Positions 1 through 64,000 of a stretch of 64,000 nucleotides of DNA are shown here, in pieces. The DNA comes from Symbiodinium sp. CCMP2592 (taxonomy: Eukaryota; Sar; Dinophyceae; Suessiales; Symbiodiniaceae). The translations under genes and the position numbers were made by a program. Below the pieces are notes generated by a model that worked only from the letters and a program-made list of their open reading frames with translations, had not been told where the DNA came from and ran no database searches. How positions within the stretch are numbered: the first letter of the stretch is position 1; each line of letters opens with the position of its first letter. Location: assembly GCA_905221615.1 (NCBI GenBank), contig CAJNDT010000306.1, positions 92,001 to 156,000 of the forward strand, given 5' to 3'.

Positions 1-3000
1 CATTCCACGCTCTCGGGAACTCCCAAAAGAGTTCTGCCCTGCTCTGAGCCTTGAACTGCTCCATGACCCACAACCCTGCATCTTGGTAAGTGTACCAGGC
101 ACGCACATGCTCATTTTCAAGCAAACCACGTGAAAACTGGGATGGCACCGTTGCAGTCCGTTGTAATTAAAGTCTGGCCTAGCGCGAACTCGCAGTAAAC
201 TGGCCTCGGAGAAGAGGGTCTCATGCCGTCCAAGGCAGGAAACCTGTCATTCTGTCGGATTGTACGACGCAAGACTCAACACCGGCACGAATGAGAAAGG
301 AAGCTGGAAAACTGTTGGCACAAGTACTGGCAATTTCTGCTTTGACTCCGTCAGCACCTGTATTACATTGATATGCTGGTCGCAAGGACTGCATCAGAGA
401 TCTCGAGCAGTTGCAGAGCACATCGATGAGTGGTCGGTCTGGGTGTTCATCGATGGGACGGAGTTCACAACATCCGAGAAAGGTCGTCATGCCATGAAAG
501 AACACAGGACGAAAGCAAGAAATGGGACGGCGAAAGGATCAGAGCACACATGCACACGCAGCTGGTGCTTTATGTCACGCACGAACATCGCAGCGTGCGT
601 TCCGCGGCGGGAACAAACGGGAAACCAGAGTGGGCGTTCCGCGACAACGACGAATCAGAATCCAAACCCTCAGCATGGGCGCCACTCATCACATGTCTTG
701 CGGGCTGTCGTTCTGGAACTTGACCCTGTGATTTCTGAGAAACTCTGTGTGCTCATGAGACACGCGGTAACAGACTGAGATCCCTGCTTTTTTGGACCAT
801 CATTCCTTTCCTCCACCTCGGTCGCAAAGCTCCGACGAGTAGTTCGCAGCGATTGAACGCAGCGGATCTCCAAGCCTGGAGGTCCGGCAGTGGCGGTGGC
901 CTCGGCTGCGGCTGCACAGAGCCACAAGGATTCGAGCCGCGAGCATTTCGTGCCGAGTCACTTCATGTCATCTATGCTAACGTCATCATCGGCCATGGGA
1001 ACAAGCCTTTTCATCAGTGCCATCCAGTCCACTTGAATGACGGCGGTGTGTAAGGAGGAGGCACGACACCATCCAAGTCATCCAGTTGGGTGGCTCGCAA
1101 TCCTGTCTTGTAGGACTCAAGTTCGCTTCTCTGTCGCTTCTCTGTCTTCTCGCTTTTCGCTGAAACCTGGGCTGGAGCGTGGAGAAGAGCGTGGCTTCCA
1201 GCCTCGGCTTTGCTTGAACAGCTTTGTAGCTACCGTTGTGTAGATTGCGACCTGTGAAACGCACAGAAGCGACGAGATGAAGTGCACTTCATGATTTGCG
1301 TTCCAAGGGGCTCTGTCCAAGCCATGCCTCACCAGGGTGATGCAAAAGACTGCAGCCTTCGAAAGGGAGCTCACGATCCCTTAAGATCGTGGCAGTGAAA
1401 TCACGACTGTGTGAAGCAAAAGCCCTGACAAGACGAGACAAGCTTGTTGCAGGGACTTCGATAAATTCACCATCTGACATGTTTGCAAAACATGGCTGGT
1501 TGACAGAAATATTCCCACTATACACATCCTGGCAGGGCAGTCGCATGGGCGAACTTCGAAGTGCGATGGAGCCGAGCTTGCTTGAATGTAGCCTTCTCGG
1601 TGCCGTCGACCTGCACGGTCTTGGCCGCTCCTGTGGTAGCAGCACATCAAGGCAGAAGCAGGGTTCTCGAGAAAAACACAACTAGAAAAACATATGTGTG
1701 GGCCACAGTGAGTCATTCAGTCATTCATCTTTGCCAATGTCAAGAGGCACAGCTCAACTGTAAGGTCTTCACCACAGCAACATAACTTGAAACTTGTTAT
1801 TGTCCTCGGGCAAAAAAAACCACGTATCGAACTCATGATGCACAAACGGTGGCGTTTACCTGTGAAATGTTTACTGCCTATAGTCTATGTCCAACTTGCG
1901 TGACTTCTTGCTCTGTCTTCGTGAAGCGTTGTTGGACCTTGTCCTTGAGAATTCGCAAACATGGCTTCGTAAGTGCTCTCTGTCCTGGCTGATTCAGAAT
2001 GCTCAGAGTCGCTGTTGGCATCACATCATTCGTAGTGTAGAGAAAATAAATTCCGTTTGCACCTTTCTGACCTTGGCACGAGTTTTTCAGAGTCACGACA
2101 GGGTTTTGCGGAGAATGTCCTCTGCCTGCCAGACAACAGCACTCAATACCAGGTCAACAGCAGTGAAATAGAACTCTTCACTTGCCTTCAGAAGGTTGTA
2201 CACACATGCGGTTACTGGGACCTTTACGGGGCTTTACAAAGTAAAGTAGGGTTTCTGATTGCAGACAAGGCCACATTAAAGGAACTGGATTCGACGAGGT
2301 TGAACCGAGCAGAGGGGGGAGCTTCTAGTTTCTAGTTACCAGGGACTTCTAGCATGCAATTGCCACAGTCACAAAACCATCACAAAGCAATCACAGAGCG
2401 ACAAGCGAAGCTCCCTCCGGCACATGCATTGCAGTGAATGATCACATTCACGATGTTGCAACTCTTGCAAGGTCCTGGTCCGTGAAGACAGCACGACTCG
2501 CCATCTTGCAGAAGGCCAAACCAGCTCCGGACTGTGCCCAGGGACTCAAGTTCCGCAAGGAATCGGATTCTTAAGTGTTGCAATCCAATTCGCTTCAAAG
2601 CACCGTTTCCACGCTTCATGTTTGCAGGAGATCGATGCCTTGGCTTCCGCATCTGCCAAGTTTGCTTGCTCGTCCGGCGGCATGGTCTGTCTACACCACC
2701 AGGGAATGCGACCGTCTGTCTGGCATGCTGAGGAATGCATGAATATATGTCTGAATGCTGAGCCACAATGCGGGTGGCACGTCTTCAGCGAGTTCCTTAC
2801 AGCAAGACACCCGATGCTCAGGGCCCCATGGCGCGGCCGCGCCCCACTGCCCTCCGCCCCAGCTGCAAAAACTACCCGGAGAACTCTGTGCACGACATGA
2901 CCTGCACAAGACTTCAAACCTGGAATTACAGGAGAGTCACTCCCCCAAACAACCCAGAGGCGAACCCCGCACACAGATGCTCGACGCATTCTGCACAGTC

Positions 3001-4569
3001 AGCCCGGGCATGCTGCTGTTTCTGCCCATCTGCCCAAATCTAACTATGTGTCACGTACAGTCTAGCTTGCTCACTCTGTTTCCTGCAGCTGATAAGTGCG
3101 ATCTTCTTAGGCTGTCACACCCAGCTGCAACTGAATGCTGGCTGGCTTTGGCTGCTGATTCAATGACAAGCTCTGGGGCAACTTGGCAGCACCATCTTCA
3201 CACTTCAAGAGCTTGTTTCCTGCACTCGGCGTTCTGCATGCATGCATGTCGGCGGGCCATGTCGTTAAGACAAGGCCAGTAACGAATTGCAGGCCTCGAT
3301 CTGCTGATGAATTGCGAGCTTGATTAGATTCACCGGCACGAGTGTTTGAAGAGCAAGAGTCCGTGAGGGCAGTCTCAGACGAGGATGCCCTCGGCACGGA
3401 GACCCGGTCGGGTGCTGTGCTGCAGCAACTTTCAGTCCAGGGTGCGCCTCATTGACCAACAACAAGAGATCGCAAAGCATGAAACTTGAGAAGAGCGTGA
3501 TGACGACGGTCTGTGGTCTGCTAGATAGGCAACAAGACCGGCTCGGCCGCTGACGGCTTTGGGACCTCATGTGCACATGGCACAGGGTGCCCACAGACAT
3601 CCGACGGATCAAGTGTAGAAAAGTGCCGAGACAAATGCCTCAGCAGCAGCCACCTTCGGGTTTCATACTCCGGTCTGTGACTACAGCTACTTCATAAGGT
3701 CAACACGACCGATCTCAATTCAAGTTGACCATGGCAATGTTTGGCAGTAGGATCACTGATCACCAACAACCATTTCATAATCAAACATCCGCGAATCTTC
3801 TCACATTCCGGCATGCCTTGAGAGCTGCACCCAGGCTTTGGACTTCACCCTTGCCTTTGCGCAAAGGTCATATGTGTACTCTGAGACGGACATCAAGCCA
3901 AAGCAGGCCTCCGCCTTTGCCCTTGCCCTGCACATGCACCGCGCCGGCGACTGTATCCCCAAGTGTTGGGACTGCACAACCCAAGACTTCTTTCAGCTTT
4001 GGCCCTTTGCCTTCTGATGGTGTCTTGGGACAGCAGCAGGAACCATAGGCGCAGACTTCGGTTTTGCCTCGCCCGTTTTCGTAAGGGCCACTGTGTGCCA
4101 TGCATGCCGCGGGCCTGCGGAAAGCTCTTTGGCCGACCCTTCCTGGCACAAACATCACAGAACAAGGGACGACACTTTTGTTCGCAGGTCACACCTCCTT
4201 TGTTTTTGGCAAGAAGCACAGAACCAATCCTCACAAGGACAAATAAGCGGTCACGGCGCAAGAAGAATATCGGTTGGATGAAAACATCCCGGTCACTGAC
4301 GCAAGATGAGACCGGCGCCCCTTCAGGCACTGCCTTCAGTGGCGGATTGCAACAACCTCGGCTGTGCAGGTTGTCCCCCTCGTTCTAACTCGCCAGGGAT
4401 GGAGCAAAGAAGTCTGCTCCGAAAGCTTGGTCCCAAAATCCGAAAGCTTGCTCAGAAAGTTTACGCAGGTGCAAAGCTCCCGAAACATCTGAGCAACCTA
4501 TGCACAAACGCCGTCTTTTCGACTGAGGGCCAATCCCAAATGAGTTGCTACTTCGCAGCCAGGCAGTCC
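1..4569. other. gene-poor stretch, nothing recognised
   Basis: I see no exon, domain or RNA gene here. Open frames exist on both strands up to about 175 codons, but none shows a recognisable motif and they overlap each other in opposite directions. The base composition is balanced and there is no obvious tandem repeat. It may be intergenic DNA or introns of an unrecognised gene. Confidence 0.5.
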
Positions 4570-4745
4570 CCCGTCACACCTTGAGACACACGTGACCTCT
4601 GAGCCGTGGTTGAATTTGAGAACTGGCCGGGCTTTTCTGCGAAAGTACTCGTTGTGACTGAACGGCACTAAACCGCAACGGGTGATAAGACATGCGTTCA
4701 GGATCATGGCACGCGCATGTCGAACTGGGGAGCTTCAGACTCAAT
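4570..4745 (-). pseudogene. fragment of a Gag-like repeat
   Basis: The stretch about 4627-4745 is alignable with 8950-9063 further right: both contain a run reading ggtgagaagac or its variant, then tgcgttca, then gatcatggca, and end in ttcagact. The translated minus strand is also similar in both copies (CHDPERMSYHPL against CHDRERTSSHPL). The right copy is the upstream end of a longer Gag-like frame, so this is most likely a detached fragment of the same dispersed element family. The fragment itself is too short to assign. Confidence 0.45.
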
Positions 4746-6340
4746 CTAGTTTCCTGTCTTAAACGACCTCCTTTACAAACTAGCCACTGACAGCACCCCA
4801 TACATGTAGTACCATCGGCGTGTGGCGCCCGCTGCCTACTCAGCTGTTGTCGGTCTATACCAGGGGCATTCCGTGTTGCGGAGGCACTTTTCAATCACAT
4901 GGGTCAGTCCCCAAAACTGCCATGGGTGATGTCTGTGTGCTACAGCTTCGCACGACCCACGGCTAGAAATCCTGATTATGAACCCTAATTTCACAGACTT
5001 GGTGAAACAATCTGCTGCGTGGGCAGCTGTACCCACCACCAAGTGTAGCCGATCTCCCCCAGCAGGGCAAAGATCTACCGTTCTTTTGCCGTCCCCATGC
5101 ACTAAAAGAATAGGTGATGCAACGCGCTCTATTCGATTTGGAATCGCTTATCCTGAGACGGAGCGATTTGCAGGTGCATCGGAGTTCAAGCGATTTGCAC
5201 GGCTTGTGCAATCAGTGACAACGAGGTGCGGTACCTCGGCCCTTGGCAGACCTTCCTACTCGGTCCTTCGGGATCCGAATCCATAGGCCACATATAAGCC
5301 TCAGCAACTGCGGCTCGGAATCGATTCGATCTTCCGCCTCCTGCACGTTCTGAAGTGTGTAAGTCTCTGCATGGAACGTGCATGGAAAGGGGTTGCGGGT
5401 TGCCCGCTGAATTGTGGTACTGGAGACTGGAGAATGATACGATCATCAAATCGTATTTGTCAACTCCGGTCCCGCAGCTGCATTGCTTGTGCACTATGCT
5501 GGATCGGTCCCTGCTAGGAACGGTCCTTCGCCTTGCCTGCAAAACTGGCATCAGAAGATGTGGGTACACCAAGATAAGTTGCAAGATTTTCAGTTCGAGA
5601 TCCCGGCCTTTGCTCATGAGTGCTGACTCCAGTGCCTTGTTTGCCTCGTGTAGGCGTCTGGGCCACCTGGCACCGGCATGGACCTGAACCTGTACTTGAA
5701 GCTAAACCTAGGTGTGGCTCAACAAGAGTAATAAGGCTGAGGGGCGCCCAAGTTCTACTCTCTCAGCCTCAGACCTAGTCTACATAGATTATTTCTCTGT
5801 GGTAGATCCAAAACTTGCCGGATTAGAACCTACCTCTCGGGCACCTTAGGCCTTAGGCAAGCGTAGGCTGCCTTTCTGCTTCACGAAGGGGAGCACTACC
5901 TTAGGAGGCGTGGGCGATCGTCATGAAGTCAACGCGAAAGTCCGTAACCCTTTGTTGCTGCGTTTGTTTGGCCTTGTAAAGGACATGCGGTAAGGACGCA
6001 CGTAAGTGCGGCAGAGATCCGAAGGACCCTAGGGCCGTAGCCAGGAGCGGTTCTGGATCATGGTCACAACAAGCGGGGCTGCCTGACACGAGCGAGTTTC
6101 GATCATGCCGGGGCTGGCGCCTGGCAGCAAGTTCTAGATCCAGTTTCACACGGCGTGCGGCGAATGAAATGCCGCGGACCACCCCCAAGCTGCAGCAGGT
6201 TGAAGCAGTTGAGTCGAGCACAGCCCCGAGTCATATGACGACCGGGTCGACCGAGCCGTAGGGGCCAGCCGACGTTGACAGATCGAAGTATGACAGTATG
6301 ACTTGCCGGGTTTCCGGTTTCCCGTTCCTAAGGCCGGACG
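4746..6340. other. no gene recognised
   Basis: Nothing I can support. A minus-strand open frame at 5186-5617 (143 codons) shows no motif. The C/T-rich stretch around 5700-5900 looks like ordinary intergenic or decayed repeat sequence. Confidence 0.4.
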
Positions 6341-6349
6341 GCGCGCAGC

Positions 6350-7487
6350 ATGTCAGCACGTTGGCAAGAAGCTAACATACCGAAATTAGATCCCAGATAC
6401 TGCATAGGCGACCTCAGCTTCACTAGCAACGTATCAAGCCTCTTGGATGATTGCGAGGGATCCAGATCAGGGAGGCGCCACTCTCGTTCGAAGTGTGCCC
6501 CCAGGACGCGTAACCTGTTTGAGACAGTTTGCAGAGTACCAAGTGGCCGCAGCGCCGGTGTCAACAACAGCGCTCCCGTCGATCGAAGAAGACGATGGCA
6601 CGTTCGATCAGACCGAAGATCCTCAGGACTTCGCGTAAGGAGACCCATCGGAAGAGGCTGTTGCAAAGGATACAGAGCTTGATGAGACCAGTGTACCCGG
6701 CTTACCAGTTCAGGTGACCCATGCGCCGGAGACACCTGATGCAATAGGCCGCCCACATAGGTTGTTGGTGGAGAAGCAACTGCAGACAGTACTCGACGAG
6801 CACTGCACAACGAAGAATGTCATGGCGCGTATTCTCCATCGCAGTGGGCACAAGGTTAGGTTCGGAGAGGTCCATCCTTAATCGAGAAGGACGTTCGACC
6901 CCTTGACGACCAAGCGCATGTAGCCGTTTTGCCTTAAATCCACCAAGCCAGAGCAGAGGCACGGAAGGCATTCCTGCATCTGGGTACCTGTAAGAGATCA
7001 CGTGGTCCTTGCTAAGGACCGCTAAGCAACGAAGATGTCTGGGTTCTGCGAAAACGTCCCCGCGTTGGTCACTGTCAGTCTCTGCACAAAACCTGCGACC
7101 AGCACCCTGCCCTGCCAACAGCCGGCGGGCAGGGTTCTTGTGGGCCCCGATCGACGGCGGGGGATCCATCACAGACCACCTTTCGAAGTCGGCAGAAGAG
7201 AGCATTGTAGGCTGCGAATTTGCGGAAAGCAGTTTGACCGCAGCGGGAAAAATGTATTAAGCGACATGACCGACAATACAAACAAACTCACATACATTGA
7301 TGTGAAGCCACACCGCAGGGGCTCGGATCTCATCGACCGAGGCGAGGAGATCCAGCTAAGGTCAGTCGTAGGTAGATTGTCTTGGATATCTCTAGGCAAG
7401 CACGGCCGGATACACTATATCGCGCGTCGAAACTTCAGAGTTCCCACCCATGCAAGCCGAGCTTCCCAGTGGTCTTGCGCAGCTTGA
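6350..7487 (+). pseudogene. decayed Ty1/Copia-like Pol fragment (RT connection to RNase H)
   Basis: The plus frame covering 7035-7487 contains the string RLRICGKQFDRSGK, then about 35 residues later LRSVVGRLSWISLGKHGRIH. In dinoflagellate Copia-type polyproteins a segment of the form 'F-x-CG-x-x-(F)' is followed by 'LRSVVG-x-L-x-WI-x-(x)-x-RP-x-x-x-Y-x-V', linking reverse transcriptase to RNase H; the match in order and spacing is good. Further upstream on the same strand (6447-6840) an acidic, proline-containing frame is interrupted by stops and may be the linker after integrase. The catalytic RT motifs are not visible. Frames are broken, so this is a relic. The assignment rests on remembered family patterns, not a search. 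Confidence 0.5.
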
Positions 7488-9066
7488 AGCCGCCGCCTTT
7501 GCCGGCAAGCATTTTGCTCTCGCCTTTGCCACCAGCTAGTTGATCTCTTGGCGATGCGCACCCTCCTTGTCGCTCTCAGTCGGGCCAGTTTAGTGGGGCA
7601 TGCGCCGCGCATGAAACCTACGTCTCATCTGGTATTCGAGGTGTTTAAACTCTCTTTCACCAACAAGCCTGACCACCAATCCGTTGCTCTGAGCGCTTCC
7701 AGACTGTTATCGAGTCCGGGTGCAGTTGTCGCGATAGAATTCAATTCTTCTTGTTCCTGCTTGACCCTTTGATGCTCCAAGAAGTCGTCAAGCTTTTCCA
7801 CGTTATCTATGAAATTGGGCGGCCGTCGACTGACGAACCTTCCAAAAACGGCACATTTGGGTCAAGGCTGCTGTGTAGCACGCTCGTGTCTCAGCTGAGC
7901 CTTCTCACGATGGGGGGCAGGACAGCCTAAGTAAGTATATCGGCCCGAGGCGGTTCGATATGTCAAAGCGAGGAGCGTGCCTGCGTTGTGGGGCTCCGGG
8001 TCGTTGGGCCGGCTACACAGTGCAAGTTTCCTGCTCAGACGGGGGAAAGACCCCAGCCACTGCAAGCGCCTGTTGTTCCAGCTCGGGGTCTTCGTAGCTC
8101 TCTTCGTCTTCCTCCTCGCCCCAAGTCGTACTCGGTCTCGTTCGCCAAGGCTGGGCGCGAAGTGTTGTTTTAAGGCTCTTGGTGGTCGACGGGGTAACCC
8201 TGGTCGAAATCCTGCTGCTCCTCGTGCTCCGGTCTGGTGAAGCCTCGGCCTTTGCCTCTGGAATCCTCTAGAGAAACCCTTCGCACCGATGTCTGGCCTT
8301 ACCTTTGGCTGTGCAGCGGTGGAGCTGGCAGGGATCCACCGTGGGTGCGTCCGTTGCGCAAGCGCACGCCGCTATAATGCTCCACTACGGTAGCACACAC
8401 AGGCTCGACACGCATCGGCTCAGATAGCTCGATGCTGTGGTCAAGCGATTTGAACAGCTTCCACCACCGACGGCAGCGACTCACTTGTGATAGCATGCTC
8501 TCGCCGCTCTGGCGCGGAAAGACTATGCCAGGCAACTTGGTGATGAACTCTCTAAGACCATTCGGTGCCGACGGCGAACCATCTCGGCTCGAACTTTGAT
8601 CGCACATGCCGTGGACTCGTTCATGGGGATCGAACCTTTTTACGCTTTTCACGGATCCCGAATCTGCAGCGCGGGTCGGGCTAGAAGCCTCGACCTCGGC
8701 ATCGGAGTGCGACTCGCCTGCCTCATATTGCCTCATAAAAGTGCGAAGCTCCCGGAACGACGTGGGCACCCCATTAGAGGTAGGATACGGATCTGGTCTC
8801 CGATGAAGTACCAACAGTTCCTGAGCAAAGCGGACGAAGGGATAAGGAGTCGAAGATAGTGGGCTCGCCCGGGCCGCCCCGATCCTAAAAGTACTCGCCT
8901 CGATGCTCGGCAGGCTCCGAGGGATAGATGCTCCGGTACCAATCGTCGGGCTTTCCTTTTCCAACTGCGTAACCACTCGCTGTGACTCAAGGGCCCCAAA
9001 CGGCAACGGGTGAGAAGACGTGCGTTCACGATCATGGCAGAACTGGGGACACTTCAGACTAAACAA
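7430..9066 (-). pseudogene. decayed dinoflagellate retroelement Gag
   Basis: The minus strand opens with a 255-codon frame (9066-8299) containing WWKLFKSLDHSIELSEPMRV, followed in other frames by a basic stretch (SRGKGRGFTRPE, near 8250), an acidic stretch (EEEDEESYEDPELEQQ, near 8110), a helical part near 7700 (DDFLEHQRVKQEQEEL) and a Lys/Gly-rich tail near 7490 (AGKGGGFKLRK). This order (helical core, basic RNA-binding part, acidic spacer, KGKG tail) is what I recall of Gag from dinoflagellate retroelements. At least three frame changes separate the parts, so it cannot be translated as it stands. It lies head-to-head or nested with the plus-strand Pol relic ending at about 7487. Confidence 0.5.
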
Positions 9067-12000
9067 TCTCCAGATGGTGCGGACTTCACAAGCATTGCAA
9101 CCCGCAAGGCTGCCACAGAAGAAGCGTTTCCTCGGCCGACCAGTCTGTAAAACTGCACATGCTTCAAGTTTGCCTCTGCACTGGCATCTCTCAGTGTCTC
9201 AGTTCCGGTCTGGATGATCCGAACGTTCGCAAACTGAACACACGATCCTGCCAGTGCCGGCATCTGGCTTCAAGCACCTCGAGCACTCTCGGGTCGCCTC
9301 TTTGGCTGCGGAAGGTCTGGCACCGCCTGCAAACTGTAACAGCCACGAACATCTGAATCCCAACAGACTTCCGCCCGGTGGGGGGGGTGGGGGGATGCGT
9401 GCGCCTCCTGTTTGGATGTTTGGGGAGGGACAAGGCAGGCGCGGACACGGAGATTGGGATGATGCAACAGAAAACTGTTGAAAGATCAAGCCCCTACATG
9501 GTCTCAATGTCTCTTACGATGCGGCCAGACCAGGTCAGCAAAATCGTGTCGCTTGCAGCTTTGGCAATGATCCATCGAACCGGCCTCCTGTCTGGTGCTC
9601 TGTCGGCCTTTGTTCGGTTCCTTCGCAGCAAACAGCGAAGATTGTGCCGACAAACAACTGTCGAAAATGGTAGAGTCCTTGCCAGAGCGCCGCATGTCTT
9701 CTGCAGGAGCTTGTGGCTTGTCCTTGACCTGACACACACCATTTCAACTTCAGGCCACATGCTCGAAGACACACGCACGCGCGCGCCTGCGATGTCGGGC
9801 GCGTGTCAGCTCTCGCTCTCGGAGCTTCTGCAGGCGCAGGCGGTGCAGGCGGCGCAGGCGGAGCAGTTTGCTGGTCTGGAAGTTCTCGCTTCACCTGCGA
9901 AAGGAAGAGCAGTCTTCCTGTCCGGAGCCGTCCGTCCCAGGCTGGTCGGCCTTCGCAAGGGGTGCTTGCACTGGACGCTGTGCCTCCGGAGGTGCCGGAG
10001 CCTGACGCAAGCAGAGAGGTGAAAATGAGGCAGAGGCAGACCTTTTGGTCATTAGCTCTGGCCAGGATGCATGGGGCGTCTCGCTGGGTTTGGGCTCATC
10101 TTCGTCTATCACGACCTTTTGCCAGAGATGCCAGAGCCAGAAATCCGCATGTACCAGAGACACCACGGAGGGAGCCTGCTGGCTCTTCTGATAGCGCTTG
10201 CAGGAAGGACACTGTGGGCCGTCTGATGGACCGCATCTACCTTGGCAACAGCCGATCGAATTGCAACAAGCATATCAACTGTCTGCTCAGACACGTGTAT
10301 GCCTCATGCCATTTTGAACCACTTTACAAAGCAGAGCTTTGGAAAGCTCAATTCATGGTCTGATCTGAAGAACTTGCCGATGGGGTATGTAACTGTTTCC
10401 CGTTCAAGATAGCGTCGGAGGTCAATGTGCTACTCAGCAGGAAGAACGAGAGAAGACAACAGCCACAAAACCGTATCCGGTAATTCAGGTTCCGCAGTGA
10501 CCACTTGCACAACGAGCTTTGGTCTCTCGGTTTTGCGTCCCGCTGTCTCACCACATGTCCGATGGCTGGTCGTGCAGAAACGAGCACAGGAAATCGCACC
10601 TCACGCAACTGCACAACTGACCGCAGCGCAATCGCTGAGGGCTTTGCCATCCGAATCTGGAATGACTCGGACGCCTGAGCCACGACCACAAGTCTTTGAA
10701 TCCGAATCTGAGAGACTCTGGAGATCTCATGAGAATACTCCTGATGCAGCGTGCCAAGAAGAGTTTTGCAATTTCGCTGAACTGGGAAAACTTCTGCTCC
10801 TCAGTTGCCCTTCCGCGGCTGCTTGTGATGCTACTAGTATGACACGCATCGACTCGACCACGACAGGTTCTGTTGCATTGGGTGCACGTTGGCGGCAGGG
10901 GCTTTAGCATATCTTCGCGTGTCTCCATGCATCTTCGAAGTTGTTCTGTTTTCCGAGCAAGGCAACGAATCCTTTCAATCGCGGCCCTACCCTGCCCCGC
11001 ATCGATTGCCCCCACCGAGGGGAACGGAGGATTGATTGACCGGCTGTCGAGCGAATTTTCAATCGGAAACGGGCGACGTCGACAACGCGCCTATGCCGAA
11101 GTCGCAACTTCAAAATTCAACCGCTGGACTTAGCGTTGTCTCCTAATCCAACCGACGATGCCTAGCTCTTGCACGATGGGGGCTCATTGCATGCGTTGCA
11201 GGCGCGGGGTAAGGTCGCCAGCAGGGGAAATTGGCTTCCAGGGGTGTGAAAACGGTGTCGTGTAACGGAAATCTCGCTCTAAATGCTGCAGAACGACACG
11301 CGCTCGCCCTGACTGACGCCTGTCAAGAGGAGCTGCAGCTACAACGGTGGGACACTTTATCAAAACCTGCGGTGAAATCTCTGCTCGGAACCAGCCGGCG
11401 GCTGCTGTCACAGTAAGGCACTTGTATATCATTCCCGATACATGCACAGCATCCTGCATCAGCTTTGCAACATCTTATCTACGATCGGTGCAGGACCGAA
11501 CTGATCTGAGGGTCCGACCCAGCACTCGGCCACAGTAGAATAATCCGGTGTAGCCTTTCAGCGACGGTCCGACCAAACAAACTCTCTTTTGACCTGCTGA
11601 TCCATCGGCGGGGCGACAGGACTCGTTCCGATTTCTATGTTGCTGGAGGCTTCGCTTCTCAAACACAGGATGCGCAGGGTACTCAAACACATTGAAATCG
11701 TTCCCGGAATGTCGGCGATGGACACCACACAACCATTCATGCCCGAACAGGCTCCGATCTTTCAATTGTCAAACCTCGCCTCTCTAGGATGCCAGCCTGC
11801 CTCCCCCCTCCTTTTCCCAGGACAGGCTATCCATGCAATCTACAGATCTACGATGATCTACATGTGATCCGAGGCCTATGCGTGTGGATGTGGCAACGCT
11901 GTCACTAACGAAGCAGGGTTCTGGCCTTTTGTGGTTCCCAGCATGACAATGCAGCCTTCGTCATTTACATGTCCGGCCTGCGAGGTGAACGCTCAAGACT

Positions 12001-15000
12001 GCGGCGAATTGACATTGAAAAAACCGAATGCCCGACCATGCCTTGAAGGACCTGCAACTAGCGAGACTTTGCTTTACGCACGGCCGCATCTGTCTGATGA
12101 TCTGTCAATGGACTGGGCATGACGCTGCTGCAAACGTTGGCACGAGGGGCACTGAGGCCTGAGCAAAAGCAGCCAGCACAACGTTGAACACAATCACTCG
12201 CACACACAGAAAAGAAGCGCGGCAGATGCCAGCAATCCGGATCGCTTACACAACAGACGCTCATTGGCCGCCCACCCTTCGCCGGCGCACTTGCCACCCG
12301 TACCTGCACGTCTGAAACTTTGCCAAGTGCAGTGACTCTTCCATCGGCCCGTCCGTTCTCGCCTGCTACGACGCCACTCCTGCGCAAAGGCGAAGCGAAG
12401 TTCCCCTCGGTCCCTCCCCCCCTCGCCCTCCCGCACCTTCCACAATAGAACAAGAAGCCTCGGTCGGTCACAGAAATCTCATGAAGGCCAAGCGACTTGG
12501 CATGTGAGCTCCGGGCAGGATTTCGTGTTCAAGCTGCGCTTGACTGGATATCCGTCATCATTCAGGTCGGGCTGCGAGAGAAGCGAGAAGACAGCATGTC
12601 AAGACACTTTACAATGTAGCCCGCACATATTCAAGTCACGGCAACAGGCGACAGCCTGCTGTTAAGTCTGTGCCCATGCGCATTCGTGGTTCGACACCCC
12701 TGGCCCTAGCTACATTTTCAAGCTGTCAGAGTGGTTGTGGCACTGGATCCTTTGATGCTTCCGGTCATTTCCGGTCTGTTTCCATGTTTGCATGCGGTAA
12801 CCCTGTCGGCCTGCTCGTGACTGAAAGCTGTCAATTCTCTTGGTCGCGAGATTCTGTCGCCGGCATGACTGCTCCGGGACGTAGCCTTGAACCTGCTCGT
12901 CTACAGATCGCGCAAGGGGATGGACAGCAGTCAACGAATTTGCTGCTTCACTTGCGTGCTGCTGTGGCTACAGCGGCTTGTGCACCGCAACTGCGCAGCA
13001 AAGGGAAGCTTGCGGTGTGACAAAAGCACACAACCCACGAGACGATCCGCGATACCTCGAATCACTTGCTGAGTGTCTCGAAATCACGAAAGGTACTAGT
13101 AGCGCCACAAAGAAAAACGACGGCAGATCGTGTTGTTCATTTGCTGCCCACCCGGCAAACTCTGGTCAAGCATTTCTAGCCTGTTTGGGCACAAGAACGT
13201 GGACGATTTTCCGCGACTTGTCGCCAAACTCCCCAGAACCCTGGCTACGAACCCGTGCAGCAAGTTGTGACATCCTAACCATGAAAACTTGGAAGTGTCA
13301 AAGTCGTTCCCTGTGCTCGAAACACGAGATCTCATGTGTGTTCGCAGCCAAACCCAAACCCCGCATTAAATGGGTACCGCCCTTGAAGGAATTACCTGTG
13401 GTCACTCCCAGAAAATGGGCCAGACAGTTTGGCTCTAGCTGGCTCCCAAGCTCAAGCCAAAATGTCACAATCGACATATTACGGCTCAGCAATTAAGTGA
13501 AGCATGAAAACCCTAGCCTGCCAAACCGATTGCATGTCAATACGCATGCTTTCTGATCCAACTCCCACCTCGTAGGTCGCTTGATACCGAGCACACGAAT
13601 GGCATTGAGGCCTCAGTATCTCTGACGCCAGTGCCGTCTACTGCTACTAGTACGGGCTTATGCAGCTGCGCCGAAGGCTCCGGCCCTCCTTCCGGGCCAC
13701 ATTGCTCACTTGCACCGGGGATCTCGGCTTCATAGTGCGTGGCATAGTCTCTACTAGCAAGAGACGACTTTGCCAAGGTCCGGACATCCGACGGATCCAG
13801 GATTCGACCGCAGTACCACCTCTTGGATTGCATGAAATACTTTCTGGAAAAAAGGAAACGGCTTGATGGGTGTTGCCTTCCCCGGAACCCATCCTGGGTG
13901 CCCAGCCTGGCATGCGTGCTACATCTCTCCATCAACTCTGCCCGAGTTCACTCTAGATGTAATCGCTCCGATGGCGGCCTGATCATGAAACCGTCATCGT
14001 TCGTGGGCACCTGCAGTGCGTAACGAGTGGAGAAACTACAAAGGGTGCGATGCCCAGCCTTGCCATGTACGTGGGAAGTAAAAGAGAACGTCGGAGCAGG
14101 TGCTGCGCTGGCAGACACTGCATCCGCCCTGCGACCGAAGTCCAGGCCAGTGGTGGCTAGTGCTGGCACACGGAGACTTTATCGCTCCTCTTCGATGCCA
14201 AGCTCGAAGCCCACCGCAATGTAGATGTCGTTCTGAAGAATGAAGATAGCCCCTCCTCCCTCCCGTACCAGCGTAGCTACGTGGCCTTGGGTTGAAACTG
14301 CTTCGATGCTTCCGACTGGAGTGCTAGCTGCTAGCCGTGTGCCAAACGCCATCCACCAAGGCCAAATGCAAGTGATTCATGGATTGGGATAAGATCTGCT
14401 GAAACTGTTGGCGATTAGGAGAAGTGTCGATTGTGACATCGATGCTGCTTGCTCTGGTTGAATCCGAGCTCGCCCAACACAGACTGCGCACCCTGCAACT
14501 CCAGTGCCCCCGATCTGGGGCATCATTTGCTGTCGGAAGATTTTCATGAAATTACGTGCTTTCTGTTGTAGAAGTATTGGCTGTCATGATAGCTTGGCGC
14601 AGAAACACAGAGCGCTGCAACATTCAGCCTAGACTGGAGTCTTGACTGTCACTTCGCCAAGGGGAGCATCATCGTCGGCCAAGCGTCAAGCCTGAACCCA
14701 GACCTACCCACATGTTGCTGCGGCCCAAGCGTGCGGCGACGTTTTGCCGGCAGAGATGCCTGTGCTGCTTGCCATGGTGCTTTCAGGGGCGGCCAACAAG
14801 CTGTGACGTGATGCTGGGCCGATGACAGCACCTGAGCGGCCAGCACGGCGCTTCCTCACAGGGCCTGACTAGTAAGACTACAGCGACAACAACGGAAATC
14901 GAATTATCGAACTAGCAACCAGCGTGTACCTGGAAATGGAAGTGTTCGGAAACTGCTCTTACACTTAGTCGGCTATGTCAGGGACCGAAGCGCCCACCAG

Positions 15001-16027
15001 ATTGTCCGGATGCTTTACTCTGAAGGGGCCAGCGAGCACGAGCTTGGTGCTCTGAGCAAAGGGGTGAGGAGCAAAGAGAAGGAGTTGAGATGGCTTGAGT
15101 TGGGGGCGGGCTTCACGAAGTCAGATGATCATCCCTCTCCTCCAATGATCCGTCGGGAACAGTTCCACTTAGTTGACTGTGGAGCAGAACGGGCACCTTG
15201 CCAAGCATCTTGCTTTTAGTCTTTGTACGGCGGGAGGCGAGACTCGGCTGGGTTGACGTGACGAGAACCGTGGAGGGATTCGTGAAACCACTACCGAAAG
15301 AATCATGATCAGTGGAGGCTACCAGGATCTACCAGGACTCACCGGCACGTCAAACCTCAGCACATGGGCGTGACTTGCGGCCCAAGTCGAGATGCAGTCT
15401 TTGGCTGCACGTGGATTCCAAGAATAAGAAGGCGGCGGGCCCCACGATTCAGACGTTGCCTACAGTCCAAGGCCGCGACCCTCGATGTCCGGCGGCCTCA
15501 AAGCAAGAGCAGCAAGAGGGTAAAAGCTCCTTGTCAGTGGGGCTCTCCGAGAGCCGTCATCCGTCAAAGGACGACTTTGTCTCACATACCGCTGAGGGTC
15601 ACGGCCTCGAGCGATCTGGCAATGGCTCAGCCTTGTCAGACTCTCAATGCTTTATACTGGCAAGAGTGCATCATCCTCAAGGCAGGTGCTGTGTATCTCA
15701 AACATACCGTGCCAAAACTCACACTTTTGCCAAGGCACGAAAGGAAACATGACAAGGTAAACGTTGCAGTTTTTCCCGGCGCATTTGGGCTGAATGACAA
15801 GCGGCTCATTGTCAGCGTATCTTCCATCTGGGTATTCTCAATCTGTCGTTGCAAAGCTATGCTTAGTCTGGAGGACCCCGTGTCCCACGAACCTTCCGTA
15901 GCTCTCGACGTGATGCAGTTTGTCTGCTCGATTGAAAACCGTCGCGGCAGACACAGGCAGCTTTGAGTTGACATCATGCACTGCAACGGCCGCATGCGCA
16001 TGACAGTAAGCCGGCAGGCACAACTTT
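9067..16027. other. long stretch with no recognised gene
   Basis: About 7 kb without a domain I can name. Minor features are a G-rich run near 9378-9395, a short GCAGGCG-type repeat at 9830-9870 and a purine-rich run near 12400. Open frames up to 214 codons occur on both strands and overlap, which is typical of shadows in this composition. It may include regulatory DNA or the 3' flank of the neighbouring racemase gene. Confidence 0.45.
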
Positions 16028-18593
16028 TCACTCGTCAGTTCCTGACCATATGTCACCAACAACATAGCCTTCCGGAAATGGATCTGAGGGGTCGCAAACA
16101 ACATCGCAGTATTGTGTGATCCATGCCCTGCCTGATATGGTGGGAACGACTGCCTTAATCGTTTCACATGCAGATGTGATCAAGACTTCTTCCAGAAGCC
16201 GTCCGGTAAAGTGAGTTCCCACGATGCTCTCATGCACAAAGTCCTCCTGGAGACCAAGAGTGGCACCTACAGCACAACACAGACACAGGTGGTGACCTTC
16301 TGTCCGTCTTTCGAGGCTAACTTCTAGAAAGATTCCCTGTGCAGGCTCCTGGTTCGAGGCCCCACGAAGTGGAAACGCAGAAATTCAATGGTTTAGTATG
16401 TCCGGCGAACATCAACACAAACGCCATCCGCTTCTCCTCTCTCCCTATCCCTTTTCTTTCTCTATGTCATTCATTACGCGAGCGCAACTATGTACAAGCG
16501 CGTGCTTTGGATTGAGCTACTTACAGCTCACACGTCCCTCTCTCTTAGAACATTACAAGGCACAAGAAATTTCAAGAGTGCCAAGAAGGATTGAAATTTC
16601 AACAAAGACTGTTTTGGACCAGATTGGCGTCCTGGAAACCAGCGTCGGCATATGAGGAATGTCGGCTGGGTCAGGCTTCCTCGCAGCTGTCGGGGACCTT
16701 CTGGCATTGTGACTGGGACGTCTGTCTGCTTCGTCGTCTGCTCCATTCATTGGCAAAGCTCAAGGTGAGGATGGTGGTTCACGGATTTCTCGCTCTCAAT
16801 GAACTTCCTCATACCCTATGGTTCGCTGTGTCTTCATGGCCTCCGCCCTGCCTGCTCCAAAGTATTGATACGAGTACCTGCCCGTCGCAACGACGGCAAA
16901 TTCCCTACCCTTTCCCTCATGACCTCTTTCCACCTGTCGTGTGCAAGTCTTAGCTGGATCGTCATAAAGCTCGTTCGCTGTGGCTGCTACACGGCATACT
17001 CCTACACCTGTTGGATACGGTGGTCCTTCCATCTTTGAGTGGTCTCGGAAGCTCACCCGCTCGTGTTGTCACTACTGCTTCTGATAGTCCTTCTCTGTCT
17101 ACCTCTTCTGCTTCGACTTGACCTCGCTAGGGAAGGAAATCGATCCTCTGACAGGCATCTCTGCCTCGCGTTAGCCACCACATTAAATCGCTGCATCTTT
17201 CGCGTGCGTTGCTGCACTAGCGGAAACACCCCCCCAAACTAAGCAGGGCACGGGCATGAAGCTGGGCCATGACCGCAGACGTGCCGGTGCCGCAGGGAGA
17301 TCTGTCCAGCATCCCCGTCCACGTCTCCGGCCGGTCCCAACTCAACCTGCCATTGGACATCACAACCGCATTCTTGCCGCAAAGGCGGGTGGTGCCACCT
17401 GCCATCCAAAGGCCGAACAGGCGCTGAAATAAATACTTCAAGCGACCTCTCAACGGAGACAGGAGGAGAGAGGAGGGAGGAGGGAGACCCGGGGAGGGAG
17501 CCGGAATCCGAAGGAGATCGAGCCGATCGAGCGAAGCGCGAGCGGACGACTGCGGTGCGAGAAGGAGCCGCACCAGGCCAGGCCGACAAAGCGGACCGGA
17601 TGTGAGGTGCTGGCACGATCGGGGAGAGTAGCTGAGATGTGACTACGTAGTAGAAACTTGTCAGAGGTTTTATCACATGCAGGACTCGAAAAAAACTCTC
17701 GCGACAACTCCCCGTGACCAGCTCGTGAGACCTCCCTGCCAACTCGGATCCGGGCATGTCTGGGAGGCCTCTCTGCGTTGATTTTCCGTGAAGACAAGGA
17801 TGTCGCAGCCGGGATAATCAAACTCGGGATGCTTGACGGGATGCTGCTCCCTGCATGCCGTTTTTATCATCTCGCCCAGTCGGCAAATTTCCCGTCCATG
17901 CTTTGAGAGCAGCTGCAGGCCCAACGTCGAGGCATCCACTATGGCATAGAACATGCCCCCATACGCAACATCCAAGGTGACTTTTCCAAGCTCTGGAACA
18001 TCAATCTCAATGTCCATGTCCTCTGGTCTACAGAATGATGCGACATTCCGGAGCGTCACCTGAACGACCTTCCCGTGTTTACAGTCAGCCGACACAGAGA
18101 CCAAGCCGGCCGGCGTCTCCAAGTCGAAGTCTGTGCTCGGTTCAAACATTCGCACCATGCCGGCTTCTAGCAAAGCCGTTGCGACGCACATCAGATTGTG
18201 ACCGCTCATAGCCGGATAGACATGTCCCTGCTCCGCAATTATAACTCCATAGGCGGCTGTCGGGTGACATCCCGTTGGTGGGATCACGAAGTTGGCATTC
18301 TGGCATGGATACCCGCGGGGCTCCAACAACAGCAGCTTTCGAAAAGCATCGAAGTCCGATTCCATCATGCGAAGCCGCTTCTCCACCATGCTGCGCCCGG
18401 GAATTGCTGGTAATCCTCCCAAAACGACACGGGCAGGCTCACCGCCAGCATGGCAGTCGACGCACTGCAGACGCCTCCCAGACGCTCCCCATCCTTCAAA
18501 TATCGGCTTGCTGGAAAACTTTTGCATTGATGCTCGCGAATACCAGGTACGTGAGTTGAATGCAGTTCGCGCACCTGCGGTCACGAGCCGCAT
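16028..18593 (-). CDS. proline racemase superfamily enzyme (epimerase/dehydratase), three exons
   Basis: Three collinear minus-strand exons together cover the whole family fold. Exon 1 (about 18593-17790) has DCHAGGEPARVV, EPRGYPCQNANFV, MSGHN and LDVAYGGMFYAIVDA and stops matching after GCDILVFT. Exon 2 (about 17424-17235) has NAVVMSNG and DRSPCGTGTSA. Exon 3 (16246-16028) has ESIVGTHF, ISGRAW, DPFPEGYVVGDIW and a TGA stop. The first catalytic position is Ser (MSGHN) instead of the usual Cys, while the second (SPCGT) keeps Cys; Ser/Cys pairs are known in some hydroxyproline epimerase-type members, so the substrate could be hydroxyproline. The Arg/Ser-rich start (MRLVTAGARTAFNSR) could be a mitochondrial presequence; a second Met lies at 18527. 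Intron 1 carries a pyrimidine-rich tract. Exon 3 follows a clear CCAG acceptor; the donors are less certain, and exon 1 may use a GA donor. Confidence 0.85.
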
Positions 18594-19339
18594 TGACAGA
18601 TTTCTAGCCTTCGGTGACGATGAATTTGAAGTCAGTATTGCACCTGCTGGCACACAAAGTTGTGCCGGCGGCTTTTTGAGACAACTCCTGGAACAACGGC
18701 TGCGCTCAGTCCCAAGGTGACACTCAAGCATCCTTGTTAGAATAAAGATCAGCACAGAAGGGACTCTGAGAGTGTCTGATATCTGAGGCTTCTTTACCGC
18801 AGGCATTGCTGGAGCAATACGATCAAGCCACTCACAAAGGTGCCCTCCTGGACAATCTCATCGAGCTCCTGCGACAGTGATGCAAACAAGGAAAAGGCCA
18901 ATAAGAACAGCCTTGCTCAACCTAAACAGGGTGCGGCGGGCGCGTGCGTTGTGCGATCTGGCCGAGGGCCCTTGCAGCTGCGTGGCATTCCCTCCCCTGT
19001 TCTGAACATTGAGGTGCAAGGGTGCAAGACGGTAACAGTAGAGGGTTGAGCACAATTGGAAAGTTCAGCTCAAAATCTAAAGGCGCAAGGTCTCGGCCGA
19101 AGCTCCTTGTCTTCGGGGTGTGATGTAATTTCGCATCACATCAAGATCATGAGAAGCCGACTTCCGAACTCAGTGGCGAATGAACATGTACATTGTGCAT
19201 CAAGCAAGTGTGGCAGCTGTCTGATCTTTTGGTTGAAGCGAACCCCTCGATTGTGAAGCGAAAACAAGGTGCTAGTGTGCTGCTGCGGTCCAGCCGTATC
19301 TAAGAGTTGTTGATGTTTATCGCACACGCACGGTGTGAA
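18594..19339. other. intergenic gap, nothing recognised
   Basis: The spacer between the racemase start and the end of the next minus-strand gene. No motif, repeat or RNA gene is apparent. Confidence 0.4.
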
Positions 19340-20228
19340 TTAGGTCGTCTCATGAAGCATCCGGTGTCCTCGGGTCTTCCGGATTCGCTTCGGACCTGGC
19401 ATCATGCACAACCTTTCAATGTCCCATGCGTTTTGCTTCAGTTGAGCCTGCTTTAGCCTTGGCTCTGCTTGTAGCACGTCCTGAAGCAGTGAGGGGGTGG
19501 GGGCTGGGTGCTGATCTGAATAAAGATTTCTCATCGGGGCCTGGTCGAGCGTATGCATCAAACCTGCGTCAAGCACGCTGCCGACAGCGACGACTCGCAT
19601 GGCAAAGCTAAGCAGCTAAGCTCCAAGCCCATCCGTAAGACCATCTGTGGGATCGTCGGTGCTGTAAATCTCTTTGAGAACATCCTCGGGACGGGACATG
19701 GACTCCTCTTCCTTCAACTCACAAAACTGAGGGCTGAGCCTTGACCTTGTTCTTGGGTTGATTCTGTTCTTGCTTCCGCTGCTCCAGTTCATCCTCCTGA
19801 AAGAGCTCTTGCCTCAAGATCTCAGCAGAGCGAACTCGTTGAAGGCCACACATATCAGAACCAGCAGCCTCCAACCATCCGGATTCAACGCTCTTGCGAT
19901 CTTCTGTCGTCGGAATTCGTCTTCCTGCAAACTCAGGCAATACGGCAGCGCGGCAGCACAGTATCCAATCGTCACAGGCCACCATCTTTGAAGACCGAGT
20001 CTCCTCCTTTTTATCCACCTGCCACTTGTCATAGGTTACCTGGACGTGCACTCTAAATACTCTAATAGTGTGGGGTTGAAAACATTCATCTACTGCGATG
20101 GCCTTGCCGCTGTAGGCTGTGATGCCCAGCAACTGGATATGCACAGCATCATGTGGCGATCCGGGCAAGAATATGCTGAGCTCCGTAAGAACCTTGGCTC
20201 GCCGCCACAACGGTGGCGACTTGCTCAA
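19340..20228 (-). CDS. unidentified multi-exon gene
   Basis: Three stretches on the minus strand look coding. The upstream one (about 20228-19745) includes DDWILCCRAAVLPEFAG and an acidic/Gln-rich helix (LRQELFQEDELEQRKQEQNQ). The middle one (about 19721-19620) reads LKEEESMSRPEDVLKEIYS. The last (about 19560-19340) reads LLQDVLQAEPRLKQAQLKQN and ends in a basic tail and stop. They are hydrophilic, collinear and separated by short gaps that could be introns. I do not recognise the family; the helical Glu/Gln-rich parts suggest a coiled-coil or nuclear protein, but this is only composition. Exon borders and start are not fixed. Confidence 0.4.
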
Positions 20229-21304
20229 AGAGCTGATTGGTCTCCGGGTCCATGCTCATGAGAAACCTTTGCACCAAGCAGCGTGACATGCAGTGCAGCC
20301 AGCTGCAGAATTTACGGTTCACGAGTTCGCGATCGGAACCAGAGAGTGATGGAGCAGGCAGTCAGCTCCCTGAAACTCGACATCCAACAACGAAGACATG
20401 AATTGGAATCACACCCTGGAGGTGCCTTTCGGTGAGCTCCGAGAGCCGTCGCGCGGAACAGCTCATTCCAGAGCACTGTTGTGAAATTGACACGCGCCTT
20501 TCCATCCGAGCTTCTGGTCTGCTTCGGATAGCGGCTTTGTCAGTCCATGCAAGTGCACACGAAATGGATCGCGACGGGGGGAAGACCGCGGGTGCGCCGC
20601 AGCCATCTCCGCATGGCGGGAGCTCTGGCTGCGCTTGCAGCCTTAGGCTGGCCACGGGCTTTGGAGGGGGTCCGCCGGGGAGCCCGGCGGCCCTGCATGA
20701 GCATCAACACCTATCCGTGTCGTGCAATAGCAGACAGCTGCGTGTCAAGCTGACAATGAGCTACCATTTCTGTTAAGCCGCCGGGCACGCATGCAGCACA
20801 CATCATGGGAATCAGTTGCGGGCATCAGCTGCAAGCCATGTTTCAAGCCGCCGTCGTGCCACGAGTATCATGAGCATGCATGCTTGTATTTCAAGCTTCC
20901 GCTACGGGCAACAGATTCAAGCCACCGAGGCGATGGTGTCCCCTGCACAACATGAGCTTTCAGCCTTCAGCCCAGACCATCTCAGCCTTACTTTTCTGCC
21001 TGACTGATGACTGAGAGCGAGCGTTGGTGAGCGAACATGAGTGAGCACAATCGTTGTCAACCGCAGTATGGAGCAGCGGAGACTGCTGTGATTGCTTATG
21101 ATCCTTTTCCAGGACAGCAGGCTTAACCCAAGGTGTATTGGGATGTCTGCTGATAAGGCTTGTTGCCGCCTGGCGTTCCGACGTACTTGTACTTCTCCGG
21201 AGCGTATGCGTTTGCTGGTGGCCCGCGGGCTGGTTGAATGGCAGCTTCGATGCCCAATAAGTTGTCGGCTTCAACCGATGCTGGCATGTGACGATGCTGG
21301 CCCG
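20229..21304. other. no gene recognised
   Basis: Nothing supported. A GC-rich part (20570-20690) gives several overlapping open frames on both strands, which are not credible genes. A plus-strand helix-like peptide at 20349-20430 (MEQAVSSLKLDIQQRRHELE) is too short to call. Confidence 0.35.
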
Positions 21305-21540
21305 CACCCAGGTCCAAATTTGATTGCGGTAAACCAGGGGGGTATAGCTGGGGGAGGGGGGGGAACCCCTTGGTTACATTTCTGGCTGCTGTTGCGTGTC
21401 CGAAGCCCCCCCCCATGTTGTATTTCCAATGCTCCGTATACAGGCTCCTGATTCGGGACATGTCTGGCCAACCCCCCCTAAGTTACATTTCGAACCCCCC
21501 CCCCCCCCCCCCCCGCGAGGTACATTATCATTGGGTGCTG
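21305..21540. repeat. GTTACATT motif next to G/C homopolymers
   Basis: The motif ggttacattt/agttacattt/ggtacatta recurs three times within 200 bp, each beside a run of G or C. One of these is a run of about 20 C near 21488-21511. Similar junctions recur at 22672-22755. The arrangement looks like the ends of small inverted-repeat elements of one family that have inserted near or into each other. Confidence 0.5.
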
Positions 21541-21914
21541 CATGGGCATGGATGCTGTATGGTATACATTCGGTGCGAAATCGCCATTTTTCTTCCACCC
21601 CACAAGTACAGGTTCTGAGTTTGCTAGCAAATACAAGCAATAGAAAACGACTGTAAACAACATGTTTCTAGAATGTTGAAAGCTTAGCAGAAACATCACC
21701 ACTCCTTGAGTTATTTTTACCAACCTGGAGGGATTCGGAAAGTCAGAATTTGGTTTGTTTTCTGTGCCCCGCAGAGCAGCTTCAGCTATGGCAAGACACA
21801 CAGTCCCAAGCTTGAAATCACGCGCTGTTTCCACAGTCCCAAGCTGAGGGAACATGAGGGTCCTGCTGAAAGCACAGAAGTTTCACCGGGAAACGGTCGG
21901 ATCAGGCAGGGAGT

Positions 21915-22530
21915 TTCAGGGTGCTGGGTTTAGGGCTTGGGGTTTAGGGTGTAGAGTTCACCGGGATGCAAGGGGGGTTCACCGGGAAACGGGAGGGATC
22001 ACGCAGTCACCGCGGCTGTTCCAGGGCCCGCCCTGTTTTAGAGGCTTGCGCTATGGCATACCTGACGGGCTTGACATGCCAATAGCTTGTAATGTCTTGC
22101 TGGGTTTAGAGTTTCTGGGTTCAGGGTGGATTCCGGGGGTTTAGGAGTATGGGGTCTCAGAATCCAGTTTTTCCGGTTTAAGGTGCTGGGTATAGAAACT
22201 CTTGTTTGAAGATTTCTGTTCCGGCTTGGGGTTTTAAGATTTCTGGGTTCAGGGTTTTTGGGTTTTTGGGCTTCTGGGCTCAAGGTTGCTAGGGTTTCTG
22301 TGTTGATGGTTTCTTGGTTGGGGTTTCTGCGTTCAGGGTTTAAGAGTTTGGGCTTGTGGGGTTCGGAGTTTCTGGATCAAGGGTTTCTGGGTTCAGGGCT
22401 TCTGGGTTTAGGGTTTCTGAGCTCATGCTTGCTAGGGCTTCTGTCTTCAGAGATTCTGGCTTCAGGGTTTCAGGGTCTAGGAGTTAAGGTTTCTGGGTTT
22501 AGAGTTGTTGGTTCCAGGGTCTCTGCGCTT
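21915..22530 (+). repeat. degenerate telomere-like repeat tract
   Basis: About 600 bp are made of G/T-rich heptamer-like variants on the plus strand: gggtttaggg, ggggtttaggg, gggtttctgggttcaggg and so on, mixed with spacers. TTTAGGG is the telomere repeat of dinoflagellates and plants. The units are far from perfect, so this is either an old interstitial telomeric tract or a subtelomere-derived satellite. A related tract in the opposite sense lies at 60.9-61.2 kb. Confidence 0.6.
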
Positions 22531-22671
22531 GGGGGTTCCGGGCCTCGAATTAAAGCGGGAGCAAAATCGAAAAACGGCATCCCGTTTGTGATGAAAACAT
22601 AAGCCCGGCAACCCGGAAATGTATGTTGAGGGGGGGGTCTGGGACTTACGTTCAACCATGCACAGCCTGAG

Positions 22672-22755
22672 TAATGTAACCGAAGGGGGGGTACCCTCTT
22701 CCGTATCAGGACCGCCCTCTACGAATCGGCGAACCCCCCGTCGAGTTACATTAAC
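22672..22755. repeat. 84-bp palindromic mini-element
   Basis: The left end reads taatgtaaccgaaggggggg and the right end ccccccgtcgagttacatta. The outer nine bases are perfect inverted repeats and the G/C runs also pair. No coding capacity. It resembles a miniature inverted-repeat element, sharing its ends with the repeats at 21.3-21.5 kb. Confidence 0.5.
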
Positions 22756-23150
22756 AAGGGGCCCCGGGCTCCCCAGGCGGTAAAAAGCTCAGACACGAGA
22801 TGAATCTCTAGTGCCACACAGGGCAGTTCGCCATCGCTCCTCCAGTGCAAGAGCCGTCAAGGACCGAAACCCGAAGCCGAAGCGACCCTCTGCCCGAACG
22901 CGCCCAGCGGCCGAGGCACCCTTCGAGCTTGCGATCTGCAGTTCAACTCGCTGCACTGGCAACCTACAACGCGCCAGCGGGCTGTTCATGCACGCCAACT
23001 ACTAAAGGAATGCTGAAAACGTCGTCCCTGCCGAGTGATTCCTGTCTTGCCCCACAGCCGCACGGCATGTCAAAGTTGCAAATTTGTTTCAAACTTCGCT
23101 GCGCCCTCCACGTTTTCGCTTTTTCAGAACAACCAGGCTGCATCGTGCTC
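22756..23150. other. no gene recognised
   Basis: A short GC-balanced stretch with overlapping open frames on both strands and no motif. It runs directly into the 56-bp tandem repeat. Confidence 0.35.
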
Positions 23151-23334
23151 ATGGATGCTCTGCGGGAATGGATGGAGTCTGATCTGGACGTTAATATGGT
23201 TGACCCATGGATGCTCTGCGGGAATGGATGGAGTCTGATCTGGACGTTAATATGGTTGACCCATGGATGCTCTGCGGGGAATGGATGGAGTCTGATCTGG
23301 ACGTTAATATGGTTGACCCATGGATGCTCTGCGT
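23151..23334. repeat. 56-bp tandem repeat, 3.3 copies
   Basis: The unit starts atggatgctctgcgggaat and recurs at 23151, 23207, 23263 and (after a one-base insertion) 23320. Copies are almost identical, which implies recent expansion. Because 56 is not a multiple of three, each copy is read in a different frame, so it is not a coding repeat. Confidence 0.8.
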
Positions 23335-23360
23335 CCATAACATGGACCGCCCATGGGCGA

Positions 23361-23570
23361 TGTGGGTTGTAGCAAGTGCCGAACACACCGTAATTAACGG
23401 TGTGTTCGGCATATGACCCTGAGGAAACACTGTAAATACCGAGAGAAACGGCAGGTGTAAAATGTGGGTTTTAGCAGGTGCCGAATATACCTTAATTACC
23501 GGTGTGTTTGGCATGCGACACGAAGGAAACACTGTAAATACCGAGGGAAACTGTAAATACCGAGGGAAAG
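23361..23570. repeat. two-copy 101-bp repeat with a perfect hairpin
   Basis: Two diverged copies start at 23361 and 23462 (tgtgggtt...). The first copy contains a perfect palindrome at 23377-23411, arms tgccgaacacaccgt and its complement, with a five-base AATTA loop. The second copy keeps the layout with mismatched arms. Short aaactgtaaataccgaggg units follow. Confidence 0.7.
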
Positions 23571-24837
23571 AAGGCGCGCACACTGCGCGTGAATATCCTG
23601 CTGGAGGGAACAACCACCGTGTGGCAGAGTTCAAAAAGTTTTGAGGCTTGCACTCAATAAACTTGTCCAGCGGATCTGGGTCGTAGTCGTCGGGACTCAG
23701 CGGCTCACATGCCCAAGCCGCAAACCCTGACTGGCAGCCCACTTGGTCTCCAGCAACTGCTTGAAGGGTGGCAACTCAGGCACCTAAGACGACTCGAAGA
23801 GCGACTCGAGCTGACCGTCACCTGAAAAGTCGGCAACCGGACCGGCCTTCTCCGCAGCCTGCGTTTCGACCATGTGCATCCGACGACGAGAGCGCATCCT
23901 CGGCTTCGAAAATTAGCAGGAAACTTACACATCATCTCCTGGATAAAACAAGCGAGTGCCGAGTCTGCCGAGTCTGTGGCGCGTCAGCTTGGGTGGAGCC
24001 TTCCATGAAGGATGGAATCTGCTGTCATTAAGCCTCATTAAGGCTTTGGCAACATCCATGCCTGTGAAAGAGATCGGCTTGAAGGCACCAAGAACGACCT
24101 GGCTTGGAAGAGTGTCTGGGTCTGCTAGGCTGCCGGCACTACAGGTCCCGCACAGAGCCCATCAACAAGATGCTCCCAGCTCTGGCATATCTCAGCCTCC
24201 ATCGGAACATGCTGGCAACTGAAGTCAAGAATCAAACAAACCTAGGCAAGCTACATCAATGGCGACCTTACACAGCGTAACGGTGTATCGCATGTCTGGC
24301 CTTCGGAGAACCATGGCAGCGGAGCTACAGAGCACCGGAGCTCAAAATACGATGGTTCGTCGTAAGTTCCGCTGCGTTACGCTTTCCGCTTTCCACAACT
24401 GCCTTTCTCATCGAAGACTTTGCTCTCAGGATGCTCCCGGAATCCTCCTCGTGCGACATCCCACATGCTCTGTTCAAGTATCTGCTCAGATTCAGATAAG
24501 CTGAAGGCTGAAGATATCGGGGCAGAACAACAGAAGAGAGAAAGACTGGCATGCAAAGCACAATGTGAGACTGAAACAGCGATGGCAGGCGGGGAAAGTG
24601 CTTTTCCAACGAATCAAAGATCAGGCGAATATCAGAAGTGGCATCGTTGCAGATGTTGCTGATAGTTAGGCGCTCCTACGAATCAAGTGCACACTGGGAA
24701 CAAAGCCATGAGGGAGCGCTATGGAGCCGCCGCGAGAGGTTCTGCTTTGTATGCTCAGCTTCAGCAATGGGAGCTGGTCGCCTGCCACAGCGCCAAATGA
24801 GCGGCGACTTGAGGCCTAAACCGTGGCAGAGCACCTC
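23571..24837. other. no gene recognised
   Basis: Open frames here are short and carry no motif. The sequence could be the 3' flank or terminal introns of the minus-strand gene(s) to the right. Confidence 0.35.
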
Positions 24838-26290
24838 TCAATGTCCCTGTCCAGGCTGAAGCGGATCGGAGATAGGCACCTGCACTCGTCTTCTCATTTT
24901 CTGATCTCGAGCTCCTAGTGAAAGCATCGCAGCCTTCAGAGGATCAGCCGTCTTCTCCGGGATCATCTGTCCTTTTCCAAACTTCAACATCTTGGGCTCT
25001 TTGTCACAGGCTGTCGGGCGGAAACCAGAGCTTGGGCGAAAACTGTGCAAATCTGCCGGGCTCTAAGCGTCTTGCGATGGACGAATGGATACTGGATGCC
25101 TGGGTAGTGCCTGGGTAGACTTCTGTGCGGAAACAATGACTGTTCTGCAGCTTGGTGCCGAGCTGAATGAGCCAGTTCTCGCGCAGCTTGAAGTAGAAGT
25201 CTTTCAGCCTCGCTCACTCGCTGGAGTGCATGCAAGGGTTTGCGAGCTAGCCTTCCGATACGGCAAACGTTTGCTGAGATGTCCACTCGTTGAGAGTGAA
25301 GGCGTGATCGTGGCCCCTGTAGAAATACCGCACCTCAAAACCAAACCTCTGCGCCAGTTGCAAACGCCACAGCCACAACAGCCAAGCGCCCTGCCTTCGC
25401 CTGCTCCTGTGCAATCTTTGCCGCTGGCCTGGTGCCTTCGAAGCCAAACTAAGAGGCAGAGGATAGCAGAGCACCGTGCCCAGCCCGGCCCACGTGCCTG
25501 GATTGGCGTACGCCGTCTGGAGCCTAAACCTGGCGCAAAAAAGTATGATCAAAAAATTCAACACAGCCAAATCCATGACTAAGCAAACGACTTTGGCGAA
25601 TGCATGTAGTATTTCTCTCTGCGCTCGATTGGTGCTGTGGAGAAAGCACCAGTCCTTTGCAGCGAAAGCTACCCAAGACTGCTCAGAACCAAGCATCGCC
25701 ACTCAGCCACAGGCCACCAGAAGAAAACGCACAGCACAATGTATCCAGTGTGATGAACCTCACAGCAACCACAACTTAGTAGGGAGTCGAAGATGACTTG
25801 GAGATGTCTGAGGCCGCCGCATTGAAAACGTGCTGGCGAGTCACAAAGTGTTGAGCCCAGAAATACTTCCAGAATGGAGCACGCCTGTAGAGTGTAGGTC
25901 TCTAAGTCCCAGCCAAACATCAACTCTGCAGCATCGATCTTGCTCGGTCTCAAGCCGATAGTTTGGAATCTCGAAGGCACCGTGAAGTCCTGCGAGCAAG
26001 GGTCTGCAAGTTGGCTGCCGCACATCGCCACTGATGCAACCCCTTGGTTCCTCCGCCATTGAAAGATATGAACTCATCCGGCTTGATGTTGCGCTCTAGA
26101 GGAGCGATGACCTGAGAAGACCGCATTCAGCATCTCCGCCCAAATCTTTAGCACCATGCGGGTATTGAGCAAAGCCGCTGAGCGAGCAATCCGAGACAAC
26201 AGCATCGGCAGCTCCTGCGCTCCGCAGCCTCTCAAGCAGCGATCGAACAAACAACAGACGTCAGACAACGACACGGTCCGCATGTCTGCC
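24838..26290 (-). CDS. possible exons of an unrecognised gene
   Basis: Several minus-strand pieces look coding and are bounded by plausible splice sites. The clearest is about 26290-26107, with FDRCLRGCGAQELPMLLSRI and ending CTTCTCAG|GTCATC. It is followed by about 26005-25900 (FQTIGLRPSKIDAAELMFGW, preceded by TTGCTCGCAG) and perhaps 24838-25000 (EPKMLKFGKGQMIPEK). I do not recognise a family. The pieces may be downstream exons of the dehydratase-bearing gene or a separate gene. Treat the interval as a gene-bearing region, not a model. Confidence 0.3.
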
Positions 26291-26656
26291 TTGTCCTTTG
26301 CCGACCCCGCGTGCCCGAGTGGAAACTATCAAAAACTTCCCGCTCACTTTCCAAAATGTCGCGGGATGACTTAACTTGCAGTTCTCGCACGTCTTGACTT
26401 GCATGCATAGTGGCACAGCATCGGGACACAAGAGTACGCACCAGAAGCTGGCATGCATGTGGCGCTTTTTCTGCGCACGCAAGTCCAGGCTGTCTCAAGC
26501 GGAAGACTAGCTGCACAGTTGCCACAGTGACGCTAGAGCTGTGTCATGAACAGTGCATCGTAGGAAACTGACAGGACCTGGCCCCGGTGCTTCGTAATTT
26601 TTTCTGAAGCTTACATCCTGGCTCTATTTGGATTGAACCTACGCAGCTCTCTGGAC

Positions 26657-27625
26657 CTACAGATGTTGAGCTAGCGCGATGACCGAGCTCGATTGCAAGG
26701 CCGCATCGAGCAGCGACGGATGCGCACTGAGCTTCTTTTCCCAATCATCCGCATCCTCTTGTATCTGGTACACGGCGTAGGCATGGGCTTCAAAGTCGTC
26801 GCCTGCCAGCACGTGCTTGCTGAACAGTATACATGTCGGGTTGCCTGGAGACGCCTGATGCAAATCTAACGATAATCCGACTTGCACTGTTGGGGCTGAC
26901 CTAGTTACATGAAAGCGTGGGATATCGCTGTGCACGACCTACATAGTTTACATGGTCAAGGGGCGTTACAGTAGATGCTGCAATGTTCCAGAACATTGAA
27001 TATTTCTTGACGATATCAAAATTAACACGCTAACACGGTCGGGCGATCCGGAGAAAACTGGTCAAGGGGTGCACAAGAAGAGGATGTGACACAAACTTTT
27101 GCACCGCAAGGCAAAGGAGACCACAAATCTCCAACTACAACACGCTCTGCATCAGTTCGAAAGAAACGGAACGGCTGATGTGGCTTATTGCTGTGTTCTG
27201 TGCATGATGACTGACCTGAAATGGACGGGAGGATGCCATCATAGCGGAGTTATCTTGATGTTCCACGGTGGGATTGCAACACTCGTTCCAACACATCAAC
27301 AGTGCACGACGTAAACCGAACATGTCAATGTGATCTTCACGATCCAAGGCGTATATGTAATTGAGCCTCCCCATGTGCCGGATGGCTTCCAATCACCGCA
27401 AACTGTCCCGTCCCATCAAGACAAGGACGTCATTTCGCAGCCTTTCGCAGGAGTTGTGCGACCCATTGCCACATCAACAGCACGGTACCTGTCCAACTGA
27501 CAGAAGCAGAAAATGTTGCGGTTCTGCAATGCCGACCTAGGTCCGTAGGCGATGCCGGAGCTGCGGAAGCTCATGTAGAATGCCGTCTTCTCTGCCTCAG
27601 CGCTGATTTGCTTCATCAGAAAGCA
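26657..27625 (-). CDS. exons with a polyketide-synthase-type dehydratase signature
   Basis: Two minus-strand exons carry, in the expected order, two hallmarks of the double-hotdog dehydratase domain of type I polyketide/fatty-acid synthases. The upstream exon (about 27625-27543) has FYMSFRSSGIAYGP, matching the G-x-x-YGP motif, and ends at an AG|GT donor. The downstream exon (about 26880-26680) has SAHPSLLDAALQSS, matching HP-x-LLDA-x-x-Q, which carries the catalytic Asp of the domain. The catalytic His of the N-terminal hotdog is not located. No ketosynthase or carrier-protein motif is visible nearby. Dinoflagellates have many multi-exon PKS genes; product and whether this is intact cannot be told. 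It lies directly downstream of the TPR exons and could be the same gene. Confidence 0.5.
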
Positions 27626-27974
27626 CGGGCCTGATTGCTTTGGAGATCTAACGCTGAAGAGCGGGAGACAGCTGGAGGCAAGCCACTCCCTTGAAAGTGG
27701 AGCCCACAGCCGTCGCGGAGGAGGTCGTCGCCACTGCGTTTGCACGGATGAAATCTCCGGAGGCTCCCACGTCCCTGAAATGTCAAGCTGGTATAAAAGC
27801 GTCCACTCTGCAAGCCCCAACTTCGGGTCTTTGGTGCCACCGCCTCCGCAAGATGCCTTTGAAGATTTCACGATGCTCCGCTGTCGACACGGGCGCTCTG
27901 GACACAGCCAAAGTAGCCTCAGAACAGGCATGGGGGCGGCAGGGCAAGACTCAGCAAATCCTGAATCGTTCTGT

Positions 27975-30900
27975 TCAGCGAATAACCGAACTGCAAATCA
28001 AAGCCACGTATCTTTCTGCAGCAGATTGAAACTGGCCCGCATTCCGCTCTTGCACAGCCTGGGCCATGTCCTTCACCAGTCGCATGGCTTCAGGCCTTGC
28101 GCGGCACCACTGAGCTGTGCAAACGTGCGGTTTACTTGTAGGCCTGTTGTGGCCTGTTGGGTGCCAACTGTGGCTCACCACGACGGCTGTACACCTGCCA
28201 TGTTGCGGGCCTAGAATCCTGCAGGGCCGTAGCCTATCAAGCACGTCTTGCCGTTGCCTCACTGAGAACCGCATTGGCAGATCTCTCTCCAAGCCAGTCT
28301 CGCGCACGCCCAAACAATACGAGAGCCTCCTCAAGGCTTAGCTAAGCTTGAGAGTCTTACCTTCGCCGCGACAGATTACAAAGACCTCGAGGGCTTTGAA
28401 ACAGCTGTGCTTCTAGGAGGCAAGTCCTGCGCATGCAAAAGAGTCTCATCCAGCAGCCCACTGCTGCAGAGTAGCTTGCTGGCCTGGTGAGCAAGCTAAG
28501 TCAGTACTGATCGTGCCCAAGAGTCAGAGATCCGAAGCCTCCAGATAAACCTTTGCAGCTGTCTTCATGCGGATCTGCTGAAAAAGCTGCAAAGCTTCCT
28601 GCCAACTGATAACAGGGCACGAAGTTGCGAGCTTCTTATCAAGATAATGTCTGCAAGTGCGATCATACTCTCCAACTGCGTCCATGATAGTCGCGCATGG
28701 ATTGAATTGGCAGACCGGCCGGACACAACACCGGACGAGAAACACCACTCGTAACAAGCACGCAGCTGCGTCTGTTACTTCGGATGCGGAGAAGTCCAGA
28801 AAGCAAAGAGGACCCATTCGGAGACGCAGGACAGTAGCAGGAAAACTTATCGGAAACATGGGCAAAGATTCGCACGACAGCCGATGCAGCGCAGATGCGT
28901 GGCCTCAGCAACGTCTGCTAAGGGCGCCCTCTGAAGGCTCGTCACGGCGCCATGCGATGAGTGCAAACAGCAGAGCATCGATGAACTGAAAGACGACATC
29001 ACCAGGCAGGCGACAAGAAACAAGGCGGGAGCCGACAACTGGGCGAAACGCGAAGTGACACTGCAGACGGTTGCTTTGCAACGCGCACCAGGTGCCAGGC
29101 CGTGAACTGAAAGGAAATTGGTTGTGCTGCCACCGTTTCAGGCGGTGGGCGCACAGGGCGGCATGGATCTCTAGAGGACGGGCGAAAGAGCAAGGTGCCG
29201 GAAGACCACATTGCTCAACTAAACACGCGAGCTCCCTGATCCAGTGTGCCCGCAACGAAGACTCCTGCTTTTGCCAATGCTCCACAACATCAAGAGCAGC
29301 TGCCGCCGTAGATTTCACCGGCTTCCAACCTGCGACCGCCCTGAGAAGCCGATTTCGACAAGCGATATCAGCAGTCGGAGACACCTCAGAAGAAGATGCA
29401 ACTGCTACGGGAACGCTGCGCTCCACGCGAGCTTGTTTCAAAGCGCCGGCCGCCCACAGAGAAGCCTCGGAGCCCGCCGCAGACCACGAAGCCTTGGCCC
29501 ACGGCAGCGCCGCTGCAAAGCAACGCCTGCAACACCTCCAGCTTTGCACCGCTTCCTTCCAGACCAGTGTGTCCTCCCAGAACTAACAGCTTCTCGTCCT
29601 CCGACAGGTTTAGCAAAGTGGCCAGTCCAGTTGCTGGCCAATGCTGAAATGCAGCCAGAACTTTTTCTCACTGATGGCAACGGACGCACCGAGATCAAAC
29701 GCCAGCATTGCTCTCAACTGCAAGCTAGCCTCGCTAGCCTCGAGCAGCAAACTTGACAGCAGCAAGAGTAACAACGCTAACACACGAGGCATGCGACGCT
29801 TCGCTGCGCAAGCCGCTGCCTAGAGTGCAGTCGCTCCGCTCCGCACAATCCGCGCTAGACTGCTAGACCTTCCAGACATCGAGTCGCCCGTCTCGCAGCG
29901 CGCTGCCGTTGGATGAGAAAAAGAACTTATTGCCACAAGCACGTCAATTGGTCCTGAACCAGCGAGAGTGCTGACTCCAAGCCATCCTGTTTTACCTCGG
30001 AGACGTTCGCTGTGCAAACACGGCTTGCAGCGCCTCTCAGTGGTCGCTACCTGCTTCCAAACTGCGGTTTGTGCCAAAGAGGCGAGCATGGCAGCCTCCG
30101 CGTCCTTCTGTCCGCTTTGCCTGCAGCGGAAGAAAGCCACTCTCGCTCTTTGCGCAAGTCGCCGATTTTTCCCGCCAGGGTGCCGTGCTTCAGCCAAAGC
30201 GCTCTCGGCCACCTGCCGAGCCTCCAACTGCCGGCCGCAGCCGAGCAGAGCCGAAACCTCGGCTATGCTGGTCTGCTGGTCCGTTCGCGGAGGACTTCCA
30301 GCGAGAGCGCACCAACGTCGGCCGAGGCAGCGGCGTAGGCCTCGTGGGCTGCAACGTGACGGCCAGCGGAAAGGCGCACGGCCTCTCTTGCAGGCCTGCC
30401 GAGTCAGATCGCCTGATGGCCTGCAGTATCCTGCAGTCCTTTGTCACGGCCATGCCTCACAGCTTCTTGGTGTGCACTTCTTGCAATCAAGACCTCACGG
30501 GGAGGCAGCTAGAATTGGCATGCCTTGGCATCACATTCGAGCACCCGTCCTGAGCAAGAGTGCACTGTGCTGCAGCTTCTCCGGCTCGGTCGTCCAGTGC
30601 CCGAAACGCCGATAGCGCCTAGGACAAGAAAAAGAGGCCTCGTACGCTTGCAGCCTTGCAGCACACCAAAAACATGCCTCAAGACAGACGGAAAAGCCTG
30701 AGAGGCCGGCCTCCCGAATGCAAGTCTCTGCATCAGACGACGCGACCATCAGTAGAGTTCTAGCCACCGCCATGCAAGTTTTCGCCCGCATCTTCCGGTC
30801 AACCATTTGACGGCAGAGGGCATAAGCGCTTTCTGCAGCTTCAGATGCTTTGTCTGACTCCCCCAGCTGCAGGTATGCATAAGGAAGGACTGCGAAAGAT

Positions 30901-31350
30901 GCATAACATTCCAGTGACCTTGTCAGGAGCAGGCGATGGTATCGTGCCGACATGCCATCTGACTCCACTCAATTCCAGCCTGACTGACAGCTGCCGTGCA
31001 AGCAGCAGTCCCTCGGTCGCTGCCCCAACCGCTGCATTCCAGTTTCGAAACGGGCAGAGACATTCTGCCTGCGAATCTCGGGCATCAGCTCAGCAACAGT
31101 GACCCGCTTCACAGCTAGTAGCTGTGATACCGGAGTTGCGCTTAAGTTGATGGGATCTAAACGCGACTCTGTCTCAAGTACAGACTTCAGCGTCCCAAAA
31201 ATTGAACGGAGCATGAAATTCGAATTTGCATGGTCGGAAAGCTGTCTCTGCTCCCGCCTCTGCAACGAGCAGCGTCGCAACGCCTTCCTCGTCTCCGGCC
31301 TCATGGAGCCTCTGCAAATTTGCCTGTGCCTGCCAGGCTGGGCCAAGGAA
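27975..31350 (-). CDS. multi-exon TPR-repeat protein
   Basis: Several minus-strand pieces show the helix-turn-helix pattern of tetratricopeptide repeats (small residues spaced along A and B helices): about 31335-31215 (ANLQRLHEAGDEEGVATLLV), 31050-30990 (AAVGAATEGLLLARQLS), 30930-30740 (YLQLGESDKASEAAESAYAL), 30345-30060 (ALLGCGRQLEARQVAESALA then KDAEAAMLASLAQTAV), 28660-28530 (SWQEALQLFQQIRMKTAAK), 28343-28245 (LEEALVLFGRARDWLGERSA) and 28110-28010 (MAQAVQERNAGQFQSAAERY). Together they suggest a TPR array of six or more repeats interrupted by introns. TPRs mediate protein-protein contacts; no catalytic domain is visible in this span. The dehydratase exons follow on the same strand. A minus-strand signal-like peptide start at 29792 (MPRVLALLLLLLSSLLLEA) may mark another start site. 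Confidence 0.5.
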
Positions 31351-32560
<1,210 letters not shown>

Positions 32561-32562
<2 letters not shown>

Positions 32563-34336
32563 ACTATATATATATACATACATACATGTAAACATATATA
32601 CATATACATGTGTATATATATATGTACATACAGTATTTGTTTATGAGGCTCGCTCGCATATCCGGGTCTGTTTACAACGGAATTGGCTGGGGACCCATTG
32701 TTGGTTCCGCCAGTAACGAAAATCTTCAAGTCGGCACCCGTGTTCGGGAACTCCGAACTTGCAGACTGCCGTACCGGTGCGTAGCAGCAGTCCGAGCCAT
32801 GCACCTAAACACCGGAACGCCTAGTGAAACTACGTTCCCGAACGGGACGGTCAGCGTGGCACCGGATACGGCCTCGCCCTCACAAACCCGGTACCACTAA
32901 TGCCGGTCAGCCCCGTGTCCTGAAGACCCGCCAGCACAGTTAATGCTGCAATCTGGGGCCGATAAAAAGGAGATTTAAAGTGTGGATAACAGGCGGGATG
33001 ATCTTCCCGCAATAGAATGCGTTTTCGAACATTATGACACCGTGAGAACTCATTCTAACGGCAAAAGATGGCAAAAGTATTTATTCGTTTGAAACTCAAA
33101 ATTACTACAAGGATCTTGCAGGTTCAGGGCGATCTTGTGCGGATAATGCGGTTTCAAGTGCCGGGCTGCGGCTGCTGCCGGCACCAAGCGTAGGCGAACA
33201 TGCAGACTTGAGGACAGGTCCAAGTCTCATGGGAAGACCCGGCATCTTCGAAATGTGGCAAACATCCATTACAGGCGCTGGCCGTACTCACCTCTGGGTG
33301 TGTTTGCCACGCTCGACTCCACGGCGGGCGATAGAACCCGCTGGCATCTGCGCATTCCCCCAAAGAAGTGATGCGCTAGAGCCTGCACACAAACTCTTGC
33401 TCCGAAAATCTGAAACGTTTTTCCTGGACCCTTTACATCCCATTTGCTCGGGCATTCGGGCACTTGTATCCCTCCTGACCGTTGAAATAACAGGCACGTT
33501 TAAATTGTGATAAACATGTTAGGTTCTTCGGAGGGCCCGTATGAGATCCTGCTCTCTTGGACACACGTCATCATGCTCTGTTCTGCACAGCTCACCGATT
33601 TCGTAATATTTCGTACGTCATTGAGATGCTAGCTGCAGACACTGCTTGTCCTTACAATCCGTTCTTCTCTTGCGCAAATCTTCTGCGGTCGACCTTGCAG
33701 TCCCAATACTCTGCAGCACCGAGGCCCATATGCTCCTGATAACATCTACCGTCGACCTAATCGAAGCCACATCTTAATCCACGCTATGAGTCCCAGGAGT
33801 TTGACACAGAGCCGCCTGGTCCCGGAACCCATGCGAATTTGTTTGTATATGCATGTGGGTGTATTTGTATTTATGTCTGTCATTGTCTGTCCATAAATGA
33901 ATACTGTACGTGGATGTCTATACAGTAAACCCCATACAGCTGGAAACCGGGTTAAGGCGAAATGGTGCTGGGATTCCCTATGAATTCCTCTTAAGGATAG
34001 AAGCTATTAGATTTAAAAAACTTTTGGGCTTCTCCTGTATATGTATACAAAAGTCAGCGTGCGTGTGTGTAGAGATATATCTGAACATGTGGGGGGACCC
34101 GAGAGTCAAACACCACCACACGGGCGAGGCAGAACTTGCGGGTGGGGTTGGGAGGCCAGCAGCACTGCACCATATACAGTGCTCCCGAGACAACAAAGTA
34201 CCTCTGCAAACATGTGCCTGTCCGAGATGCTCAACTCACTGTCAGCATGTGGTCGCAGTATTTGTACTGAAATTAAATTTGAATTTGTGGTGCGGCTCAG
34301 CATGAGTTCGTAAACTGAGTTCTGGGTGCGACGCAT
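32561..34336. other. no gene recognised
   Basis: AT-alternating flank, then ordinary sequence with no motif. Open frames of up to 131 codons overlap on opposite strands. It may be intergenic. Confidence 0.35.
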
Positions 34337-34600
34337 TCACCTTGATTGATGTGTACAGAAGCCTATGCAGGACTGCGCGATGCCGATCTTGGAACCAGCC
34401 GCCATCACGTTCAAGATTGCTTGATGCTTGAGATCAGGCTCCGTGGGTGGGGCTTCGAGCTTTTGCTGCTTCCACTCAAGTACTCTTCGCATAGCAGAGT
34501 AATGCTGTTGCAGCGGTTCTGGCATAGACATGTAAGCTTCAAGCATCTGCACATCTACGAAACCGAAACAAATTTGTTCACACCGGCTTGCAGACGACAA
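34337..34600 (-). CDS. putative terminal exon, unknown protein
   Basis: An 87-codon minus-strand frame with a protein-like composition: MLEAYMSMPEPLQQHYSAMR, then VLEWKQQKLEAPPTEPDLKH and a stop at 34337. It is helical and hydrophilic, unlike the overlapping plus-strand frame. It lies about 540 bp beyond the stop of the plastid TPM-domain gene, so it may belong to the next gene of the unidirectional block. No family recognised. Confidence 0.35.
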   Translation of the reverse strand: MSSASRCEQICFGFVDVQMLEAYMSMPEPLQQHYSAMRRVLEWKQQKLEAPPTEPDLKHQAILNVMAAGSKIGIAQSCIGFCTHQSR

Positions 34601-35142
34601 GAAGGCGCAACCTGCGCCGCCGCGCAGTCTTAGGGTTTATAAGCAATAAAACCGGGCCTCCAATAGGTCCTGCACCAGATCTGTGTCCTGCATGTACAGC
34701 TCGCACACCTACACTTGTAAAGCAGCGCAACAGCACGAAGCAGCATATGTGCCCATGCCTCAGACCCCTCGAACGGGTCGAACTGCATGGCTTGGACTTG
34801 CACAACCACTCTGAATTTGGCACGTTCATTTCAAAGGCTCCTGTCCTTGCTGACTGCGTACTTTCCTCGATTGTTTCCATCCTATCCATCGTAATAAACT
34901 GACCACAGATACTGCTCTGGTGCGCCGACCGTTTGGTGCACATGATGGTGAATGCTTGTGGCTGCGGTCTCGTGTATGTTCATAGACCCCTAGTGCACCG
35001 GCACCCTACTTGAAGGCAGCTTCCACGCCTGTTGTTTTAACTCGAATTGATCAGCAATGCTTGGCGAAGACCAAAGCAGTATGAAGCCCTACCTCTTGGT
35101 ACGTTCACGTCATATGCGCCCTGGATTGAAAAAGTCACAGGG

Positions 35143-38100
35143 TCAAAGACCGTGTTTTTTTAGAATCTTGGTGACCTGTTCCTCGGGGACGAACCGCAAA
35201 AAACGTTTCGTCGCGTCATCACTCAAACCAAACAAACAGGCTGCCACATTCTTGGTGGCGTCCTGAATTGCTAGATCAGGGCCTACTTTGTCCACCGTGG
35301 GAGGAAACCCATACTTGTCTGCCACGCTCAAGAGGAAGTCATTCGTCAACCTGTACTGGAAGCGTTCTTGCAAGCGAAAACCGACTTGGACCGTCATCAA
35401 CGGTAGTGGTCGCCCCGTCCGCTTTTGGAAGCGTTCCTGCAGGGAGCGCAAATGGTTCCCCGAAATATGAAACAACACCGGGACAACAGAACACTGCAAA
35501 CCTGCCTCGGCAAGAATCACAACCGTCGATTGATCCGTTCCCAATTTTTTGCTTATTGGTCTCAAATAATCCTCGGGCAGCTGCGACTGCTCGACAAGCT
35601 ACAAATCAAAGAGTGTGATACACAGTTGCAGCTTCCCCAACATGTATCTCTGGCTATGCCAGATGTTGCAAACCGGCTCAGACCACACAGACAAATACAC
35701 ACACGGAATGTCAGGTGAGGTTTCTTTATGCGGCGAACCAACTGATGCCCAGGTCTCAGGCGACCACACATCAGAGACTTTTGACATGTCAGGTCATGGT
35801 CAAGCACGTCGAAGAAGCACAGCGAGAAGTATACCTGCCTGAACCTGTCAACCTGCCTAAACCCCCAACATGGCCTGACTACCTGCAAGGACACCGGAGG
35901 CGACGGAAAAGACATATGGACTCATGCATTGACTGTTTCCGAACCTATACCACGGCTACGGGAGAACGACTGGGTGGGGTTCTCGGTTTAGCCCCATGTT
36001 ATGTCCATTGAAGCGCAACCAAGAGAGTAATATCCAGGAAAACCAATGTACAGCGAAGATGGTATACGATGTCACAAACGGCAGGTACACACGGTTGATC
36101 AGACCGTGCTTCACCAGGGTATCCAGAGTGTCTTCGTTGGTGGCAGACTCGGGACCCTGCTGCCACCCCCTGCTGCATGTCGATTACACATAAATCAGTG
36201 CAGAACGTGAGGTGAATGCCCTTGGACACAGGGTTGTCACACACACACACACTCAGATAAGCCATCCTCCGCGAGAAGGTAACGCAACGCGCACAAAGCT
36301 TCACTACGTCTGATGCAACGATCAGCATCCTGTCTTATCAAAGGTGTTGCCATAACACAAAGCAATAGATTACGAATGTCGACCATAACTACGTGGTCCG
36401 AGTTCAAAAAGATCACAAGCCATATACTTCCTTGCAACATTGCAGGTACATGCCGAGGCGTCCCTCAGCACTTCACCCTTGCTCACTAGCTGCGTTGGAC
36501 GCAGTCATGAGCAGGGGCTGCGCCCCCCCTGCACGAAACTATGTACAACTTTCAGCTTCGAACTGGTGCAATAACTGGAGCCGCTACCCCATGATCATGA
36601 AAGTCCGCGCTGTTGAGTGGTGCATCAAGCAAATTCACTTCTTTTTTGCCATGACCAACCGCAAAACACCTTCCGTGCCATCGAGAAAGTGATTTACTTC
36701 CTTGTTTGCATGTGTCTATGGAACGGGCTTCCTCCGACATGGATCTGCTAATTAGATGTCTTGCAGCTGATTCGCACCGCACTGCTGTCACATCGGATCT
36801 TGTTTTGTGGTGACTTTGTTGCCACTCTGCTGCTTTGTCCTATATCTCAAGGCTACACACACACACACACACACACACGCCCTGTTCTGGAACTGGGGGC
36901 CAACATCTACGCACTGGATTTTTTACTGTCTTGCATCAACTGCGTCACTACTGTAACGGATGGAGAAGAGCCCGAGAAGGGTCGGGATACTCCAGACACC
37001 GCCAAGTAGGTTTAGCCTTCGAGAGCATGCGATCACAAATAAGTTTGAGGAGTTGACTACTAGCCAAACTGGACATATATGTGAAACAAGCGCTCAATGT
37101 CTTCTGCAACATGTTCAAATGGAAACGTGTGCTGTGGAATGTAGAATCAAAGATGCTCGGCTGAGGAAGCTCGAGAGCATGTGGGATTTGCATCCGGCAG
37201 ACATTGGCAACCGAAATTGCCAGGCATGTTTTGGCATCCTGAAGCGGGCACTTCTGTGAGCCACATCGACATTGAATCCCCAAAAGATGGTTGTCATCTA
37301 CAACTTCGATTTCCACCGGGGCCTGATACAAGTCCAGATCGCACAATGCTCGTAACGCACTGGTACGGCGAAGCTCTTGAGCGAACATGATAAATCTGTT
37401 GTCGACATAACGCCGGGCAAAAAATGACCACCTGTTGTTAGTAAGAAATGCCGAGATACACTGCTGCCATTGATGAAGTTCTTGCATCATAACCGTAGTG
37501 CTGCTGATAATCGGCGAAATCTGGTTACCAATAGTGGAGCCTCTAACCTGCGAGAACACCGTGCCGAGAGCGACAAACATGTTTGCTTTGAAAGACAACT
37601 CAACAATCTGAAACAGTTGTTGAATGTTGACCTGCTTGGCACTGATCTTGCCTTTAAACACTTGGCCCGGAAATTGCTGTTCATGGAGCGTCACTGAAAA
37701 GGTATGCCTGTGATCACAACGAATTGCCTGCATGTAACGCTCAAGTACCTCGCGAACCGAATGAAGGATTCTGTCTTGTGGTATGCTTGTGTAGAAGCCA
37801 ACCAAATCGTCGTTCACAAAGGTCAAGGCCTGGTCAACCGGGGCCTCGCGAAAAAAACGACGAAGATCATGAAAGGCTGACACCAAATTGCCATCGAAAG
37901 AATCTGGAAAAATCAGTTTGGTTACCCTAGCGAGAATAAGTGCGGCCGCTTTCAAACCATTGCCAATCGGCGACTTGCTGTGTGCAAAAATAGGCATGGC
38001 GGTAGTCCATGCCTTCTTCTGTTTTGGCAGCACATAAGCAAACGGCAAAGGTCGTTTGTACTGCCAGGCCCAAGGTAGATCACGTTGGAGGTTGGCAGGA

Positions 38101-41100
38101 ATATTGGAGCAAACGCTGTCATGTGCTTGTTGAGCTGTGAGGCCCGTGTTGGTGTAAACAGTCTGGTCAAAGAACGTGCCATGGACCATTTTCCAAAAAC
38201 TCATTGGGCAAACGATCACAACATGATCAGGTTGGTGATCTTGTCCGAAGACCACCAGATTGGAAAACAGTTTTCGGAGATGCTGGACATCATCAAAAGT
38301 GATTGAACCCTGCGTTGCTTGCAAATGCTGTTGCCAATGAGCTCTGACGAATGAATCACACGACTGCAACGGGAAAAAGGCATCTTGTTGTCATCCGACC
38401 ACTGATTGATGCTCTGTTTGAACTGTTTGATGAACCATTCGAGTGAAGGCCACATCTGCGAAGATGCTGAAAACTGAAGTGCTGCTTGAAGCCGTTGGGG
38501 CAAACAGACAAATGCGGCAGGAGACACAATATGGCCATCAATTGTATCGACTGCGGCACATTTGCTTCGCTTAAGGAGCTGCTGACAACTGCACCGAGGA
38601 ACTTGATGGGGGTGGTCCTCCCATTCGCGCATCCAGCGCTTATGATTGTAGAGCTGCTTTTTGAGAGACGGCAAGGCAGTGCCGGCCGACAGTCTGGCGA
38701 GTGGGAACATGAAAAGGTACAATATGGCCTTTTTGCTTACGAAACCACTCCGAAAACCAACGTTTCACATCCGGAACCCATTCATCATGTGCCAAGGGCG
38801 CCAGCTGAATGGGTTTGTTCTTTGTTGGAACGACCAGGTTCCTGAACTTGAAAATCCTGCAAAGCTCACGCTTGACTGTAGCCGTGTGGAATGGCTGTTC
38901 GAGGTTCGTGGAAAGTTTCAGCAGCGCAAAACATGTTGTGAAGGGATCAAGTTTGACCGAAGCTTCCGTGAAACGTCAAAGGAACACTTCGCCGTAGAAC
39001 AAAGATCTATAATCATTGGCCACGCAGCGCGAAGTTCGCAAAACAACCCAAGTTGAGCCTTGAGCGGTAGGAAACCTTGCTTAATGAGCCTTCGAAGCTT
39101 GTTTTGAACACGGTTGAAAACCAACTCATGGCCATGTCGAACAGGAGCTCTGCATTTCTTGATGCCTGAAGGTCTTACAAGGAACCTGCGGCAAATAGGG
39201 AAATTGAGATGCGGTTGCCAACGGCCACTGAGCAAAAGCTCTGAAACCCTGGCATCAACAGCTGATTTGCAAAAGCTGACAGGAATGGTAACCAAATGGT
39301 GAAACAGGTTATTCCGAACCCAGTAATGTAAGGCCAACTCGGCTTTAACAACACTGCCCAACACTGCCCTTCTGTGCTTGTCTTGCTATGCGCACTCGAG
39401 ACTCAATCCTGCTCAAAATGCCTTTTGTGGGCGATCCCACGTAAAAGCCTTTGCGGAGTTGCATACGTTTGGAAACACAGGTCGGGGTGAAACACACATA
39501 CACCACATACTCCTGAGCGCGGAAATCCTCAATGATGAAGCTCCGCGGCTCGAGGCCATGAGACTTGAATCTGTTTCGCCACTGCTTTGCACATTGCGAA
39601 CTGCTGTCAAACTTGAAAAACCACATCAACAATAGCCGCGCGGCCTGAAATCGAAGAGCAAGCCGAACATCTGCTATCGTCTCTGTCATCAAAAAACGTG
39701 AGATGATGGACAAAAACAGCGTGAGTGCCGTCAAAGCTTCTATGCAAAAAGTGACATCGGCAAAGCTCAACCTTGTATCATGTAGGTCGAATAGTCAAAT
39801 TTCAAGACTGCTCGCTGCAAGGATGATCTTCATGAGCTCGGTTTGCTCACCCTTGGATGCCAAATCAACCGGAAGTCCCAACTCCACCGCCCTGTTGGCA
39901 AGGTTGTTCTTCTGCGCGTCCCTAAGGGCAGAATGCAAGTTTGCAATCTTGTTGCACTGGTGCCCCAACGACTTCTTCTTGTTCGCGGCCTTCATCCACT
40001 TCTTGATGGTTGTCGGTGTGACTGCTTTTGGGCTGGTCTGCTTGAGAGGCTGCTAGGTGGGAACATTGTCAACATCGAATGGGGCCATAAACTGACTGTT
40101 CGGAGCTTTGCCAACCAAACGACGACGCTTGGGTTCAGGTGCTGATGCGGGGCTTGCCTGTCCGTGTTTGACTTGCTGAAGCTCATGCTGAAAGCTTTTG
40201 ACTTTCTGCTGTGCGATTTGAAAGTCATTCTTGACATACGGCACAAGGGCTTGATGTAGTTTTGCTGCAATGACTTGAATGATGTCTGCTTTGCCTGAGT
40301 TGGTGTCGGGGTCTAGTGTACGATCAAGATGCAATTCTTGAAAAATCTGGCTGCCAACCTGCATGAGATCCAACCCTGCTGTCCTGTTCAGTTTCCCAGA
40401 AACTTTTCCATGAGGACTGCTTCGTTCATGGAGCGGGTCATCACCAGCGTCATGGATACCCCACAAGCCAGCCAACGTAGAGATGCATTGGCTTTCCCCA
40501 TGTAGCAAAGCTCGGGTATTTGAAAAGGGTCTCTCCCTGCTAGATTGTTGCGGCTAGACCACGGGGTGTGCGCAATGGTCTCGGGGAACTTGCGCTTGAA
40601 CTTCTCGTTCTTATCGCAATGAAACTCATCAGGTTGAAAATCCTTCGGAAAATCAGACATGACGCCAGATTTCCCCCCCGTAAGCGATGACTCCAAATCC
40701 CACTGTCTGGCACGGCTTTCATAGGCTTTCGGGTTCGGGTGTTGGGATGGTGGTGTGCGGGGGGCAGTGTTGTGACCTTCACTTGCAACTGGAAGTCCAG
40801 CACGGCTTGTGTCAATCTGGGGATAAGCTGAAGAGCTCTGCTGCCACGATCCACCGCTAAAACTACTCCACTGCTGGTTGTACTGCTGGTTGTGGTGCGA
40901 ATACTGCCAACCATGTTCACCATTCCAACCCTGCTGCCAATCAGAGTTCCCAGAGTTCCAAGACGGCCAACGGTCCGACATGATAGAGACTGTACAGACA
41001 TAATCACCTGCTACCGAAGAAGAACACGCTCGAGCAACAACAACAACCTTGAGACAACGGACAGTGAGAAGCTGCAGAGCATTCCAACAGGACTGAGAAG

Positions 41101-44100
41101 CCCAAGCAGGCAATCAACGAAATCACAACCCAAAACAGCAGCCGCAACGCAATGCTTGTTTTGTCAATGCTTGAAGAGACAAAGACTAGTTAAAACCCTA
41201 AGCTTAAAATAGCTTAAAGGTGACACGAGTGTTGCTAACCCGCGTGCGTATCTCCTTCTTCGCGTAGCCACACAAGCGAAAAGCAAAGCCATCCACCACA
41301 CTGTGATGCTGACGATTCTAGCTTTTTTGATGCTTGCTTAATCTCTAATCGACTCTCGCTGAGCCTTCCAGTCGCCCCAAGAGTCCCAAGCAGAGTCATA
41401 AACCAAATGAAAGTTGTAAATGACCGCATCGTCAGTCCTGAAACACCAGCGCTGGTCCTTTGACGGTGGCTTGACACAGTACATGAGCCGTTGTTCTTTT
41501 TGTTTGTCAGAGTTGCCCGGTTTGTAGTGCTCAGTGTGCATGTAGCCAGTGAAACACAAACCGAACTCAGCCTTTCCGTAGTCGCTGTTATTCGCGATGA
41601 ACTGGCAGATCTGCTCCAACACCAAAGCATCATGCTGAGTGGAGCCGCGGCTGGAGAAGCCTAATGGAGGACTTCCAGCGGTAGCTCCCGAGTACTCGGA
41701 AAAATGAACCCGCTTCGAAGAGTTCACAGCAACCCTTCCGGCGATGTGACGTGCATGAAGCTGACGGGATACTCCCCAATGCGAGCACAATGTCTCACAT
41801 GCTTATCTTGCCCCGGCATGCCCAACAGTTTCCACGAATATATCAATATGCCAGAAATCTCGCTGTGGATCATGACAGGCTGCTGGAAAAGTTGTTTCTA
41901 GGGTACTCCGGATTGATGAATGGCTCCAATAAGCTTCTCGAGCTGAGTAGGTGGCATCAATAGATCTGCTGACTCCTTCTCGTACACATGTTGCGTTCCA
42001 ACTAACAGATGGCCGAGGACCTCTTTGCGAAAGCCATTGTCATGCAAAGAAGTCGTAACTCCATGGTTTGACCACAGTTGCAGCGAATCCCTCCATGATA
42101 TCCGCTCAACGTCTGCCGGTAAAATGCAATGGTGCGGAAGAGTGGACTCTGCTTGCAAACTCTGTAGGCAGGCAAACCAGGCTTGCTCATCAGTCTCATA
42201 TGGCAGCTGTTTTGCACGGATGACGACATGTGCTTTGCGCTCGGAAAACTGCAAACAACCTTGCACTGCACGACCAAGCTCAACCGATTGCAAGAACGTT
42301 GCTGCTGAGGCTGGTGATGCTTGCTTTATCGATGCTGTTTTGAAGGTCTGTCCTGTGCTGTTACTGATCGAATGGGCTGGCTGAATTGGCGGAGTTGGTG
42401 CTGACGCACGGGGTCGCGCCGTGGGATTTGAAGGGGTATGTGGGGTGCCACTTCCGATAGCCTGGTGGGTAGGGGTGCTGGCTGAGCACATCTCTGACTG
42501 TACACGCAAGATCTTGTTTCGCAGGAGTTGAACGCGCTGCAAACGTGGCTCAACGGATTGTTCTGAACGAACCACACAGGTGGGTGGTGCTGCCTTCCCT
42601 GTTGTTCCGTTCACTTTAATATGCACTACTTGCCGACATGGGTGCAGTTTGTACCGCAAGTGGTGAACCGGAACTTCAGCGTGCATAGGCACTGGTTGCA
42701 AGGAGACGACTGGAATATCAACATCCACTGCATGGGTACTGGCCTGTTATGCTCTGCAAACTAAACCGTGAAACCCCGCGTTACTCAACCAAACACCTTG
42801 ACTGTCGACGTTCGCAACTGCTGAATCAGGCTGTGCTGTTAACATGGTCAAAGCAGATGAACCTGGGCCGACTGCATGTGGAAATGCTGCACTGGGTGCT
42901 GTAGTTGATGGGGCAATCACCATGCAACCTGCTTAGGAAACATGTTGTGCATCCACTGCAGCTGTGTTTTATTCCGGCATGGAGAAGCTCCCTGCAACAT
43001 AGGCTGGCTCAAGGGGGCAATCCAGGTTTCTGGTGGTGTAAATGACAGCTCAGGGTACGATGAATGGACTGGATACAACCTGCGGGCCCTCTTGCTGCCT
43101 GACCTGTCCCTGTGCACATCATGTGACGGCTCCTTGCTTCTGCAACCTGTTCTGCGAGTATGGTCAGTCGTGTCACTGTTGCTTGTATGCTTGTCTGCGG
43201 AACGTGCTGGGCTGTTGGTGCTCTGAGTGTTGTGAAGCTGGCCCGGCGGCGCTTCAAGCACAAAGGTGCTTTGTTCACTGCGGCTGGTTGCATGTGCTCG
43301 TCTGCTGTCGGCTCGCTCACACAGACTCTGGATGTCTGTCGCACGGCTGCAGTACGACCATCTGAAACCGAAAAACTGGAAATTGTAAACAGGTGCTGAC
43401 ATTCTTTCAGCTGCATAAGACTTGGCCTGAGCCTGATCCTGAACCAGTACAGTCCGTGGGAACATCAATGGCAATCAATGGGAGAAACCAATGTTATTCA
43501 ATGAAGGAAGTTTCATGAGGCGCTTCTATCAACAATGTCACACATCTCGCTCGCTGTGTGCTAAGGATCCACAGGAAGAAGCTCATGATCTATCAACAGG
43601 CGAGTACGGCACAGGGCCGTTCCTATGCACTTTGACAGAACGCATAGGATGACACACTCAGATAAGCCGTCCTCCGCGAAAAGGTAATGCAATGCGCACA
43701 AAGCTTCACTACGTTTGATGCAACGATCAGCATCCTGTCTCATCAAAGGTGTTGCCATGATACAAAACAAAATATTACGAATGTTGACCATAATTACGTG
43801 GTCCGAGTTCAAAAAGATCACAAGCCATATACTTCTTTGCAAAATTGGAGGTACATGCCGAGGTGTCCCTCAGCACTTCCCCCTTGCTCACTAGCTTCGT
43901 TGGACGCAGTCATGAGCAAGGGCTGCGCCCCCCTGCACGAAACTATGTACAACTTTCAGCTTCGAACTGGGCTTGCTCCGACAATCTGCACGGATCTGCT
44001 AGATGCCCTGCAGCTGATTCGCACCGCACTGCTGTCACATCGGATCTTGTTTTGTGGTGACTTTGCTGCCACTCTGCTGCTTTGTCCTATATCTCAAGGC

Positions 44101-44971
44101 TGCACACACACACACACACACGTACCAGCAAATCACCAACCAACCAACCAACCAAGCAACCAAGCAACCAAGCAACCAAGCAACCAACCGAGCCACCAAG
44201 CAACCAACCGAGCCACCAAGCAACCAATCAACCAAGCAACCAACTAACAAAACAACAAAACCAAGAACCCAGTCAACCAATCAACCCACTAACCACGGCA
44301 GCTCGCTGAAAAGGCATCTCGATCAGTTTGTAGATCTCTGGGTGGACATATTACTCCTCGGATAGGATCCAACAATCTCTCGAACAGCACCTGGCGCAAT
44401 AGGGATACTGAACGAAGCAGTAAAGACTCAGTGTCGCACGCAGCTTCAAGCCCGTATCGTCTTCAAGCTTCTTGAGCAATCGGTCCAAATACTTTTCCGT
44501 GGAGGGCGTTAGCAAATTCGTTTCATCTACGACAAAGAGGGGCGATCCATCCTCTTCTGCTGTTGCTGCTTCCACCTGCAGCGACGAGAAATGCTCACTT
44601 GTCTTCCCTTTGGCAAAATGCGGCCAAAGGACTCCCATTTCGGCCACAACACCGAAAGCCATCCACGTCCGTCTGCCACGTCCTGGACTATGACCGGGTG
44701 CCATGACTGAACATCGCTACGAAAAAACACGTGACGTGGACTGCTCCCCGCACGGACTGCTGGGAGAATGCACCGCATCCGTCCTGGAAAAGCACCCGGC
44801 AGCGCAAAGCCTGGAAGCCAAAACATTCACTTGTTTGAGCTGGTCTGGAGCGGCATTATGGCGCACGGCGCGCTCTCTCTTTCTGCTCCCCAAGTTACCA
44901 TCACCCAGGCCGCGTGGCCAAGCGAGAACTGCCACTGCTAGCAAGGCTGCACTTCGGACGCGGGCCACCAT
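35143..44971 (-). CDS. TLP18.3/Psb32-like thylakoid TPM-domain protein, split by a retroelement
   Basis: The 5' part (44971-44439) begins with a signal peptide (VRSAALLAVAVLAW) and a basic transit region. A twin-arginine hydrophobic stretch (RGRRTWMAFGVVAEMGVLW) then suggests thylakoid-lumen delivery. The TPM domain starts FVVDETNLLTPSTEKYLDRL and reaches LEDDTGLKLR. The 3' part (about 35600-35143) reads YLRPISKKLGTDQSTVVI, then RLQERFQYRLTNDFLLSVAD, then GPDLAIQDATKNVAACLFGL and a stop. This resembles the C-terminal half of algal Psb32-like proteins, implicated in photosystem II repair. Between them lie about 8.8 kb, nearly all a Penelope-like element (36247-44122), so the element appears to occupy an intron. 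A TAG lies in frame between the presequence and the twin-arginine part (about 44718), implying a small intron, an error or decay. Join of the two halves is inferred. Confidence 0.6.
35601..36246. other. intron remnant left of the retroelement
   Basis: This is the part of the presumed host intron between the terminal TPM exon and the left terminal repeat of the element. I see no exon in it. Confidence 0.4.
36247..36878 (-). repeat. downstream pseudo-LTR of the Penelope-like element
   Basis: Starts acacactcagataagcc and ends in (CA)n. It matches 43652-44122 throughout, except for about 155 extra bases here (about 36566-36725). Its minus strand has a short frame (36440-36237) whose peptide (QDADRCIRRSEALCALRYLL) is conserved in the other copy with about nine substitutions. 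It begins only about 70 bp after the RT frame ends. Confidence 0.8.
36948..38369 (-). CDS. Penelope-like reverse transcriptase
   Basis: A 473-codon frame. RT motif A is at residues about 186-197 (NDDLVGFYTSIP), the 'fingers-palm' B motif at 276-286 (RGSTIGNQISP), motif C at 319-325 (RRYVDNR) and the D/E region at 360-365 (HLLGIQ). FYTSIP is close to the LFTNIP/LYTNIP of Penelope-like RTs, and the order and spacing are right. Motif C has Asp-Asn instead of Asp-Asp, one base away from the catalytic pair, so this copy is probably inactive or belongs to a variant family. The frame starts abruptly: its true upstream continuation is in another frame, joined at a T/A homopolymer near 38380. It ends just before the terminal repeat. 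Confidence 0.75.
   Translation of the reverse strand: MQSCDSFVRAHWQQHLQATQGSITFDDVQHLRKLFSNLVVFGQDHQPDHVVIVCPMSFWKMVHGTFFDQTVYTNTGLTAQQAHDSVCSNIPANLQRDLPWAWQYKRPLPFAYVLPKQKKAWTTAMPIFAHSKSPIGNGLKAAALILARVTKLIFPDSFDGNLVSAFHDLRRFFREAPVDQALTFVNDDLVGFYTSIPQDRILHSVREVLERYMQAIRCDHRHTFSVTLHEQQFPGQVFKGKISAKQVNIQQLFQIVELSFKANMFVALGTVFSQVRGSTIGNQISPIISSTTVMMQELHQWQQCISAFLTNNRWSFFARRYVDNRFIMFAQELRRTSALRALCDLDLYQAPVEIEVVDDNHLLGIQCRCGSQKCPLQDAKTCLAISVANVCRMQIPHALELPQPSIFDSTFHSTRFHLNMLQKTLSACFTYMSSLASSQLLKLICDRMLSKAKPTWRCLEYPDPSRALLHPLQ
38371..38930 (-). pseudogene. RT N-terminal linker region, frame-shifted
   Basis: Minus-strand coding sequence continues in two other frames between the GIY-YIG-like part and the RT. 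One (about 38930-38715) includes ELCRIFKFRNLVVPTKNK, another (38722-38390) includes CSCQQLLKRSKCAAVDTIDG and QFSASSQMWPSLEWFIKQ. Penelope-like elements have a conserved linker before the RT, consistent with this. Two frame changes (near 38715 and 38380) break it. Confidence 0.5.
38918..39770 (-). pseudogene. GIY-YIG-like endonuclease region, broken by a 10-bp duplication
   Basis: The frame 39770-39345 contains EYVVYVCF, then KGFYVGSP, then ILSRIESRVR. These correspond to the GIY strand, the YIG strand and the catalytic Arg of a GIY-YIG nuclease; the His of the 'R-x-x-x-H' helix is Arg here. The conserved downstream Glu would be in KAELALHYW, in the next frame (39364-38918). The junction is an exact tandem duplication of aacactgccc (39350-39369), which shifts the frame by one; without it the two frames would be continuous. 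The rest of the second frame (SFCKSAVDARVSELLL...) resembles the linker after the nuclease. Confidence 0.55.
39795..41113 (-). CDS. Penelope-like element, upstream ORF(s): low-complexity and helical protein
   Basis: Minus-strand frames 41113-40388, 40508-40053 and 39995-39795 appear to be one coding region with frame changes. It starts MSDRWPSWNSGNSDWQQGW, a Trp/Gln/Ser/Asn-rich stretch seen in many dinoflagellate retroelement proteins. A helical segment follows (FQIAQQKVKSFQHELQQVKH) and then a basic, nuclear-signal-like PEPKRRRLVGK. The last part has a SAP-like helix (LVAKGEQTE equivalent, here LASKGEQTELMKIIL), possibly DNA-binding. No enzyme motif. Role in the element unknown. Confidence 0.45.
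41338..43474 (-). CDS. Penelope-like element, 5' ORFs of unknown function
   Basis: Three minus-strand frames: 43474-42917 (185 codons), 42728-41898 (276 codons) and 41790-41338 (150 codons). The middle one has a Pro/Thr/Ala-rich centre (TARPRASAPTPPIQP) and a helical C-terminal half (WFACLQSLQAESTLPHH). The last contains WCFRTDDAVIYNFHLVYD. They follow the upstream terminal repeat directly and precede the low-complexity ORF, so they fit an ORF1-like position. No family recognised; frames may be broken pieces of one protein. Confidence 0.4.
43652..44122 (-). repeat. upstream pseudo-LTR of the Penelope-like element
   Basis: Matches 36247-36878 from acacactcagataagcc to (CA)n, with scattered substitutions and a deletion of about 155 bp after the string cttcgaactgg. 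The minus-strand peptide frame (43842-43561) extends beyond the repeat into the element interior. Confidence 0.8.
44123..44350. repeat. (CAAC)n/(CAAG)n low-complexity tract
   Basis: From about 44138 to 44290 the sequence is built of accaaccaaccaag-type tetramers with agccacc interruptions. A similar tract occurs at 54.3-54.55 kb inside the LTR unit. It lies immediately outside the Penelope-like element, within the presumed host intron. Confidence 0.8.
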
Positions 44972-45298
44972 GGCTTCTCAAACCGTAGCAGGAGAAGCTG
45001 CAAGAATTCACATACGCTTGGAAAGCTTTCCACATGGCTACTGCCGGGGCTTCATGCCGTTTGTCTCGCCCCCTCAGCAGGATGCGTGGTCCTCAAAATA
45101 CTGTTGCAAGCCACCATAACCGACAGCGTAGACTACTTCTTGATCCAAGTCTAGATCCAGAAGGTCCGGCAGAACAGATGCGAACTTCTTAGTTGGAGTA
45201 AACAAGCGAAATTTTCAAAGTGCACCGCAGCAGGCCGAAAGTTGTGCAGATTTGCAGACATCGCCCACTGAGTCCACTGAGAGGCATTGCGTCGGGGA

Positions 45299-45696
45299 CT
45301 ACCTACCTAGTTCCTCCAGCTCACAGATCTTCTTGCGAGCTTGAAAGGCTCGAAGAGGATCTGCACCTAGCCTTGCACGATTTTGCGTGGGAGTCAGTCT
45401 GCACCTCAAGTTTGGAACGAGACCAAGCTGAGGCACCAAAGTCGCTCGCATCAGCTTGTCCACGGTGTCACTTTGCCAACCGTGAACGAACATAGTCACT
45501 GCTTTGGCCTCAAAGAACAGGACCATTCCACGTTTCTTGCAGGAATCCGAGGCGCCGCTGCAGAGTAGAACAGGAGCATGCGTTTAAAGTTTTCATGCTT
45601 TTCTTCAACAGGCTGACCCTTCCAAGGCCAGCGGTTACACAGCTTGAGAGCGCACGCTCGAGGTGCCTCCTCGACAGAAGCATCCGAGCTCGACAA
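45299..45696 (-). CDS. putative exons, unknown protein
   Basis: A frame starting at 45696 (MSSSDASVEEAPRACALKLC ... HENFKRMLLFYSAAAPRIPA) looks like a genuine N-terminus. A second frame (about 45500-45299) reads TVDKLMRATLVPQLGLVPN, then AFQARKKICELEELG. They are in different frames, so an intron or a frameshift near 45530 is needed. No family recognised. It lies just upstream of the plastid TPM-domain gene on the same strand. Confidence 0.35.
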
Positions 45697-46655
45697 GGAG
45701 GAATTTGTTGAGCTTCGCAGTGGCGCAACCTGTACTCAGTTCGGTTCCCGTTCTGCAATCGCATCTGCAGGGTTCAGCCTCGCATCTTCGGTGCCCAAAC
45801 AGCGACATCCAGGCACCTGCTGAGAAATGGCAAGACGTACTGTGTGCCATATTCTCTTGTCAGTGCAGGGCCTGGGCACACGCCCCTCATGCAACAGCAA
45901 CTCGATGCCTGGACATTCTCACAGAGGAGGGCAGGCCAGTGCTGTGCATGTGCCAACGAAGCCTCCTCCAACTGCCACAGCCGGGGCATGTGTTAAGCCG
46001 CGTTTCAGAGAGCGGCAGAGACACTCATCGATAGTCAGCTAATTAGGTGTTCGTCGCAGTCTGCAGTTCAACTCCAACGGTAGTAGTTTAATGCATGTAG
46101 TTCATGCCGTGGCATTCACGATTGACTTGCCACACACTCGGCTCAAGCAATGCTGCTGCCTTCTCGGTCTTCTCCCTTTCTGTCAAAATGCTGCGAAAGC
46201 ATTATACGACTTGTCAGGTTGGCCGTCAAGAACACTAGTAGTAGAAAACTCCATGAAACAGCTGCAATTGGCAAGGAAGCCCTTTTGGCAGCTTCTCGTT
46301 CTCGTTGCCTCGTGGCACCGTGATCCCCACCAGCACGTCCGCAAATCCACGTTCGTCCGTTCACCGGTTCCTCGTCCATCTCGAAACCCTTCCCTGCACG
46401 TAGGAGCTGACACATCCTCCGGACCAACGAGAGCTCTTCTGTTGCAATCTAACATCTCGCTGGCTCTGGCCTGCGTGCAGAAGAAAGCCCTCGCTCACCA
46501 CTCCTATTTCAACTCCTGAGCAATGGAAGAGTGCATGTCAGATTAGAGAAATGCCGCGTTGTGTTCAATGCTCCTCGGGAAGCATCTCTTGCGGCAACGT
46601 GATGGGCAGGTCCTGGCATGATTGGGCCATAGCCGTCGTGGCAATACTAGTAGCG
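45697..46655. other. no gene recognised
   Basis: Open frames on both strands overlap, none with a motif. The region leads into the (CTA)n tract. Confidence 0.35.
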
Positions 46656-46679
46656 GTACCACTACTACTTGCACTACTA

Positions 46680-46754
<75 letters not shown>
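46656..46754. repeat. (CTA)n microsatellite
   Basis: About 100 bp of CTA trinucleotides with three interruptions at the left end. The poly-Ser and poly-Val frames through it are artefacts. Similar tracts in one or the other direction occur at 47188-47228, 58430-58473 and 61334-61384, each at the edge of a mobile or repeat unit. Confidence 0.9.
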
Positions 46755-47187
46755 TTTTCAATTGAACGCTGTGCGAGCGGGCTCTGCACATAGCGGGCGA
46801 TTGCCGCGGTGCACTCACTTTGATGTGAAACTGACTCAGACCCTATGACTGATTAGCCCAGGTCAATAAGACCTATTAGAGCTTTTGCGGCCTACAGGCT
46901 TCGAGCTAACTGGCAGAGATCAACCAAAGCAAGATTGCAGGCTGCAAAATATCGAGCTCCAGCATTTCGTGATGTACCTGAATGTCGGGAAATGGTCCGT
47001 TTGGTGCATGCAGGCAGCAATGCAGCTGTCACGTGTCTGGCAGCAGGCTTGAACATGTTTTTCCGACTGACAGCGGCGGCATCAAGCAGAAGAGCTGTCA
47101 GACCGTCTTGGAAGAGACTTGAAGAAAAAACAGGCATTGCCTCCGCTGCTAGCTACGCATACTGCCATTGGCACCATATGTTTTGGG
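46755..47187. other. spacer between two (CTA)n tracts
   Basis: No recognisable gene. A plus-strand 104-codon frame (46935-47249) runs into the trinucleotide repeat and is not credible. Confidence 0.35.
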
Positions 47188-47228
47188 ACTACTACTACTA
47201 CTACTACTACTACGACTACTACTACCAC
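47188..47228. repeat. (CTA)n tract abutting the LTR unit
   Basis: Thirteen or so CTA/CGA units directly touch the left end of the 11.2-kb LTR unit. The right end of the unit touches a (TAG)n tract at 58430, the reverse complement, so the unit appears to sit inside or between trinucleotide repeats. Confidence 0.85.
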
Positions 47229-47671
47229 TGCGTGGGGATTTGTTGCTGATGATGTCCTTGTTCGCTCACCCCACCGAGCCTATCAATAGCTGGTTGCCCT
47301 CTCAACAGACTGTCAAGTATGCTCCACGCTCTCCACACTTCAGATAGGTATCCCTGGCAGGCAGACTCGGTACTCGCTTGTTTTCTCGTTCGAGATGCGC
47401 GACGAGACGTCTATGCACGGGATGGCTCTGATCCTCTTGGGTACACACGAAAGGCTACAAGCTTTGGTTAGCTTGTGGCATTAGTTGCTTGAGCCAAAGT
47501 TGCGTTGGCGGAAAGTAAAGTACTCACGCTGTGCCATGGTCCGTGGACGAGTGTGTCGGGTCAGGGTTCGCAAGACGATACCCTGCCCTCTGTACACGAC
47601 GAATCATGCTACTGCTCACAGCTCTGATAACGACACCATAGAATTGGACTGGGCATCGAGGTCCGTTCGCA
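47229..47671 (-). repeat. downstream LTR-like repeat
   Basis: Shares with 57966-58429, in order: gctcaccccaccgagc, ccctc(t)caacagact, gggatggctct, gccaaagttgc, and acaccatagaa with ttggact and a ccgttcgca end. Divergence is high with many small indels. Confidence 0.65.
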
Positions 47672-47677
47672 CCCCCC
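47672..47677 (-). other. G-tract (polypurine-tract-like) before the downstream LTR
   Basis: Six C on the plus strand, thus GGGGGG then TG on the minus strand, immediately upstream of the LTR start. This is the position of the plus-strand primer in LTR elements, though shorter than typical. Confidence 0.4.
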
Positions 47678-47913
47678 ATGAGTTGTGCCTCCGCCACTGC
47701 TCACCCGGAAGATGACGCGATTGGAAAGGAATAGAAAATTATCCGCCGCAAGTTTGAAATGTTTGGATATGAGCCGTTCATCCCAATTAGCAACGATGTG
47801 ACACTCATCTACGTCAGTCACGAGCCCCCGAAATGACATGAGACAATCAGGCGTCACCAAAGAAAAGCTGGCCGTGAGTGAAGATCACTCTCAAAGTAAA
47901 GCTCCATCAAAGG

Positions 47914-48456
47914 TCATGCGTTGTCCCTGTACAAGCGCCGAGTGAGTGCAGGATCATCACGTTCCCACGATCGAAGGTTCTCCTCTGGATTCTTGGACTT
48001 ACCTTTACCCTTACCTTTTTCATCATGGTAGGTATTGGTATTCCATCCTCGACGGTAATCTCGGTCGTGTGCTGGAGCCTTGGGAGCTGCCTTTGGAGCT
48101 GCAACCCATTCGCGCTGTTCAGGCGTGAGGTTGGCATCCATGATAGACGTTCGTCCACCAGGTAGATACTCAGCTGCCGAAATATGATGTAATGCAGGAC
48201 GTGCTTGGTGCACCTGCGCGTTTCTCTCTTCATCCAGCTTGCGCTTCGTGACCTTGTCGACAAACTTGGCCGGAACCTGGATGTTGTGATCGATGATCAC
48301 CGCAATCGTCTGCGCAGAGTTGTCCTTCAGACTTGACATGAGGATGACTCCCACAGGATCGATGTACAGGAAATCAATTGGCCCAGTTGGTGTTGGTCTG
48401 ATCAGAGAATCAGAGAGAACGTGGTATGTCCCGTGATCTTTGGGATAATCTCGCAA
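47914..48456 (-). CDS. LTR unit: C-terminal basic protein part
   Basis: A 180-codon frame. The N-terminal part (GPIDFLYIDPVGVILMSSLK) is ordered, the middle is charged (KRKLDEERNAQVHQARPA) and the C-terminal part is Lys/Gly-rich (DEKGKGKGKSKNPEENLRSW). GKGKGK tails are common in RNA-binding parts of dinoflagellate retroelement proteins. It partly overlaps, in another frame, the end of the preceding acidic frame. It is probably the continuation of that protein after a frameshift. No enzyme recognised. Confidence 0.45.
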   Translation of the reverse strand: MRDYPKDHGTYHVLSDSLIRPTPTGPIDFLYIDPVGVILMSSLKDNSAQTIAVIIDHNIQVPAKFVDKVTKRKLDEERNAQVHQARPALHHISAAEYLPGGRTSIMDANLTPEQREWVAAPKAAPKAPAHDRDYRRGWNTNTYHDEKGKGKGKSKNPEENLRSWERDDPALTRRLYRDNA

Positions 48457-49260
48457 AGTACATTCAAGCAGCAGTGCAAAACTTTCGGGCCCTGATCCCT
48501 GTTGCTGTAGGTCTGGGGATTGAAAATGTCTCGACTGTATCCCATCTGGATCGATCCTCGAATCAAAGCAGATACTGTTTGGCTCCCCCGGAACTTCTTC
48601 AGAAGGTACTGGCTGTTGGGGTCCTCAGGGTCCTTCATTGTAGTCCACCTTGACAAAGTTGGCCAAGCCTTGTGAATGGATCTGGCCAAGAAGTATGCCA
48701 TGTGGGAAAACGCAAGCCTGCTCGCGTCGATGCAACACCCTTGACCTTTGTTGGGATAATAAGGAGGCTGAATTGCTGCGCGCGCGAGTTCGAGCTCCGG
48801 GTCGATTGCCAATGCACGTCCGCGGAGAAGAAAGGGTCGACGCTCTTCAGCCACATTTTCAGGAACGTTGTCGTCGAAACCTTCCTCGTCTTCTACCTCG
48901 ACCATCTCTGCGTCAGGTTCGGATTCTCCTTCTGATGCATGCATTTCAGCTTCAACTTCGGGCATCTCCATCTTGGGCTCGGCAACCGTTGCCGCGGCTT
49001 CCTCCTGTTCATCTTCTTCGGCGTCGACGGGGACTGCTGCCGTTGCTGCTTCCATCGTTTGGGCGATAGCGTTGCTACGGATCTCCGAAGGAGTCTCCTT
49101 TTGCGCCGGTCTCTGATACCGTCCGCACGAAATGAACAATGACCTACATACCGTACATCTGGTGAAGAAGGCTGGTACAACGTTGTAGCCAGCACGGCAG
49201 GTTCTCATCCTCTTTCCATCCGAATCCCGTCGTAGGTCTTCGGGTCGCGAGTTCTTGATG
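48402..49260 (-). CDS. LTR unit: acidic linker protein part
   Basis: The credible portion of a longer open frame. It has an acidic stretch (DAEEDEQEEAAATVAEPK, then EVEDEEGFDDNVPENVAEER) followed by RPFLLRGRALAIDPELELAR and ends in YPNKGQGCC. Upstream of about 49260 the frame is a shadow of the KptA-like region and its first 130 codons should be ignored. It probably continues the KptA-like protein toward the basic tail. A Cys pair (RCTVCRSLFISCG) just before the acidic part could bind a metal, but that is only a guess. Confidence 0.4.
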
Positions 49261-49383
49261 AGGAACATGATTCCTTCCCGAATGTAATGACGACGTCGAG
49301 TATCTTCATGGTGAAGACCGATGGATCCTGCAAGCGAATGAAGTAAGTGCTGATTGCTTGCATTGTGGGGTCCTGACGGCATT

Positions 49384-50116
49384 TCACAGGGTAACTCCAT
49401 GATGCGACCAGGTCCTGACTCGATCGAAATCTTGCAACAATGGTGAAGCTCTGAACTCCAGCACCAGTTCGTCTTCCAACCTTTCATCGAAGATCTTCTC
49501 CACCAAGTCAAAGGAATAGTTGATCCTGTCGTTGGGAACGCAAAACCAAACCTCCTTAACAAAGGAGAAAGGTATCGGACGGCCAACAATGATCACTCCG
49601 CTGTCTGTTATCCGTCCTCCTTCACGAAGAAGATCTGCAGAGGGCATGTACATGACTGCAAGAGGCATCTTCTTGTTGCGATAGCCGTGAACCCTTGTCT
49701 TCGTAGTAACGTTCTTCGGATCAAACGGTGCGAAAATGCCAAAGTAGCCGTGAAGACGTCCGCTTTCCCATGCTCGATTGTTGTGTACAGGATCCCCAAA
49801 AGGGCGTTCTGCACCGGGTAGAACGCCTGTCCTTGTGATGGAGTCCAGGCAAGCGGTCGCATGGAATGCACCACCAAGCTGGTTCAGCAAACTCATCGAA
49901 GCGGTTCCTTCACCCTCGCTTCAGAAACTGTAGTCTGATCTTGGCACTCCGATCCTTGGTGGCGTTGGCCATGTTGCCTTGGAAAAGCAACTGCAAGCTT
50001 TCATTGTAAATCCTCTCCCTGTGGGCAGGATCGGTGTGCGAAGCGACATCAGTAACTCCGCGACCAGCGTGTGTCCACAAAGCTTCAATCTTCATGAGGT
50101 CGTCGATCAGCAGCAC
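49384..50116 (-). CDS. KptA/Tpt1-like (RNA 2'-phosphotransferase, ART fold) domain in the LTR unit
   Basis: The frame 49896-49384 (170 codons) reads GGAFHATACLDSITRTGVLP, later SGRLHGYFGIFAPFD, then KKMPLAVMYMPSADLLREGG and ITDSGVIIVGRPIPFSFVKE. This follows the C-terminal half of KptA/Tpt1 enzymes: the H-x-T motif with 'I-x-x-x-G(L/V)', an Arg/His strand, a substrate-facing 'P-(L/V)-x-V' strand, and 'I-x-x-(S/N)GVI(I/L)-x-x-x-(I)P'. Tpt1 removes the splice-junction 2'-phosphate from tRNA using NAD+. The N-terminal lobe may lie in the preceding frame (50116-49910), with AKIRLQFLKR, one base out of phase near a GGG. Whether it is active, and on what RNA, cannot be told. It is embedded between Gag-side and tail proteins of the LTR unit. 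Confidence 0.5.
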
Positions 50117-51191
50117 TAGCCCAATCTAGCCCACCACCATCCCTGCAAGCCACCAGGGTAGGGACTAGCTGGAGTAGTCGTACTAGCCGAGTGACGACAA
50201 CGAGCTCGCAACACAGCAGCGCGCGACAACTCTCCTTTTTCACGGATGTGGCATATAAATCCCATTAGCCTGGAGATTGTCGCTAGCCTCAGGCTAGCCC
50301 TCCCCAGGGTGGGAAGGGTGGGTACTTCAAAATTACCCCCCCTTGTAAAAAGTTTCAGTAGCAATACCGTACAATACTTTGTACACAGCTTGACGGGTTG
50401 ACAGTAATGCACAGCACACAATCGAATCACTTGCAATCCAGATCCAGTCGGTCTCAATCTTTTCTTGCGGACTGGAGCCAAATGTCAATGTGTCCACAAT
50501 TGGGCTTTAGCACTGTAGAGGCCTGGAATGATGCTATGCCATCTAACACGGTCCCTTGACAATGCATCTGAATGCAGTTGTCACATCTGGCATCGTTTCA
50601 ATTTTCAGAATAATGCAACAACGGAAACAATGTACAGCGAAGATGAAGACAAAGAATGCAATCGACGTGTCCAATCTGAAGGTGCAGTCTGCTACAGCAA
50701 CCCAATGTGTCTTTGACAAGTTCAATTCCACTGACAGTTGCAAATCCCTCACGTCAGAATACCTCTGAACAAGAGCTATACAATGCAGTCAGCTTTCGGC
50801 AATCTAACGCTGGAATTTTTTCACAGCAATCCCCTCAGTCTGCATAGAACCAATGAAAGACTGACTGTACAATTGCTCTCAGCAATCAGATGTCACCGTT
50901 GACAATGTTGAAGAAATGGCACGGGTCTGAATGCGCCAATGAAGCAGCATTCCACGACCAAAATGGCCAATCAGCGAAGCTCACGGCAATCGCTTTCAAT
51001 CTCCTTTTTAGCTGTCAATGTCCATCGTCTGGGGATCCCAATTTGACCAATTTCGGCTTGGCGCAGCCGTCTTCTCCACTCGGACAATCGAGCCACTCGG
51101 AAAGACAATCGCTGAGCTGACTCTGGCATCGAGTCAATTTCCATCGTTGACCTGCCAGTGTCAATCTTGTCTTTGTCAATCTTCAAGTCAA
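50117..51191. other. non-coding gap inside the LTR unit
   Basis: About 1.1 kb with no credible frame on the minus strand between two coding parts. It has a tagt/ctag-rich stretch at 50100-50215 and a CCCC run at 50330. It could be a large intron, a nested insertion or decayed coding sequence; where RT would be expected, none is visible. Confidence 0.4.
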
Positions 51192-52355
51192 TCACCTCAT
51201 ACTCGTGAAGCTGACACGCGTGGAGGCTTTTGTTGGCACATTCATATGCGTAGCCAGACTCCACAGCGCACTCCATGCCTGACGTCTGAATATTGCAGGC
51301 AAATGGAATCCTCCTTCTTGTTGCCCTTTGCAGACCGCCTTCACTTGATGCTTGAGAAACTCGTAGGTCGTCGTGTCAGTATCTGGCATGACTTCGGTGG
51401 TCCACTTGTAGAAGGGTACGCCCGTGTAGTGGTCGGCCCATGAGACATAGCTGTCAAGCACGTGCAGGCATACGCTCAAGGCTTGGAACGAATTGACGGC
51501 GAACGCCAACAGATGTCCCATCCCCTGGGGCATGCTACGCAGCATCAATGCCAACTGGTGAATGTTGATAGGCATATCATTCGCGCTTGCTCCCACGGTG
51601 CACTCCTGATTGCATTACGCGCGCCATCCGTATCCTGTCTGCTTTGCAAACATATACATCAACTTGCACACTCTTCGGAGCGTTGACTCTGACAAAAGAT
51701 CGGACTGATCTTCCAATGTCCCCGAGCTCGGCAGCTTCTTGTAATAGTCCTGGTTCAGCGTGTACCATTGTGCTGTTCTAGTATCAGTCACAGCTGCGTA
51801 CGGCGTCTCCACGGTGTTGATCAGCACGGCAAGGTTATAGAAATTCTCAGAGTTGATAATAATCCTCGTAATGGTATTCAGCTCGAATCGAATCTCGCCT
51901 TTGTGACTTTCCAGCTCCGACACAGCATGAGGAAAATCGTGGCGAACCACATCGATATCCAACGAGTGTTTCAGAATGTAGCTGAACGACGACGCCTTGT
52001 CGTGGACCAAATGCTTGATCGCTCCACCCACTTTCAGTACGGCATTGAGTACTTCACCATAAGGCTTGTCCAGGTACTCCTCCGGTGCTGCCAAAGAACA
52101 GGCCCTCAGAGTTTCCCTAACTCGTACAGCAATATCGCAGATAAACATCAGCAGAAGTGGCCTCGCTCGGAAAGCTGCCCATGCTCGGATGAGATCATTG
52201 TCGACCACTTTATCCCGGACGATCCTCGTAGGCAACGGAGCATTGCGTGCGGTATCTTCGGAATACATCTTCAGGAACGTGTCATACTTCTTGAAGATCC
52301 TCAGGACTTGGTCCTTCGAAAACACCTCTTCCAGAGCGATCCGCTGAAAAGTCAC
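51192..52355 (-). CDS. LTR unit: helical protein of unknown function
   Basis: Two frames, 52355-51615 (246 codons) and 51596-51192 (134 codons), probably form one protein. The first is rich in alternating hydrophobic and charged residues (VFSKDQVLRIFKKYDTFLKM, LIRAWAAFRARPLLLMFICD). The second includes MPQGMGHLLAFAVNSFQALS. No RT (FYTSIP, YxDD), integrase (HHCC, DDE) or protease (DTG/DSG) motif is present, although this is where pol would be in a Copia element. I do not recognise it. Confidence 0.45.
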
Positions 52356-52496
52356 TCATACGCATTGTGACTCTGGTCCATGGCTCAGGGGAAAGGATAC
52401 GACCTCCAAAAGAGAGAAGTAGCCTACCCCGACGCGGCTTCACGGTTCCGTGTCCTCCAAAATAGATACACTTCCCCGATCCGCCCCGATCGCACC

Positions 52497-54208
52497 TTAG
52501 TTGTTCCTTAGTTGGGGCTGATTATTAGCCCCATAGTCAGTACCATGGTACCACCAGCTTTCCCATGCACAGTCCTCAGTATCATGAGTGACTCTTCCGA
52601 CCTTGGCATGAGCATGAACAAGGCTGCGAACATAATCGGCAAATGACCTCCATGTCACTTCAATGCATTCAAGCAAACTGCACTTCAACTTGCGTTTGAC
52701 ACACTCCGAGAAGTTCATCTCAAGACGCTCGACATCAGACATGTTCGAGAAAACAATCCTACGTCCTACTAGTTCGCCAGTAGCTCCAACATGATCAGCG
52801 ACCTTAGCCTTCCTCACCTTGCCGCTCGAAACGAGAGCATGCAATTCCGGCCACGACCAACATGAACATGAACATGAAGATGGCACGTCAAGCGAAAAAT
52901 AGACATGGGAAAATTCCGCACACTTCTTCAGCAGGCGTTTGAGAGACTTCAAAACACTTCGAAACCTTTTGTACTTTCCACCAGGACGATTTTCACCCCC
53001 CACACAAGACCCTTCGCTGTCTCCAGGCCCAGCACCTGATCGAAAGAGAGATGCCACAAAGAGCACAGGTGTGCGCAGGTCGTTCTGGCACGATTTCTTG
53101 ATCATGCTGATCAAGTTGTCCTCGTCAGCACGGGAGCTCACAAGCTCCTCACACACAATACGAGCGCCTCCTTTGGCACATTTGGGCCCGGCAAAACCGT
53201 TGCCCGCACAGCTAAAGTCGACGACCACGTGGTCGGCTTTGCCCGTTTTAGAGCCTGAAGTCATGGCGACCAACCTTCCATTGCCCGAAGCTTGAAAGTT
53301 CAAGGATTTGAGCAATCTCCTTGAGATCTGGCTAGTCAACTCACACTTATCAGCACGATTCTTCGCTTCGTCGTCACTAAGATGCCCATATGGTAACTTG
53401 CACTTGTCCGACGACTTAGGTTGCAGCATGACGTCTGCGGCAAAGTACTCCCGCCACCCTTGCAACACCCAACATGCGGCTTTCCTTCCGTGAAAGATAG
53501 AGCACATCGTTGCCCGTGGGTGCATCCATCGATCTTGATGCTCTTCCACATCTCTTCCTCGTGCAGTATTTCGTACTGCTTGGTGTATTGAACGGGAACG
53601 TAAGGAGGCACTTCAATGATGACTTGTGCTCCCCACTTAGCAGCTCTGCGCGCAATTCTTTGGACGACCTCCCCCCATGGGTAATCCGTCCGCGATTTGG
53701 CCTTTTCCGGGTTTGCAATGATTTTGCGACTTAGCTACGAATTCTTCCCTAGCACCCCTGCACCAATGAAGATCACGGCATTCGGGCTCCTCTGTCTCGT
53801 CTGTGCGAGATCAAACAGATATGAGCACATAGCATCATCGGCTTCTCTGCCCATACAGAGTACGTTCACATGTGCACTAGGATCATAGTGCGCGCCCGGG
53901 GCATGTTGCTTGATGCAATCTTTGCCTGGAGCATACTCATTCCAAGAGTTGTCTTCATCGACACCGATCAACGTCCATACTGTCACGGCTTTCGGAGCGT
54001 CTTTGATGACGATGCGGTATTCGATTCTGCTGTGTGGATGCCTGCACGCGTGAACTAATCCTCCGTCATAGTCGTAGAACTGTATGGTCAGTCCACTTCT
54101 GTCGTTCACCGCGAACTCGACTACGTGTGGCACAGTCGCTTCGCCCTGCCCTTGCAATTCTCTGCTCTTTTGAGCCATATCTTCCCACAACATAGCTGTC
54201 CCTCCCAA
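52497..54208 (-). CDS. LTR unit: Cys-rich protein, possible Rossmann-like part, unknown role
   Basis: Read across three frames (54208-53735, 53611-53400, then about 53440-52497) this looks like one protein. The first part ends NAVIFIGAGVLG. The second has YVPVQYTKQYEILHEEEMWK and a Cys cluster (GKPHVGCCKGGGSTL, then SCCNL) that could bind metal. The third has VVVDFSCAGNGFAGPKCAKG, LRTPVLFVASLFRSGAGPGD, GGENRPGGKYKRFRSV and VYFSLDVPSSCSCSCWSWPE. The D-x-x-AGNG string and the following strands could be a nucleotide- or SAM-binding Rossmann motif, as in methyltransferase-like domains I recall from dinoflagellate retroelements. That is tentative. The last frame is long (350 codons, first about 40 a shadow), which suggests constraint. 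Confidence 0.45.
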
Positions 54209-54587
54209 ATCGCAGTATCAGCTGGAAGACGGAGGAAATGGAAGTCCGAGGACATGGGGAGATGTTGGCATAAGCAGACTCGAGCTGAATACGGCTGCCA
54301 TGTCATGTTTCAAGCTAACATGCACCCAAGCAACGAGCAACCAACCAACCAAGCGACCGACACATGCAAGCTAGCAACGGTGAGACATGTTTCAAGCTGA
54401 CATATATGCACCCAACCGACCGACACGGTGAGATCCAGCAGCCAAGCGACAACCAAGTAGGCACCCAAGCAACGAGCAACCAACCAACCAACCAACCTAC
54501 CAACCAACCAACCAAGCGACCGACACACGCAAGCTAGCAACGGTGAGACATGTTGCAAGCTAGCAACGGTGAGACATGTTTCGCGCA
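54209..54587. repeat. (CAAC)n tract with duplicated CTAGCAACGGTGAGACATGTT units, intron-like
   Basis: Between the Gag frame and the Cys-rich frame lie accaaccaacc-type runs and at least three copies of a unit containing gcaagctagcaacggtgag and acatgttt. The layout suggests an intron or insertion that has grown by tandem duplication. It interrupts what would be a continuous polyprotein. Confidence 0.6.
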
Positions 54588-55856
54588 CTAGCTGCTCCTA
54601 TACCCCACCATCATCCCCAGAACTCCTCCAGGACGATAGCAGTAGAAAGTAGCGGGCGAGCTAGCCGAGCGAGAGTGACTTTTCGCCTTACCTTGTGGTA
54701 GCACAGGAGCTGCATTGTCAGGCTGCGGACCTCCTTTGATCTTCGCAGTTGGTGCTGCATTGGGCTTGTTGTTGTTGTCAGGGGTTTTCGCTGATGCAGC
54801 AAGCATGTCCTTGCCTTCCAAAATCTGGCGAAGTCCAACCTGTGTCTGAGCGAGATTTGCTTGTTCACGTCTTCGCATGATGGTACGGTCGATAATTCTG
54901 ATGAGATTCTCATACGACTGATTTTCATGGTTGTAGGGCAAGTGGTCATAGTGCATGCCCAAATCCATCTTCATAGCGGCGGAATCCTTGATCTTGTGGT
55001 ACAAGCAGTCGCGAAGAGCCGTCTTGGAAGGTATATCCTCCGGTCTCATTCGTCCAAGAACTTCTAGCCACGTCTGTTTGAACGTGTGAAGTTTGTTGTC
55101 ACCCTGGTACTGGAGCTTCACCAAGTAGTCCAAAGTGATGATCATGTCCAACCGATCATGAGTTCTAAAGCTCTCAAAATTCTCAAACATCATTGCGATG
55201 ATCTGTCGACCTTTGATGATCTTCCCGCTTGGCGCACGAATGTATTCATTTGCCTTGCGGTTCACTTCCAAGTAGAGATCAGCTGCTTTGTCGCCACCGG
55301 CACGTAGCATTGCCACCATGGCAACACCCAATTTGACGTCGATGCTCTTGAACTTCTTGAGTCCTGAGTCATTTAGAGCTTCGATGTCTGGGAACGGACT
55401 AAAGGCTGGTTCCAGCCAAAACATCCAATCCTCATGGTTGGGGTCAGCGGACGCGCTGAGGACATTGGCGGTACATGCTGATCGCCAATTGTCCAAGTGT
55501 GTGAGAGTAGGCCAAGGAGGTACACTGACTTTGTCCGCTTCTCTCCTAGAAATCCTAACCTCAGTGACCTCAGGATCAGCGTCTCCGTCAGGATCATGTC
55601 GATCAGGTGGATCCGGACCGGGTTTTCCCCCACCTTTCTTCTTGTCATCTCCGTCATCCGGATCAGGTGGATCAGGAGGATCACATCCGGCACCGGCATC
55701 ATCCCCTGGATCATCGTCTTCACACTCGCCGTCGTCATCATCACCGTCATCGTCTCCTTCAGTCTCTTCTAACGCTTCGGCAACTACCTTCCATTCGTCA
55801 CGATCAGCCCTGAGACGTTGCTCGGCTTTCTGAGCTTTAAGGACTTCGTTCTGCAA
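54588..55856 (-). CDS. dinoflagellate-type retroelement Gag
   Basis: A 422-codon frame. Residues about 1-95 are a short coiled coil (KAQKAEQRLRADRDEWKVVA) and a very acidic Asp/Pro-rich linker. From about 105 comes SVPPWPTLTHLDNWRSACTA, then DVKLGVAMVAMLRAGGDKAA, then GKIIKGRQIIAMMFENFESF, then WLEVLGRMRPEDIPSKTALR, and finally a basic Pro/Asn-rich tail. The 'P-x-(W/F)P-x-(L/V)T-x-x-x-x-W' start, the 'G-x-x-I-x-G-x-(Q/V)-(I/L)' helix and 'F-x-x-x-W-x-x-VL' are what I recall of Gag proteins of Copia-type elements in Symbiodiniaceae. No zinc knuckle is visible. The last 19 or so codons run into the repeat tract and are probably read-through. Confidence 0.65.
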   Translation of the reverse strand: MQNEVLKAQKAEQRLRADRDEWKVVAEALEETEGDDDGDDDDGECEDDDPGDDAGAGCDPPDPPDPDDGDDKKKGGGKPGPDPPDRHDPDGDADPEVTEVRISRREADKVSVPPWPTLTHLDNWRSACTANVLSASADPNHEDWMFWLEPAFSPFPDIEALNDSGLKKFKSIDVKLGVAMVAMLRAGGDKAADLYLEVNRKANEYIRAPSGKIIKGRQIIAMMFENFESFRTHDRLDMIITLDYLVKLQYQGDNKLHTFKQTWLEVLGRMRPEDIPSKTALRDCLYHKIKDSAAMKMDLGMHYDHLPYNHENQSYENLIRIIDRTIMRRREQANLAQTQVGLRQILEGKDMLAASAKTPDNNNKPNAAPTAKIKGGPQPDNAAPVLPQGKAKSHSRSASSPATFYCYRPGGVLGMMVGYRSS

Positions 55857-55926
55857 CTCGGCAATCTTTTCTTCGTACTTCTCTGCAAACTAGAAAAAAG
55901 AGCTGCCGTTTCCTCGCTTCATGGAT

Positions 55927-57904
55927 TCAATCGTCAAAAGCTACGGGCTTAGGCCTCAAATCTGGATGGAGACGTAAATCTTTACTAGATGCAGGTGCAC
56001 CATCATGTTGGACAGGTTTGGACGAACTGGTTGATGAAGTGGAATTTCTTCCCCTCATGCCGAGATCTTCCAGAAAATCTCGTAGCTGTCGATCATGTAC
56101 GGTTGTTGCATCGGCTTGCCTCTGGGTAGACCCGCTTGGAATGCCGAATAACGACGCTGCACTAGGCGCGGAACGCTCAAGCGCTGGGGCATTGGTACGA
56201 GGCACGTGGTGCGCAAGTACCGTGCTTTCCACCATTGGGCCTGTCCCTTGAAACAAGTTCATGTCATCCTTCCCAACTACAACCGAGTTGCCTTCGCTCG
56301 CGACTTTCATCTCCTCATCCGGTACAAGGATCTTGTCTTTGCTTTGCTCAGCGAATGTGAACTTCCCTTTGGCGACAGGACTAACCTGACTAGGAGATGG
56401 TGTTTCGGGCTTCGGGGGATCGTACCTCAACTCCTAAGGAAAATGCAGGCACGACATCCTTCCCTACAAGCTCCCAGCCCGAATCAGTAGTCCTTGAAGA
56501 GATTGGCATGCTTGGCGGGCGCAACGATCCAGCTTGCTGTGCTGAGATCCGTGCCGCATCAAGCTGACTCCGTGTTCTCGACTGAAGATCTTCTGGTGTT
56601 CTAAGAGCTCTCCTGAGTTCATTCAACTCATCATGCAATGCCGGCAAAGCCTGTCTTGCTTGATTTTCATGTTGTTGGAGCTGATTCTCAGCGTCTTGCA
56701 TTCTTCTCACAGCCATTTCACGGAATTCTTCTTCTTCACCAAGTCGTTCACGAAGTCGGTGTTGTTCATGACTCGATGCCGTCTGGTTACCGATCATGCC
56801 CTGGATTTCATCCACGACTCGTGATTCCTGGTTCTTGGCCAGGATGAATCGTTCCTGCATGGTATACATGGCTTGTTCAGAACTCGCCACATTTGATCGA
56901 AGTTGCAAGTTCTCTCTAGCTTGTTCGTGAAGTTCCTGCGTCAGGTGCTCGTACTCTCTTGCCATGAGTTCACCATCTCCTTGAGCTCGAGCTTCAAGTT
57001 GAACAACGCTGGTAGCAGCTTCACTGCGAACCGCGTGCAATTGATGAGCGAGTTCTTCGGCAATGGCATGCCTTTGGCGTTGTTGAGCCGAGTTTTGTTC
57101 GTCCATTCGAAACAACGCAACTTCATAATCACGCTTCATCTCTTGGTTGACATTGCTGATGTGCCGCAGTGGCCATACATGCATTATCACGTTGTCGTTC
57201 CAACTCTTCGACGCAAATTCCAGATCCTTCATCCTCTTGCTGCATCTCCCTGATCTTGTCCGTCAACGCCTGAACGATGCCCTCATACTTCTGAACTTCA
57301 CTTCGATAATACATCTGCTGTGCAAGGTTCGAAGCTTCAAGCTGTTCTTGCATCGTCATCTCATGATGTAATCTCGGATCATCAGCGATGGCCGGGGTCG
57401 CCACCGACGATGCATCACCTCACACCGGTATGGTCTCGAGGGTCATGTCCTCATCATCGGGGTCGTGAGGATGGTTCGCGACCATCTTCTTCCATGTAAT
57501 GGATCTTTCCCGTAGGATGTCCTAGATCGTGCTGACGAGCTTCTAGAAGACGATGGCCTTGACGCCTTGTCCATGGTTCTCACTCCTCTGTCCTTTGCCT
57601 TCGACGGGTGTCCTTGCCACCTGAAATCCTGAAAACCTGACTCGACACGTCGATCAACTGCCTTTGCTGTCCTCGATCCTGCAGATGTTGGACGAGAAGG
57701 CGTGGATGCTCTTGAAGCAGCCTTTGCTTTTGCTTTGGGAACTGCCTTGGCGATGGCGAGCGCAGAAGGTTGACCTTTGTCATCCTCAGTGGAGCTGTCA
57801 ACGGATTGCACCACAGCGTCGTCAGCAGTTGAGTCACCAATTGCTGGCGCTGCCATCTCGGCACCGAAAGCCATTGTCGTATCTTGACTCGATCCTGAGT
57901 TCAT
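55927..57904 (-). CDS. LTR unit: N-terminal Ser/Ala-rich and coiled-coil protein
   Basis: First coding block after the upstream LTR, spread over frames 57904-57443, 57404-57129, 57232-56390 and 56430-55927. It starts MNSGSSQDTTMAFGAEMAAP, continues with an Ala/Lys/Ser-rich part (AKAVPKAKAKAASRASTPS), then a long heptad-rich coiled coil (ERQRDNACMATAAH...; QNSAQQRQRHAIAEELAHQL; REMAVRRMQDAENQLQQHEN). The last part has SGWELVGKDVVPAFSL and TQRQADATTVHDRQLRDFLE. No enzyme motif. It may be a scaffold or Gag-assembly region; the changes of frame are small overlaps that could be introns or errors. Confidence 0.5.
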
Positions 57905-57953
57905 CGTGGTCGTGGTAGATCAAGTAGTCTTTGCTGTTGGTAGGCAAAGCCTA

Positions 57954-57965
57954 CGGCTGATAACC
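57954..57965 (-). other. primer-binding-site-like sequence
   Basis: On the minus strand ggttatcagcc directly follows the CGCA end of the upstream LTR. The Ty1/Copia consensus complementary to initiator Met tRNA is tggtatcagagc, so the match is good but not exact. A small hairpin (gtaggctttgcctac) follows. Confidence 0.4.
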
Positions 57966-58428
57966 TGCGCGGGGATTTGGTCTTGATGATGTTCCTTGTC
58001 GCTCACCCCACCGAGCTAATGAGTAAGTGCGCGGCTGCCCTCAACAGACTCGATACGCTATCACCTTCACTCCCACGTATAAGCACTCCTCCCAGGGCAG
58101 GCAGATCGCTTGTTTTCCACCTTCGCAGTAAGCGATGGATCGTCTGTGCTCGGGATGGCTCTGTTCCTCAGAAAAGTCACAGAAGACGATAAGCTGTTTT
58201 AAGCTATCGGCAATGCTTTCTAGAGCTTGTGCTCTTTCTTGGGCCAAAGTTGCATGGGCGGCATATGATAATGATGGTGCGGTTCTGTGGTATGCGTAGC
58301 ATGCCCACAAATCAACACCTAGAGATGGAGTACGTGTTGCGTGCCTCCACTCTTGACCTATACAAGGCCTCACTCATAGCTCTTGTCGTGACACCATAGA
58401 ACTTGACTAGGCATCGCAGTCCGTTCGC

Positions 58429-58429
<1 letters not shown>
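57966..58429 (-). repeat. upstream LTR-like repeat
   Basis: Counterpart of 47229-47671. On the minus strand it starts TGCGAACGGACTGCGATGCC and ends AATCCCCGCGCA. No TATA box can be claimed. Confidence 0.65.
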
Positions 58430-58475
<46 letters not shown>

Positions 58476-58498
58476 CATTTCATTCCCCACGCAGCGGA

Positions 58499-58590
58499 AG
58501 TAAACACCTAGCCCCTAATATTAAACGTGGGGGGGCCCCCCCCCTAAATAAAAACTCGGACATGTTTTTAATATTAGGGGGTGGTTGTTA
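58499..58590. repeat. short palindromic element with TAATATTA arms
   Basis: cccctaatattaaa (58511-58524) pairs with tttaatattagggg (58567-58580), flanking a G7C9 run. The same ttttaatattaggggg string recurs at 61293-61309. Confidence 0.7.
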
Positions 58591-58647
58591 TCTCACATCC
58601 TGGTTATACCTAGTTTTACCCCACCCATGAACCCAGAGACTCCAAAA

Positions 58648-58770
58648 CTACACTGCACCACTGCCAAGTACTGCACTACTGGTCATTACTGCACCACCTG
58701 CACTAGTGCAGTACTTGGCAGTAGTGCAGTGATGACCAGTAGTGCAGTAATTGGCAGTAATGCAGCAATT
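58648..58770. repeat. large hairpin made from minisatellite units
   Basis: ccactgccaagtactgcact followed by actggtcattactgcac forms the left arm; the right arm starts agtgcagtacttggcagtag and continues to gatgaccagt. The arms are nearly perfect over about 40 bp. A second copy lies at 59730-59840. Confidence 0.75.
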
Positions 58771-58807
58771 GGCAGTAGTGCAGCAATTGGCAGTAGTGCA
58801 ATAGTGA

Positions 58808-59080
58808 CCAGTAGTGCAACACTTCCACAACACTTCCACAACACTTCCACAACTTCCACAACACTTCCGCAACACTTCCACAACACTTCCACAACACGTC
58901 CACAACACTTCCACAACACTTCCGCAATACCTCCACAACACCTCCACAACACTTCCACAACACTTCCACAATACCTCCACAACACCTCCACAACACTTCC
59001 ACAACACTTCCACAACACGTCCACAACACCTCCACAACACCTCCACAACACTTCCACAACACTTCCACAACACCTCCACA
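58808..59080. repeat. 12-bp minisatellite (CTTCCACAACAC)n, block 1
   Basis: About 23 units of cttccacaacac with cctcc/cgtcc/ttccgc variants. Because 12 is a multiple of three it stays open in every frame, giving false open frames. Confidence 0.9.
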
Positions 59081-59269
59081 GCAATTAGCAGTAGTGCAGT
59101 AATTGGTAGTACAGCAATATGCAGTAGTGCAGTAATTGGCAGTAGTGCAGTAATGACCAGTAATGCAGTGATTGGCAGTAGTGCAGCAATTGGCAGTACT
59201 CTCGACGCAGGGTGCCCAGAGCTTTTGGTCACCCCAAAATCTCGATTCCGGGTGGGGAAAGGGCCCAAA

Positions 59270-59346
59270 CGACACCTCTTGGGATTGCACCAGGGGCCTT
59301 TTCCCTACCTCTCATGCAGAGCTTCCGCCTGCCCATTAGGCTATGG
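59270..59346 (-). repeat. tRNA-like (SINE head) copy 1
   Basis: On the minus strand TAGCCTAATGGGCAGGC forms an A-box with a four-pair D-stem (GCCT/AGGC), and GGTGCAATCCC is a degraded B-box. The flanks (body ending in gcgtcgagagtactgcc) are shared with copies 2 and 3. Anticodon arm does not fold well, so it is not a functional tRNA. Confidence 0.45.
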
Positions 59347-59544
59347 AAGGATAGTTCTTATGAAAGGCGGCCATCCAATCTGGAGTTTTGAAGAAACTCC
59401 AGGCGCCGTCATTTGGTGCAGTAATTGGCAGCAATGCAGCAATTGGCAGTAGTGCAGCAATTGGCAGTACTCTCGACGCAGGGTGCCCAGAGCTTTTGGT
59501 CAGCCCAAAATCTCGATTCCGGGTGGGGAAAGGGCCCAAACGAC

Positions 59545-59616
59545 ACCCCTTGGGATTGGACCAGGGGCCTTTTCCCTACCTCTCATGCAAAGCTTCCGCC
59601 TGCCCATTAGGCTATG
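59545..59616 (-). repeat. tRNA-like (SINE head) copy 2
   Basis: Nearly identical to copy 1 including about 100 bp on each side; B-box reads GGTCCAATCCC. Copies 1 and 2 with flanks form a large duplication (59190-59420 and 59460-59690). Confidence 0.45.
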
Positions 59617-59904
59617 GAAAGCTAGTTCTGATGAAAGGCGGCCATCCAATCTGGAGTTTTGAAGAAACTCCAGGCGTCATTTGGGCAGTAATTGGCAGTA
59701 GTGCAGTAATGACCAGTCCTGGTCATTGCTGCACTACTGCCAATGAGTGCACTACTGCCAATTACTGCACTACTGGTCATTACTGCACTACCTGCACAAG
59801 TGCAGTACTTGGCAGTAGTGCAGTGATGACCAGTAGTGCAGTAAATGGCAGTAATGCAGCAATTGGCAGTAGTGCAGCAATTGGCAGTGGTGCAATAATG
59901 ACCA

Positions 59905-60065
59905 GTAGTGCAACACTTCCACAACACTTCCACAACTTCCACAACACCTCCGCAACACTTCCACAACACTTCCACAACACTTCCACAACACTTCCACAAC
60001 ACGTCCACAACACTTCCACAACACTTCCACAACACTTCCACAACACTTCCACAACACCTCCACAG
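59905..60065. repeat. 12-bp minisatellite (CTTCCACAACAC)n, block 2
   Basis: A second array of the same unit as 58808-59080, shorter and embedded in the same order of neighbours, showing the whole cassette was duplicated. Confidence 0.9.
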
Positions 60066-60074
60066 CAATTAGCA

Positions 60075-60690
60075 GTAGTGCAGTAATTGGTAGTACAGCC
60101 ATTGGCAGTAGTGCAGTAATTGGCAGTGCAGTACTTGGCAGGAGTGCAGTGATGACCAGTAGTGCAGTAATTGGCACTAATTCAGCAATTGGCAGTAGTG
60201 CAGCAATGACCAGTAGTGCAGTAATTGGCAGTAGCGCACTAGTTGGCAGTAATGCAGTAATGACCAGTATTGCAGTCATTGGCCGTAGTGCAGCAATTGG
60301 CAGTAGTGCAGTGATGACCAGTAGTGCAGTAATTGGCAGTAGTGCAGTAATGACCAGTAATGCAGTAATTGGCAGTAGTGCAGCAAATGGCAGTAGTGCA
60401 GCAATTGGCAGTAGTGCAGTGATGACCAGTAGTGCAGTAATTGGCAGTAGCGCAGTAATGACCAGTAGTGCAGTAATTGGCAGTAGTGCAGTATTGACTA
60501 GTAGTGCGGTAATTGGCAGTAGTGCAGCAATTGGCAGCAGTGTGGTAATTGGCAGTAGTGCACTAATTGGCAGTAGTGCAGCAATTACCAGTAGTGCAAT
60601 ACTTGGCAGGAGTGCAGTGAAGACCAGTAGTGCAGTAATTGGCAGTAATGCAGCAATTGGCAGTAGTGCAGCAATTGGCAGTACTCTCGA
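60075..60690. repeat. 18-bp minisatellite (CAGTAGTGCAGTAATTGG)n
   Basis: About 33 units of cagtagtgcagtaattgg and the variant cagtagtgcagtaatgac alternate over 600 bp. The same units also fill 58735-58810, 59088-59195 and 59680-59900. Confidence 0.9.
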
Positions 60691-60756
60691 CGCAGGGTGC
60701 CCAGAGCTTTTGGTCACCCCAAAATCTCGATTCCGGGTGGGGAAAGGGCCCAAACG

Positions 60757-60831
60757 ACACCCCTGGGGATTGAACCAGGGGCCTTTTCCCTGCCTCACAC
60801 GCAAAGCCTCCGCCTGCCCATTAGGCTACAG
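60757..60831 (-). repeat. tRNA-like (SINE head) copy 3, best conserved
   Basis: A-box TAGCCTAATGGGCAGGC and a near-consensus B-box GGTTCAATCCC, about 40 bases apart as in tRNA genes. The T-arm pairs CCCCTGG with CCAGGGG. The downstream body (tcgtttgggccctttccccac) is shared with copies 1 and 2 and ends at the 18-bp minisatellite, which could be the SINE tail. Confidence 0.55.
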
Positions 60832-60902
60832 AGAGGCAGGCGATCCTCGAAGGCTGCTTTTCGGTAGCCAGACAGCCAGTCAAGGTCGCTGCACGTGCCT
60901 TA

Positions 60903-61225
60903 AAGCCCTACACCCTGAAGCCCTAAAACCCTAAACCCTTAAACCGAAACCCTGAAGCCCTAAAACCTTTTCTGAGTCTTAGGCAGACAGAAAGACTTGC
61001 AGAAACAGACAGGCAGGCAGCCGATCTTTGCTGCTGTTTGGCAGTATGAACAGCGAGGCAGGCTAGGCAAGCCATGTTCGCAAAAGACAGCTGCAGCAGA
61101 CAGAACGCAGCAGCCGAAAACAGAGAGCCGACCCTTCAAAGGAGCACCCTAAACCCTAAACCCCACTTAAACCTTGAGGGTTTAGGGTTTAGTGACCCCT
61201 AAACCCCAAACCTTAAAACCCTAGA
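60903..61225 (-). repeat. telomere-like CCCTAAA variants with a 15-bp hairpin
   Basis: Degenerate ccctaaa/ccctgaag units at 60903-60970 and 61146-61225. At 61150-61193 the arms ctaaaccctaaaccc and gggtttagggtttag are perfect inverted repeats around a loop of 14 or so bases. Confidence 0.65.
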
Positions 61226-61333
61226 CCCACCCCCTAATCCAAAATGGGTTTTAAAGGGCGGGGGTATTTTTTGGGGGGTCCGGGAAAAAGTATTTTTAAT
61301 ATTAGGGGGTTGTTTACTATTAGGGGGAAGCGA

Positions 61334-61334
61334 T

Positions 61335-61383
<49 letters not shown>

Positions 61384-61384
61384 G
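61334..61384. repeat. (TAC)n tract at the right end of the composite
   Basis: About 16 perfect TAC units followed by gtagtactgtactattgtac. It is the inverted counterpart of the (TAG)n at 58430-58473. Confidence 0.9.
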
Positions 61385-61439
61385 TAGTACTGTACTATTG
61401 TACTGCTGGCACTAGTACTAATACTCGAACGGGTATTGG

Positions 61440-64000
61440 CACTGGCACTGGCCCCAGTACTAGGGTCCGGTTGGCACTTTGCCCGGGATTCTTCTGCTAG
61501 TTTGCGCAGAAAGTGGTGGTGGTACGCCGGAGGGGGACCGACGATGTCAGGTGCGAGATTCAAATCACGACATGCCGAACAAGAAACCATGTGATGTGTG
61601 CTGAAATTGGCACAACGTCCCTGCTCTCTCCTGGCCATCCAGTTTCATGTGAACCAAGTGCATCGCCAAGGCATACTCCGCCAGGGTCAAAAAGCCATCC
61701 TCTGCCGTGTCATTGACAGTCCCACACGCGACCAATCACAGATGCGTGATAAGTGATAAGTTATTGTGAAGAGTCTGCTGGCACTGAGAGCAAAAACTGG
61801 AGACAGCAATGTCGCAGCAAGATGTAGTGTGGGCCGGGGCCGGCCTTGTCCACGTCTGCGAGGGACCAAATGCGGTGCAGCACGTTCGAGGGCAGGTGGC
61901 TCTGTCAGGTCAGGTCAGGTCACGGCTCTCCGAAGCCTCTCTCACCGGCGGCGCCTCCACCATCTTCTGCTTGGCCTGCTGGGCATTGATCTTCCCGTCC
62001 ACGGGATGCAGTCCATCGAAGTCAGCCTGACACCAGCGGCACGACGCCAAATGTTCATCAACCTCCAGTTCTAGACGATTCTACATATCCGCACTCCAAG
62101 ACGTTGGGCGAAAGGCGAGATGTTAGTAATCCAAGATACAACCGCAAGTGAGTGTCGACGGAATCCGACACCTTGTATCTTGGGCTAGCACGGTTTCAAA
62201 CATTGCCGTAGTGAATTGTGCTCAGTCCGCGAATTTAGTGTAACTTTGCGCTGCCGACTTTGTTGTGCAAGCAAGCCATTGGACAGTTGGAATGGAAGTG
62301 CTAGGTTCAGTAACACGCTCACCACCGGTTTGCGCAGCCTGCCTGGAACTGCTCAACTGTGGGCGGTCGTTGCCACTGGCCCTGACCAGCTTGTGGGCCA
62401 AGTGCTGGTCTGTTGGCAGTGCGAACACTCTGCGAACCTTGTACACTGACTGCTCGGTATTGCCCTCCACTTTCATCACAGCGAAAGGGGAGGCCATGCC
62501 AACAATCTGATCAAGGACCAGCACCACCGTGGCACATGTGTGTGGGCTTGAGTCCGCATACCACCCAGTCTCCTGGGCCACGGCTGCTTCCTCAATGCCG
62601 TACCGAACCTGCTCCTGCGCCGATGCGGAGATACGCACTGAGATCATCTCAAGCCCAAATGCCAAAAGGCCCAGAAACGAGTCGACAAGCGCTTTGCTGA
62701 AACGTCAGTGGACCGCCTCCATGAAGTCAGACAAACCTGACTATATACTCCTTTCATGAAAAATAAATCGTGCCCGGCAAGCGTCCTCAGGAATCAATTG
62801 CAGCAGCTTTGGCAAGTCCACGGCGAGCAGGGCCTCCACTGCCTGGGGGGGTAGAACGCGCTGCCTCCCTAGGGGTTGCAGACGGCCTCCTGTAGCTGCG
62901 CCTGCAGCTTCTCCGGATCAACTGGCTTGAACGTGCAGAAATCCATCGGGGTGAGGATTTGCTGCAGAGCAAGTCAAGCTGCTTCAGCCGAGCGCATCAC
63001 TGGGACAAAGATACAAGGACTATAACATGATCCGACCTGCATCATTCGAGGATCTGGGAAGTCGCCCAAGGGAATGCCCTTTTGCACAGAGATCTGCAGG
63101 CAGGAGGTAAGAACGCTGTAACATGCTTTGCAGATCTTTGCAGCGCACGCTCGTCCATGCTCTCGTTGGTCACCAGTATGGACAACAAATACAAAGCCCC
63201 TACCAACACTGGTTAGCTTGGCTTGGCTATTGATCGCCGCTTACCCAAGTTTTCAAGCCTGCCGTCTCCAGGGTTTGCTACTTCCACAGCCAACTGGCCA
63301 AAAGGAACACGCAGCTGCACTCGGAAGTGTCTGTGATGCTGCCACTTCAATTCCTACCTACGGAACACGCCGACATCGACTCGCGCTCACCTCGGAGACA
63401 TACAAGTAGCACATGAAAGGCGCAGAATCATCCGAACTGTGTTTCCACCGGACAGCTTGCCGTGCTTGCAGCAACACTCGCTGGGGAAGGAGAGGCAGCA
63501 AGCCCGACTCACAGTCTTCTCTTTGGGTGTTCGGAATACAAAGAAGCGAGTCCATGCGCTTGGTGGCCTGCAGTGTGAAGCTCTGGCATCGCACGGAACA
63601 CATCAAGCACTAGGCAGCCAGAAACGGAGACAGTGATAGTGTGCATCTCTTCTTTCTCCTCTTTGATAGACCCTTGGTGCTGGTTTCATCCATCTTCCAT
63701 CTCCCAAAAAGCACGTTTGCTTGAAGTGGAAGAAAACACGAAGCTCCATAGCTCCCAAACACAAAAAAAGGAAACTACAGAGAACGGCCAACAACGAAAG
63801 CAGATCTGCCGATACGGCCTCCTGATAGATGCTTGGCAACTCTTGTATCATCCTTTCCTGTTCTTTTGCGTGTCCAAAAAATGTCGGCATCCTCTTGTAG
63901 AAATAGTCCTGGGATAAATGACGAGGGAAAACCGGGTCGCACAAAACGTCAATGTAAATGTGCTGAGTCAGCGTCCAGCAGCAGCGCGTGAACTTTTGCC
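61440..64000 (-). CDS. EHD-family membrane-remodelling ATPase, 3' part (N-terminus beyond window)
   Basis: Eight collinear minus-strand exons match the helical and EH regions of EHD (Eps15-homology domain) proteins, dynamin-related ATPases of endocytic recycling. Exons: 63908-63819 (KRMPTFFGHAKEQERMIQEL), 63093-63037 (GIPLGDFPDPRMMQ), 62961-62887 (MDFCTFKPVDPEKLQAQLQ), 62842-62780 (ALLAVDLPKLLQLIPED), 62026-61955 (FDGLHPVDGKINAQQAKQKM), 61901-61845 (HLPSNVLHRIWSLADVDK), 61699-61629 (DGFLTLAEYALAMHLVHMKL, the EF-hand-like loop) and about 61560-61450 (PDIVGPPPAYHHHFL). The two EH exons end GAG|GC and AAG|GC, i.e. GC-AG introns; others end AG|GT. The nucleotide-binding half must lie right of 64000. 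The EH domain is C-terminal as in animal EHDs, whereas plant EHDs carry it at the N-terminus. The intron between 62887 and 62842 would be only about 45 bases. The stop is not located. Confidence 0.8.

Follow-up and report, generated by a model that had tools for sequence, protein, structure and literature searches.

The stretch from position 47,229 to 58,429 of a 64,000-nucleotide window of Symbiodinium sp. CCMP2592 DNA (contig CAJNDT010000306.1, positions 92,001 to 156,000) raises the question of what kind of unit combines long terminal repeats (LTRs), a Gag and a Tpt1/KptA-like domain without a visible reverse transcriptase (RT). In all probability it is one damaged copy from a family of giant (about 19–20 kb), copia-like LTR retrotransposons that is numerous in this genome, and its missing RT reflects damage in the window copy and no new lifestyle, which corrects the first reading of this DNA. 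What is new is a giant copia-like LTR retrotransposon whose second polyprotein carries a Tpt1/KptA-like domain. Tpt1 is known from tRNA splicing, and the role of its bacterial relatives is less clear; unusually, a domain of this RNA-repair enzyme family here sits inside a jumping element.

The unit is read on the minus strand and is delimited by the following elements:

57966..58429, minus strand: 5' LTR, 464 bp, TGCGAACGG...CGCGCA; 87–92% to 14 sister LTRs, with 5–14 gaps
57957..57965, minus strand: primer-binding-site-like GGTTATCAG, immediately internal to the 5' LTR and the same in sister copies
47672..47677, minus strand: G-tract (polypurine-tract-like), immediately upstream of the 3' LTR; also at C4971, C5137 and C240
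47229..47671, minus strand: 3' LTR, 443 bp, of a subfamily that differs from the 5' LTR

Both LTRs have TG...CA ends on the minus strand, and the pair reaches a local alignment score of 113, whereas none of 200 dinucleotide shuffles exceeds 27; depending on the scoring, their identity is 71–84% over 386–422 ungapped columns. Taken alone, the primer-binding-site-like GGTTATCAG is weak, because 567 of the 42,656 16-mers in the window score equally well; the same bases adjoin the 5' LTR in sister copies, and GGGGGG adjoins the 3' LTR of the window unit. The near-consensus initiator-tRNA primer site and G-tract of the original prediction are in place and common to the sisters and, together with the LTRs and the Gag region, they bear out its LTR element with Gag; the flanking repeats, for which spacers of a gene array had been considered, are LTRs. 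Outside the unit lie (CTA)n and (TAG)n repeats in inverted orientation relative to each other. Inspection of the flanking sequence by eye revealed no target-site duplication at the window unit, and a candidate at the sister copy C4971, GTAGT, falls within a TAG repeat.

Against the 14 sister LTRs the 3' LTR of the window requires 17–47 gaps, as compared to 5–14 for the 5' LTR, and has relatives elsewhere in the genome at 88–89%. An 81% relative on C5358 lies 1.9 kb downstream of a KptA copy that is, at 77%, the nearest to the KptA piece of the window. As its LTRs come from two subfamilies, the window copy is probably a recombinant; the same picture would result from gene conversion of a single LTR or from an assembly join. 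An age estimate from LTR divergence, set against the intact Gag ORF (35–79 indels expected, 0 seen), was overtaken by this difference in subfamily.

The original prediction had proposed a search for dispersed copies of the same order, and the 1.10-Gb genome contains them: all 40 scored places match a Gag-side probe (839 candidates), and 150 scored places match the KptA-like protein (1,020 candidates). Same-order copies at other loci carry RT and the same LTRs, which speaks against a giant element type that is non-autonomous as such. C4971 is a full-length sister of 19.8 kb with LTRs 98.7% identical and the same order as the window unit, and C5110 is another long copy (LTRs 98.2% identical). 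The protease–integrase–RT order of C4971 was read by motif, as was a putative RNase H-like region; in a sister copy, a zf-CCCH zinc finger and the protease share one ORF with the Gag C-terminus. Among 101 ORFs from the copies, Pfam recognized RVT_2 in five (E≤0.05, best 3e-8), gag-asp_proteas in four (best 4.6e-5) and rve_3 in four (best 0.013), and the protease of C4971 scores 22.3, under the Pfam cutoff of 28.2. An integrase in the family is weakly suggested by rve_3 and by an integrase-side match to SH3_retrovirus (0.0023). In many copies the second region is a single open reading frame of some 2,500 codons.

Within the window unit, a Pfam scan of stop-to-stop segments ≥50 aa long on both strands (58 minus, 72 plus) gave no match at E≤0.1 to any RT, integrase, RNase H or protease family; a profile search for RVT_2, rve, protease and KptA leaves the window copy without a match and yields matches in its sisters. 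Pfam alone was rejected as proof of RT absence, since the Pol pieces of C4971 themselves gave RT at 0.014 only; the absence therefore also rests on the alignment to C4971, of which 6.0 kb (element positions 3881–9878) are missing from the window copy. In C4971 this block contains the Gag zinc finger, protease, integrase-like, RT and RNase H-like parts, and with its loss the window copy has no RT, as the original prediction had claimed on the level of motifs. Filler sequence replaces this block and a second one:

54190..54675, minus strand: filler with (AACC)n repeats, in place of the 6.0 kb of C4971
50124..51222, minus strand: filler in place of 3.7 kb of C4971 (12876–16594)

Part of the second filler (50224–50695) matches a dispersed repeat, which on C5137 is interrupted by an LTR element.

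What remains of the coding regions is distributed as follows:

57446..57919, minus strand: N-terminal piece of the Gag-side frame; dN/dS 0.29–0.68, highest from off-frame matches
56393..57262, minus strand: coiled-coil-like part of the Gag-side frame; dN/dS 0.07–0.46, upper values from stop-containing pieces
55930..56433, minus strand: Ser/Pro-rich part of the Gag-side frame; dN/dS 0.21–0.53
54591..55889, minus strand: Gag-like ORF, 433 aa; dN/dS 0.06–0.19; DNA alignment to C4971 stops at 54676
53738..54217, minus strand: orfA piece of the 3' accessory region; dN/dS 0.05–0.13
52500..53612, minus strand: Cys-rich piece of the 3' accessory region; dN/dS 0.17–0.59
51195..52355, minus strand: helical piece (two frames) of the 3' accessory region; dN/dS 0.07–0.17 where dS is unsaturated
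49387..49920, minus strand: Tpt1/KptA-like NAD-lobe piece (FHATA, GRLH), from sister comparison
48405..49592, minus strand: acidic piece of the 3' accessory region, containing a Cys cluster
47917..48624, minus strand: C-terminal piece of the 3' accessory region; dN/dS 0.18–0.20 in comparison with C5137; comparisons with C4971 and C5110 are saturated

On the minus strand, ORFs of 150 aa or longer sum to 2,636 residues; the maximum over 300 block shuffles was 506. The Gag side undergoes four frame switches in 3.3 kb, which could partly stem from sequencing errors; positions 57132–57419 carry the coiled-coil-like part on in another frame. Presumably similar Gag and KptA-like proteins of dinoflagellates served as a lead only. 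AlphaFold2 predicted a mostly helical Gag core with a mean pLDDT of 41.0, too poor for a structure search, and a viral-contig search with the Gag, Cys-rich, KptA-like, helical and RT-like ORFs as queries returned no relative.

The KptA/Tpt1-like domain of the original prediction holds in sister copies and cannot be shown from the window copy alone. The latter has no PF01885 match, its KptA piece gives nothing in BLASTP against E. coli KptA, and hhalign against a five-sequence KptA profile assigns it 9%, rank 2 of 212 window ORFs, under an unrelated ORF at 36369–36689 (25.5%); its AlphaFold2 model (mean pLDDT 31.5) is too poor for a structure search. Five of six sister proteins match PF01885 at E<0.1, and at the profile level family membership holds in two of them: L045 and L038 reach 26.2 and 26.0 bits (cutoff 26), with the other three under the cutoff. 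Tpt1/KptA enzymes are described as having an Arg-His-Arg-Arg catalytic tetrad (PMC6333775), whose Arg-His corresponds to LRH in 12 of 20 loci, window included; RA.SGHS is found in 17, [FY]HxTA in 18 and GRLH in 19. The LRH and RA.SGHS parts of the sisters correspond to stretches absent from the window copy. Recurrence in 150 scored places and purifying selection (median dN/dS 0.12 in the domain) show that the KptA-like part is no accidental passenger of a single copy.

The same domain could be a degenerate ADP-ribosyltransferase fold without 2'-phosphotransferase activity, a reading that is compatible with the retrotransposon interpretation and has somewhat less than an even chance. The HGT motif of KptA has become HxT in the element copies, large inserts separate the motifs relative to bacterial KptA, scores lie at or below the Pfam cutoff with matches spanning at most profile positions 20–122 of 177, and the scan of the 101 ORFs found PF01885 in only one, at 0.013; the retention of the four motifs in 12–19 of the 20 loci and the low dN/dS weigh against it. 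If a retrotransposon with more than 1,000 candidate copies maintains a Tpt1-like domain under selection, this would link the removal of RNA 2'-phosphates with reverse transcription.

A full copy would consist of an LTR, an initiator-tRNA-like primer site, Gag with a CCCH zinc finger, protease, integrase, RT and an RNase H-like region, followed by the second region with the Tpt1/KptA-like domain, the G-tract and the other LTR. The order, the Pol domains of the sisters, the Tpt1 family match, purifying selection and the near-identical LTRs of two long copies are shown here, and we infer that the family moves by ordinary LTR retrotransposition using its own Pol. The window copy has lost 6.0 kb (Pol) and 3.7 kb and gained filler, with recombination of two insertions probably bringing together 5' and 3' parts from different subfamilies.

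That the window copy instead represents a true non-autonomous subfamily (TR-GAG/LARD-like), spreading without Pol of its own by means of the Pol of full-length sisters, is quite improbable. It lacks Pol, and short derivatives do exist, such as two tandem units on C5137 with a common junction joining unit positions 2624 and 9961 and LTRs 97–99% identical; however, the window junctions occur in none of ten fetched sister regions (some covering one side only), and LTRs of different subfamilies are unlike the product of one retrotransposition round. A domesticated, Gag-bearing host gene array, the other option of the original prediction, would account for the long open stretches and purifying selection, but this selection is common to dispersed element copies, the Gag side switches frame four times, and the borders are LTRs with primer-binding site and polypurine tract, which makes such an array scarcely credible.

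In Symbiodinium, Ty1/copia elements are described as the most abundant retrotransposons (PMC5890265), whereas LTR elements are given as largely absent (<0.7%) from short-read Symbiodiniaceae assemblies (PMC7245778). The family resembles Ty1/copia in its TG...CA LTRs, initiator-tRNA-like primer site, putative Gag–protease–integrase–RT order, RVT_2 and G-tract, and differs in its size of about 20 kb, a second frame of ~2,500 codons with the Tpt1/KptA-like domain, and a spliced-leader (SL)-like LTR motif. Like SymbioLINE-Dnmt and SymbioDIRS-Dnmt3, as described in PMC5890265, it is a dinoflagellate retrotransposon whose family includes a nucleic-acid-modifying enzyme among its parts; in those LINE and DIRS elements the enzyme is a DNA methyltransferase, whereas here an RNA 2'-phosphotransferase-like domain sits in an LTR element. 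The window copy shares LTRs, Gag and lack of Pol with TR-GAG elements as presented in PMC8704663, but shows no sign of moving as such and has LTRs of differing subfamily. With Tpt1/KptA (PMC6333775, PF01885) the domain shares LRH, RA-x-S-GHS and HxT, reaching the PF01885 cutoff in two copies, and departs from it by its place within a retrotransposon frame, its inserts and the change of HGT to HxT.

The SL-like motif occurs in both LTRs of the window copy:

58238..58249, minus strand: CTTTGGCCCAAG in the 5' LTR, with 2 mismatches when compared to the final 12 bases of DinoSL
47488..47499, minus strand: CTTTGGCTCAAG in the 3' LTR, 1 mismatch

It is also present in 12 of 14 sister LTRs, which are not independent cases because they share descent. 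Column shuffles, applied post hoc to a motif already seen, gave joint chance matches in 1 of 5,000 trials (3' LTR alone, 2 of 2,000; 5' LTR alone, 40 of 2,000). We consider it possible, if rather doubtful, that the lineage encodes its own Tpt1-type 2'-phosphotransferase, which mends or unblocks its RNA or tRNA primer, and carries the leader 3' end in the LTR, at the start of R, as an adaptation to trans-splicing; with the leader end at that position, trans-spliced RNA could still make the first strand transfer. The leader-like motif raises the question of how an LTR element replicates in an organism that adds a spliced leader to its mRNAs. C. elegans Cer1 is likewise an LTR element in a spliced-leader organism; its 8-kb full-length RNA is described as not trans-spliced at the SL1 site (PMC3315495), whereas here the SL-like motif lies in the LTR itself.

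In the original prediction, the ends of a minus-strand unit of 11.2 kb resembled LTRs; they are indeed LTRs, with a local alignment score (113) far above those of 200 shuffles (at most 27). The features at the borders of this window copy, in window positions, are:

57966-58429, minus strand: 5' LTR, starting with TGCGAACGG and ending with CGCA
47229-47671, minus strand: 3' LTR, with the same start and end
directly after the 5' LTR, minus strand: primer-site-like GGTTATCAG
directly before the 3' LTR, minus strand: GGGGGG
47189-47229 and 58431-58475: TAG/CTA repeats beside the unit

Of 11 copies examined, 4 are flanked by such trinucleotide repeats (the window copy and those on contigs C4971, C5110 and C1710), a possible insertion preference. 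Separately, the left LTR border (47228) recurs in inverted form as CCCCACGCAG at 58485, just outside the 5' LTR and past the (TAG)n run.

At E ≤ 0.1, Pfam matched none of the stop-to-stop segments of 50 aa or more (58 on the minus and 72 on the plus strand) to RT, integrase, RNase H or protease; taken alone this is a weak negative, because one RT fragment from a sister copy scored only 0.014 and an ORF elsewhere in the window (36948-38390) that is RT-like by eye gave no match. The absence is explained by comparison with C4971, a full-length sister copy: window 58429-54676 aligns with C4971 161-3881, and the next match lies at window 54189 and C4971 9878. The intervening 6.0 kb, located in C4971 between Gag and the 3' region, is its Pol stretch, replaced in the window copy by 486 bp of (AACC)n-rich filler. 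The predicted giant LTR unit without RT is real as far as the window copy goes, and the puzzle it posed is explained by a loss of Pol, which C4971 retains. A second loss corresponds to C4971 12876-16594 (3.7 kb), where window 50124-51222 fills the gap; inside this filler, 50224-50695 matches a dispersed repeat, and on C5137 LTR elements are inserted within a copy of that repeat. On the Gag side, the ORF list shows four frame switches within 3.3 kb, some of which may be sequencing errors. The damage to the window copy is of a common sort; what is unusual, and of interest, is the family. Its giant copia-like element has a second open frame with a Tpt1/KptA-like domain under selection, and its LTRs carry a leader-like motif.

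When the assembly (1,098,105,373 bases, 5,383 contigs), in which the window occupies C306:92001-156000, was searched with an N-terminal Gag-side probe, all 40 matches scored, of 839 candidates, comprised the window itself and 39 others with 78-86% identity. The spliced-leader-like motif, together with the type of Gag, suggests that the genome is that of a dinoflagellate. Ten regions of up to 20 kb, representing the 11 best matches after the window, were fetched, and the unit was aligned to each. Further copies in the same order were found among them: blocks keep their order over up to 19-20 kb, with frequent insertions or losses, an inversion within the C5151 element and, on C1710, matches at the 5' end only. 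Two tandem derivatives on C5137 (loci L026-L027), ~4 kb each and with one middle LTR in common, both join unit positions 2624 and 9961 and have LTRs 97-99% identical; they are likely a real short non-autonomous form. An insertion in the C5373 sister copy (L030:3391-9804) holds an open frame of ~2,138 codons.

Read from its sequence, C4971 (L024, near half; L025, far half) shows the order LTR-PBS-Gag-Pol-accessory region-PPT-LTR. Its 5' (161-639) and 3' (19447-19922) LTRs share 98.7% identity in an alignment of 469 columns that has 3 gaps, and those of C5110 share 98.2%; both long copies have near-identical LTRs. Within the 6.0-kb stretch, a 1,113-aa frame combines the C-terminal end of Gag with a CCCH zinc finger (Pfam 1.9e-4, above cutoff), a protease match (2.1e-4, below cutoff) and, by reading, a putative integrase; the RT frame has YVDD (RVT_2 at 0.014), and further frames contain, by reading only, a candidate RNase H-like stretch. 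Among 101 ORFs from the fetched regions (E ≤ 0.05), Pfam detected RVT_2 in five (best 3e-8) and gag-asp_proteas, SH3_retrovirus and rve_3 in four each (best 4.6e-5, 0.0023 and 0.013). Parts of the C4971 Pol stretch align in seven of the nine other fetched regions (C5151, C62, C5110, C5152, C5205, C5373 and C247), and none in those of C5137 and C1710.

The predicted KptA-like domain is unproven from the window copy alone, and gains its support from sister copies, by PF01885 and profile comparison. The C4971 frame matches PF01885 at 0.013 and aligns its RATSGHST and FHVTACRNLDSI with RAVQGHST and YHGTASRFLDEI of a five-sequence bacterial KptA profile; scored against that profile, this frame and one from C5152 are, in that order, the top two of 196 ORFs. 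Five of six proteins from further copies match PF01885 (26.2 bits for L045, 26.0 for L038, 24.9 for L049, 19.1 for L037 and 17.4 for L040; cutoff 26); the sixth, L042, has no such match. Family and KptA profiles compared at 92.8%, against at most 0.53% for 20 column-shuffled controls built on an earlier family profile that included some wrong-strand frames. Over 20 loci including the window, LRH occurs in 12, RA.SGHS in 17, [FY]HxTA in 18 and GRLH in 19. Of the Arg-His-Arg-Arg catalytic tetrad of Tpt1/KptA (PMC6333775), Arg-His is recognised, and HxT is present as well. The LRH and GHS parts, at ~16.5 and 17.0 kb of C4971, lie within stretches absent from the window copy, whose KptA-like domain is therefore broken.

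The KptA-like protein gave 150 matches including the window, all 150 scored of 1,020 candidates (weakest listed, E 4.1e-64). Many belong to an open frame 2,509-2,515 codons long, as on C2569, C3446 and C5195, and thus the accessory region, 3' of Pol, is one large frame in such copies; on C240, viewed on its 3' side, this frame is followed by a G-tract and then an LTR. Ratios of dN/dS (NG86) show selection on both halves of the element. For the KptA domain (18 copies, 153 pairs: 89 usable, 56 saturated, 8 below the dS floor), the median over usable pairs is 0.12 (range 0.04-0.24). Between C4971 and other copies the ratio is 0.04-0.24 for orfA, 0.20-0.38 for two Cys-containing frames, 0.22-0.39 for the Cys-rich and 0.13-0.16 for the helical part, 0.09-0.22 and 0.19 for the KptA N and C parts, and 0.08-0.19 for the C-terminal part; the corresponding ranges are 0.05-0.21 in integrase/protease and 0.05-0.40 in RT. 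These values show constraint rather than its exact strength, because many were obtained at high dS and from disrupted frames.

By analogy with its retrotransposon class, the element RNA would be transcribed from the LTR, packaged in Gag particles and copied by the element's own RT from a tRNA primer, and the copy would integrate into the genome. We speculate that the Tpt1-like domain might strip 2'-phosphates, conceivably leftovers of RNA ligation or damage, from the element RNA or the primer tRNA. Without Pol and with a broken KptA-like domain, the window copy would be incapable of these steps alone. No report of Tpt1 in a retrotransposon, or of a leader in dinoflagellate LTRs, was found in the open-licence literature, as represented by excerpts.

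The LTRs of the window copy differ in their relationships. Compared with 14 sister LTRs, the 5' LTR is 87-92% identical with 5-14 gaps, and the 3' LTR is more distant (82-88%, 17-47 gaps), with nearer relatives on C2458 (89%) and C155 (88%) among 40 scored of 305 candidates. An 81% relative of the 3' LTR, at C5358:145615, lies 1.9 kb past C5358:143221, which among scored matches is the KptA copy closest in sequence to that of the window (77%). Age alone would have eroded the two LTRs to a similar degree, and such unequal divergence therefore argues for recombination: the window copy probably consists of 5' and 3' parts of different subfamilies joined after insertion, although gene conversion or an assembly join may also have produced unlike LTRs.

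At homologous places on the sense strand, both window LTRs carry CTTTGGCTCAAG or CTTTGGCCCAAG, which have one and two mismatches, respectively, to the last 12 bases of the dinoflagellate spliced leader (DinoSL, as given in excerpts of PMC2606063 and PMC8045281). Column shuffles reach such a match once in 5,000 times, in a test made after the motif was noticed. The one-mismatch form occurs in 12 of the 14 sister LTR matches, the other two being truncated and without the region, and the C240 LTR also holds the 11-base core; extended to 21 bases, the motif has five or six mismatches to DinoSL. The motif may be a remnant of the leader, placed where R begins; its sequence is compatible with this. 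PMC3315495 describes Cer1 of C. elegans, whose full-length RNA does not undergo trans-splicing at the SL1 site.

Elsewhere in the window, direct repeats at 36216-36874 and 43625-44121 (93% identical along 320 bp and 89% along 162 bp) enclose minus-strand ORFs of a second unit (36216-44121); these include the RT-like ORF 36948-38390, with motifs FYTSIP, GNQISP and YVDN read by eye, no RT match in Pfam and no match in PDB. Adjoining the LTR unit, 58654-60890 contains tandem arrays with units of 18 bp and 11 bp, as well as direct repeats of 261-300 bp; a (CA)n/(GT)n repeat is very long, spanning ~32060-32600, and 17673-18857 encodes a proline racemase family ORF (PF05544, 1.7e-69).
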